Below, piece by piece: positions 1 to 64,000 of a stretch of DNA of 64,000 nucleotides; positions within the stretch are counted from its first letter, which is position 1; the number at the start of each line of letters is the position of its first letter. The notes beneath the pieces were generated by a model. The model had not been told where the DNA came from. It did not search any database and was given only the letters and a program-made list of their open reading frames with translations. A program made the position numbers and the translations under genes. This DNA comes from Nymphaea colorata (taxonomy: Eukaryota; Streptophyta; Magnoliopsida; Nymphaeales; Nymphaeaceae): the NCBI RefSeq assembly GCF_008831285.2, contig NC_045138.2, positions 30,413,934 to 30,477,933 on the forward strand, given 5' to 3'.

Positions 1-129
1 AAATTGGAGATGCAGCCCATCATGTGCTGTGAAACGAAAGATGCACAAAAGCAAGATGCTACCCAGAATGGTCCGCAAACAACCGAAGGCGCTGGTAATG
101 CACAGAATGCTTTGGTGGACAGTTCCTAA
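1..129 (+). CDS. C-terminal coding end of an unidentified gene (partial)
   Basis: Frame 1 is open from the window edge to a TAA at 127-129, encoding 42 residues. The peptide begins KLEMQPIMCC and ends NALVDSS; it is hydrophilic and rich in Gln, Asn, Thr and Ala, with even codon use. It is followed by T-rich sequence that looks like a plant 3' UTR. No domain is recognisable and I cannot assign a family. The start and earlier exons lie outside the window. It could also be a chance open frame, since 129 bases is short. Confidence 0.4.
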   Translation, partial: KLEMQPIMCCETKDAQKQDATQNGPQTTEGAGNAQNALVDSS

Positions 130-1319
130 CCTTTTTGTACAAATACTTGCATAGAATTTTCTTTCTGTGGAAGAGTTTGTTGTACTTTGTTGTCTATCAA
201 TAGGTAATAGTTGATACAAAGCGTGCTTATTGTACAAGGCGTGCATGTGTCCTCCCTTTGGTTCCTTTATGTTGAAATTTGATAGGGAAGAAAAGTTGCT
301 GAAGCGTTGGAAGACACAATAAAATATATACCTTGTGATTTTGTACCCCGAGTTTTTCCATGTCCTTAACTCGCATAAGGCATGTCATCCTTAAAACATG
401 CTTGTTAGACGGACCTGTTCGGATTCTCTCCAGCATTGGAGGCATCTTTGAATGAGCAGACAAAATGCCTCTTAAGATGCATTTCATATGCTTTAAGAAC
501 TGTTGATGCGGAGGAAATTTTTTGTTTGCATTTTATACATGTAAAAGTTGCTCAGATATGATCTCCCTCAACTGTAGGGTCTATAGTTTAAAACATTAAA
601 ACCGTACCGTGCAAGAATAGACACATGGTCACTTAAGTGTGTCTCGTCTTAAACACATTGGACCTATACAATACTGATTTTGACTTGTGACAGCTTGGGG
701 CACCCGCACGCTACCTGTTGAAAAACTATATATATATATATGTCATCGTTAAAAGTGCCATAAACGATTTCTCCATCATAAACAGTCCTTAATGTTCACG
801 TAGCGGATTCCATTTTAGTGATAAGTTTTTAGTTTTTAATTATTTGACAGCATTTGACAAATTGAGATAGAAAAAAAGAAAAAAAAGTAGTAGATGCTAA
901 GCAGTTACATTTTACCAGATAAGAAACAGTCTTTAACTTTTGATTTTTTTTTTAAATCTGACTGTTTAAGAGAAAACTTCTGATTTTTTTTTTAAATCTG
1001 ACTGTTTAAGAGAAAAGTGTGTATACCAAATACTAGATAATAAAAATGATCCATCACTTTTTTCTTCTTGTTTTTCTCTCAATTGAATGTTACCACATAG
1101 CTAAAATTTAAAAAAAAAATCACTAAAAATATCATAAACCATTGTTAAACTGTGGTTAATACTTATATAATGATTCTTTTTTATCAATATATTTTTAATT
1201 TTTAACCATCTGCCAGCCAACATGTATATATATGTTCCCAATGTTCTGCTCTTGGCAATTTGATGAGTCTGTTCAACTTCAGTATGCGAATTTAACTGTC
1301 TTCCGTTTAACTAATCTGG
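130..1319. other. Probable 3' UTR then AT-rich non-coding DNA
   Basis: This stretch holds T-rich sequence downstream of the partial gene, a short TA run near 728-740, and a 40-base tandem duplication listed separately. I see no exon-like segment. Confidence 0.5.
937..1016. repeat. 40-base tandem duplication
   Basis: Two adjacent copies (937-976 and 977-1016) share the core TTTAAATCTGACTGTTTAAG preceded by a T-run. They are almost identical, so the duplication is recent. Confidence 0.85.
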
Positions 1320-1327
1320 GTGACACT

Positions 1328-1506
1328 CACTAGCAGAGACAGAAATCTGGGCTGGTGAGGGCATTAGTTCAATAACATTAATGTTTTAAGGGGCACTTAT
1401 AATGTAAACAACCAAATACAAGAAATTATTAACATAAAAATAAGCAAAGTTTGTGAGGCTGGTGTGGGCAACTGCCCACACTAGCCACCATGTGGTTCTG
1501 CCACTG
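1328..1506. mobile_element. hAT-type MITE, copy 1
   Basis: About 179 bases bounded by imperfect inverted ends (left CACTAGCAGAGAC, right end reading TGTGGTTCTGCCACTG). It is flanked by an exact 8-base direct repeat GTGACACT at 1320-1327 and 1507-1514. An 8-base target duplication and no coding capacity fit a non-autonomous hAT element. Related copies lie at 51476-51646 and 57475-57654, all carrying the hairpin-like motif GGGCAACTGCCC or a variant. Confidence 0.85.
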
Positions 1507-1996
1507 GTGACACTCATGATGCATGAGTCTACCAACCCACGGTCGAAAAATCAACGCACTCCACTAACAGTCTGGCAGAACTGAGCGTACAAAGCTACCA
1601 AGACACTCCCACCTTCACCTGAGTGCAAAGAATATCTGAGAAATTCCTAAAGTTTCCACAGGGTGCCAAGATTTATTTTCCTCCATTCTTTTCCTAATCT
1701 TCATTTTCTGCACCAAACACTTGACGCTGCTCGATGGAGAAAGCAATGTCACGGCCATGTTTATTTTAGGAGGCGCTTACATTCCACCGCACAGTTTTTA
1801 GTGATGCAATGCACCTTTTGTGATGCCTTTTAGGGATATTACGTAAAAACAGATAATTAGTCATAGCGGTAGCTGACTGGTTTCAATATATATATACATA
1901 TAAGCACTGCATGAAATTTTTCTAAGGCTTATTCGTTCCTAGGACAAACAGATAAAGAGAATTAACATATTTTTAATTGCTTCTATTACTGATACA

Positions 1997-2131
1997 GAGT
2001 TGATTCCTGGTGGTGGAGTGTACATTGTCTTATATGAAGAATTGTCAATGCCTGTGCATACTGAACCAGCAGTGTTTACTCCTAACTCTAAGTGCACAGA
2101 TTCTGATATTAGTACTGAACTGCAGTCCTAA
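1997..2131 (+). pseudogene. Short coding-like fragment, family unknown
   Basis: After a possible acceptor (TACAG) a frame stays open for 44 codons to a TAA at 2129-2131, with peptide start ELIPGGGVYIVLYEE. It lies about 100 bases upstream of the MACPF pseudogene and in the same orientation, so it may be another decayed exon of that locus. I cannot place it in the MACPF family. Confidence 0.25.
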
Positions 2132-2231
2132 GTTGGAGAGGCTTTTAGTTTGGGCATCTCACAATAGTTTATCATGTTGACTCTTTTATATAAAAGGGCT
2201 GGTATTACTTAGCTGCATGACAAAATCTCAG

Positions 2232-2470
2232 ATGGCTGAGTATTTCAATATCAAGGCACGTCTTTCCGGAAGCATCCCTCTAGGAAGCTTCAACTCTCAA
2301 TTTCACTGGATTGAGGCACATTGATTCAGCTGCTGCAAAGTCCCTTGCTGTTGATGGATTGTGTGTACCTTTGGTCAAGTTTCAGTTAATGAAGCTTCCT
2401 TTTAGTCTTATTAAAGGAGAATGTGAGACATGTTGTTCCATGTTCATGGGATCTATTGGCTTTAGCTAGG
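2232..2470 (+). pseudogene. MACPF-domain protein pseudogene fragment (CAD1/NSL1-like)
   Basis: Translated pieces in shifted frames match the conserved central block of plant MACPF proteins. First comes MAEYFNIKARLSGSIPLGSFN, the block preceding the domain core. A shifted frame gives the DSAAAKSLAVDG segment (family: DAA-TKSLAFDGYFI). A third frame gives VVPCSWDLLALAR (family: VPSSWDPAALARFI), followed directly by a GT that could be the old donor. Plant MACPF proteins such as CAD1 and NSL1 restrain salicylate-linked cell death; they are about 550-600 residues. Here only about 80 codons survive, with at least two frameshifts, so this is a dead fragment. Confidence 0.7.
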
Positions 2471-3137
2471 TGAATTCCATTTCTGTATGATTTATCTTCA
2501 AGAAGAGTTAATTAGTGTCCTTCTGTTTTATAGCTGGGCTAATTAGTCCAGTTACTCTTGTCACACATATGGATAGGCCAGATGGTAGAGCAGGTAATGA
2601 AGACTCATCAGAATGCATCAAGACATAAGATATAAACGCCAAATGATCCAATTCTGTTATTAATGTCATTGACAATAGTGCATCTGGCAACTTTTAATAG
2701 CGTGGAACCAAATTTTCTGGATGTTACTATTAATTTGATCATTTTGGGATGCTTCTATTAAAAGATGTTGCTGTTGCTTTCCTAAGTATATATATCTACA
2801 CTATCTCTAATATGATGATAGTTTTCATTAACCTTGGAATTTAGGATAGCTGTTTCTTAGCTACCCTTCAGTTGAACTCTTTTTTAAAAGGACTTCAAAA
2901 AACCAATTTTTGGTCATCCAAACACTAAAATCAGGTTTTCAAAACTCTTCAAAAAAATTGATTTTACAAAACCAGGCTTTGACAAAAACCATTTTTTAAA
3001 AGGGTGTATCCAAACACGACCTTCACTTTTTCAACTCTTTTTTTTTTTACGATAAGCAAAGGGTATTTTGGTCATTTTACACCACGTACACAATTTTGTG
3101 TGGGCAAAGTGTCCACGTAACCAGTTTCAATCGCCAG
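2471..3137. other. Non-coding, with a MITE-like remnant
   Basis: AT-rich sequence with no exon. Bases 2880-3030 contain CATCCAAACACT and TATCCAAACACGACC, hallmarks of the small GTTTGGAT-ended elements also seen at 5690-5950 and 14698-14991. Confidence 0.4.
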
Positions 3138-3404
3138 AGGTGCTGACACATAGGGTCCCTTGGCTCCCTCAGAAGCCAATTCCTTGCGTTCATTCTCAGC
3201 TGCTCCAAGATCCAGATCGAAATTCACACAAACATGATTCAGTCCTATCTTCTTGCCCACGCCCCAATAATATGGGCCGCAAAGGGGCACACCCATGACT
3301 CACCTCTTTCTCATTCTCTCTCTAGACAACATCTATATATATATAAACAAGAGCATCCAGCCATGGCGGCTTGTAGAAGTCTCTCTGTCTGAGTTGAGTT
3401 GAAA
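3138..3404 (+). promoter_or_regulatory. Promoter, TATA box and 5' leader with uORF of the first CslG-type gene
   Basis: A TATA element (TATATATATATAAAC, 3334-3347) lies about 60 bases upstream of the ATG. The leader contains an upstream ATG in a good context (CCATGG) at 3363, opening a nine-codon uORF MAACRSLSV that stops at 3392, twelve bases before the main ATG. The segment from 3138 is homologous to 11537-11824 upstream of the second gene, so each copy carries its own promoter. Confidence 0.7.
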
Positions 3405-6400
3405 ATGGAGAAGCAACCAGACCTCCCAACTCACACAGTGCAGGCAGTGCCACGGATTTGGTTCAATCGTTTCCATGCTGCAGTGTATAGCTGTGCACTC
3501 TTTGCCTTCTTCTATCACAGGCTTCTCTCCCTACTGCAAGCCACAACGCTGCTCTCCTTCACCTCCTTCCTCTTACTCACCCTTGCCGACCTTGTCTTCT
3601 CCCTCATGTGGGTATTGTCCCAGGCCTTCCGCTGGACTCCGGTGCGGCGCCGCGCCTTCCCGGACAACCTCCGGACCAAGCTCCCCGAGGCCGAGCTCCC
3701 GGCTCTCGACGTCTTCATATGCACCGCGGACCCCCTCAGGGAGCCGCCTATCGACGTCGCGAACACGGCCTTGTCGGCCATGGCATTCGACTATCCGACC
3801 GACAAGATGTCGGTATACGTCTCCGACGATGGCGGGTCGAAGCTCACGCTCTTGGCTTTCATGGAGGCGGCGAGGTTCGCCAAGAAGTGGGTTTCCTTCT
3901 GCAGGGAGCATAAGATAAGGGAGAGGAACCCGCAGGCTTACTTCACTAGCGCCAGCAACGGCGAGTACATGGTCGAAGGGTGGAGGGAAATGAAGGTAGG
4001 TGCGAGTGTTGCGGTTATGTGTTTCTTCCTGAATCGTTATGCATGGTTGTTTGGTAGCCGAGCTCCGTCGACGGCCATGGCCTTCTGCAGTCGGCACCTG
4101 TCTGAATGGATAAAATTTCATTGCATAAGTTACCAATATGGCCTGCTGCTGTCATCCGCTCAACAAACCGCCATGTTAATTTTCAACCCAGATCAGATTG
4201 ATTGACTGCTCTCTCCTCTCTCTGTGAAATCTTTTGGTTGTTTCTGTTTAACGTTTCGAATCCAGGAATCTTTTGGTAATTTGGTTGTTTCCGTTCAATG
4301 TTTCAAATCTGAAAACTGATCATTGCTAGTTTTCTGGATTATGAAAGGATATGTATGAGGAAATGAAAGAGAGGGTGGAGAGTGCAGTGGAAAGAGGGGA
4401 CGTCAACGAGGATCAAGTCATCCACGAGCATGATCTTACGGCTTTTCAGAAGTGGACGCCTGGCTTTTGTCGTAAGAACCATCCAACAGTTATAGAGGTT
4501 CTCTCTCTTACTTTTATGCTTGGTGTCCATGCGAATCGTATTTGACTTGGTGTTCTTTTCTATATTTTATTTGGTAAAATTATTGGGATTAAGAAACTTT
4601 GTCGTTTGCTGGAGGCACTATTAACTTGGTGCCTCTTGAACTACCCATGAGCCACTGGCCCAACCCACTGTAAAGAAATAATTTTTTGGGCCTTTTAATT
4701 TTTTTTATTGAAAGATACTCTTTTGATTGTTATCATTACACACCTTGGCTCAATTTTTATTGTTCCCAACGATACATATAACCTTGATATTTTACCTTCT
4801 CTAGGTGCAACTCATGACATTGATTTCTCTCTCTCTAAGGCGTACATAGCGCATCGTGAATACTATAGTTCTTTAATCCATGATAATTACATGTCACATG
4901 CAAAATCCTACAATGAAGGCTAAGAAAAATGAATATTCCTTAAGGGATCCTGTGTGTATTATTTTGATGCAATCTACAAACTCAAAAGCGGTGGCCTCCC
5001 AAATCTCATAAAAATAATATTCTAAACATAGGTCTTTGGTGGGCCGGCAAGTAAGCCAATAAGGTGGGCCCATGTCTGAGCCCAGCCTTTGGGAACTCCA
5101 GAGTGTTGGGAAACCAAATGTTCGAGGCATCAACACTCTATCATCTATACCTGACACACAAGTCACAATGTGGCAACAAAAAGCATACCCATTCGTCCGG
5201 TACGCGGTACCCAGGTACTCAATCCAACTCGAACCCAACCCCAGAAAAAATGAACTCAAGCCAACTCGATAATTTATCCCGTTGGCTCGATAAACCCCGG
5301 TGAGCCTCATAATGAGTTTTTTAACTTTTCTTATTAATTTTTATATATATTTATAATATCTTATTATGATTAATTATATTTATATAATTTCTTATTTAAA
5401 AAATATTTTTAAATGTCATCGAGTCAGGCTCAGGTTTTCGAGTCGGGTCAAGCCCGAGCTTAGGTTTTGGATGTCGACCCAGCCCAACTCATTATTGGGC
5501 AGGGCCGGCCTGATGCCAGACTTAAGCACTTTAAGCGGATGAGGAGTTGAGTGGAGACTTCAACCTTTTGCCGAGTAGTGAAAGACCCTCCTTTCTTCGG
5601 AAAATGAACTTATAGAGGGACGAAAGTCAGTGGTCTCAATATATTGAATTATCATTTACCCAATCACATTACTAGATCACCAAAACATCCATTTCAAGCA
5701 CGCTTGGATAACATCAAAGCTGGATTTTACTAAAACTCAGTTTTTAACTGAGCCGAGTTCTTGTAAGGGACTAGAAAAACTTAGCTTCCCCCCAGCTTTT
5801 CAAACAAAACTTATTTTTTTGCTTCAAATTTAGTTTTTCTATTGTCATCCAAACACTCAAACTAAGTTTTAAAAATTGGGTCGTCACAAACTTGGTTTTC
5901 ACAAAACCAAGTTTTTTTTACGTTTCATCGAATCACCTCGAAAAGGTTGAAAACAAAAAAGCACCATCTCTATAAGATTAAAATGCCATTCATTCAAGCT
6001 AAGTGATAGTGAACATTCGAATGAAGCTCATTTTCTTGTTATTGTAACAGTGGATTATTTTTCTGGCTTTTATTGATATACCTACCATTCCTTTTCATGT
6101 TAAATTCTTTATTGGGCATTCATGGCGTGCATCTTTCTGGGGCCAACCATACACATTGCAAGTGATTTGGTTTCATATCAACAGAACGGCATTGATGTGA
6201 GATCTCCTAAAGAGTGCAAGCTTGGCTTGCTTCGCATCGCAAAGCGCAAGCCCTTGACCTTTCCGTCATAAAGTGTCCGGTCCTTTGTTCTTGATGAGGT
6301 ATTGCGGACCTACAAACACTACCAAACAAACAACTTTCACTGGTCGGCAGAAATCAAACCGTCAATAAATAAATTGCACCGACGACCTGCCAACTTTCAC

Positions 6401-7437
6401 CGCCGGTCACTTGTTAAATTCCAAGTGCAAAAGCACTGGATCTAGGTCAGCTAAATATGTAAGAAATTATTTATTCAGTAATGTGAAGAGACAAAAATAA
6501 CAAACATAACAATACAACTTATAGTGCTACTATTTGGAAAGACAAATATTTGCTTTTATCATTTGTGAAAGTAATCTATTTCAGAACTTAATGTTGGGCA
6601 GGTGTTGTTAGCAGCAGACAAGGACGTGGATGCCACGGGCCATGCCATGCCAAACCTTGTATATTTGTCCAGAGAAAAGCGCGTGACTTCTCATCACAAT
6701 TTCAAAGCTGGAGCCCTGAACACATTGGTAAGTGGAAAATTGAAAAATTAAGGATGTTGATGGTGATGATGATGAGTATGACCATGACGATGTTGGTTTA
6801 GGCCATCTTGATGGTTATGATGGAAAAATTGTTTCGTCAATACAATACTAACTGATGATGATGATTGTTACATCATACCACGAAACCATTGTTCACACCA
6901 TCAATCATGGTCGTCTCTTGCTGAATTCTGAATCTCAAATGCAACAATAAACTATTTGACATGGAGCATCTGTTGTGTGAAGCTAAGGGTATCATCGGTG
7001 ATGAGTAACGCTCCCATACTATTGAACCTAGACTGTGACATGTACTCGAATGATCCGGCGGCACCATACAGAGCTCTGTGCTTCTTGCTGGATCCAGTTT
7101 TAAGCACCAATCTGGCTTTTGTTCAGTTCCCTCAGATCTTTCCTGGGATCAACAAGAATGACATCTACAACAATGAGTACAAGCGCCTGTTTCAGATCAA
7201 CCCATTGGGTATGGATGGTTCAGGAGGCCCAAACTATGTCGGCACCGGTTGTTTTTTCCGGCGTCGAGCTTTTGCAGGCAAGCCTTCATTGAAACCACAT
7301 CCAGAAATCATACTGGAGGGATCCTCCACGAACAATGGAGGAAGAGAGCCTATTTGGTCACAGACAACTTTAGAAGCAGCTCATCGTGTTGCAGGATGCA
7401 ATTACGAGCAGGGGACTGAGTGGGGCTCCTCAGTAAG

Positions 7438-7487
<50 letters not shown>

Positions 7488-8597
7488 AAACAACTACCGG
7501 TAAAATTAAGATAAATTTAAGTTTTGGGGGTCATGTTGCAGATTGGGTACAGGTATGGATCGTTGGTGGAGGACTTTTACACGGGATATATGCTTCTCTG
7601 TGAAGGGTGGCGGTCGGTGTTTTACAGTCCGGCGGAGCCGTCATTCGTGGCCGACTTTCCGATGGCCCTCAACGACCTGTTATGCCAATGCAAGAGGTGG
7701 GCGGTGGGGCTGCTGGAGGTGTCCTTCTCCTGCTTTAGGTGCCCACTTACCTTTGGGCTCCGCCACTCTGCCTCTCTCATTGCCGCCATGTCCTACGCCC
7801 ACTACTCCTTTTGGCCCCTGTGGTGCATACCTCTCACCATTTATGCTCTCCTCCCCCAGTTCACTCTCCTCCTTGGTCTTCCCATCTTTCCCAAGGTTCT
7901 CTCTCTCGCTTATATATAGTTTTTTCATCTTGATCAAATCACCATATGTCATTTCTAGTAATATGTTTTGATCAATTTAAAGAACTTAAGTGGCTATTAT
8001 GCACAACTTGTGTGCAAATTCAAAACTAATGTGAACTGTTACTTGTAGGCAACTGATCCATGGATTTTCCTCTATGTATATCTCTTTCTTGCCTCCTATG
8101 GCCAAGACATGCTCGACTACATCATGGAAGGTGGCACGTTGGCCAGGTGGTGGAATGAGCAGAGGATGTGGATGATCAAAGGGGTCTCCTCTTTCCTCTT
8201 TGGCCTTGTTGAGTTCTTGCTGCAACACATGGGCATATTCAGGTCAGGATTTGACATAACTAGCAAGGTTGCAGATGATCAGACTGCTAAGAGGTACAGG
8301 CAAGGTGTCTTCGAGTTTGGCGTCACTTCGCAGATGTTCTTCACCATCTCTGCTGCTGCTGTCATCAGTTTGGTGGCACTGGTAGTTGGTGCAGTTAGGG
8401 CAATGCTGCAGGGAGGTGGGGACGAGATGGCAGTCCAGTTGTTCATCTCTGGCTTTGTTGTGGTGAACTCTTGGCCTGTGTATGAGGGGATGGTGCTTAG
8501 GAGCGACGGTGGAAGGATGCCCAAGAGGATCACATTGTTCGCCGGGTTGGTCGGCTATGCCTTCTTCTTAATGGCAGAGCTTGCTAAGGAAAACTAG
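3405..8597 (+). CDS. Cellulose synthase-like protein, CslG-type (first tandem copy)
   Basis: A family-2 glycosyltransferase of the plant CslE/G/M group, a multi-pass endomembrane protein. Exons: 3405-3995, 4348-4497, 6602-6727, 6983-7432, 7542-7895, 8049-8597. All are phase 0 and total 2220 bases (739 residues), the usual length for CslG. Two N-terminal membrane spans lie near residues 22-42 and 50-74, and a cluster of C-terminal spans begins near 520. Catalytic motifs are intact: SDDGGS at 140-145, DCD at 306-308, VED at 448-450 and QCKRW at 488-492. Some CslG/CslM members glucuronosylate triterpenoid saponins (spinach SOAP5, legume CSyGT); the substrate here is unknown. Intron 3 (2.1 kb) holds repeats and intron 4 starts with a long CT run. 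The ATG was chosen because it begins the conserved family N-terminus. Confidence 0.9.
5180..5530. repeat. Dispersed repeat inside intron 3 of the first CslG-type gene
   Basis: GC-rich ends with GTACCCAGGTACTC on the left and repeated CGGGTCAAGCCCGAGC-type words on the right enclose an AT-rich centre. Similar architecture is seen at 15860-16165 in the second gene and, in part, at 50610-50730. It looks like a non-autonomous transposon family with no coding capacity. Confidence 0.5.
7442..7480. repeat. CT microsatellite beside a splice donor
   Basis: About 39 bases of CT dinucleotides begin nine bases after the exon 4 donor GT at 7433. The second gene has a shorter CT run at the same place (17285-17312), so the repeat predates the duplication and has changed length. 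Confidence 0.9.
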
Positions 8598-8790
8598 TGT
8601 CGTGCAAGAGAGAGCGAGAGAACATGAAATCCTCTATTTGTAGGCCTTTTCTGTTGCAGTATTATAATAAAAGCAAAGCAACAGCGTGGTTATTGACTAA
8701 TATCTCTCCCTCTCTCGCTTTTGATAAAGTTTGCTTATATAGTACTGATGGACATAACTTAACGGCTCAAAACTGGTTGTAAAGCTCTTA
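8598..8790 (+). other. 3' UTR of the first CslG-type gene
   Basis: An AATAAA signal lies at 8666-8671. The segment to about 8790 is homologous to 18414-18705 after the second gene, showing that the duplicated unit includes the 3' UTR. Confidence 0.6.
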
Positions 8791-8795
8791 TATTC

Positions 8796-10650
8796 CAACT
8801 TGAAGGATACGGCTGCTTGATGAAAGCAATACGGTACAACAAGGCAAAAAACTTAGGCATAAAACACATTTACTGGAATCAGCACACAGGATGCAAAACC
8901 AGTGATTTGTTCAAAGTGGGTACTCAATGTAAGGAGATTCTACCATATTATTTGATTCTTTCCCATGTATAAAATAGTTAGATATACAATGCCGTATATA
9001 AATGTCTCACAAGAGTAGGAGAATTATAGATAACAGAAAATTTTCCGCTAGCTCCTGCGGTTCTCCTCCTCTTTTCTGCTTTCCCTGTTTTGCTTCACAT
9101 TACTCTGTTTTGCTGCTCTGTTTCCAGATTTTTGCTCAATCATTCCAAAGTTGTGCCAGTTCCTGCACTTATTCCTTCCTAACAATCAAATCGTAAAAAA
9201 CTCACATATGAAAAGAACTAAACGAAATGCCTAAGTCCATGGGTGAAAGCATGTCTAATGCACAGATGGAGCACAATGATCATCTAAAGGCTGGCCACCA
9301 CCACGACCGAAGGGATCCGAGGTTGCCCTTCGGTGGCACATTTCCGGCTAACGTGTTGGTGTTTCCTACAGCAAAACCGACAGTTAGGCCGAGCTGCTGC
9401 CACCATTATAGCTATAAGCAGAAACATTTCCCAAAATGTAGAGGACCAGAAAGAGGGGAAGGGTTCTTGCAACTCACCGGTAATGGAACCAACAATGATA
9501 AGGCGCTAGGTCAGGCAAGAAGGAAATGGCCGAGGTCGCTTGTCCCAATGCCCAGTTCAAAGCCTGCCGGAGCAGGTTTTGTGAAACACACTCCACGAAA
9601 CCCCACCTGCCTCCGGCCCTGCTGCAATGCAAGGGAAGGTGTAATAAGAGAAAGAGAGCACCCAACGACTCATCTCACAAGGGGAAGAAGAAGGAGGGCG
9701 CCTTGCTGCTCATGCAGTTGGTGATGGAGGTTTCACCAGCATCCAGCCACCAGGTGGAAGTTACCTAGGTATGTCAGTTTTTACCCTGGTAACTTTCAAC
9801 CAAAACGACCCGATTTCATAGGGTATTTTTTCCGGCGTTTGTTGGAGGTTGGAAAATCTACTGTGTTTCACCCGGTTATCAAACGCCCCCTCATGCATAT
9901 GTTTGAAAATTTATAATGGGCAAACACCCAAAAAAAGCTCAATGATAGAAATTACATGGCTTCCTGCTACAATGGTGGAAAACCTTAACCAAGAAAACTT
10001 ATCCCTGCATGGAAGCTGAACAAGCTTCCTGAATAATTTCCCAGACTTGCATTACAAAGAGACGAGATTCTAGGAGAATTTGTGTGGTAGTGACTAAGAT
10101 TGCTGATGTTTTGAATATAGCATGATACCATTAGCAAAAACAGTAGTAGCACTACATTCTGAGACAGGAGTTGAACAAATTTATGTCACCTGTGTGGTTG
10201 CATTTGGTTGGAGGCGTCTATGCACACAAACAGAAGGAAAACAAATTCGAAACATGCCCTAACCAAACTTGTTGACATATACCAGTAGGCCATGAATTCT
10301 ACATCGATCAATTGCTTTGAAAGAGTCTAGTAAAAGACAGATGTCCTCAAACAGGATTGTCTCACTTCTTGTTTATGCTTTTGTTATATAACATTTCTAA
10401 ATTTTTGTTTGCTTTTTGATATATAAAGTGGTGCATCTTCACAGACATATATATAATATTAGATAAATATATGGTAGTACACATGTATGTATGTACATAT
10501 GTATCTACTTACATTGCACCAACACCAATTTTTTCCGATGCACCCACAGCTATCAGACAGATTCAGAGTGCCTAACTACAGTTTAGAACCTAGACAGCCA
10601 ACATAAATGGGAAAAGCAGAGAATATCAAATTACTAAGTTTAAATAGTTC
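8796..10650 (-). pseudogene. Truncated relic of the RRM gene 3' tail
   Basis: Blocks here match, in order, the 3' flank and last intron of the intact RRM gene: 8796-8855 with 21305-21365, 9905-10110 with parts of 21775-22865, 10135-10340 with 23195-23450, and 10480-10645 with about 23660-23845. A signature is CTGCTTGATGAAAGCAATAC in both. The segment corresponding to the terminal exon (21577-21680) is absent, replaced by 8870-9900. Homology stops about 15 bases short of the place matching exon 5, so no RRM exon survives. This is duplicated tail DNA, not a working gene. Confidence 0.75.
8870..9900. other. Unidentified segment in place of the lost RRM terminal exon
   Basis: About 1 kb with no match to the RRM gene tail that flanks it. 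Bases 9230-9765 are GC-richer than the surroundings and have overlapping open frames on both strands (plus strand 9227-9724; minus strand 9284-9472 and 9474-9665). None resembles a protein family. The right end reads CCGGTTATCAAACGCCCCC, typical of the end of a transposed element, so this may be an insertion that carried captured gene sequence. Confidence 0.4.
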
Positions 10651-11143
10651 GTTGTGATGACTGCTTTCTAGTGACTATAAGTTTCAATCGAGCAATATCT
10701 AGCATCTGTCTAATTTAAATTTTAAACTCAATAATTGATGTCAGATGTCAAATAATTGTTAAATGGGTAAAAATTTAAAATTTTGTCAAGTAAACGACTA
10801 TAAAACATCTCTAAAATCACATTGAACAGTCTATCAAGCCATAAATTATTGTTAATACGGACAAACATTTCAATTTTAGCCATCTGACAATATCTATTAA
10901 CTGTATCTATTAACTGATGATCGCAAATATGGATGGTGAAAGTTGTCTTGTCCCCACACTAACAATCTTCTCATTTTATCGATGATCACATTCCCATGGG
11001 AAATCTAATGCTTCACATTTTTAAGCTACATTACATATATGCCATCTAGCCTCAAGTGGGGCCTATTACGTGTACCCATAGGAGTATGTAATGACCAAAA
11101 TACTTTTGATAAAGTGACAAGAAGAGTTTTGAAAAAGGATAAA

Positions 11144-11196
<53 letters not shown>

Positions 11197-11536
11197 AAAG
11201 TACACCTCATGATAAAAAAATTTTCCTTTTATTTTGTTGCGTGCCAACTCGATCTATTCTCATAACATCTTAAATCACACATGTTTTTTTGCAGTTTTGA
11301 AAAAACATATAACAAAAATACAGGTAGAGACTTTAATTCATATAGCTAGTCTCTACTCAACAACACACCAAATTAATTCCTTCCAAGTGCAAGAAACTAA
11401 ACGAAATTTCTTGTTTTATTCCGATAAAGAATCTTCAAATTTTATCATGGGAATAAGTTTCAAAAGGAGAGAAACTTATGAAATATATTACCTATAAATC
11501 TTTTGCATATCAATGGATGCATGATTGGTCACCGGG
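10651..11536. other. Junction DNA between the two duplicated units
   Basis: AT-rich and without coding signal. A TA microsatellite spans 11152-11191. Neither the first unit's RRM relic nor the second unit's promoter homology extends into this block, so the duplication junction lies within or at the edge of it. Confidence 0.5.
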
Positions 11537-11824
11537 AGCTGCTGACACATATGGTCCCTTCGCTCCCTGAGGGACCAATCCCCTGCTTTCATTCTCAGAT
11601 CCAAATAGTCGCTCCAAGATTCAGATCCAGATTCAAACAAACATCATCCTGTCTTATCTTCTTGGCCATACCCCAATCATTCGGGCTGCGGAGGGCTAGA
11701 CTAGAAAGTTGCACCCATGACTCACCTCTTTCTCATTCTCTCTCTAGACAACATCTATATATATAAACAAGAGCATCCAGCCATGGCGGCTTGTAGAATT
11801 CTCTCTGTCTGAGTTGAGTTGAAA
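11537..11824 (+). promoter_or_regulatory. Promoter, TATA box and 5' leader with uORF of the second CslG-type gene
   Basis: A TATA element (TATATATATAAAC) lies at 11756-11768. The leader again has an upstream ATG (11783) opening a nine-codon uORF, MAACRILSV, ending at 11812; one residue differs from the first copy. From about 11712 onward the sequence is nearly identical to the first gene, while 11537-11711 differs from it by many substitutions and indels. Confidence 0.7.
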
Positions 11825-14800
11825 ATGGAGAAGCAACCAGGCCTCCCAACTCACACAGTGCAGGCAGTGCCACGGATTTGGTTCAATCGTTTCCATGCTG
11901 CAGTGTATAGCTGTGCACTCTTTGCCTTCTTCTATCACAGGCTTCTCTCCCTACTGCAAGCCACAACGCTGCTCTCCTTCACCTCCTTCCTCTTACTCAC
12001 CCTTGCCGACCTTGTCTTCTCCCTCATGTGGGTATTGTCCCAGGCCTTCCGCTGGACTCCGGTGCGACGGCGCGCCTTCCCGGACAACCTCCGGAACAAG
12101 CTCCCCGAGGCCGAGCTCCCGGCTCTCGACGTCTTCATATGCACCGCGGACCCCCTCAGGGAGCCGCCTATCGATGTCGCGAACACGGCCTTGTCGGCCA
12201 TGGCGTTCGACTATCCGGCCGATAAGATATCGGTTTACGTCTCCGACGACGGTGGGTCGAAGCTTACGCTCTTGGCTTTCATAGAGGCGGCGAGGTTCGC
12301 CAAGAAGTGGGTTCCCTTCTGCAAGGAGCATAAGATAAGGGAGAGGAACCCGCAGGCTTACTTCACTAGTGCCAGCAACGGAGGGTACATGGTCGAAGGG
12401 TGGAGGGAAATGAAGGTAGGTGCGAGTGTTGCTGTTATGTGTTTCTTCCTGAATCGTTATGCATGGTTGTTTGGTAGCGGAGCTCCGTCGACGGCCATGG
12501 CCTTCTGCAGTCGGCATCTGTCTGAATGGACAAAATTTCATTTCATAAGTTACCAATATGGCCTGCTGCTGTCATCTGCTCAACAGACCGCCACGTTAAT
12601 TTTCTACCCAGATCAGATCTACTGCTCTCTGTGAAATATTTTGGTTGTTTCTGTTTAGTGTTTCGAATCCAGGAATCTTTTGGTAATTTGGTTGTTTCTG
12701 TTTAATGTTTCAAATCTAAAAACTGATAATTGCTAGTTTTCTGGATTATGAAAGGATATGTATGAGGAGATGAAAGAGAGGGTGGAGAGTGCAGTGGAAA
12801 GAGGGGACGTCAACGAGGATCAAGTCATCCACGAGGAAAATCTTATGGCTTTTCAGAAGTGGACGCCTGGCTTTTCTCGTAGGAACCATCCAACAGTTAT
12901 AGAGGTTCTTTCCATCTCTCTCTCTCTCGCTCTTTTGCATGTTTGATGTCAATGTTGTGATTATATTTCACTTGGTATTTTTTCCTATACTTTATTTTGT
13001 GAAATAGTTGGGATTACGAGACTTAGTTCGATGCATAAAAGCCCTAACGCTTTTCCTCTGCCCTTATAATTCTGTTTTACTTTGAGTTTCAGAAGCTCAA
13101 GCTAAACTCAAAAAGTTTGAACTCGATCTATAAAATAAGTTCAACTCGACTATACAATTTCAGTTTGATCTCGAACTTGCTTAACTCATTTTTCTGTTTT
13201 TTTTTTCTTTGAACTCATTTAACTCGTCAAGTCATTTGCTCATTTAACTAATTCAATTATAATGAACCGGTTTTACGTATTGTAATTGACCCAACTTTAA
13301 ACAAGTTGAGTTTTTAAAACTCGAACTCGTCTCATTTAACATTTTGAGTATACATTTAAACTTGAGCTTAACTTATCGAGTTTTTTCGAGTGACTTTGAG
13401 TCAAGCCTCGACTCGTTGTACCGCCCTAAGAGCCACCCTACCATCCATCCACTCACCGAACCAATTGCACACACTTTTTGAGAGTGAGTTGAGTGCATCG
13501 TGATGTTTTGCAATATGTAGAAAAAAAAAGATTGGAAAGGTGGAGTTATTTGATGTTTTTTAAAAAATAAATATGTTTTTGAAAACTTTTAATTTTATCC
13601 TACCTCGAATTCCTATTTTTACTAAGAGTATTCTGATCATTACACCCTTATACACTAACTTTTTTGTAGCAGCCGGTGCATGTAGCCGACTTGGCTCCTG
13701 AAAAATATTTTTCATAGCATATTTAGTATGTAACTTTGTATAACTTATAAGCCATTGCACAAAAAACTTGAATTTTTACAAAGTATAAGTGCAACTCAAA
13801 ACATTGATTTCTCTCTCTAAGACATACATAGCGCGTCGTGAATACTAGAATTATTTAATCCATAATAAACACATGCTTTATGCAAAATCGTATAATGAAG
13901 GCCTAAGAAAAATGAATATCCTTTAAGGGATCCTACGCGTATTAATTTGATGCAATATTCTTCACGCAAAAGAAGCCGGGCACCGGAAAAGGTCAAATGC
14001 GGTGGGCTCCTAGATATGATATGATGATAATATAATATATTGTAAAACATGGGAATCGAGAAGCCGTGTCCATCAAAATATATGGGTCCCCAAGCAAGCC
14101 AATAAGTTGGGCCCATGTTTGAACCCAGCTTTTTTCGTAGGACGGCCATTGAATTCGATACCGGATTCAAAGTGAACAGTACAAAAGGATTAGGATTATG
14201 GACATGAAAGAACTTTGTTTATGAAAAATGACTGAGACTTACTCAATAAATAGGGATGCCAATATATCTCATTTGTACAAGGCATTCGATCGAATCATTC
14301 TGAAAAATCACAACTAAAAAATTGAATCGGATTTGAATGTAAGAAATGACATGTGATCATATTGGAAATCCAATTTGGAATCAAACCTTTATAATTGGAT
14401 TCAGATCGGATTTAGTTTAAATAAATATCATATATCCAATGTTGTTCTTACCTTTTGAACATTCACTGGATGCAGTTCAAAATTCGGATATGAATGTAAA
14501 AGTAAGATTTAGATTGTGAACAATTCTGAATTCTGATTTGGATGTGGCTTTTTTTCATTCGTGTTTGAATCAAAATTTGAATCTGAGTATGAAAATATTG
14601 GAAAAAACAGATATAGTTAAAGTATATCTTACTTGAATCCTATTCATCGACATCCATATCAACAAACAATTAACTGAACCCGCCATCTTCAAATTAAGGG
14701 GGTGTTTGAAGGACACCCCAAAACTCATTTTTTTAAGGTAAAAGATGACTTTGCTTTCAAACTAAACTTCGTTTCATGAGCGTTTGGATGACACGAAATA

Positions 14801-17734
14801 TGAGTCTTGCCAAAACTTGATTTTGGCAAAAACTATTTCTCTAAGGGAATGAACAACATGGGCATTTTCATAAACAATGTGTTTTGATTTTATTATTCAA
14901 ACATAAAAAATAGTTTTTCATTAAAAAAAAAAAGTTTTAAAAGACTAGTTTCCATAAGCCCATTTTTTTATTATATCATCTAAATACCACCTAAATGTTT
15001 GTGCCCAGATAGAAAGATGCATCTACAGCCTGGCCTCTTCCATGAGCGCTTGAATGAGAGGACCATATGGCCACTTTGAAGAAATGACCAAAATATCTTT
15101 CTGACAAGAACGCTAAGAAAAGACCGGGAAAAAAATCTACAAGGACAAAAGTTTGGAAGATAGTTCAAACAAGTTTTGGATGTAAAACATAATGTTGCCT
15201 CCAAAGAGGTGAATGAATAGTATGTTCGACCCCACTCTCACCGCCTTCTGTTGTTTCTCAGTGAACATTCAAATCAATCAGCTCATTTCCTTGCCAAGAT
15301 CTTTGTCTTGTCACTGTAAGTACATGATCATCGTCTTCTGCGATGCCTATCATTCATTCTTTATTGGACATTCATGATATGATGCCCATCCTTCCAGAGC
15401 CATCCTCCGTGGTTGGTTTCAAATCATTTGGAGGGGATGGACGTCATATGAGTGCGTAACTTGGCCTGCTTTGCATCGCAAACCGCATGCCTTATTGGGT
15501 AGCTTGATTTCGACCCTTTGGTACCAAAAAATGTCCGCACTGCATGTCACTGCAAGTATTCCAGTGATAAATTGCAAGTATTCCGGTGATAAATTTGTGA
15601 AATGAGGAAAAACCTTACTAGAGCTATTTTGAGTAACATAAGAACCGCTTAAGAAGTTACCATGGTGACTTCAAGTAAGGTTGGACATCGGAATCGTGTC
15701 AGGCCGGCCTGAGCTCCGTTTTGATGGCCGGACCCAGTGCCCAGCCTTAACTTTTAGTAGCTTACATCACATAACATGAACTAGCACTTGAAGTTCAAGT
15801 ATTAAGCTCTTAAGTCATATGAGCACTTCAGTAAGCCTACATAATTGTGCTGTCATACTTAGACCTGGACATTGGGTCTGGTACCCGATGGGTACGGGTA
15901 CCTGGTACCCAGTCATATCTTGCCAGGCTGGGTCAGCCCCAAGGGAGCTCAATTCGGCTCGATAACTTTTAAATATTAATTTTATTAATAATATATATTT
16001 TATTATTAAAAATAGATTTTATCTCAAAAATTATTTTATATTTTTTAAAAATATTTTTTTATTATAGCCGGACCAAGCCAGGCCAGACCGAAGCTCGTGT
16101 TTTGGGCATCGGCCCAAGCCCGGGCTCAAATTTAGGACATCGGGCTGGCTTGGCACGGCTCATATCATCATGAATCATATTGTTCATTCCATGGAAGTTT
16201 GAAAAATAGGTTTGACACATCTATTTGTTTCCCTTGTCGCCTGGCGTGAGCTTGAATGGGCAAAACTTTAGCTTTGTTAACGTCTATCAAGAAGAAATCA
16301 TGCTCAAGCCATGCCTTTTATAGTCCTACACATACGTAAGACGAATATTTGCCACTATCATTTGTGTAAATGATCTATTTCAAATCCTCATGTTGGGCAG
16401 GTGTTGTTAGCAGCAGGCAAGGATGCGGATGCCATGGGCCATGCCATGCCAAACCTTGTATATTTGTCCAGAGAAAAGAGCATCACTTCTCATCACCATT
16501 TCAAAGCTGGAGCCCTGAACACATTGGTAAGTGGAAAATTAAGGATGATGATGACGACGACCATGATGGTGTTAGTTTAGGCCATCTTGATGGTCATGAT
16601 GGAAACAGTGTTTACTCATCGATGATGATGATCGTTACATCATACCATGAGCCCGCTGTTCACACCATCAAACACTGCAGAAAACAGTAAATTAGTCCAC
16701 TTAAGTGAAACATGGGTAGATTCTTGCATGTGTGCAATCACACTGTACTTGGTCGTCTCTTGCTGAATTCTGAATCTCAAATTTAACAATAAACCATTTG
16801 ACATGAAGCTTCTGTTGTGTGAAGCTAAGGGTATCATCAGTGATGAGCAATGCTCCCATACTACTGAACCTAGACTGCGACATGTACTCGAATGATCCGG
16901 CGGCACCATACAGGGCTCTATGCTTCTTGCTGGATCCAGATTTGAGCACCACTTTGGCCTTTGTTCAGTTCCCACAGATATATCATGGGATCAACAAGAA
17001 TGACATCTACGGCAATGAGTATAAGCGCCCATTTCAGATCAACCCATTGGGTATGGATGGTTCAGGAGGCCCCAACTACATCGGCACCGGCTGTTTTTTC
17101 CAGCGTAGAGCTTTTGCAGGCAAGCCGGCATTGAAACCGCATTCAGAAATCATACTGGAGGGATCCTCCACCAACAATGGAGGAAGAGAGCCTATTTGGT
17201 CACAAAGAACTTTAGAAGCAGCTCATCGTGTTGCAGGCTGCAATTACGAGCAGGGGACTGAGTGGGGCTCCTCAGTAAGGACACATCTCTCTCTCTCTCT
17301 CTCTCTCTCTCTAAAAAACTACACGGTCAAGTTAAGATAATTTAACTTTTGAGGGGTGCTGTTGCAGATAGGGTTCAGGTATGGATCGTTGGTGGAGGAT
17401 TTTCACACGGGATACATGCTGCACTCTGAGGGGTGGCGGTCGGCATTTTACAATCCGCCGGAGCCGTCATTCCTAGCCGACTTTCCGATGACCCTCAACG
17501 ATGTGCTGTGCCAGTGCAAGAGGTGGACGGTGGGGCTGCTGGAAGTGTCCTTCTCCTGCTTTAGGTGCCCACTTACCTTTGGGCTCCGCCACTCTGCCTC
17601 TCTCATCGCCGCCATGTCCTACGCCCACTACTCCTTTTGGCCCCTGTGGTGCATACCTATCACCATTTATGCTCTCCTCCCCCAGTTCACTCTCCTCCTT
17701 GGTCTTCCCATCTTTCCTAAGGTTCTCTCTCTCC

Positions 17735-17803
<69 letters not shown>

Positions 17804-18413
17804 AAGTAGCTATTATTGCACAACTTGTGTGCAAATTCAAAACTAATGTGAACTGTCCTTGTAGGCAACTGATCCATGGATTTTCCTCTATGTATACCTC
17901 TTTCTTGCCTCCTACGGCCAAGACATGCTCGAGTACATCATGGAAGGCAGCACGTTGGCCAGGTGGTGGAATGAGCAGAGAATGTGGATGATCAAAGGGG
18001 TCTCCTCTTTCCTCTTTGGCTTTCTTGAGTTCTTACTGCAACAGATGGGCATATTCAGGTCAGGATTCAACATAACTAGCAAGGTTGCAGATGATCGGAC
18101 TGCTAAGAGGTACAGGCAAGGTGTCGTCGATTTCGGTGTCGCTTCGCAGATGTTCTTCAGCATCTCTGCTGCTGCCGTCATCAGTTTGGTGGCACTGGCA
18201 GTTGGTTCTGTTAGGGTATTGCTGCAGGGAGGTGGGGACGAGATGGCAGTCCAGTTGTTCATCTCTGGCTTTGTTGTGCTGAACTCTTGGCCTGTATTTG
18301 AGGCAATGGTGCTTAGGAGCGACAGTGGAAGGATGCCCAAGAGGATCACATTGTTCGCCGGCTTCGTGGGGTATGCTTTCTTCTTCATGGCAGAGCTTGC
18401 TAGGGGAAATTAG
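11825..18413 (+). CDS. Cellulose synthase-like protein, CslG-type (second tandem copy)
   Basis: Same six-exon plan as the first copy: 11825-12415, 12755-12904, 16401-16526, 16825-17274, 17368-17721, 17865-18413. Exon lengths match the first copy exactly, giving 739 residues. SDDGGS (140-145), DCD (306-308), VED (448-450) and QCKRW (488-492) are kept, so it should be an active membrane glycosyltransferase. Differences cluster in exon 3 (six of 42 residues, for example AAGKDADAMG against AADKDVDATG) and around the VED motif (VEDFHTG against VEDFYTG), which could shift substrate choice; that is inference. Intron 3 has grown to 3.5 kb through insertions, including a Tourist-like MITE. Intron 5 carries a 61-base TA run absent from the first copy. 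Confidence 0.9.
13080..13430. repeat. Degenerate repeat in intron 3 of the second CslG-type gene
   Basis: Rich in AACTCGA and GAGTTCAAC-type words in both orientations, a pattern common in plant repeats that end in ACTCGAGCTCG-like termini. The first gene has no equivalent at this position. Similar words occur at 29340-29460. Confidence 0.45.
14225..14680. repeat. Degenerate AT-rich dispersed repeat
   Basis: Contains repeated GGATTTGAAT and GGATTCAGATCGG-type words and an end reading CATCGACATCCAT. Sequences of the same character occur at 44165-44450 and 48400-48760. No coding capacity is visible. Confidence 0.4.
14698..14991. mobile_element. Tourist-like MITE (PIF/Harbinger type) in intron 3 of the second CslG-type gene
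   Basis: 294 bases with imperfect inverted ends (left GGGGGTGTTTGAAGGACACC; right end reading ATCATCTAAATACCACC), flanked by TAA at 14695-14697 and 14992-14994. A TAA/TTA target duplication is the hallmark of PIF/Harbinger elements. It is internally AT-rich with no open frame. The first Csl gene lacks this insertion at the matching place, so it probably arrived after the duplication. Confidence 0.65.
15860..16165. repeat. Dispersed repeat inside intron 3 of the second CslG-type gene
   Basis: GC-rich ends (GGGTACGGGTACCTGGTACC on the left, GGCCCAAGCCCGGGC on the right) enclose an AT-rich centre, as at 5180-5530. The two copies sit at different distances from exon 3, so they may be independent insertions. 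Confidence 0.5.
17740..17801. repeat. TA microsatellite in intron 5 of the second CslG-type gene
   Basis: About 30 TA dinucleotides lie 18 bases after the exon 5 donor. The matching intron of the first gene has only a short TATATATA tract. Confidence 0.95.
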
Positions 18414-18705
18414 TCCGTGTAAAAGAGAGAGAGAGACAGAGAGAACAAGAAAACCTCTATTTGTGAAGCGCACAGTTACAGCGGTTTTTTTCTCTAATGT
18501 TATGACGAATAAAGACATAAGGAGAGCTAGCTATGTATATATATATATTGTAGGTTTTCTCCATTGCAGTATTACAGTGAAAGCACAACAACAGCTGGGC
18601 TATTGACTAATCTCTCTCTCTCTCTCTTCTTATGATAATGTTTGCTTATATATAGCATTGATAACTTAATGGCTCAAAACTGGTTGCAAAGATCTTATAT
18701 TCCAA
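18414..18705 (+). other. 3' UTR of the second CslG-type gene
   Basis: AATAAA lies at 18508-18513. The segment matches the first copy's 3' UTR up to a shared end at CTTATATTCCAA; beyond it the two units diverge. Confidence 0.6.
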
Positions 18706-18807
18706 ATTAATGGAGCCCAAGTTGTTTTTATCAAATGTGTTCAGCACTTGAAAAGCTTAGGATGAGCTGATATCAAGTTCTTGTTATTTTTATACAAATA
18801 ATTTTTA

Positions 18808-19056
18808 ATGAACCAGGGAATATTGAATTGTTTATCACTAATTGATTTTTCGCATCTACCAGAAAAACCTGTTTATGGTCCACGTGATTCACAAGTAGAT
18901 CCTCTCAAGGAAACATGTGGATCACATGGACATTCTTATTTCAAGGATGAAACGCACTCGGAAAATAAAGAAGAAAAGTTTTCTCGGCTAACGAGTGGAA
19001 GCAATCGCTCCGTTTTGTGCGTCATGAGCATGAGTGATTATGGTCTTGCATCCTAA
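18808..19056 (+). pseudogene. Coding-like fragment of unknown family
   Basis: An 82-codon frame (a possible AG acceptor at 18816-18818) ends in TAA at 19054-19056. Its peptide is hydrophilic and mixed (for example VYGPRDSQVDPLKETCGSHG) and reads more like protein than the surrounding DNA. No family is recognised and no neighbouring exon was found, so it may be a relic carried by a transposon. Confidence 0.25.
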
Positions 19057-20850
19057 ATAACATCAGAATCCCCCGTCATCATCAAAAGTTCCTCTCAATG
19101 CAACTGCAGCACAATTTTGTAAAATTGAAATATTGGGTGCTATCAGTTAAGATATGAATTTCCATAGATCCAATTGTATATGGGACGTGAATATAGACAT
19201 GCGAATTCTGCTTAACGTTCAAAACTTCATGTATCATTTACAGTAACTGTTTACAGCAAGTGCAGAAGCATCTTAGAGCTATCATTTTGCATAGCTCATG
19301 CTACCTAGTGGTCCCTTGAATGTTCCGAACAAGCACAATTCAGATGCAAAAGTCATGGTTAAAATTGGAGCAGAAAGCTACAGGCAACTGATCTTCCTGC
19401 AAAATCCGTAAAGGAATGTTGATAAGCTAAAGCACTTTCTTAATTATACTGAATCAGCTGAGTTAATGGGACAAAAAGCCAGATGAATCTGAGGGAGGAT
19501 GTTGTGCAACTATAGTTTTGCAGATCAAGCAGCGCAGCTTAAGCACATTAGAAAAGAAAAGCAATTAGATTGAACCCCAATACCAAATTGGGGCCTGCTT
19601 CCATCATCGACGAGTAACAGCTTCTTCAGCTTCTGCTGTTCCTCTGAATATCCAATACTTACAGTTGCTAATTTCTGCCAAACCAAACTACAACGGAGCT
19701 GCTTGACAGTCATATTCAACAAGAAGTACCCGTTCAATGGCTCTCTAAGCCTCGAATTTTACAGTAAAATTTGACATGCTACTAGCAGAGAAAGGAAGCT
19801 CGAATTTGTAATGTACCCAAACATGGTACTCAGCACGAGAAAAAAAGCCCATATGTGGTGGTATTGACAGATGGGATACCAAGCACAGTGAATATTCGAT
19901 ATTCCACATGGTATAGAGTAACTTGAAAGCCTCACTTACTTTATGGTCTCGCAAGAGCAAAATAAAAGTTGTACGATCTACAATTGAAGCTGACTGTGGA
20001 ACCATGGCAGCTGGGATGGCAGTGGTATTGTAGGTTCCATATTATGTCACATGGATGTGGGTACTGGTGCGGTACAGGTACAGCGGTGTGGATTTGGCAG
20101 AGCAATGTATATAAATATATACCTTATATATATAACAATCCACAAAAGTTCTCAAAATTAAAGAAAGAGGAGAAAAATATAGAAGCTAGGTAAAAGGAAA
20201 ATAAAAAGATGGGAAAAATCAAAATTAAAGAAAAAATAAATTTGAAAAGATAAATTTTAAAATACAGCTATACCCAAGTACCCGTGTTGCCATAACCGCA
20301 TACAAACATGGATACTTGGCCATATCACATGTACCTGTGTGACATAGGTTCAATATCAAATTACAGCACTTCATAGGCAAGTTAAGCAATCAGAATTTAG
20401 TGCTGTAACTCTCTCCACAAGTCCGAAGCTATCATGAAAAGTGAAGCATGTAAAATTAGATAATTCGCATAAGCATATTCATCTATGGCAGACTTTAACA
20501 CTTTCAGTTCAAAATACTGGTATTTAAAAGGAAATCGGTCCATTTCATCTCACATAGTTTAGGCAGGAGTAGTAAGAACAAAAGTTGGTCTAGTGAAGAA
20601 TAGAACATAACCAACATCCATTGCTTGTTTTTTTTTTGTTTAATCTCTATTTAACATTACCGGTAGGTAATGTTAGTTTTTCTAGCTATCGATTTCTAGT
20701 ATGTATTTATACCATTGTCAAGAGTACAATTATTGGGCTTTCACCAATAAGTTTCTCTTGGTTATTAATCAGAAAGTTTGTTTTTCTAGGAAAATTTTTG
20801 GAAATAAAAAAGTTAAAAATATGCAAACAAAATTGTGGGTTATTTATAAA

Positions 20851-21130
20851 TTTCCTTACAAAAAATTTAAATAAAATTTCAGAATAGTTATAAAAAGATA
20901 TATTAAAAGTAATATCTGAAAAGTTCGTGATATTCTTGCGACAAATTTAAATAGACAATATTTTCAATGTATCATGATTCATTTCCATGCTTTCCTTACA
21001 AAAAATTTAAATAAAATTTCAGAATAGTTATAAAAAGATATATTAAAAGTAATATCTGAAAAGTTCGTGATATTCTTGCGACAAATTTAAATTGACAATA
21101 TTTTCAATATATCATGATTCATTTCCATGC
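20851..21130. repeat. 140-base tandem duplication
   Basis: Copies at 20851-20990 and 20991-21130, both starting TTTCCTTACAAAAAATTTAA, differ at about two positions. This is a recent duplication in the unit-B-specific segment. Confidence 0.9.
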
Positions 21131-21576
21131 TTTTCCTTTTTAAAATATAATACCGTAATATTTTGAAAATACTGCCAATATTTGTGACTGTGACTTGTAA
21201 TTTGTACAAACAATCCCTCACACAAGGCCTGGTTAAAACGGTCCACCTTCTATGCAGAAAACTGAAAAGTGAAACATGAAACAGCTATCTGCTAGAAGAC
21301 CAAGAAGAATTGGAGGATATAACTGCTTGATGAAAGCAATACGGTACAACAAGGCATAAAACTTAGCCATCTGAGTTGATTTCGTTAACAGACTTAATAA
21401 GCATCTGCTTTACATCAGCTTGATGTTTCCAAAAGAAAAGTACAGAAAGCATCTAGCTATTTCTACCTATACTTTGCAAGTTTCCGTAATGGAAATTGCG
21501 AACAGGAAAAATCAGCAAGAAAGATGGACCCAAACAACCTCACATTGCAGGAGGATCCCCTGAACAAAAGCAGCAG

Positions 21577-24500
21577 CTAGAGAGCATTATTCTGCAGCCT
21601 ATCATGGGGTCGAAAAGGAAAACGAGCAAACTGAATCCTCAAGACTGGTGAATCTGGCTTCTTATCATCAAACCTATATCCTGCCAGAGAGAAGCAACCA
21701 GAACTAAGCAGAAAATAGAAGGGGTCTCTTCCCAAAGAAGATGCAATTCACACCGTACCCATGTCTTTGAAAATTTATGACATGCAAATACCAAAAAAGG
21801 TTCACTGGTACAAATTATAAGGCTACCAACTGACACCAAGATATCACAACTTCCTGCTACAATGTCATAAAAAAACAGAAAAGGTTGCATATCAGAAGCC
21901 ACCATATTGGCCATCGTTAAAATAATCTGTTTTTTTTTTTTAAATTTGTTTCTAAATAAACTCATAAAACAGGCTGTAATGCCTCATAGAGCGGATACAA
22001 TGTAAATCGGGTCCATATCAGCCAAATAATGAAGGGGACTGTACATGTCCCACTGCATTACGGCACATCAGCGAAATGATATGCATTGGCCAATACAGGC
22101 TAATATACATCATTTTCTACAACTCTGGCCTGTCATAAGTTGGAGCTTTGAAACCAACACTGATGGCGCAAGAATACAATTTCACATATTAGACTTAGAA
22201 AACTATACAAAATGGTAGTTTTCTTTGGCACTCAAAGAAAGTAGGGTGACACCGTAACAGCAAGCAAATGGTGAAGGAGAAGATAAATTGATTGATACTG
22301 ATGTTCAGATTTAAGAAACAAATGAATGGTTCAGAGGCTTATGGAGAACCATAAATAAAGTGAACTTAAGATTTTCTAAATACTAAAATTCTCTTATACA
22401 TTTCAGTCCCCATAACTTGTCAACCTACATGCCTCATATACACTCCAAGGATTTGAGAGTCCTTACCTTCTATTAAATGCAGGCAAGTGGCATCTTAATT
22501 AGTCAACTCCCAAAAGCTTTCTTCAAAACCTCCTAACCTTTTAACAACCAAGTATCAGAGCATGTGGAAGATGCCCACAAATCTCTAACTTTTGGTAATG
22601 TTATAAGATCCCTTTTCCAATTTGTATGAACACCTAATACATTTAATGGGCTGAAAGAACAAGAAGATTCCTAACAAACACATCCATCACGAGGACTAAG
22701 TAGGTAGCCATCAATGTTGGCCTGAAAAGATGGAAAACCTTAACAAGAAAACTTATCCCTGCATAGAAACTGAACGAGCTTCCTGGATAATATCAGAGTT
22801 ACATTTCAAAGAGAATAGATGCTGGGAGAAATTTCTGCAGTAGTGACTAAGATTACTGATGTTTTGAAAATATCATGACACCATTAACATTTTGAAGCTA
22901 GTTGACAATATCAACAAAATATCAGGATATTTTAAAAATATCATGAGAAACAAAAATATCACAATAGCAGCACCCAGAGATACTCCCAAAATCTAGAAAA
23001 AGAACTTAGCACTGGGAGCAAATCTTAGCATTTAAAATTTAAGATTTTTAAACCCCACCTCCTGTCACCCAAGCGCCCTTTGAGTGCAAATCTCAACATT
23101 TATTAACACAGAATTGGAAAGAGATTTGACAGAGAAGGCACACCTCCTGCCAAGCCAGGGAAGAGAGCACCAGGTCAAAAAAAAAAACTTGCAAAAACAG
23201 TCGTAGCACTAGTGATCCAACTAGTTCTTCCTACTTGCTGAGATTGGAGTAGATCAAAATTTTGTCACCAGTGTGATGCATTTGGTTGGAGACATGTATC
23301 CACACAAACACAAGGAAAACAAGTTCCAAACATCCCTAAAACAAGCTTTCTTGGCATAAACCACCAGGCCATGAATTGTATCCTTACATCAATCAAATGC
23401 TTTGAAAGAGTCTAATAAAAGACATTAAAAAATGCCCTCAAATAGGATAACCAATTAAGAAAGCAAGAGGTGGACTATAGATGAAATAGCCGTCAATACA
23501 GATAGCGGCAAAGTACAGCATAAAATCATAGATTCATTTCCTTTCACTTCTCGGTTTATGTTTTTGCTATATAGCATTTCGTTTTGATATTATGAAATGG
23601 TGCATCTGCAGACACCTATACAGCATTACATACATATATGGTAGTACACACACATACATATACATATGTATGTGTTTGCATGTATATACGTATGTATATA
23701 AGTACATTGCACCAACACTAATTTTTTCCGAAACAGTGCACCCACATGCATCAGAGAGATTCGGAGTGTCTTACTATAGTTTAGAAGTTAGAACCTAGAA
23801 AATCAACATAATTGGGAAAAGTAGCAAACATCGAATCACTGAGTTGTAGTAGGACATACCTTGAAGAGCTTCCAAAGCAGTTGCTGCACATTTTTCATCC
23901 TTGAATTCCACAAAGCAAATAACAAAAGCTTTTTCACCCAACTGCAATCAAATTAACAAATGTGTCATAGGTGACAAAAGTAAGATATAAATAACTCAAC
24001 CAGGCACTGGTGATTAGTTGAAATTAGACTAGCAATAGCAGCTACAAAATATGAATGCTTGCAATCATGATAATGAAGAACATTCAGAGAAAACAATTAG
24101 TAGGTTTCTTTCTACAAAATACTAACCATTGGTGGAGAATTTACACCATACTGTCTATATGCATGAGCCTATATGTATATGTGCTGGGGGTATATACACC
24201 ATGGGTACAGAACCAGGTTGGGGGCTTTTGGAATCAACAATATTGCATAAGGATTGCGTTTGGAAAACCCCAACACAGTCACCAATATTCTTCTCAGCAA
24301 TTGGTTGCCAAGTTCTAACAGTTTTTCATGGCAAAACATTGGGAAGATCATGGAAATTTTAAACTTGATGAATATAAGAACCAAAAATGGTTATTATTTA
24401 TTAATTTTTTCTTGCAAAACATCATGAAACAAGTGCAAAAGCCTTCTGGATACTTGAGAGAAACAAAATCAGAAAAGGAATCACATGCTTAAAAGTACGA

Positions 24501-27500
24501 GAAAAAGGAACTTTGTGAAAAGTTCAGATAATATCCAACATCTTGGAAAAATATTTAAGGGGCATGAAAGGTTCAGTCTTGACGATATTTTGAGAATATT
24601 GGGATATTTTACCAAAATTATCAGCTGACTTTAGAATGGCTTACTTGGGTATTTTCAAAATATCAGAGTAAGAGTAGTGACCATGATCACCAGCACCCAG
24701 GTTGCAGATTATCTAAAATGGAAAGCAGAAGTTAACCAAGAGAAATTTCCCCATATTTTACCAAGTGAAATTATACTAAAATTATATGTTTCCATGCATA
24801 AACAACAACCAGAGAAAGGCCACAGCTGAAAATAGGACAGGAAATAGTACTACAAACCCGTCTACACTCCTTGTGGATCACTCTTATTTCCTTGAAGCCA
24901 ATAAATGGGCGGAAAAGATCTGAAGAATATCATTGAGGAATTCCAAAAAGGATATTAAAAATGAAGTACAGATTATACTTAGAAGGCAAGTAAGACACCA
25001 AAGGATACGAGACACTTCTCTTCTTGTGCAGTCACTTGGAAGTCCTTCTACAAATAGAATGTTTGTGCACTCAGAGAGAACATCAGATTTTGCAAGAGAA
25101 TGCGCTCTCTCAGAGAGTACCGGTGGAACTGCAGAATCTATGCCTAGTAGATCTCGTCTCCTGTTGAGCAGAAATTGATCATCAAATGAATTTGACAACC
25201 CTGCCAAACTGGTTCCAGCATCAACTCCACCTACTCCTGATCTAGGAAGGTCACCAATACCCATAGCATCAAAATGGTGAGGAGTAGATTTTAATGATGG
25301 AATCTGGTAATATGCATACAAAGTTAGATACTATGCCACATGATTTCCAAATCTAATCTGAAATCTGAAGGTAGAAAGACAAGGCAACACATCTCAATTA
25401 CATTGTTGTGGCCGAAGTCTGAAGAAGATAGAGGTAGATCACCAGCTCTCCACAAGTGTTGGCCAGCAAATGAGGAATTTTCAGAGGTCGAGTATCCAGG
25501 AAAATTAGCAGAAACACCAGCTGCATCAAGTTCTCGTCCAGGTGGTTGAAAATTATCTGTTAGAATATGCAAAAGAAAAGATGCACTATATTTGTTAGAC
25601 CAAAGTACAATTTTGAAATAATACAATGTGCTCACGATGAAGCATTGCAAGCAATTCACATTTAATCAAATCCATCTACATCAAACTGCTGTAGTGAAAT
25701 GAAACGAATAACTAAGCAGATTTCCTAGTACAGAAATATGTTAGGATAATTTCCAAATTGCCACCACAAAGACACAAGTTCAAAAATGAATATACATTCT
25801 TTTTTTTTCTTTTTATGCAGAAAAATCTTGTTATGCCTAAGCTAGAAGAACCAATAGCAGATTTGCAGTAAAATCCCAGGCATGCCATTTAAATATTTAC
25901 TAATCACATTTTTTTTTCTTCAAACTTTAGGCTCTCTGCTGCATAATCAGTTGACCCAGTTTCTTTTGAGGAGATGCTTCCAAATGCCATAAGCACTGCA
26001 AAACCAGGTATGACTCCATTCATGAGATGGTTTAATTAACCCAAGACACATGGATAATAAGTACGGTAACTCCCAAACTTTTATCTATATGAGACAAAAT
26101 TAAAATATATTTATTCTGTAAATTTAGGTGAATGATTGGATACTAGCAAATAGTTAGGTGCTGTTTTCAAATGCCCCTAATGTCAACTACCAACAGTCCA
26201 AACAGAGCAACTAGCTGGTATCACTTCTCTAGTGTTATAGCTTTTTTGTAGTTTTCTCTTTGTATTTCACATGTTTTCAAATATTTTCTTGAAAAAAATG
26301 AACTTTATGGTACTTTTGTCATTTTTCTAGTTCTATGGTTTTCTTTAGTTTTTCTTCTTTTTTTGGTATTTTCATAGGTTTTCTACACATTTTCCCAAAA
26401 ACATGAACTATATGTTTTGCTATGTTACAGCACGCTTGCCAAACGCAGGTAGTAGATATGTATCTAAAATTTTGGCTTCATTGTCCCAATGGTGACATTC
26501 AGGAACAGTTGAATTAATATATTTAATTTGTTTCTTAATAACATTGAAGATAGTAAAAACTGTGATATCCAGAAGTTCCCATTGTCATATAGCTGCAACC
26601 AGCAACCATTATTCAGAGGGTGGGGCGAGTAGAGGAATTTGATCATGCTTCTTGTTCCAGTTCGTAGAGCAATCCAGCAAAGATTCTCCCAGCCATGACA
26701 AAGACAATGCAGATACTAATCTGCCACCTCTTGAGATGGAATCTTCTCATGATGTTTTACCTTCCCTGGCTCTTAGGCCTTTGACAGATAGGGAACAACT
26801 CCAGTCTGCCATTATTGTGGATCTTCCACTCAAATGTCTCTAGTGTGAAGCTCAACCTAGTAATCTCCGCTTTCCTGTCTTTGAATAACCTGATCTCGAG
26901 TCTGTATCTCCCCATATTAGCCTACACTGGAATTGGTAGGTTAGACATTTGAATAGCACTTATCCTTTCCATTTAATGGTTGAGTTTCTTCACTTTTAGT
27001 GGCATTCATTGCCTACATCTTGAAACAGCTTCCACACCTGGATGACTATCTAGACCTGGACCACAGATCTTGTATTAGATAGTAGGTTGTAAGGTCACCA
27101 ATCATCAAGGAGGGTACTAAATAAGCTATGTTTATCTCGCAAGACACCACTTTAATGTATTTTGTGGTAGCACTTTACAACGTAAAGTTTCTTTTAGTGC
27201 TGCGTTTGACCATCTTCCCCTTCAGGTGAGAGTTTTGAAGTGGGACGTAACCAATAGCATGATAACCTTATCTGTTGTGCACAAGAAAATAAGATGTAAT
27301 TGAACTCGCCCAAGAAAGCATAGCAGCTGTGAAACCAACACTTTTATTAGAAAAATAAACCAGGCTAACTTTCATTATCTCACTCCCAGTAAAGCTGTTC
27401 ACCAGGAAATTCATGCCAACAGTCATCAGCTGTACAAGCAGAGATTTAGGCAAAGTAGATCATTTCTCCTCTGAAATTGTTATAGGATAGGCCAGAGTAT

Positions 27501-28311
27501 GAAGCTCTTTAACCAGCAAGCGAGAATCCAAAATCTTCACCAGACATCCAAGCTTAACTAATCAAAAGCTCATTTTCACCTAATAATCGGAAAGCAAGGA
27601 ACTAAAATCTTCGAGTAGAGTTATAATTCTCATATCTGGTTCTACTTTTCAACATTGCCTCTTCTAAGCGTTCCTACAAATCCAAAGTGAAACTGTCCCA
27701 GTTCTCAAAAGAAATACAAAAGAAATGAAGATCAACAAAATGGTCACAATCCTGAGTAACCGTAGCATCATTAACTATCAAGTTGTTCACCTTCACAGTC
27801 AAGTTAAACTATTCAAACTGCCAAAGAAGGATAGAGGTTTACGACTTCCCTTTCTTTAATCATGTAAACTAGGAAGGGGAAAGGAACACGAATCCCTTTT
27901 ATTTATGCAAAAAGGGGGAACCACCATGAATACGTAAACTTGGTTTCAGCAGGGACAAACAGGAATCTCTTAAAAATGAAGGAAACGAAATCTTCAACAA
28001 AGTTTAACAACATGATGGCAATGACAATGATGATGAGCAACCACCAAAATAGGCACGTGGTATCCCCTGAGAGGTGTGGGAGGAAAAAATAATCTAACAT
28101 GAGCATCATAGTAACATAATTGTCGGGGGCTCCAATACTATTCAACCCGGAGGAAGATAATTGGTTGACTGGTTGCAAAAAGAATAATGGTGTGATGATA
28201 AGCAACTGCTTGAATACTAAACGCAAAAAAGAAAAAGATGCCAGAAGAGAGATAGAGATACAAAAGGTGAAGACCTCTTTGGGCAGCATATCTCCAGTAG
28301 CCGTCCGCCAT
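21577..28311 (-). CDS. RRM protein resembling nuclear speckle RNA-binding proteins (NSR-like)
   Basis: Six exons in transcript order: 28311-28275, 25556-25402, 25303-25009, 24919-24858, 23941-23860, 21680-21577, totalling 735 bases (244 residues). All donors are GT, all acceptors AG, and phases agree. The N-terminus MADGYWRYAA is the family signature. A poorly conserved linker follows, then one C-terminal RRM. RNP2 is ILFVEGL (146-152), followed by the family block REVSHLFRPFIGFKEIRVI. RNP1 is AFVICFVEF (188-196), then CAATALEALQGYRFDDKKPD and an end RPHDRLQNNAL. Arabidopsis NSRA/NSRB are nuclear and modulate alternative splicing; a splicing or RNA-regulatory role here follows from family. 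Intron 1 (2.7 kb) and intron 5 (2.2 kb) carry repeats. The gene tail was duplicated upstream (8796-10650). Confidence 0.9.
26220..27480. repeat. Dispersed repeat copy 1, in intron 1 of the RRM gene
   Basis: Shares ordered blocks with 35150-36420 in the same orientation. Examples are GGCTCTTAGGCCTTTGACAG, GCATTTTGTGGT and CTAACTTTCATTATCTCACT in both. The copies differ by substitutions and indels throughout, so this is old. A 63-codon plus-strand frame at 26652-26843 is open here but interrupted in the other copy. The element type is unknown. Confidence 0.7.
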
Positions 28312-30274
28312 ATCTCGCTTTCTTCCTTCCCTCTCCCCCTTGAGTAGCTCTCGTTTTCGGACTCTCTTCTCTTCACAACGAGTTTCCAACACCCCGCAGT
28401 TTCTCGAATGGGTGTGACTTTCAGTCCCTTCACTCGTGAGACACTAAATACAAAATATCGCAGAAACTATAAAACTTTTGGAACTTAACGCCGTATTCTT
28501 TCTGTAATTGGGACAGATATCGCTCATCCCCATTTGGGGTCTTTCAATTCGTCTCTGAACTCTCGATTCGCAATTTGGCACGTTAGAAAAGCTTCGTGTT
28601 GGAAAAAAAAAGTAGCAGAATTTGCCCTGCTTTTCGGGCTCTTCGTTATAGACTTGAAATAAAAAGACTAGATATCTTTATATTCGTTCAAAAAGAAAAC
28701 CTGTAGAGTAAAGAACTAGAACTGGTGGTCTGAAGAACATTGATCTACCAACTGATAAAGCACAGTAAACAAAAGACATTGCTTGATTTTCGGAAATGTC
28801 ATTAAAGAAGAGATGATGTCTCGTCTCACCTTAAAATGTTGTGGTGGTGGATGGAAAATACAATTATTTTATGCATTTTGTTAACATTTACAATTGATCA
28901 CATTATAATGCTTATTTTGAAGCTTTCAAAATAGGAATATTGGTTTTTTTACTGTTTTCTGTATTTTAATGTCAATAAAAGCTTTGAGAATAATTGAATA
29001 ATAGCCATAAGCGAACCCTAATCTATTGTGGATCCTCTGATGTGATCCTAAATCAAAGCAAGCACCAAGCAACATCCAAATCCAAATCTGAACAAGACTA
29101 AAACAACTCCAACAGCAAGTGTAGGTTGAGCTATGGGTTGAATTCGTTTAGTTGGATGAGTTGAGCTCAGATTAGGTCTGTGAGCTTGTTGGTCTTCTTA
29201 TATAAGCTTTGTTTTTCATGCAATGAGACACCTTTTGAGTAACAATAAGGATGTTTCATCTTCTAAACCCATTGCTAGCGGTCCTCTGTTCTTTAAAAAG
29301 AAAATAAATGAATAAGTCTTCATGCTTGGGTTTGCTCAAACTTTATAAAGCTTAGCTCAAACTTGAGCTCAACTCAAGTTCAAGCTGAACCCAAGGTAAA
29401 CTTTATATATATATATATATATTTTAAGTTGAGCTCCAGTCACCCGGCTCATATTGACCCTTACCGGTGAGTAAAGGGGATTCACTACCCAGCAAAGAAC
29501 TGTAGTTTCTACTCAACTCATTGTACTCGTAAAATACAAGGTCTGCTTTTGGTGCCTAGAGGTGCTGCCTTTGCTGTGCTTCAACTTGTGTATTGATGAC
29601 TCATCTTTTGAATACAAGAGGTTCATGCTCTCGACATTTGTGATGGAGACATGCGGCCTACGAGCCCCCCATCCCAAGGCAATGTATCAAATCTCCTTGT
29701 TGACCCTTATTTGCTAGGGTATTTTTGCCGGTGTTTCCTACCTCTACAAAAGGGAGAAGGTTTCATTTTGGGCTTAGAGAATGAACTTCATGCGAGCATA
29801 GCATGTTTTCACAAAGAAACTCCATGTTACCTCTACTTTTAACTTTTAAGCATGCAAATCCAAGTGAAAACGAGATAAATCTAGGGAACTTGGGAAACAT
29901 CACTATTCATCATCATTAAGTTGTTGAAAAAAAAAAACCACAAATGAGTTCAAAAAATGCATAAGAACTACCAATATAACACGAATCATGGGACTTGATA
30001 CAAATTCAAAGCAAACACAGAGCAATACCCAAATCCAAATTCAAATCTATGCAAAACTGAAGCACACTCACATAGTCCAAAACAATAAATTGGATCCATG
30101 TACTAGTGTGCTAGTTCTTTTTTGTTCTTTAATAAGGTGGCTCCTGCATGGCTTTTCAACCACAATATCATGCCAATGATACCATGAGATAAGCCCTAGG
30201 AGATTGAGCATGGAAGAATTTGCAGCCCCTCTTTTCCATAAATGTTAAGCTTCTTAACTTTACAGGAAGGCACA
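28312..30274. other. Upstream flank of the RRM gene, then gene-free DNA
   Basis: Bases 28312-28600 should contain the 5' UTR and promoter of the minus-strand RRM gene; no clear TATA box is visible. Further out there are GAGCTCAACTCAAG-type degenerate repeats (29340-29460) with a TA run at 29405-29423. No exon is convincing. Confidence 0.4.
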
Positions 30275-31457
30275 TAGTTGTAAGACGCGTACGCCTTATG
30301 CCAAAAAAATGTGCTTCGAGGCCTCTTTTCTGAAAAATGCTTCGAAGCGCAGGGTGAAGCGCAAGTGTCCATAAAGCATACGCCTCACCTAGTTGAAGCG
30401 TACGCTCCTATGTAAGGCGTACACCTTAAGGACAAAGCCATTTTTATGGTTTAAAATCGAAAATTAACAAAAAAAAAACAAACTAAAAACTGGCACGGTT
30501 ATGGTGAACCAATTGGTATTATATCATTTTTCCCTTTTTCATCCATTGCGGAGCTTAGAATTGTTGTTGGTGGTGGTGGAGCTGCCACAGAAATCAACTC
30601 CCACTGCTGCTGCTTGAAGGTCCTCTTCTTGATCTTCTCAATCGGTCTTGCAACTCAATCTCTCATTCTCACTCATCTCTACAAAGTGAGGGAGAGGGCG
30701 CAACAGTCGGCCATAGAGGAAAATGGGCAGAAAGCGGCTGCCCGACCATCACAAAGCTTATTAATTTTTAAGAATGGCCCAAAATGTGAATTAATAAAGT
30801 GTTGATACGAATTGTGAAGATTAGGAACTTAATTGGAAACTGATTACTTTTTTTTATAAAAGTTTCACACGTGTGAAAAATCCAGCATGGTATTTTCTTT
30901 TCCACTTGTTTCGTTCCTTGCATCAATTTGTTTCAATTATCAACGTTGTGACCTTTGTGCATTAACAAATTACAAAGAATTGATTTTATCAATTTTAATG
31001 TTTTTAATGTCATGTACATTGCTAGCATATAATGCACATAGAATTAGCAAGTAATTATTATTATCACATTTTAATTGTCATTATTTCTGTCATCAAGATT
31101 GTCAGAGATACTAATGAATAAGTTAAACTTAAAATCCACTCACATATGATATGTTGTTGCCTGGAGTCTATTTTTAGTTAATATTTTTAACTATTTGTTA
31201 ATGGACTTTGAATAAAAAAAAAATATTTCAACATGGTTCACAAAGCAAAAAAAAATATACTCACAATAAATTGCTCTGCTTTCATATTCTTGTTATTTTA
31301 CTTGTTTTTCCAATTTTCATATTATTTTAATAAATATTATATAATTAACATATTTGAGTCTTTGACCTTGAAGCTTTCGCTTCAATCACCGTCTTGCCTT
31401 GCCACGCCTCATGATATGCTCAATGTTTTGCCTCGCCTCATCGTCTTTTACAACACT
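30275..31457. mobile_element. Possible non-autonomous DNA transposon with inverted ends
   Basis: The left end reads AGTTGTAAGACGCGTACGCC. The right end, reverse-complemented, reads AGTGTTGTAAAAGACGATGA followed by GGCGAGGC. Both are followed inward by AAGCG/AGGCG-rich sequence. These resemble the GGCGAGGCG-type ends frequent in plant genomes. The interior is AT-rich with no transposase. I could not find a clear target duplication. Confidence 0.4.
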
Positions 31458-31830
31458 GATAGTAATAAGTCAATGATTTTATATTTGACAAGCGCCTAAG
31501 CTCTTACATTAGCAACCTCTATAACAAAGGGATGACTATTAAATTGATGAATATTCTTAGAAAAATCAGAGAATCTTCTATAGAAACCTTCTCATTGATC
31601 TCTTTATCTAATGTCTTGAGTTGATGAAGTTTGAAACCCTGTAGGTGTTGCTGCATGAGGAAAAATATGAAAGTTGTTGAAAAAGAAACTCGTACTTGGA
31701 ACATGATTTTTTTTTTTTTTATCGCAGATGGCATAGCGGAGATCTTCGAACGAAATGATTTTTTGCAAAAAATCGAGTGCTTAACATTTATGTTGGGAAG
31801 GCGGGAAGAGTTTGGCTCTTGGCTGCGACG

Positions 31831-32184
31831 ATGTGGAAGGCATCAAGAACCGCGCCGCCGTCTCTGCTGTTGGGCTTCTTGTGCAGGAGGTCACGACTTG
31901 CTGCTACTCCTTCCTTCCCCCCTTGCACTCAATTTTTCAGCAGACCGACCCCAACCCGCATTTGGTGCTGCTGTGCTCTCGGGTACCCGGCTTCTTTTGC
32001 CTGCCGGCTGTATTCCACCACGTTCCCTGAGGCTCCGTCGACTTCCGGCGACGGCACGGCGATCAATGGCGTGCATGACTCGATCCATGTGTACCCTTTA
32101 TCTTCTGATGCCAAAAGAACTATTGAAGTCCCGTATGAGAACGGTGGAACATTCGTAGAGGCATTTCATTGTTTCCTACATTAG
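31831..32184 (+). CDS. GC-rich possible first exon, function unknown
   Basis: A GC-rich island in AT-rich DNA. The frame from the ATG at 31831 to the stop at 32182-32184 encodes 117 residues. It starts MWKASRTAPPSLLLGFLCRR, an Arg/Ser/Leu-rich N-terminus that resembles a mitochondrial presequence, and ends with natural-looking protein (for example VHDSIHVYPLSSDAKRTIEV). The other two frames are also partly open, so the choice of frame is uncertain. It may be a gene fragment, a single small gene or a pseudogene; no family is recognised. Confidence 0.3.
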   Translation: MWKASRTAPPSLLLGFLCRRSRLAATPSFPPCTQFFSRPTPTRIWCCCALGYPASFACRLYSTTFPEAPSTSGDGTAINGVHDSIHVYPLSSDAKRTIEVPYENGGTFVEAFHCFLH

Positions 32185-35149
32185 TCAGCATCATTTTCCA
32201 AAAGGTACACCGACTGACAATCGTCTTGCTAGTTTAGGAACTTGCTTGACGGTGGTTCTGATGGTAAATGCTGGTTTTTCCTTGAAACTAGAATCGCTGA
32301 ATGTTAATCCATGTAAACATTTTTGTGAAGTTACATTGGCCTTAACGCAAGGAAAAGAATTGTTGTTGAGTCTCTGAAAATGATGATGCCCTACCCAGTT
32401 GTTGTAGCTGTAGCTTGTCAGAAGTGCTACTGTTGGTCCTGAGCGTTGCTGGCGTTAGTTCACCAATCACTGAAACTGCGAGAGATGCCTTTCCATTCTG
32501 GTATATCTATGTAGATTTTTAGGATTTCTAATTGTTGAAGCACAATGTTTGCTGGTTTGGATTATGAGCAGCACGCGCTTATTTTAAATGTGCCATATTC
32601 ATAGTTGCACGGTGATTGTTCTTACCTTTTTACCTTTTAAAGATGTAGATTGTGCACTTCCATGATGATTAGGTGCAACCACTTTTCTTAAGATTCCTCA
32701 CTGTTGATTCTTCTTGTAGTCCCCAATGCCTGGCATTGTGCAGGTGTCCCCAGTGGCAGCCGAATAGGTTCATCATTAGAAAAAGAAAGATCCTTATGTT
32801 CAGCCACACATTTGGAGAATGCTCCATCAACTATAATCAGGATCGTGTTTTTTAATAGATTTGGAAGACAATGTTTTTGAAATGAACAAGCTGAAACAGT
32901 TAACATCAGAAACCTAACCTAGTTTACAATGCACATTCATCATCAGCATCCAGAGTCCATTCGGAAAGCATGTAGCTTTAGGGCCGGATAACGTGGTAAG
33001 GGGTTAGCGGGAAGAGGCTGCTACTCAGAAGTCATTCTACTAGCAACTGCCTTGGAGGTGGAGATACGTCCAACGATCATTTGGATTTTTTGGATGTTAA
33101 GGAATGCATTGTTACACTTTTTGTGTATTTCATCTAATAGCTGTGAATTGATATTTGATCCCTTTATTTTTTATCATTTTCTGTTATGTATAATTTGATC
33201 CATGTTAGGAGACCTACAAAACGTTCACTTTTTGCATTTCCCTTGTTGTAATATTGATTTCCCCCACTTACTGCTGGCAAGCGCTTCTTAATTATTCTTA
33301 GAAGTTAATAAAAAATACCGCTAAAGAAGGGTGTTTCTTGCTGCACTAAAGCCCAAAGTATTCATGATTCTAATAAGGGAATATAGAGGCGAAGGGTGGT
33401 GAAAGATTTAAAATAGGAAATTTTTTTCCCAATGTAGAAGTTGGGTTGAATTTGTCAAATCTTATGGTCAGAAATGTCAATATTTAGTGTGTCATCAAGG
33501 TTTGTATACTTGTGTCATGCATGTCTCTTGAAAAAAGGAACAAGGCAAAGCTGAACTTCTCTTTGTAAATATATAAGTTTTTGTGGGAGGAGATCGACAT
33601 AACTAGAGAATACTTCTAAGGGTGGAAAATGTCCAAAATGTATCTGCAAAAGTGCCGTTAACAAAAATACCAAAGTGGGAGGCACTGTTAAAGGTTCTTT
33701 TCATTCCATTCTCTGATTGTGGTCACAAGAAAACTGCATGTATTATTAGGAAAATAGAGACATGCGCTTTCCATGTGTGTGCCTCATTCTGTCTAGGTAG
33801 TTAAATTTAATCCTAGTGGGAAAAGCATCAGATGTTGCGAGGATGAGAGAACAATATCCGTGGTTCCTTGATGGCTGGCTAAATATAAAGTGTCCTCGCA
33901 TGAAGTTACATTTCTTTGATGTCTTTAGGAGTAGCTCGACTGAGATCTGTAGAAAGTGGCCGCAAAGCATGTTGTATGTGACTAACTTCCAATGGCATAA
34001 CCAAGGTAGTAATATTTTGGAGAAATTCTTTTGCAATTCTAATGAGACATTTTGGGAGTATGGTTTGGCAAACCAAATCTTAAAAACTAAGATCATGAAA
34101 CCAGAAGAAAGTGTCCTGCCTCTAATTAAATTATGGGAATGTCTCTTGAGAGACCTGTGAATTATTTGGTCAAGTTTAATGTTTGTTATGGTCATTTGTA
34201 ATAACATCTTATGTTAAGATGAAGCAAACCTTAAATCAATGGTTGGTCATTCAATCTAAGTCTTTAACCGTCATCTCAGCTATTTGATCTCATTGGTTCA
34301 CTTTTGCTGACAGGAAACAGCTACTTTTTATAGCACTTTGATTAATTTTAGACTATCATCCAGGACAAAAAGTGGTCAAACAATACTGGAACAGTGTAGA
34401 TGAACATAAAATCCAAGCACTTTTCATAGAAAAATACATGTAAATTGGTTTACTTAGAACTGTGTGGTTGTTATAAATTTTGTAAACCCTTACCACTAAC
34501 ATAAAATCCAAGCACTTTTCATAGAATAGTACATGTAAATTGGTTTACTTAGAACTGTGTAGTTGTTATAAATTTTGTAAACCCTTACCACTAATCTGGT
34601 GGCACATTAGTTTCTGCCTAGTATATAACTAGCATATGATCAATCAATCCTATAGACGGCAACAGGGCAGATTGGAGCTAATGTCTCTAATAAGCCAGAG
34701 TGGTAGTTTGGAGTTCATTTTCACCGTATTCTTTTGTAACAATCCTTGACCCATTGACACCCTTATCTTAAGTTACACCCTTGGCACACTCTGAAGCACC
34801 TAAACTTTTTGTTTCCTTCTCCTTTGCTATTGCTTTGTCTGAGGACATGTAAAACCTTGTGGGAGTTTGACCCTTTAACTTAAGAATACTTTGATAAGGT
34901 GCTTTTGCATAATCTAGGGAAAAACACTTATCTTGCGCCAATTTCTTGCATAACTTGTTGGTTATCTACTGTTTGTTATTTAGTAACTTATTGAAGTACT
35001 TTCAGCTAAACTTAGTTTATCTATCTATTTATTTATTTGGGTTGAGATATGCATGCCATGTACGGTTTGTGTTCTTTATTATTGTGTGTGCAATGTTTTA
35101 TGCACTTCGTGACTACTGGATGTGCAGACCCTCTCATTTTATTTCGTAG
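32185..35149. other. Gene-poor AT-rich DNA
   Basis: No domain is recognisable. A 114-codon plus-strand frame at 33816-34160 is open but has no family resemblance and no splice context. A 95-base tandem duplication lies at 34403-34592. Confidence 0.45.
34403..34592. repeat. 95-base tandem duplication
   Basis: Copies at 34403-34497 and 34498-34592, both starting AACATAAAATCCAAGCACTT, differ at only a few positions. Confidence 0.9.
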
Positions 35150-36420
35150 CCAATAATGTTTTCCTAGTATTACAGCTTTCCTTAGTCTTTCTCTTTGTAT
35201 TCTTGTATGTCTGTAAATATTTTCCTGGAAAGCATGGTCTTTATGTATTTTCATCTTTCTACTGTCTTGTTTTCCTTCTTTTTTTCTTTTGTATTTCCGA
35301 GTCTCTGTTCAAATGTTTTTTGAAAAGTATGAATCGAACGATAAGTTATGTTGCATTGGGATAATCCCAATGTGGTAATCATATGTTTATGAAATGTTGG
35401 CTTGGGCTTGGTTGTCCCTGAAGGTGACATTCAATAATCGTTGAGTACGCCCTTGTTCCGTCAGTCATAAACTAAGTACAGGCCTTGTTCCAATGGATGA
35501 TCTCATTCCAGTACCTATGCTTTTTATATTCCAGTTACTAAAACAATCACAGTAAAGAGACTCCCATCCTTGACAAAGAGAATTTAGATACTAATATGGC
35601 GATTCTTGAGAAGGCATTTTCTCATGATGCGTTACCTATCTATTTTCTCTGGCTCTTAGGCCTTTGACAGATGGGGAACAAGTCCAGTCTGTCATTCTTG
35701 TAGTTATTCTGCTGAGATGTCTAGCATCAGGGTGAGCGTAGAGATATCTGCTTCTCTGTCTCTGGTCAGTGGTCACCTGATCTCATGTCTGTATCTTCAC
35801 ATATTAGCCTTAACACTGGAATCTAGGTTAGATATTTGAGTTGCATTTATTCTCTCCATTTAGTGATTCAGTTTTTCACTTTTAGTGACATGTTCTTTCC
35901 CGTACCTTGGAACAGCCTCCACACCTGGATGACTATTTGCATGTTTCTTGTGTAAGGTGTGACATCCTCAGGGTTGAACAGCTGAAAGTGTGCCTTCTAT
36001 TATCACCTACAAGAATGACCAAGGCCTATGGCAAGTTCCTATTTATACTGTCATGCTGTGTATAATTGCACCAGTAATATTGTATCAAATAGTAGGTTGT
36101 GAGGTGACCAATTATAAAGGAGGATATTAGATAAGCTATGTTTGTCTCCCATACCATGTTAATGCATTTTGTGGTGATATTTTTCAATGCAAAATTTCTT
36201 TTAAGAGCTGTGCTTGATCGTCTCCACATTAAGGCTGGAGTTTTGGTTGGAATATGAATGTTACTATTATCATGATAACATTGTCTATTGTCCATAACCA
36301 ACTAGAATGTAACTGAACTTGCCTAAGGAAGAATAGCAGCTGTAGAAAAATGAACCAGGCTAACTTTCATTATCTCACTCCCCAATAAAGCTGTCACGTG
36401 GAAAGACAGGTTAAACATCA
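35150..36420. repeat. Dispersed repeat copy 2
   Basis: Diverged direct-orientation partner of 26220-27480, with shared ordered blocks including GGCTCTTAGGCCTTTGACAG. The pair lies about 9 kb apart. No terminal repeats or protein domains could be defined. Confidence 0.65.
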
Positions 36421-38511
36421 TATCTTACTACTGTTCTTACCCCCCAAACAACCGCCTGCCCCTGGTGAATGCTGGTTCATGAAGCTTCTCTTATAGTACC
36501 ACCCTCTAGTTGCTGCCATTTGGTTTTATGGCTAAGCACCTATCAGTTTTCCTAGGATTGTCAATCGCACCTTCATGTGATTCTGTCTCAAGGTTCTACA
36601 CTAATTTCAGACTCTGTGAGTAAGAATTAATAGATTCCGAAGCAGACATTACTAGAGACTGCGCTAATTCAATCGGTGAACTTTAGTTAATACATATGAA
36701 AGAATGTCTGGTGTCTGCAGCAACCATGTTTCTGACTGTAAAACTAGATAAACTGTTCGAATCAAGTGCAAGTCTTGATCATGCTATGCATAGGTACAAA
36801 TAGAATCAAGTTATATGAGTTCGTGTTTATGCTTGTAAATGTAACTTTTCTGGTTTCTGATGGGAATAGTATATTCCCTATAAATTAATTGTTCATATGT
36901 ATGTACCAATTCACATTCAGCTTTATAAGTTCCACAATTTGTCATGATGCAGAAAACTGAACTAATCGGCAAATCACAAAATCCAATTCAGCAAAAGATG
37001 CCAAAGATCAGGAATCATGATTATAAAGGACGCATGCATCAAGTCAATGGAGCAAAGTTGGCTGTGTTGAATGTTAGTTGACTTTCTGAGCTAGTTAATG
37101 TGTTGGTATCTGTCTTCTCAATGTGCCGTAGTCAACACGCGATCGTAGACATCCGATGGCACGCATACTGTGTGAAGATTCCGATGGAACTGTTTTTTTT
37201 TTGTCTAAATTGATACCAGATAAAAAAGAAGTTGTTTTGAAATGGTTCACCAGCAATAAGGATCTGGAGAAATTCAAACCATTTTTAACGGATGTTCATC
37301 AATCGCTGTTCAGATACTGATACTACAGGAGTCTTCTCATCCAGGATGATGAGCAATTTACATTTTCCAGATATGATGAACATTCACACTCGGGTATCAG
37401 ATGATCATGCCATTAGCTCAGTTTTCTAGAGCACTTTCTAGTGACACACTACACTTGAAGAATTTCATACTGTGCGTAGCAACCTTACCGGTCAGATTTT
37501 CACTCATGACTGTGTGGAAAGGAGCTACTCAGTTCATTAATATGAAAGCACTGTGGTCTATCTCAAATCTACTGTACTGACAGTCTAGCAAAGCATCGAG
37601 AGTCTGGGATTAGACAGGGAACTGAAGAACCAGGTGCTGCAACTGATAGGGTTTCAGCTACTGATAAAACTCTACTCCATGAGGTTTAAGTTCCTGAAGA
37701 GGACTTGAAGCCGAACGGGTAACCTCTTCATTACGGCCATTGGCCACAAAAGGGAGGAAGCCTTCATCTAAGAACGCCATGTTAGGAGATTTCACCTACA
37801 CAACATACATTTGGTAAAGCCCAAAATAAGTTTGCAGAACGCTTTAGATGTGTTCACACTTGCTGGCGTTCCTGTCTTTTCAGTCCACATGGAAACGCGC
37901 ACTTAGCTTTATGTTGTGAGGATATAGTTTCCATTTGTTTATTGAGGAATGCTTTGCAGCTTACAGCTAATGCTAACGGCTAATTTTTCAGGTTACAGCT
38001 AATGCCTTCTGCCAGAAGCCCTTTCAATCTGGACAAAGGGAGACTGATCGTCTCCGCTTTGGCTACATGGCAGGCAAGATGACTGTGCATTTGAAACCTC
38101 CCTTTAAACAAGTGTAGGGCGTCGTTTTGCTCCACTGGTTATCACTTAGTTGATTACAGTATCCTTCCTGTAGACATTGATCTGGCCTTTTAGAAATGTT
38201 CTTAAATGCCTTGTCAGTCGCAGATTCGCGGCGTGTAAAGGAACGCGTTACTGTCATGTGACAAAAAATGAATGATACATTCAACACACTCTTTCACCAT
38301 TAAGAATACCATCAATAACAAAACTTTTTCTTCAATCTCCTTTAGATCAACAATAGAATTGAATTTACAAGCATCAATTTGCCTTTCTCCATTTGTACTG
38401 AGCAGTAGTTTTACATCTCTCCCTCTCCCTCTCACTATGGCTGTCCCGCGTTAACTATAGCACGACAAGAATGAGTGTATGACGTCTGAATGTGGTGTGT
38501 GTTAAATGGGA
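36421..38511. other. Non-coding, with one exon-like segment
   Basis: Mostly AT-rich with no protein resemblance apart from 37992-38117. Bases 38390-38430 hold a CTCTCCCTCTCCCTCTC tract just beyond the 3' end of the ALP1-like gene. Confidence 0.4.
37992..38117 (+). CDS. Possible terminal exon of an unidentified plus-strand gene
   Basis: A good acceptor (TAATTTTTCAG) is followed by 41 open codons and a TAG at 38115-38117. The peptide includes CQKPFQSGQRETDRLRFGYM and ends HLKPPFKQV, and is charged and non-repetitive like a real C-terminus. I found no convincing partner exon. A link to the GC-rich segment at 31831-32184 is possible but unsupported. Confidence 0.3.
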   Translation, partial: VTANAFCQKPFQSGQRETDRLRFGYMAGKMTVHLKPPFKQV

Positions 38512-39971
38512 TCAAGACAAGAAGGCGGTGCCGGCGTGGGCATGGTGGAGGAGGTTGTGAGCAATGCTGTCGCGCGCCTGCATGGCGGTGTGTGAGCGGA
38601 TACAATTCTCCGGCAGCATCTCGTCGTCGACAAGCTGGAAGTCGAGGTCCGGGTCGATGGCCTCGTTGCGCTGCTCGCAGATGTTGTGGAGGACGCAGCA
38701 GGCGCCGAGGAGGACGGGCAGGTCCTGAAGCTTCACCTCCGTCCGTTTCTGCAGGCAGGACCATCTCCTCTTGAGCCTGGCGAAGGCCTCCCTGGCGATC
38801 CTCTGCACCTCTCCAATCTTCTCGTTGAAGGCGTGCTGCGTCCATGTCAGGTGTTGCTGCGCGTAAGGGACAAGCACCCAGTCCATGAGCGGATACGACG
38901 GCCCGCCGACGACCCACATCCCCTTGAGCATCCCTTCGAGCCCGCGTTGGTACAGCGCCGACTTCTCCAGCACCTGCTCGTCCGGCATGGATCCCGGCCA
39001 CCCGATGCATACGTCGGTGAAGACGCCGGAGGGGTCGACAACGCCCTGCAGGGTGATGGAGTAGGAGGTCTTGTGGTTGCGTTCCGTGTGGCGCTTGTTG
39101 AAGTACGCGGCGACGTTCATCTTGGGAGCAATAATGGGGATGTGAGTGGTGTACATTGAGCCCACCACCCCGGGATGCCGGAACCAGCCTGGAAACGGTC
39201 CATGATCGCCTGCAAGTGCTCGTCCGACGCCGGCCACTGCAGGAACCTGGGCATCAGCACGCTCTTGATCGCGGCGCAGACCTCCAGCACAAGCTTGTGG
39301 CAGGTGGAGATTCCGAGCCCGAACCGCTTCGATACAAGCCGCAGCGGCTCCCCGGTTGCCAGCCGCCAGATGCAGACCGCCACCCTCTGTCGCACCGGTA
39401 TGGCCGCCCGCAGCATCGTGTCCTCCTTCTCCACCGCCGAGCTCAGCTCGCCGCAGATCATGTCGAACGTCGACCGGCTCATCCGGAACGCCCGCCGGAA
39501 CTCGCTCTCGGGGTAGTCCGGCCGGTCGACGTTCTCCCACCACGCCCTCGACCGGTCCTTCACCCACAACCGCCTGGTAGTCGGAGCGGCCGCCGACGTC
39601 GTCGAAGTAACACCGACGCTTCTGCCGTGGTTGTTGGCATTGCTGGGATCGTCACCGAGACCGGCAGTCGAAACAGCGGCGGCCGAGGCCGCAACCGACC
39701 GGGACCGCTTGTTCCGCCTCTGCCGCTCCGCGTCGGCCTCCTCGTCGTTCATCTGCTGCTCCTGGGAGCTGAGCAGCTGGTAATAATCGAGGATGGAACT
39801 CGTCTTCTTAGCATAATTGGCATCAAGGGCGCTCTGATCATCGAGCAGCAGCATCCTCCCTGCCTGCTTCTCTCTCTCATCTTCCTCCTCCTTCAGCATC
39901 ACCAGAGCCGACACCAGCTGCGCTATTGCCTTCGTGTCACCACCAAACTCCCTGTTTCCCACCACACCCAT
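38512..39971 (-). CDS. ALP1/HARBI1-like domesticated Harbinger transposase, frameshifted
   Basis: Intronless. The first frame starts MGVVGNREFGG at 39971. It has a Glu/Asp-rich region, a basic tract (RRNKRSRS), a helix-turn-helix-like block (FRMSRSTFDMICGELSSAVE, then LRLVSKRFGLGISTCHKLVL), and reads as far as GSGIPG. The rest (YTTHIPIIAPKMNVAAYFNK to LHHAHAGTAFLS) is in another frame, joined at a C-run at 39168-39171 that is one base short. Together they would give about 486 residues, normal for the family, with no other break. Where transposases have DGTH this gene has YTTH. The Asp after GWPGS is kept, and the expected Glu (VVEN in transposases) reads IARE. ALP1 in Arabidopsis has lost catalytic residues and associates with PRC2. 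The frameshift may be real or a sequence error. Confidence 0.8.
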
Positions 39972-40040
39972 CCAATTCCCTCCACCTCCGATTTCGCCGC
40001 GTCACCCCCCAAAAGCCAATTTCTCGTCCAACTTCAAGAA

Positions 40041-40180
40041 CAAGCAACCGGCAATTCAGACGAAGATGGTGAATGGGCAGCAAGATTTCTCGTCTCCCTC
40101 TCTTTCTTGAAGAGCAAGCAACTGGTAATTCAGATGAAGATGGTTAATGGGCAGCAGGATTTCTTGTTTCTCTCTCGCTC
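40041..40180. repeat. 74-base tandem duplication in the 5' leader of the ALP1-like gene
   Basis: Copies begin at 40041 and 40115, both CAAGCAACYGG followed by AATTCAGA and GGGCAGCA. The second copy is incomplete and diverged by several transitions. It lies 70-210 bases upstream of the start codon, so it probably affects the leader or core promoter. Confidence 0.8.
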
Positions 40181-41343
40181 TCGATCGTTTGGCTTTGAAT
40201 TGGAGGATATTGTTTGGCTTGAGAGATTGGTTTTATAGGGAGGAAGACTGGAAAAGGTGGCCAAAAGTGAACGCGGTTGTGGAGGAAGCGAGGAAAAGGG
40301 TAGGGGCAAAGCTACGCCGCAAACGCGTTTTCCTCCGCGCCTATGTCACCATCCTTGCTGGCCGATTAAATTATTGAAGTTTGTGCCCTGTGAACGAGAG
40401 AGAAGGACAGAGAGGAGATAGTTTTGACTTGGGGAGGAGGATTGACTCCATTAGAAGAGAACAAAAGTTCCAAAAAAAAAAAAAATTGAACGAAAGAGAG
40501 ACAGCCGCTGTTTTGGGGGTGAGAGGAGGGAAAGAGAAAGCGGCAACGAGGACTTCCCTCTCTCTCCCTCCCCGCGGTCAAAATCTGCCAACGTCGTCAC
40601 CGTGTGAAGGCGTTGCTGTCCGTGTTGAAAGTGACCCGAAAATGATTCTAGAATAGTCCAAAACCTTTATTCGTTTTATGGGAACACGCTGAACCTTCGA
40701 AATACAGCCTTCAACCGGCTACCGCTTGTATGTAAATCTCAGATAAGTGCTTCGGTCGGTTGAACGCGGGCTCCAATTTGTCCGGAGTTGAACATGAGTT
40801 TAGTTAATAAAATGGCAAAAGTATCCCTTCAAAGCTTTTACAATCATCAAAATGTGAGAACCAGGAAACGAGTAAGGAGAAATTGGCATCGATCTCGTCC
40901 ACTTCTTCTGCTCAATCTACTTGATCAGTTTCGCTAGAGAATCACCTACCAGAACGTTCTTCAAAATGGCATTAAATTGTTCAAAACAGGATTTTCAGCA
41001 TACACTCCCTAAGAAATGAAATGGGTATCCTTCAAAATGCACATTGAAGTGAAGTGGGCATCCTTCAAACTGCAGATTTTACATACGAAAATCAAGGGGA
41101 ATCACTGTAAGTTATCCACATATCAAGATGTGGACGACGATAGCAAAACGGCTTCTTTTGGTAGATATTAGTGTGATTTTACTCAGTACTGGACCATCTC
41201 CACAGATGGTCCATCTCCGGAGAAATATTTTGATTGACTAAAATCGGTAAAATGTACATATCTGAATGCTAGGTGCATTTTTCTTTGTAAGTATGAAAAA
41301 GTTGAGCTGCTTTTTTGCAAAGTTTACAAAATAAAAAGAGAAG

Positions 41344-41346
<3 letters not shown>

Positions 41347-41407
<61 letters not shown>
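41347..41407. repeat. Compound CT/AT microsatellite
   Basis: About 40 bases of CT dinucleotides run directly into about 20 bases of AT dinucleotides. Confidence 0.95.
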
Positions 41408-42384
41408 AAAGGGGACTTGACTGGCCGGTACTACTCCCAATAAGAGCCGGTGAAAGACCGGTGATATGCCGACTCACCGATATTGTGGGGCTCTTGAGAT
41501 GTGGCAGCAGAGAGGCTTGAAACCCGAAGCGGGTGATGTGTTGGGGCCCCGACCACAAGAGAAGCATGGGGTGCCCAAAAGTCTAAAATGCCCTCCCAAA
41601 CAATAAGAATCAAGACTATAAGTTAAAATGATTGATGGTAATATCGAAGGAGGCCCTCCTTCCAATGGCTAAAAAAGTAATGGGAAATTGACTCGAATCT
41701 GCCTGTTTGAATTGAATCGCTTGCTATTCAATTTGGTCCATTTTAAGAATGCCAGGTGTCTCTCAGTTTGAAGATAATTTTTTAAATATTTTGAAAACTT
41801 GTTTTTACATTTTGAATTTATTTTCCAAGATTTTTTTTTTTTAAATTTTGGTCGGGCTGATTTATCTATTTAACAAATATGAATCTACCACAAATTTTGA
41901 GTTATATTTAAGAAATAGTTATATGTTATTCTATTTGTCAAATAGACTCTTTAAAAGCATTTAGTTAGTGTTCTACGAACTTCTCCATTTCTTCAAATAT
42001 ATTATCAAACACCTTTTTTTGCTCCCTGTTTAAGATCAGATGATATAAATGACAAGTATAACTTTTCCAAACTTGGCCATAATCTTGTTAATTAACACAG
42101 CAAGACGATCTTGAACTCGATCAACTTTTGAGCCTGTGATTGGGAATCACGGGTCTCATTTAGAGGAGAATCACAAAGTTTACATGAGGCTATAAATAAA
42201 AGTATATGACAATCGAAATCGACTTAATAAACAAATGTGAAGATTAGTAGGTAAGGCATATGTAATAACAATAAAACATTGATACACATATCACAGCAAC
42301 TTTGCTCATTTGGGTACTATGAAAATATGACAAAACCTTCAAATCAGATCTGCATAATATAGATATGTTAAGCATCAAGGTACG

Positions 42385-42480
42385 TAGCGTGGCTGCATAA
42401 AAGACACGTCATCGGTTCGATTCTCATGGGTATTACTCTTTGGAACTGTAAATCATGAAATCACGACACCACAATTGATA
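42385..42480 (+). repeat. Possible tRNA-derived SINE fragment
   Basis: GTAGCGTGGCTGCA resembles a polymerase III A box. It is followed about 30 bases later by GGTTCGATTCTC, a near-perfect B box. No tRNA clover-leaf can be closed, so a SINE head or degraded tRNA relic is more likely than a tRNA gene. Confidence 0.3.
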
Positions 42481-42813
42481 GGTATACCGTACCCCACCCA
42501 AGTCCCAATGTCGCACAAAACCCCAAAAACATGAGAAATAAAAAAAAGTTTTTGAGCCTCCTTTTCCGACAGTGGATTGTTAACCTCGTGTTCACTTAAA
42601 ATGTAGAGCAGTTAAACCTTGAGTGGACGATGATTCAGTGAACGATGCGGAAGGCATAGCTTCACCAAATCCACTTGTTGCATACATCATCATGATGATA
42701 TGGTAGCATCATCGAGCCGAGCCGCTAAATCACGTTTTTCCAAAGGATGTTATCTACAAAGTCTTCTCACTTTTAGTTGGTCTCTGAAGGGACTTGAGCC
42801 GGTTGACTTCAAC

Positions 42814-42816
<3 letters not shown>

Positions 42817-42863
<47 letters not shown>
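42817..42863. repeat. AT microsatellite
   Basis: About 23 uninterrupted AT dinucleotides. Confidence 0.95.
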
Positions 42864-42864
<1 letters not shown>

Positions 42865-43430
42865 CCCTTATGTAGTTGCTTTGATGGATGTTGGTGCACC
42901 AGCTTAGGCGAGTGGCTCATAAACAGCCGGTTGCTTGCTAGTTTGAGTAGCATGAAATTGAGATGCCGTGCAGTTGCCAACCTAGGCACCAATGCAGCCC
43001 GAAAACAGAAGAGGTAGAGTTTAGAAAATAGCTTAGGTCCGTTCAGGTGGCGGGATTTTCTTCTTCTCACCCAAAAATCGTTAATAATATTTCTGCATGT
43101 AATGTAATTGGATGGGAAGGTTATCTTTGTTGGGAATTAGTTACAGTTTCCCGTCGGGGTCCAAGTGAGAATTGTCTTATAGTTATGTCGTGAAGTGTGT
43201 TTGATGAATTAAGACTTCCCAACATGTGATGTAAATGTTGGGTGGGAGGTTGATTGGAACTTGACCTGCGGATTTGGTGGATGGATAGGTTTTCCCCCGC
43301 TTGTATTATTGAGGCTTCGTGGTACATCAATCAAAAACAAAGGTCTCACCAATTAATGTTGAAAGTAAAGCACCTTCTTCAAATTTTCCTCAATGTGAAC
43401 ACGGAGTTGCCCACTTACTCTAAAGTCGCC

Positions 43431-43434
43431 ATAA

Positions 43435-43480
<46 letters not shown>

Positions 43481-43504
43481 TTATTATTACTACTACTACT
43501 ACTA
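43431..43504. repeat. AAT/ATT/ACT compound trinucleotide repeat with dyad symmetry
   Basis: ATA-type triplets switch to complementary TTA-type triplets and then to ACT triplets. The first two halves could fold into a perfect hairpin. Confidence 0.9.
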
Positions 43505-44017
43505 TGACTTATGGGGGGATTTTTTTTTTTTAGAGCAACTATTATTGAGAACTGGGAGAAGTTTGTCTCGTCAAGATTTGTATATGGGAGCATGATAATT
43601 TAGTTGGCTGGCGTTCAATTGATTTGATTTCGCTTTTGATTGGGCGTGTTTTTGATTTACTTGTCCTATATAAATAGTCCGGTCTTCATTAGATGGCAGC
43701 TTCGTTCCTCGTTTTAAAGGTAAGTTGAGATGATTTTCAGGTCAGTTCATGGAAGGAGATAAGTTTGCTCCGAAAGTAGAATGGCACGATATCTGGGTAA
43801 AGTTTTCCTTTTTCATTCAAACACATCCTTACCATCTATCTTTATCTTTCTCGTTTTGTTTGGTAATTCACCTTCTTACTAAGTTCAAATGCAAAATTCA
43901 TTTGCATTTTTATTTTTCCATAAATGCATATGTCTACGCAAACTTGGATCCAGGGGGCAATAAGAATGAGAGACCTTCATATCTCTTTTTCAGGCAATGA
44001 GTTGTTAACCTGTCAAT

Positions 44018-44088
<71 letters not shown>
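44018..44088. repeat. Compound AC/AT microsatellite
   Basis: About eleven AC dinucleotides followed by about 24 AT dinucleotides. Confidence 0.95.
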
Positions 44089-44164
44089 CATGTTTTGAAT
44101 ATGAAAGTCTCAAACACATAGTATTATTTATCTCAAAAGAAGTGTAAAATCGGTCACAGATAAA

Positions 44165-44450
44165 GATGTAACAGGTTCAAGTTCAGGTAGATCCAACCTT
44201 GACGGAATCTGATTTGGTCGGATTTAGATTAGACTCAAATTTTTGGATCTATTCTTTAAAATTGTCAAATTCTAATCCTACTAGCAAAACATCCGATTAA
44301 TATTTAATCGGGACGGATTTTTGTCGAATGCTATCGGATAAACTCCGATTCAAATTCAATTATGAAACTGCATAATCAAAATTCAGTTGGTGAATGGATC
44401 CTAATTTCTTTACAAGACTTGAGTAAATCAGATATATATGATCCATTTGT
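44165..44450. repeat. Degenerate AT-rich dispersed repeat
   Basis: Words such as GATTTGGTCGGATTTAG and CCGATTCAAATTCAA match the character of 14225-14680 and 48400-48760. The right end reads TGTATCCCTAGC, like the ends of that family. Confidence 0.35.
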
Positions 44451-44817
44451 ATCCCTAGCTAGAACCCTGGACTTGAAGAATGTCATTAGACGAGGTGTCT
44501 AATGACACCCTGTATCGGTCATTCAATGAAAACACACTCTTAAGTTCAGGAAGTCATTAATTTGATTCTTCAACATATTGTTACTGTGTCTCCAGAATTT
44601 GCATAAAACACTGAAAATGAGACAGATTGATGAGACAGTAATAATGTGTTACTGTTGCCAAATGACCTTTAAGTATACCTTTGGTATAGTTTAGGAGACG
44701 GCGTTTTGAGAACCAATATAGCCGAGAGCGGACCTGATCTAGTTGAAATCTGTTCCACATGGCATGAACCCCCTGATCCACTAGCGGCTAGTGTCATACT
44801 CAATATGTCGTCGAGTA

Positions 44818-44990
44818 GGGGCGAAGCCAGAAATTTTTCATGAGAGGGCCGAATTAAAGTTTCTAAATTTTGACGCGGGTCGAAATATTATTTTTAAAAT
44901 TTTTTATATAGGATAAGTAAAATTTTTAAAATTTATATATAATTTTTTTTTTAAATTTACACGTGGGCCCCCCTTGGCTCCGTCCTTGCC
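44818..44990. mobile_element. MITE-like element with GGCGAAGCCAG ends
   Basis: The left end GGGGCGAAGCCAGAAATTTT is mirrored on the right by CCCCCTTGGCTCCGTCC (reverse complement GGACGGAGCCAAGGGGG), enclosing AT-rich sequence. Related pieces occur at 48220-48275, 48835-48875 and 49199-49380. The target duplication is unclear. Confidence 0.5.
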
Positions 44991-46106
44991 CTCAGTATTC
45001 AATCTCCGCAAATCAGCCAATATTAGCCAATGCTCATTTATATATAACAAAAAACTAATTAAAATAATAAATTGATAATTTAATATGATTTTTTAAGGCC
45101 CACATAGGCTGATATAAAACAATGTGCAATCAAAATGTGAATTGGAGACCGATATTTACAACATTGCTTTCAAGTGAAAGCCATCTTGATTGTAATTCCG
45201 TCCTATAAAATGCACCAACCTTTGCATATTAGGAAAAAATAAAGTTGACTAGAATATACTTTTGGACTCTACTAACTTTCTCTTCCTTTTTAAACATGAT
45301 GATCCAGATTAGCTTGATGCCCATCACAAAGGCAAACATTTTTTGAAGTTATATCTTATTTTCTGTCATAAATTTGGTGAGATCCAATATTGCCGTAGCC
45401 TACAAGATTCAACTATAATCTTATCATGTCAATAAAATAATAATTGCAAGAGAAAGAAAATAATATTATAGAAACTGCATATCTATTTTAATAATTGGGT
45501 AAATTCGAAACACTCCAAAGAATGGTCACAGAACAGCCGAGCCAATCATCCGTCTGCTTTGTCATGCTATGTAGGGTCGTTTCTTGGACGTTGAGTGTAC
45601 CGTAAGAATAAGCTTCCCTGTTATTACATCACATTGACAAAACATATAAAAATCTTTTATTTCTACTTAAAGCATTCGAGTTTCATCGTCGCAGGTGGAA
45701 TACCCTTTTAAAAAACTCCTTATAAAAGAAAAAATAGAATTTAAAAGCATAACCTCTTTAAATATATAAAAAATACCTTTATGGTGAAAAAGGCAAAGCC
45801 GAAACGACTTCGGTGTTAGAACATATTTCACCGTCGTGGATGAAATGCCGTAACACATGAAAAATGATGAAGAGTACATCCAATTCAAATTGTATGCGTT
45901 GACATCCGTAGCCGGAATAGACAGGGATGATGGCATGCCAGATTCTCTGAGATTTGTTACAGGTCGAAGGATGTCTCCATTGATGGAGCCAAGGGTTTTA
46001 AGATGACCCTCGCCTTCGCCATCCCCTAGTCAAGTTGTAGGCCACCTCGCCAACAACACTTATGCCCCACCAGCCTGTGGTCTATCAGCAACTTGACTTC
46101 ATCTAA

Positions 46107-46131
46107 GTTTTTTTTTTTTTTTTTTTTTTTA
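46107..46131. repeat. T-run of about 25 bases
   Basis: A homopolymer tract; it could be the tail of a retroposed sequence on the minus strand, but no retroelement body is recognisable beside it. Confidence 0.7.
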
Positions 46132-47578
46132 ATAGAGGAATTGAAATGAGCTGGTTGCTAGATAACAAAATATTTAAAAACCATTACTAGAAGTACAATG
46201 CAATGTAAACACTAACAACACTTTATGGTACATGGTACAGTGATGGTTTATATTGTTTTTAATAATAATTTAAACAACTTTTAAATGTTTAACCATTCAA
46301 CAACATTGGACAGCTGGTAGATTTCAATTTCCTTATTCATGGTTTCAATTTTTTTTTTGTTGGTTATATTTCCATGAGAAATCAATTTAAAATGCTTTTT
46401 TTTTCATAGTCGACTTGAAAAAAATTCTAAAAAGAAAGAGGGTTATATCTTTTAAAGCCAAAACAAAAAAACTAATGGCACACACCTGAAATTAGGTAGT
46501 GATTTGAATAATTCGAAACCTAATCATGTTTGTTTATTATGCTCAAACGTTCGCCATGGTTTTATAAATTTATCAAAAGCAATCTTATATACCCTGCTTC
46601 GTATTTTTTTTCTTCCCCATTTTGCATTCTTTGATATTATGAAAAGTGAACAGTTTATATGTTATGGCCCCTTGTTTGAAATGACCAAGATGCCCTTATA
46701 TCCAAAATAACCTATCTCTAACAAGCACAAAAGTGGAATAAACAAATCATGTGAAATTACAAGAATGTCCCTCCAGTTATATGAGTCATCACCATGAGAC
46801 CCCGGTTACTACCTCAAAGACAATTGAAAATTTGTTAATTATATATTTAGTGTCGTATGAAAAAAAAATTCTGCCTCTGCTCTTGTTTGGATCTTACCAT
46901 CCATATAAAAAATAGTTAAAATAGGGATTGCGTTGAAAAAGACTTGGCGGATAAAGATGCCTTTGGGAAGAATCTTGACAGGTGAGTAACTCTGGTTGAT
47001 ACCTAAGTGCCACTTGTCAATAGAAGGGCACGTCGGTCTTATTTGATGTGCATCGGACTTGCAATGCGAAAGGAGGCTAAAATATAAAGACATGCATGCA
47101 TGTTTGGACCAAACGAGTGTTTGTTCCAAACTCCAACCCCTAATTTATAATCATTTAAATGAATCTTTATCGATGTAATTACAAATTAAACATACTAGAT
47201 AAACTACAATTATGCAAAAAAACAAGTCTTAAATCTCCTCCATTTCATTTTATTTGCAATTTCACTCAATTTACATGACGAATGACAGCAGAACAAATAA
47301 AAGTCTTAAATCTTGTTCATTTCATTACATATTTGAAATTGCAATCAACAAATCAATGAAAACTTGTTTGAACTTTTTTTTTTATAGAAAATAGAAGATA
47401 TTTCACAAGATTGGCCTGGCGGTCGGTACAACACAAATTTGAATTGAACACTTCATGAAGGACGTTGTATCCAAAGTCACCAGCCATTTAATAACAATGG
47501 TCGATTTGAAACAGTTGGATGGTTGAGAAAAAAACAAACAAGAAAACAAATATATGAATTAATACTAAATAAGAAAAA

Positions 47579-47583
<5 letters not shown>

Positions 47584-47653
<70 letters not shown>
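47584..47653. repeat. Compound AT/AG microsatellite
   Basis: About 14 AT dinucleotides followed by about 20 AG dinucleotides with one interruption. Confidence 0.95.
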
Positions 47654-47655
<2 letters not shown>

Positions 47656-48399
47656 TAGACAGGGCAGGTAGGGTACCAATCTGAACGGCACTCACGTCCA
47701 CACACAAATTAATATCTTGAAAAAGTAGAGAGAGAAAGAGAGTGCATTTAGCCACTTTCATTATTAATCACGACCTTAATAAATATTTAAAAATAAAAAA
47801 GAGATGCAGAATTATTTTTCAATACTGGCTATTGTCAACATCCTTTTCTTTTGCGGCCTGTGTGGCCTAACATCGACAACGCTGTCTTGTAGTTTCAAGC
47901 CTTCAATAAATTTGCCAATAAAATCTTTTACCACAAACAACAAGAGGATTTTTGCATATTGTATTTATGGAAACAGTCTTTTTGGTTTAACAAATATTTA
48001 AGATGTTTATGGTATTTTACACAAGTTTCAGTTGGGGCCATTCTGCTTTAACGAGAATTTTTAAAAGAGAGGGTGTTGCCTAGGCTCTTTCAATGTGAAG
48101 GAGGAAAGATAAAACAAGAAACAAATAATAGTTTCAAAATCTTGAACTGAAATATCAATTTTCAAAATTATTATATAAGATAAATATTTTTTAAAAATTT
48201 ACTTGTAAAATATTTTTTAGATTTTTTTTTTGAAGGGGGCCAGGGCCCTGCCTGCCCCTCCTTGGCTCCATCCCACTTTCACACCCAGCTTGAGCTGTTA
48301 CATAATAGATATAAACTATTAAAGTAACTCAAATAATGTAAATAAACTCATAATCGGACTCAGTTGATTTTGAAAAAAAACTAAACTTCGAAAATATAA

Positions 48400-48760
48400 A
48401 GGCTGTCAATGGATTGGATTTAAACACATCTAGTTGAGCTGCTTCAAAAAAACGTTACATGTAGAAAACAAATTTAATATCCGATGAAATCTAGTCTGAT
48501 TGGGATTTAAGAATTTGCATCCAACCAAGTTCAGGTTCAAATTCAATTTTAAACAAATATCCGACCAGATTAAGTTGCAAATTTAATTTTAGATAAATAT
48601 TCTATACTCAATAGCCGTGCATTTTAAAAGTCATTCTTAACACAACATAATGTGATTTGGATTCATTTTTGTTTCCAAACATTGAGTTCAATTTCAGATG
48701 TAAATTTAAAAGTAAGATTCGGAAATAAAAATTGGATACTCTTTTTTTTTTTTTATATAT
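48400..48760. repeat. Degenerate AT-rich dispersed repeat
   Basis: Same family character as 14225-14680 and 44165-44450: GGCTGTCAATGGATTGGATT at the left, TTAAAAGTAAGATTCGG inside, and TATTGACACC at the right. Confidence 0.4.
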
Positions 48761-49198
48761 TGACACCTTAGAGTAATTTTTCTCATTTACATGTGGATGC
48801 TCCTTAAAAATGTAAAATTTGTGTATAGTGCCCCTAAGTCCAGAAATTTCTATTTCTGGCTTCGCCCCTTAGTATTTCATGAATTCATTGTGTCAGATCA
48901 TTTAGCATATTGGTATGTAGCATAGACCAATAACAACATATTCTCCATCTTTTTATATCTAAAAGTAATTGGAAAAAGCATTGAGGCAGCATTTGATAGA
49001 CCTGGATCTTGGATCTGATCTAGGATCTGCTAGGAGATATAGGGTTCCATCAAACGCTCTAGATTTTAAACCATCGAAGGGCCTCAAATTTGAGAATTTC
49101 AGATCAGAACAATAGGTTAGGAGTGAACCAGCCCTTTAGCTTTTTATCCCCAACAAACGCTTAGTTTGCATTTACTATTATTTTTAAGCGAATACGTT

Positions 49199-49380
49199 CA
49201 GGGGCGGAGTTAGAACTTTTTCATTATAAAAGGCTGAACTATATTTTTAAAATTTTAACAAAAGACCAATATATATTTTTCAAATTTTTATATAGGTTAA
49301 TCTATAATTTTTAAATTTTAAATGTAAAATTTTAATTTTTTGAAAATCTGAGGTGGGGCGAGCACCCTTGCCTTAAGTCC
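49199..49380. mobile_element. MITE-like element related to 44818-44990
   Basis: The left end is CAGGGGCGGAGTTAGAACTT. The AT-rich middle matches the other copy (AAAATTTTAACAAAAGACC). The right end is degraded to GGGGCGAGCACCCTTGCC. Confidence 0.45.
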
Positions 49381-50609
49381 AAAAGACAAAACCTTCCATG
49401 CCAAAGGTGGGTACATGCTTCCTCAAGATTTTCCAAAAATTCAAAATCATTTTAAAAAAATCTCATCCACATCTCAAAATTTATAGACAATATGAATATG
49501 CCTTTCTTAAATTTTATATAAAACATGAATGGCAGGACTTTTGTTCTCCGTCTCCATTATTGCCATTAAGTGGTCAAGTCTTTGGAAGATTCCTCACAAT
49601 TCAAACGATATACATATAAAGGAATTCAATAGACTTTCGTGCCTCCTTAGCAGGCATTTGTCAATAAGGAAGGCGACGGCCAACGCCACCCATCGGTCAA
49701 AAATTCACTCCGATCCACCTTTTTATCTTTTGCCAAAATTGTGACTCTTCAAATTCTATAACATGATCGGAAATTGACTAGACTCAGATAGCATGTAATG
49801 CCATCAAATTATTATTTGAAATCAGCCGGCTACTTTTATTGCCGGACGTTTATTTTTTATTGTGTATCGTAAAGAAACCATTATAAAAAAGTGCCAAGCA
49901 ATTGACTGTCGCAAATTACAATGATTTTTAGCGACAGAGAAGTAGCCGACTGGTTTTAATTCTTCTAACAAAGAAGAAGAAGAAGATGTAAAAAAAGATT
50001 AAAAGGAAGAAAACAGGAACAAGAAATTACGATTCTTATTGAAGAGGTTGAAGTTGACTTGTCTACATTAGTTTGAAGGCCAAAACCAAGAAGTTGGGTC
50101 AAACAAGTTAGCGGAACCACCGACGTCCGCTTCTTGCTAACGGTTCTACGTTAATTCATGCAGTTGCAGTTGAACCACCAAGTTTTGTACACTAAATATG
50201 AATTAATAAAGATGATTCAATAGAATCCTTTAAAAGAAAGATTGATATCAGGATTCTTCCTGGAGCCAAGCAAATCTGTCCCGAGATGCATACGTTTTTT
50301 CACGTGCCATGCACACTGACTAGTTGTTGTGACTCTAAACTTAAGTCACATGGGTACGGGTACGAAATGTACGACATGACAATTTAAAAAAAACATGAAC
50401 ATGGGTGTTTACATATGCCTGTGTATTAGATCTGTAAAAAGGTTCTCGTGATTGTCAATCTTTTTTGATATGGATGGTTGAGAAAAAAACGAAAAAAAAA
50501 GAATATGGGGGCATTTTTTAGTTATCCAATATCAACCAACCAACTTTTTCTGTCTCTTTTATTCTGGAAGATGAGATGATTATTTTCCGGTATATATGTA
50601 TGTTCATTA

Positions 50610-51130
50610 GGCCTAGACATCGGGTCGGATCGAGCCAGGCTGGGTAGCAGGCCACCCTCCTTCCGCTCATGGCCCTTTTGTAAGCGGTGTCGGGTCAGGC
50701 TGGGCAGGGGCAGGCCTGACTTCACTCTCATGGTCGCTGTGTTAAAAAAAATAGGCTTCTTCATTTTCCAAGCGACTTGTGGACTGCCTCACAACTACAA
50801 GTAGGGCAGAGCAGGCATGGTGATGAGCAGGCAGGGCAGGTGTGGTTTGAGGTTTCGACAGTGTCGGCGGTGCGACAATGACTAGTAGAGCAAGGCAGCA
50901 GTCAGCAGTGCCGGTGGCGGTGCTGCGACGATTAGTAGAGCAGGGCAGCAGCGATGAGCAGCACAGGCACAGTTTTGAACTTTCGATTCAACAAGGTGTC
51001 GCGAGTGGCGACAGCAGCTAGTAGTGCGGCAGTACCGGTGATGATGTAGAGACAGCGATCAGTAGTGCGGCGGTGCCGGTGATGGTGCAGCGACAACAGT
51101 CCACAATGGTGTGCAGTGGTGCCGATGGCG
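50610..51130. repeat. GC-rich degenerate repeat block
   Basis: The left part has CATCGGGTCGGATCGAGCC and CGGGTCAGGCTGGGC words. The right part is a degenerate minisatellite of GACGATTAGTAGAGCAGGGC and GTGCGGCGGTGCCGGTGATG motifs repeated with variation. No consistent reading frame is kept between units. Confidence 0.6.
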
Positions 51131-51475
51131 GCCCAGCCCAGTGCCTACGCCTATTGTTCACCCAGCCATCTAACCAAGGATATTCATCGGATGCAGATGG
51201 ATAGTTGAGAGAAAAACATAGAGAAAAAAGTGAGAACAAATACTAAATGATGAAATAACCATTATATTTTTCTCCTTGTTTTCCTCTTAACCCTCTATCA
51301 TTATAGATCAGACGATTCTCATTAGATGGTTGAGTGGTGAGTGACTCTAAAAAGGTAGAGTGACCATTCAATATATATATATATATATATAAGATCAAAT
51401 CTTTTGTGCCCACACTGGTGCTTGGATCTAAGTGACTTAGTGGAGAAGTTGGGGGCAGGTTCAAAGTCTTCAAGG

Positions 51476-51646
51476 CAATAGCAGAGCTACATATGGGTTG
51501 ATGTGGGCAGTTGCCCACACCCGCCCCTCAATTTTCCTTTATATTTACATTACGTTTTCAAATGTTTGCTCTGTTATATATGTGAGTGCCTCTTCGTATA
51601 TGAAAATTTGTAAATGAGTGCTCACATTTTGGTGGCTCTACCACTG
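51476..51646. mobile_element. hAT-type MITE, copy 3
   Basis: Inverted ends (CAATAGCAGAGCTAC; right end GGCTCTACCACTG) and the motif GGGCAGTTGCCCAC place it in the same family as 1328-1506. Flanking 8-mers CTTCAAGG (51468-51475) and GTTCAAGG (51647-51654) match at seven of eight positions. Confidence 0.75.
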
Positions 51647-51784
51647 GTTCAAGGTCTTGATAAGCTGGTTATCTTACTTGAAGATGAAAGCTGAATGCCT
51701 ATGTCACTATTTGATGGAGCCACGATATCCATTTCATGAGGAGCATCATCTCATCCCATTCATTGGTGTACAAAGAGTAATTAA

Positions 51785-52000
51785 GGGCATGTTTGGGATG
51801 CTTAGACACGATATGTGACACTTTGTCTCAGATGAGCTGTCATTGATAGGGAATTCGCTTATCTCACTTTTTCTGTCTCCCCTCTTGAAGTGAGGCAAAA
51901 ATCAATGCTGATAGTGTTTTTCGTTCATTAAAACAAAATGTGAGACAAGTGTCTTTAAAATAGTGTGATAGACACCTTGCCTAATCAAACAGGCATGCCC
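51785..52000. mobile_element. Tourist-like MITE (PIF/Harbinger type)
   Basis: 216 bases with inverted ends GGGCATGTTTGGGATG and, on the right, AATCAAACAGGCATGCCC. Exact TAA duplications flank it at 51782-51784 and 52001-52003. It has no coding capacity. The 3-base TAA/TTA duplication identifies the PIF/Harbinger class. Confidence 0.85.
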
Positions 52001-53600
52001 TAAAGATTTGGAGAAATCTCGTTCTGAGTAAGCAAAAGGAATACCTTTCCCCATCCCGTTAGGGGATCCAGGCTTGCTTTGGAGGAATCTTATTCATTTT
52101 GGCAACATTCAAGTGAATTGAACTTATTGTGGAATCCCAGAAAAATTCTCCAACTATGTCACATGAGTGCGAAATGCTGGTGCCGGCGTTGCGTATTCCA
52201 TAAAATTTGGGTGCGATGGTACGGCAAGAGTGCATATATATAATATATTATATATATATATATATATATGTGCATATATTCATAATATATATAATTTTAT
52301 CTTGTTTTTTTAGCTTAATATATATATTTTTTATTTTCTTATTGTATATAAAGAAAGAAAGGAACAAAGAGAAGAAAGAAAGAATAGAAAATATTTTGAA
52401 CATACATAAAAAGCAATGCGGTTGGGGTGTGTCGGAGCTGCACCCGTACCAATACCAGCATCATGTCGACACGAGTGCGGCTCCTTTCTTAAAGAATTAG
52501 TGTGACATAGTTCTCCAAGCACCTTGTTATGTAGTTTGGCTTAAGCCCTTGTAATTCAAAAAAAAGGTAGGTCTTGACTTGTAATGCACATGCATTCTAT
52601 CCTTTATGATAAATTAATAATTGACCCCAACAACGATTCATGGTGAATAGTGAAACGATTCATGGTGAATAATGGCAGAGCCAAAAATTTTTGGTTGAGA
52701 TGCCTTCAAATCACAAGCCCAAGTTTGATTTGGGCACCCCATGTAATTTTTAAATGCAATTTCGAAAATTTTAACCAAACTGCCGACACCAGCTCACCTT
52801 TAGCGACGGTTTTCAATCACATGACCTTTGAGTCCATCAGTGTCGTTTCTTTGTACCCACTAGCGGAGTGTTCTGAGGGCATCTCTTCCTCATCAAATAA
52901 ACTCGATGGTAATAATTGAATAAGGAAACATGAATGCCTTCTCTTTTATGGAAAGGAATCCCACATTTTCTTGCCTTGGTTCACACTTCACGCACATGGC
53001 AAAGCCCATACTTTTGGACCTTAACAAAAATTTCAACTGAAAATCTGTTGCTTTTGATTTTCAAAAGTTGCAGCTATTCATCTTTTAGAAAGTAGATTAT
53101 GTAATAGATTCCAGAGACATGAACACCGTTTGATCTTCAGCTAAATTGATCATGATGAGAACATCTGCCGTATTATGGTATGATGGAATGACAAGCATAG
53201 ACCATGATGAGGAAGTGAGACTTTAAGGCATGATGATAGGAGATAATGGGATCTATTGTCTCCTTTTGGTGCCGGTTGAATGCAGGGTTTTGTGTGCAGG
53301 TGTAGTTAGAGCATGAGAATTTCATTTCACATGAGAGTTGATGGGCGTTCATGCTTCCCAAATGTTCCAAATGTGAAAGTTGGTGAGGCTTGTCGATGAT
53401 TCATCAAAATGGTCATCAGTTGCATGGTCCTGGCTTTCTTGGTTTAGAGGAACCCTTCTTCGAGCCAGTACATAGGATTCATGTGCCAAAATCAAGTTGA
53501 GGCTTCCCAACATGTTACAAAGATAGAGAAGTAAATCAAGAGACAATCTCATACAATCTCTTCCCCATCCTTCCTCCTGCTTCAGAAAAATCTAACAGTA

Positions 53601-54316
53601 TGCCTTCTTGATTTATTTATAACTCATGCCATCGCTCCTGGCAGTTACCATGGAATTTGTTTTTTCACTCTCTTCTGCATTGTCTACTGTAGCACTAGAT
53701 CTTTGTGGTCGATGTCCGGCATTTGAGATTCTGCTGTTACTCATAAATACTCCTTCCTGTTGTCAAGATCAGAGAAAAGCACAGTTGCCTGTTAAATTCA
53801 TCTTACTTTATAGTTTATACCATTTATCTAAATGTAAGTCCAAATACTTCTCCTATTTTTAGCATTCTTTTGCTAAAGAACAATAAAGAAGCAGATTATT
53901 TGCTATTAGTCATCTGACATAGTTTAGACCATCAGTCTGAGTATCAATTTAATATTTGATTAAGCATTGTATTGGATGTTCTTGTGCCGCTCTCAGTGTT
54001 CAGTGGCCTGATCAAGAAAGTTCAAGGAACAGTCGTCAATATTTTCAAAGTTTTGAAGGTATCCTGATTGAATCAGTATTTTTAGTGTCAACAGATGATA
54101 TCAGCAAAAGATCACTATATTTTGAGCTATCCTCGGAAAATGTATATTTTGATAACATGATGATATATCATGGTATTTTTCCAAATCTCTTCAGCAAAAA
54201 ACCTCTCTCTATATGCTTCAGATACATGTTTTAGTTTTTTATTATTTCTTTAGATTTTAAAAAAATTAAGGGCCGATTATTTATTGCTAAAAAATTAAAG
54301 AGACTGATATTAGTTT
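53601..54316. other. 3' flank of the kinase gene
   Basis: AT-rich, with no coding resemblance. It should include the 3' UTR of the minus-strand kinase gene, but no single poly(A) signal can be assigned. Confidence 0.4.
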
Positions 54317-57300
54317 CTACTGTTCAAAGGAAGGTGAAAAATGCCTAGAGTGGGGAATGGAAGCTGAAGTACTTGCAATCACACGTAGAGCTTGTCTTAC
54401 CGAAACGTGAGAATGAGGTCCCATGTAGAGTCCAGGAGTGAAACCGATACTTGAATTTCCCAAATCTTTCAGTCTATTGAGTTCTGGCAAAACCACTGTT
54501 GCAAGATCTGGTCTGTCCTTTCTCCTCAGCTCAGCACACCTTAGTGCCAATTTTGCAAATATGAGAGCTTCTTCCACAGGCCAATCTGGAACTGTGGGAT
54601 CCAACATCTCCTTAAAAGCCCCTCTCTCTATTGACCTCTCAACATGGTGAGTGAGACCCATTGGAGGCTTTGCTGTTATAATCTGCAGTAGCATAATTCC
54701 AAGAGAGTACATGTCAGATTTGATACCTAACATTCCTGTTTGTTGGTACTCTGGATCAATGTAGCAGAAAGTTCCTGCAGTGGAAGTCATCCTGTACTGA
54801 GTGACTGTATCTGCCACAGAGGGTGGGACAAGCCGGGCAAGGCCAACATCACTGATTTTGCTTACATAGTTCCGATCAAGTAAAATGTTTGCTGGCTTGA
54901 GGTCTCTGTGGACAAGAGGCTCTGGCTTTGTTTGGTGGAGGAAAAGTAAGCCTGTTGCTATTTCTGCTGCTATCTTGAAGCGAAGTTGCCACGGTAGACT
55001 CGGCGTGTTTCCTCTTCTGAACAGCCGGTCATCTAAGCTTCCTCTTTCCATAAATTCATATACCAGGCAGCCATATTCTGGGCAGGCTCCAAGAAGTAAC
55101 ACCATGTTTGGATGTCTGATGCAGCTCAAGACCTCCACCTGTAGAAGTTCAAAAGAGGATAGGTGATATTAGTAAGGCTTGTTTATGCGAGTAGTTGTTT
55201 TGTAGTTCATGTTGATCAGGATGCAAAAAATGAACATCGAAAGCAGAGATGTAAATATGGAGGACCTTTCAGAAATAAAGCGATCAACGGTAAAAGACAC
55301 ATACAATGTTCACTTATTGCTAAACTACTTATTGCTAAACTAATATAGATAATCGTAAAACTAATATAGATTGTTGTAAAACAAATGCAGATCATTGTCA
55401 AACTGATAACAAAATTGCCTCAATAAAGAAAGCACATTTTGTTGGTGTTCTATTTCCAGATAATCACACGCATTTCCCTCATTCATTAGGTACCCATGCA
55501 AAACGCCTTCCCATCAAGCATTCTCAAACTGATAATGCTTAAAATGGAGGTTCTTTTCTTTTTCCTTTTTTTTTTTGCTAGTGTGCAGAACTGGTAGTGC
55601 TTAAGAGTAGTTTTTTTCTATACCTCCTGCTGAAATTGCATCCTTCCTTGGGCTGCATCAGGCCTTAGAACTTTGATGGCCACTGCAGTGTGGTCCAAAG
55701 TAGCTTTGTATACAGGTCCATATCCACCTTCTCCAATTTTGAGCGATTCAGAGAAGAATTCTGTGGCAGCTTCAATCTCTTGTATGTTATACTTTCGATA
55801 CCTTACTTCTGAATTTGCCAATGCATCCAGTACCTTTTTCTTTTCTTCTGCTTCCTTCTTGGCTTTCATCTCTGCATTCATCCTCTTCTGTGCTTCGATC
55901 TCAGCAAGCCTCCTTGCAGCCTCTGCAGCTTCTATGGCTGCCTTGCTCTTTGCCTTCTCCATTTCTGCAATGGCCAATGCCGCTTCTCCTGCCAGCTTTG
56001 CCTCCTCCAGTTTGCGAGCTTCTTCTATTTGCCATTGGTGAAGCTCCTTTGCCTGTGGCCATCCATGTGGTTTCGTCAAACTATTTTCATGTGACACATA
56101 CAGACACACAGACATACCTTTTGCTTCGCAGTGAGTGCTTCTTTGCATGCATTGCTGTACATTTCCATTGTCTGCTTCAGTTCCAGTCTTAATCTTTTCA
56201 TTTCAGCCTCCATGTCTCTCTATATATCATTCAACAAAAAAAAACGCTGTATCAAGTAGATATTCATAAAATTTCTATCCTTATAATAATGGTCGTACAT
56301 CCCCGCAAAACAAGAAGGTACAGATACACACAAAATGCCTAGCAACATCCTTTCTTCTTGCCGTCTACATGTAAACTCTACTATTCTTATTACTTAGTCA
56401 AGCCTTATTTAAGTTTGGTCCCTTAAAAAAATGCAGAAGTATATCGTAACACTTTACAGAAGCCATGAACTAATTTGAGAGCAAGGATTTACAAAAATGT
56501 TTGACGTGCAAGAGTAAACAATTGAAAGACAAAGTCGGCTAATATATAAGACAATGTTCACCTTTTAATGCTCAGTTTGGTTTTTGTTGTTTCATATGAA
56601 ATTTTATAGACAAGAGTGATTGGGATACTTACAGTTGAATTAGCAGATTTCTTTGGGCTATCATCCAAGGAAGAGGCCATCTCAAAGCCATCTGAACCAA
56701 AATCCACGGAACGTGATCCATGGGAGCTGGGAAAATCGTTTCCATTGGAAATGTAGGTGAAGTCCGAAGGAAAGCCGTCTGTACTTAAAGGGAGGTTGGG
56801 AATGGCCCTACAGAACGCGTCTGTGTTCTCGCCGTATCTCGGTGAGCCCCTGCGTTCTTCATGTGGACTCTGAATTGTGCCCTTTCCACCCATGGCTGCC
56901 ATCTTGTCAAAGGAAGCACCTGGCCCACCCTGTATGCCCGGCAGACTTGGTTTACATCCGCGTGTCAAGGTACTCCTGAAAATGAGTAAGAAGCATTTCA
57001 TGTACACATATCACAATGCAGCATATACAGATGCAGTCACAAATATCATATGTAACACACTGGCATTTGTGCATGTTTCATATGATTGGTCTACCATTTC
57101 CATGCACCAAAGTTGAACCCAGAACATACTGATCATTCATGAACTTAATTCTCATGAATTTGCACCATTCATTTTCTTTTGCATTCCCACATAAGTTGAA
57201 TTCTTTATGTATTAAAGATAAGTAAACCTACCAGCGCAGCAATCAAATCATTGTAAGATATGATGCCCAACTTCTTGCAAACAAAAGGTGTGGCAGTCTC

Positions 57301-58747
57301 TCAAAAATCAAATTTATGACAATTTAAATAGAATTTTCTCTTTCATCATTAAATGTTCTCGATTTTGGATAACGTATCAATCTTCCTATTAAGTTAAGGA
57401 AGTCTAAATTGTTCCTGAAAACATGTGTGGCATTGAGACAAGGTGATATACTTACCCTAAACAGTTGATTCAATCAGTAGCGAAACTAAACATGTTGGGC
57501 TGAGAGGCAAACTGATTCAAAAAAATTTAGAACTTTAGGGGCATCAATATTTATAAATGTGCAAATAATTGAAAGTACCAATACGAAAGTACAGAAATTT
57601 TATGGGACCATGTAGGCAACTGCCCGCACAAACCCACATGTGGTTCTGCCACTGGATTCAATCATACAACCTTTTCCTCTCCTCCCATGCATCAAGTCTC
57701 ATAGTTTATCATTCTAATGAAGCTGCAAATGGATCAGCCATGGAGAAGCCATTCACATTAGAAGTTGGAAGATGAGCCTAGTTCGGATTTTGGTACAGCG
57801 TAAAAATGAGAAAAGAGCCAGATAATCAAGCCCTACCCATTTGGAGGCTTTACTCCATTACAATAAAACTTAGGATGAAAAGACAAATAGCCTTACCTCA
57901 TCATCCCGTTGGTGGTAACCTGATCAGAGGTTTCATGGCTTTGATGCGGCGAGCCAATTGGAGGCTTGAGGGGAGCCGGCAAAGGGGGCTGGGGCCTGGC
58001 CACAGGAGCTTGTTTTTGAGGGACGGGGGGCGCGGGCCTTGTGGACGGCCTGACATGTGGAGTCTTGCCCTTAGCTATCACATACACGGTGCAGAACTCC
58101 GGCGCACCTCTTGAGACGCTGCTGGGCACATCCAGCTGCCTGAATTTCCTGTAATATGATGCCACCACGACTTATGTTAGCAAAATGAGGATACTAGGTG
58201 AGTGAGAATTGTGGAAGACTGTTAGGCTGATGAGTTACCTTGAGAGCGCGTTCCTTGAAGATGCACCAAGCACAATACTAGTGATACTGTTGGCCGTGAT
58301 GAAATCAATGAGCGCCCTAGCCACGTCCACATCCTCAAGAACAACCTCTTTCACATTGACCTGCATCCATGTGGTTAAAATATATCGCATTTCATGCAAA
58401 GAGCCGAGAAAAGTAAGAGATGATGTGGTAATTGAAGTCACAGTATTTAATGAGAACCTATGCTTGCATTTAACGGGTTGTCTTTTTGCTAAAGGCATGA
58501 TCTTACTACAGTTCTGTTCCCGTCTAATAAATTTTGACTCGTTGATAGAGTAAATTTTCATTAAGTATCCAAAGCAATTTAAGTGTGTGTATATATATAT
58601 GTATCGAGAGAGAGAGAGAGTACGTGTTTCCTAGCACAGAATCCGCGGAATGGGAGAAAGAGGTGTGTCTTTTCAATCTCAAGCTGTTCTTGAATGGAAG
58701 CCTGGCATCCATCGCTAATGCTGAAGCCACCTGCACAACAATTTTCT

Positions 58748-58787
<40 letters not shown>

Positions 58788-59403
58788 TGGCTTCCTCGGT
58801 TTGAGAACGCAGGTAGGAGACGTGATATTCAATTCAACATGAGCTGCATTTAAGCAGCCGCAACTTCATATATAGACAGTCTTTTCAAAATCCTTTAAAC
58901 ATTTTATCCTAAGATTTTTCAAATTCCTATATAATGCCGCCAGAAATTTAAGATTATTAGACAACTTCATGCTTTTTACATACATTATCCATAGTGTTAC
59001 ACATTTCAGACGTAACACTGCAAGATCTTTTCGAAAATAACCCGTGACTCAATTTTTTCTCTTTTTCAAAAGATCTTTGACTAATGATCAGTAATCCTCA
59101 TAATGGTAGTGACAACATGAATTGGAACATGGAATTAGCATATACAAATAGAAATTACGAAATAAAATCCTGATAATCGACTACAGAGATGATTCTGAAA
59201 GAGAGAAAATTACTTTGGACAGGTCCAGCTTTGTTCCTGACATGAACCAAGAGGATGTTGGGCATGCCAATGAGGAGCTTGTCGACTGCCCACTTGACCG
59301 CAAACTGGCTACCTTTGTCCCTGTCAATGGCCACCGCCATTTTTGGCAATGATCCGTCCTCCCATTCCTCATTGCTCTGTTCCCCATACTGCTGCTGCAT
59401 CAT
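54317..59403 (-). CDS. USP-domain receptor-like cytoplasmic kinase, PUB35/PUB52-like without a U-box
   Basis: Eight exons in transcript order: 59403-59214, 58730-58624, 58360-58239, 58148-57897, 56975-56633, 56219-56118, 56052-55624, 55138-54317, totalling 2367 bases (788 residues) with consistent phases. Residues about 20-140 form a universal-stress-protein fold (MAVAIDRDKGSQFAVKWAVD, SIVLGASS). A Pro-rich linker (about 165-205) follows, then a Lys/Glu/Ala-rich coiled coil (339-455). The kinase domain has the glycine loop IGEGGYGPVY (478-487), Lys499 in AIK, and HRDLKPAN with Asp594. DVG at 612-614 stands in place of DFG, as I recall for this family. The protein ends about 60 residues after the kinase domain (SRHFSPSFEQ) where U-box relatives have the E3 domain. 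It is a probable cytoplasmic signalling kinase of RLCK class IX; substrates are unknown. Of two adjacent ATGs the first is given. Confidence 0.93.
57475..57654. mobile_element. hAT-type MITE, copy 2, in an intron of the kinase gene
   Basis: 180 bases with inverted ends CAGTAGCGAAACTAAACATG and, on the right, CCACATGTGGTTCTGCCACTG. The exact 8-base duplication GATTCAAT lies at 57467-57474 and 57655-57662. It sits between exons 4 and 5 and does not touch the splice sites. Confidence 0.9.
58754..58785. repeat. AG microsatellite next to a splice acceptor of the kinase gene
   Basis: On the transcribed strand this is a CT run about 25 bases upstream of the exon 2 acceptor, where it can serve as, or extend, the polypyrimidine tract. 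A shorter AG run lies at 58604-58620, just after exon 2. Confidence 0.9.
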
Positions 59404-59463
59404 CCCTCTCTTTTCCTTTCTCCTCCGTCAATTGGTAGGATCAAATTCTCTCTCTCTCTAGAA

Positions 59464-59495
<32 letters not shown>

Positions 59496-60583
59496 GGAGG
59501 GAGAGGGAGAGGGAGAGGGAGAGACGACCAAATTCTCTCTCTCTACCCCCTTTCTCTTCCAGACACAGAGAGAGAAAGAGGGAGATGCTTAGGAAGAGGA
59601 GAGCTGCATTACGTTGGGTTGGCAAATACTGTACGTTGTAAAGTCTGTTTTGTTTGTTACATGGCTGTCCGCTTTCTTTGGGGGAGTTGCCCAGTTGTCT
59701 CCCCTCCTCCTCTTGCTAACCATGCCCTCTTTCTATTTTTGTGCAATTACATGCTAAATTTCAACTTTTCATTTTTCTTGACATTCAATTATATGGATAT
59801 GAGTGACATGGGTAGGTGCTTATAGATCTATGCTTGGATAAACGTTGACTACTAATATTTCATAAACTTTAGATTTTTTGAATCTTGGATCTCTCTAGAA
59901 GTTAGAAAATTTAGTTTTCATTTTTATTTATGTAGATGGCATTAATGTAGTCATGATTTTGGAAATAGACTTCAAAAGATTGATTCAGGCATTAGAACTT
60001 ACCTCGTAGCCCCTTCTCTTACTTGGTAATGTTTCTTTTTTTAGGAGATGGATATTCTCATGTTCTATTTTCACATCTAGAATTGGAAGTTAGATTGACA
60101 ATTCACAATGCGGGGCTGATTTCATCATAAACATTGTGTTTTTATAAAATCAGGATGTCTGTTGCTTGAAATACTTATAAATATTTGTCACATTGGAATG
60201 AACAATTAGAAAAGACTAATTAGGCATCTTAGAAACAACTACTACCATTAATATGGTACAGTCTTTGACTTAATTTGCCATGTAAGTGGCTCTTATTCCA
60301 TTTTCCTCATTCAATTTGCTCTTGAGACATGCATTATATTTTCCCTTCTTTCATAGTTGGTATCGCTCGGTGGTAGTAATTTCAATCTTCTTCGTTATCA
60401 CAAGTCCTGAATATGTTAGATTCGAAGAGATTTGGATCCGAAACAGACCCGACCCATCGTTACTGTGTCCTGACCTCCATCAAGCAGCAGCTTGTCCGTT
60501 AAAACCCCACAAAACCCTAACTTAACCCAACCTCGCCTTCCCTCATTTCTTCCCATCCCTCAGAGAGAAAGAGAGAGAGAGAG
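59404..60583. promoter_or_regulatory. Divergent intergenic region between the kinase and LYAR-type genes
   Basis: About 1.2 kb between two start codons facing away from each other, so both promoters should lie here. Bases 59464-59525 are an AC/AG/GGGAGA-rich purine tract beside the kinase start, probably in its leader. The centre is AT-rich. The LYAR-side leader is an AGAGAG run ending at the ATG. Confidence 0.6.
60512..60520 (+). promoter_or_regulatory. Telo-box in the LYAR-type gene promoter
   Basis: AAACCCTAA lies 64 bases upstream of the ATG. In plants this element is typical of promoters of ribosomal-protein and ribosome-biogenesis genes, which fits a LYAR-family product. Confidence 0.55.
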
Positions 60584-61867
60584 ATGGTGTGGTTCCAGTG
60601 TGAAGACTGTGGGGAAAACCTCAAGAAACCAAAGTTGCCCGGGCATTTCAGAATCTGCTCTGCTTCGAAGGTAAGGTGATGTCTTCCTTTGTTTCGTGAA
60701 GACTTCATTGTATCTTGTTCTACCACTCTTGGTTTGCATTCTCTTCCTTCATCTTTCGGCAGTTATAACTATTTTGGGGAAAAAAGACAGAAGTTTGTTT
60801 TGGATATGTTGCTCTGCTTCTCATAGCGGACCACCAGCACGGTTAGATTGGGAAGTGGCTTGCAGTGATTCCAAGTTTGTAAGAAATGTTTTTTTTTTTT
60901 GGAGTTGGATGAGGTTCATTGGTTGGCGAAGATGAGTTGATTTGAGCCTATACATTGATATGGAGAGATGGGTGGATTTCCTGTATTAGTGTTGCTCATC
61001 TGGGGTCATCCATTTAGCACGTGAAATCAAAATCGGTGCGCTCTGACTGAGTTAGAGTTGGTTCGCTAGGATTTGTGGGGAAATTAGTTTTGTTAATCAA
61101 TACGTCTTCTTGTCGACATTATTGATTCCAAATTCAGAGCAATACCTATCGTACCCTCTTCAAACTCCACTAATTCACCTGCCCGTACTTCATCAAGACC
61201 ATGAAGTACGGTACCAGTGTTCACAATCTTTACTTCTCTATTATCTTGCTCAATCCATTCGCGGATAATATTACTAATTTCTTCGGCTCAAATATTGTGT
61301 TTCTATCAATACTTAAATTTTGAACAAGCAAAATAAATTGATGTGTCTTGTGAAAATTTCGCTAGTCAAGTAAATGGGAATCTTTTTCATGCGTTTAATA
61401 CCATTTTCCTTTCTATTGAGCGTTTGGTTATTTCCTGCAGCTTTCATGTATTGATTGTGGTACAACATTCAACCAGCAAACTGTTCAAGGACATACACAG
61501 TGTGTTACGGAAATGGTATGTAATTGACCGTTTGTAATTTCCGTGTGGATTGATACTTTGATAGTATGAAATATCTTTTCTCCACATGGTCTTCATGCTT
61601 TGGTCTTTTGGTACATACAACTGGAACTGTTCTTTCGATATGCTTGTGCAAAAAAGAAACACTGATCCACAAGATTTAGCATCTTTGGTGCCTCATGAAG
61701 ATTTAGATGGTTGGTTGAACTACTATCTTTATGCAGGAGAAATATGGCCCAAAAACTCAAGCGAAAACCCCTACTAGTTCACAAACGAAGACCAAGGCTG
61801 AACAGAAGCAAGATCTAGATTTTGATGTCAATGCTGGATTGTCCTCTCGCCCACCTTGGTTTTGCAG
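60584..61867 (+). CDS. LYAR-type C2HC zinc-finger protein (UBA1c-like), 5' part only
   Basis: Three exons are visible: 60584-60670, 61441-61515 and 61737-61867, phases 0, 0, and ending in phase 2; 97 complete codons plus a split one. [20 protein letters not shown] and HFRIC form the first zinc finger, and [19 protein letters not shown] the second, the paired LYAR-type arrangement. Exon 3 gives the hallmark EKYGP and ends [10 protein letters not shown], which in family members leads into a further C2H2 finger. Animal LYAR is a nucleolar growth regulator; the plant relative is named UBP1-associated protein 1C. The next exon was not found before the window edge, so intron 3 is at least 2.1 kb. 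Confidence 0.88.
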
Positions 61868-63349
61868 GTAAAAAGATGTGCAGCTGTCCCCAACTTGTGA
61901 GCTGATTATTTTTACCATCTCAGACAAGTCAGATTTTAGTAGATTTTGGACAAAAAAAATGTTAGAAATGAAATTGAGAAATTGATAAGCAGTGTGAAGT
62001 TATCGTTGCTGCTGTTTTATTTTGTATCGACATATTGTCTTCAGATTTTGTGGGAACATGCCAACATGGTTTTGATGATGCTTTCAGAGTCTGTTACCTA
62101 AAAATGCAAATAGTTATAGACAGAGCACAACTCAATGGTAATATTCATGTCAGAAAGTAAATGATCGTATATTTATCAACGATGTTATTGGAAAAGGCCA
62201 AGGTTTACTTTTTCCTTTTTTGATAGCTGTAGTGTGCCATTAGGGTTTGGCTATTGTAGGAATAACATTGTTGGAATTACTGATGACTTTTTTGACAAAT
62301 AATCAAGCAAGGAGTTAAATTGAGATTTTAGGTACAGTTCCATTACAGAAGGGCCGACAAAACGAGATTCTATCTAGTTTTTGAGGTTAAACTTTTCTTT
62401 GGTGATATCTTATGTACTACTACTTGAAGAGGCTATGTTTCCTATTATTATTATTGTTGTTGTTGTTGTTTGTGTTGTTGTTATTTATTGTGATTATTAT
62501 TTATAGGGGTTTCTATTCGCTTGTGACTGCTTTTGAGATGGAGAGGTGTTATTTCTTTTGCACGACCCCAGTAAACGGCCTAGCTGTATTTATCTTACAA
62601 TGCATAATTAATTATAAAGAAGATGGAATTGCATGTTACCTACTTAACATCTGTATTTGATGGGATGATAATCAGAAGTCACGGACAATGAGGTTTTAAA
62701 ATGGAGGTTAGGTGAAACCATGAATAATTGACTTCCCATAGTGGTTAGAAAAATGGGAGATCAATTGTCAAATTCTGCATATTGCTATGATGCATTACTA
62801 AAACACATATTGGATGAAAACAACAATAACATGAAAAATTGGATGTTGGATCTTATCAGTGAATAGCTTCTGAATTTTTTGGAGTATCATAAGCTCGTTA
62901 ATATATAGAAACCAGTTATTGACAGTAACTATTCCCTTATGTATGCTTTTGAGATGAGGGGTGATGTTTCCTTTGCCCATTCCCGGTGAATGGCTAGGGA
63001 GGTTGTATGATATGTTTCATGGACAGTTCAAAGAACATGAAGTGTCGGTATCAGGCCATTTTTGGAATATGAAGTATTCAATAAAAGGCACATGTGTCAA
63101 ATGCTTCTGTGATATACTTTCCATTACTATTGCAGTTCCATGCATAGTGTTTGCCAAATGCATCAAAGAACATGAAGAATCAAATGCTTCTCTGATTTTT
63201 TTGGGTATGTACATTTACTTATAATTAACATCAACATGCTTCATGTAATTTTGTAAGTCATCAAGGATCATGTATGCATTTTGTATGTTTCAAATTAGCA
63301 TTTTGTTATTTTTGCTTGTAGAATTTGTTATTTCTCTTTTCTCTATAAT

Positions 63350-63385
<36 letters not shown>

Positions 63386-64000
63386 GTATGTATGTGTATA
63401 TCTCTGTGTATGTGTGTGTGTGGCTGCATAATACATAACTAATTATATAAAATGGAATTGCATGATTACTGACTTAACACCTGTCTCTCATGGGATGATA
63501 ATCGGAAGTGAAGAAAGTCAGGTTTTGAAATGGAGGGTGGATGAAATATTTGAACTTTCCATAGTGGTTAAGAAAATGGGTATCAAGTACCAAATTCTGC
63601 AAATGCTACAGTTCATGACTAAAATACATATTGGATTATAACAATGTTGACATAACAATTTGGATGTTGGTCTACCAGTGAATAATTGCTGAATTTTTTG
63701 CAGAATCATAAATTTGTTAATACACAGGAACCCAATTACGCGCAATAGTAACTATTCTATCTACAAAATATTATTTCTTTAGTTATTGGTAGTAATTAGT
63801 TGTTGAACCTTTTACATGTCTCAAACTCCTGCTGTTCAGACAACTGCAACCGAATGCGTGCAGGTTGGGCAGATAATGTCTAGTCAGCCCTAGATTTTTC
63901 TCTTAGTTTGGCTTTATTGCTTGAATCTATTATGGCTTTATGCATGTTTTGCAAGTTTCATAGGATTTGTTCTAAACATTTGCCAAGTGTTTGCTGCTGA
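61868..64000 (+). other. Third intron of the LYAR-type gene, running off the window
   Basis: Begins with a GT donor at 61868. No sequence matching the expected next exon (a C2H2 finger with a CN-K-T-type start) was seen. The intron carries a long tandem duplication (62528-63780) and a compound CA/TA repeat at 63350-63420. Confidence 0.55.
62528..63780. repeat. Tandem duplication inside the LYAR-type gene intron
   Basis: Unit 1 (62528-62945) and unit 2 (62946 to about 63780) both start TGCTTTTGAGATG. Both contain TGGAATTGCATG, then GATGGGATGATAATC or TCATGGGATGATAATC, then CATAGTGGTTA, and end near AGTAACTATTC. Unit 2 is longer because about 420 bases (63015-63432) interrupt it. The copies are diverged, so the event is not recent. 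Confidence 0.75.

Follow-up and report, generated by a model that had tools for sequence, protein, structure and literature searches.

Tandem duplication of a Csl gene and part of its convergent RRM neighbour in Nymphaea colorata, with a 5' end that differs little between the copies

How did two Csl genes come to stand side by side in Nymphaea colorata with a scrap of an RRM gene between them, and how did their 5' ends stay so much more alike than the rest? The stretch of DNA that was analysed, 64,000 nucleotides in length and called the window here, belongs to a contig 44 Mb long, in a genome of 408 Mb. The earlier note had claimed a direct segmental duplication, and self-blastn of the window on the plus strand bore this out: among matches of at least 60 columns, 10 colinear blocks joined unit A (3137-10640) to unit B (11536-23845), the first pairing A 3137-4602 with B 11536-13027 (89.8%, E 0.0) and the last A 10362-10640 with B 23544-23845 (69.6% as gapped by BLAST, E 1.2e-37). 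These blocks were used in place of a MAFFT alignment of the full-length units, which misplaced the tail of unit A because of the inserts. Both the E values and a shuffle control, given below, ruled out similarity by chance. Two colinear units in direct orientation that are not a genome-wide repeat are what a tandem duplication predicts, and the sequence supports a direct duplication of the Csl gene along with part of the convergent RRM gene. The shared parts lie in the same order, as had been proposed, although intron 2 is common to A and B in short pieces only. At the left end the units share about 150 bp of promoter at 80% (3138-3289, plus strand, pairing with B 11537-11711; 121 of 152 sites identical).

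The Csl genes themselves are both open, as the earlier note had read them. Gene A (3405-8597, plus strand; exons 3405-3995, 4348-4497, 6602-6727, 6983-7432, 7542-7895 and 8049-8597, with GT-AG borders) and gene B (11825-18413, plus strand; exons 11825-12415, 12755-12904, 16401-16526, 16825-17274, 17368-17721 and 17865-18413) each have six exons, introns that are all in phase 0, and 739 codons plus a stop, with no internal stop. The protein of gene A matched Pfam PF03552 with 461.5 bits, above the curated cut-off of 24.7 (the Pfam scan was of Csl A only), and both proteins matched solved plant cellulose synthases, with which four motifs align: VSDDGG, LDCD, LVED and QCKRW, found at the same places in both copies (residues 139, 303, 445 and 488). 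We take these to be the catalytic motifs D, DxD, ED and QxxRW of the cellulose synthase superfamily, to which the Pfam score and the four motifs assign the pair, and enzyme activity is predicted from them for both copies. They may be CslG-type, the label used in the earlier note, by a general resemblance to such proteins. The two proteins differ at 65 of 739 residues (exon by exon from the first: 8, 5, 6, 11, 12 and 23), with 46 of these differences in exons 4-6. For the gene taken as a whole, dS is 0.149 and dN 0.040 (dN/dS 0.27), so both genes seem to be under purifying selection and appear to have been kept open by it; dN exceeds dS in exons 2 and 3 alone (0.051/0.037 and 0.070/0.054), where there are just 1 and 1.5 synonymous differences. 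No further Csl match was found within 70 kb either side of the window, which rules out a larger Csl cluster in that region, the array having two members there.

Downstream of gene B lies the convergent RRM gene, whose 3' part (21577-25556, minus strand) was read by eye as exons 25402-25556, 25009-25303, 24858-24919 and 23860-23941, followed by the final coding exon at approximately 21577-21680; the last four exons, when joined, gave 51.5 bits for RRM_1. No other RRM coding match was seen in the window plus 70 kb on each side. It had been claimed that only unit B runs on into this gene, and that a dead RRM tail lies between the Csl copies; unit A was indeed found to contain no RRM coding exon, and its tail (9896-10640, minus strand) consists of non-coding pieces of the last RRM intron. 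Three blocks of the tail match RRM intron DNA (E 1e-43, 1e-43 and 1e-37), and its best score is 175 bits, where none of 500 dinucleotide shuffles scored above 32.8. A genome search that passes over very common words returned 5 matches for 9905-10650, namely the tail itself, three places in unit B and a stretch of 49 bp on a different contig; with four of the five at its own locus, a common repeat is ruled out. Thus neither outcome that the earlier note had named as fatal to its claim, a tail without similarity to unit B or a tail that is a common repeat, was encountered. Similarity stops at B 23845; between there and the penultimate RRM exon, whose edge is at 23860, lie 14 intron bases, where about 15 had been given. 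A shared RRM 3' flank and last intron had also been claimed, and this held for the intron pieces and for 61 bp of flank: the remnant at 8800-8860 (minus strand) matches B 21310-21370 just beyond the last RRM exon (90%, E 2e-16), and is probably RRM 3' UTR. The last RRM coding exon itself has no counterpart in unit A, a loss that the earlier note missed.

In place of that exon, unit A holds 1.03 kb of its own (8861-9895), which matched neither B 11536-26300 at E 0.01 nor anything in the 204-kb region at E 1e-6. Unit B in turn has 2.6 kb between its two genes that self-blastn finds absent from A (18715-21309), including two tandem copies of a 140-bp unit (20851-21138) and a dispersed repeat of about 310 bp (about 20043-20356), for which a genome search gave at least 39 further sites (43 listed matches, with 40 of 327 candidates scored). 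Between the units lies a spacer of about 0.89 kb (10641-11535, about 890 bases) that matches neither 1-3137 nor 23846-26300, which rules it out as an extension of either the left flank or the RRM gene; it carries a dispersed short repeat of about 80 bases (about 11077-11155) beside a (TA)20 run. Neither the spacer nor the DNA private to unit B is a mobile element throughout, only the parts at 11077-11155 and 20043-20356 matching dispersed repeats.

The spacer bears directly on where the duplication ended. A simple tandem duplication would leave no filler at its junction, and here about 0.89 kb of unrelated DNA parts the end of A from the start of B, so the spacer would be a later insertion, or filler, or a replacement of further duplicated sequence. 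The earlier note had placed the end of the duplication in RRM intron 5. Similarity does end there, which upholds that part of the claim; the original right end nevertheless stays uncertain, since the spacer matches neither flank and fits equally well with a filled junction or with a larger duplication later trimmed. Under the latter, the whole RRM gene would have been copied and the left copy cut down by deletion and insertion to its last-intron pieces, a course of events that we regard as possible but doubtful. It would account for a tail that abuts DNA without a match in the RRM gene or in the left flank, and for a tail that had already shed the last exon and other pieces; a single break inside the intron, however, requires fewer steps, and no RRM coding exon is to be seen between the units.

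It might be asked whether the pair is real, as a direct repeat on one contig, which is what is seen here, is the usual look of a haplotype-joining error. That two haplotypes were joined end to end is very hard to credit: silent divergence is near 18%, each unit has different inserts, and RRM coding sequence was found once, on a contig 44 Mb long.

The divergence between the units proved to be far from even, and here a feature emerged that the earlier note had missed, a probably homogenised 5' part. Corrected divergence was 0.238 (JC) in the promoter, 0.009 in the 5' UTR and 0.058 in intron 1, and then 0.188-0.315 in the alignable pieces of intron 2, 0.127 in intron 3, 0.170 in intron 4, 0.323 in intron 5, 0.361 in the 3' UTR, 0.105 in the 61-bp piece and 0.139-0.261 in pieces of the tail. 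A scan of silent sites, confined to alignable segments and so to the smaller part of intron 2 and to DNA outside the unmatched inserts, delimited a low-divergence segment at A 3293-4488 (plus strand), comprising the 5' UTR, exon 1, intron 1 and almost the whole of exon 2, with 27 differences in 560 sites inside it versus 384 in 2148 elsewhere; its log-likelihood ratio of 36.2 compares with a permuted maximum of 10.8 in 100 permutations. The longest identical run, of 225 columns, was reached in none of 10000 permutations, and the longest run of silent sites, at 88, in 1 of 10000; runs of silent-site identity beyond those of permuted data are what gene conversion leaves. In the alignment the left border is sharp and falls at the start of the 5' UTR, which differs at 1 of 113 sites versus 31 of 152 in the adjoining promoter. 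The right border is not firm, since exon 3, which lies beyond it, likewise differs little (at 1.5 of 29.0 synonymous sites).

An unusually strong purifying selection on the 5' UTR, exon 1, intron 1 and exon 2, as regulatory sequence, could in principle produce such a pattern with no conversion at all, and we consider this unlikely. Regulatory elements can sit in 5' UTRs and first introns, which lends the idea some plausibility, as does exon 1 having the fewest protein differences for its length (8 of 197). Against it, divergence shifts abruptly at the border with the promoter, and it is low at synonymous sites too: there are 12 differences in 164 such sites of exons 1-2 versus 54 in 306 for exons 4-6 (Fisher p 0.002), and the first 60 codons have none in 44.7 sites. 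Non-coding sequence behaves in the same way, the 5' UTR and intron 1 (the latter with 19 differences in 339) differing together at 20 of 452 sites and introns 3-5 at 77 of 456 (Fisher p 6.5e-10). As fourfold and intron sites are affected alike, conversion is favoured over constraint.

Outside the segment silent divergence is itself uneven (JC 0.105 to 0.361). Three of its components agree: the tail (115 of 694, JC 0.187), introns 3-5 (JC 0.191) and exons 4-6 at their synonymous sites (54 of 306.5, which a hand calculation puts at about 0.20). Such agreement is what a single event that copied both the scrap and the gene would give. In the history that we consider probable, there was one tandem duplication, the 5' part later underwent gene conversion, and the RRM scrap decayed. 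The repeat order, the open frames and the uneven divergence are there to be read; from them we infer that the duplication was a single event and that conversion, rather than constraint, shaped the 5' part. The duplication would have copied the Csl gene, about 150 bp of its promoter and, from the convergent RRM gene, the downstream end. Of the RRM sequence, only non-coding remnants would have been kept on the left, later without the last RRM exon, and the right copy would have stayed joined to the intact gene; to tell donor from copy takes an outgroup when the two stand in tandem. Conversion between the two would then have overwritten about 1.2 kb, from the 5' UTR to exon 2, leaving the 5' ends nearly identical; the divergence of the original event may survive in exons 4-6, introns 3-5 and the tail. 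One might go further and imagine conversion that repeatedly resets the 5' UTR and N-terminal part while the catalytic and C-terminal membrane parts diverge toward different products; if true, expression and membrane entry would be kept alike, giving a shared control end and two enzyme ends, but this we hold to be quite improbable.

The probable history has a practical side. Neutral intron scrap copied in the same event as a gene would be a clock that gene conversion has not reset, and the whole-gene dS of 0.149 would give too young an age beside the value of about 0.19-0.20 for exons 4-6 and the tail, a dating pitfall that is a useful caution for studies of the Csl family.

Other parts of the window have repeats and genes of their own. 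Just upstream of the RRM gene there is a second, older direct duplication (26229-27409 and 35164-36404, 73-76%), with no further copies within 70 kb either side, and self-blastn also gave a 97-bp tandem pair at 34403-34594 (96.9%) and a direct repeat of 317 columns joining 62599-62913 with 63430-63732 (77%). On the minus strand, two overlapping open frames lie at 38515-40001, and the frame at 38515-39651, which matches DDE_Tnp_4 with 119.3 bits, may encode a transposase of PIF/Harbinger type or a domesticated relative. Pieces of a protein kinase gene lie at 54320-56202, also on the minus strand (PF00069, 105.2 bits for 54320-55168).

How does this locus compare with those already described? 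One parallel is with the CSyGT / CslM glucuronosyltransferases of saponin synthesis (PMC7669905), which belong to the same superfamily and suggest a possible function for a CslG/M-like enzyme; that paper itself sets CslG apart from CslM, and genes A and B are likened to CSyGT by superfamily only. A full-text literature search, with most subscription journals outside its coverage, found no paper that appears to treat gene conversion among Csl genes, and the word "conversion" is absent from the main text of PMC9062648. As to the duplication, the locus resembles the imprecise tandem duplications set out in PMC3449122 in that its ends ignore gene borders and part of a neighbour is left behind; it departs from the partial duplications described there in that the partial copy is without coding sequence, so that no new exon structure is expected. 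As to the genes, PMC9062648 reports CslB, CslE, CslG and CslM as usually arranged in tandem arrays of 2-4 genes. Like those, the pair consists of open Csl genes of the same kind that stand side by side and point the same way, and it differs from them in having two members within 70 kb each side, scrap of a neighbouring gene and an uneven 5' part. Since tandem Csl arrays are reported there as usual, the pair looks to be of an already known type, and the events that formed it look ordinary ones.
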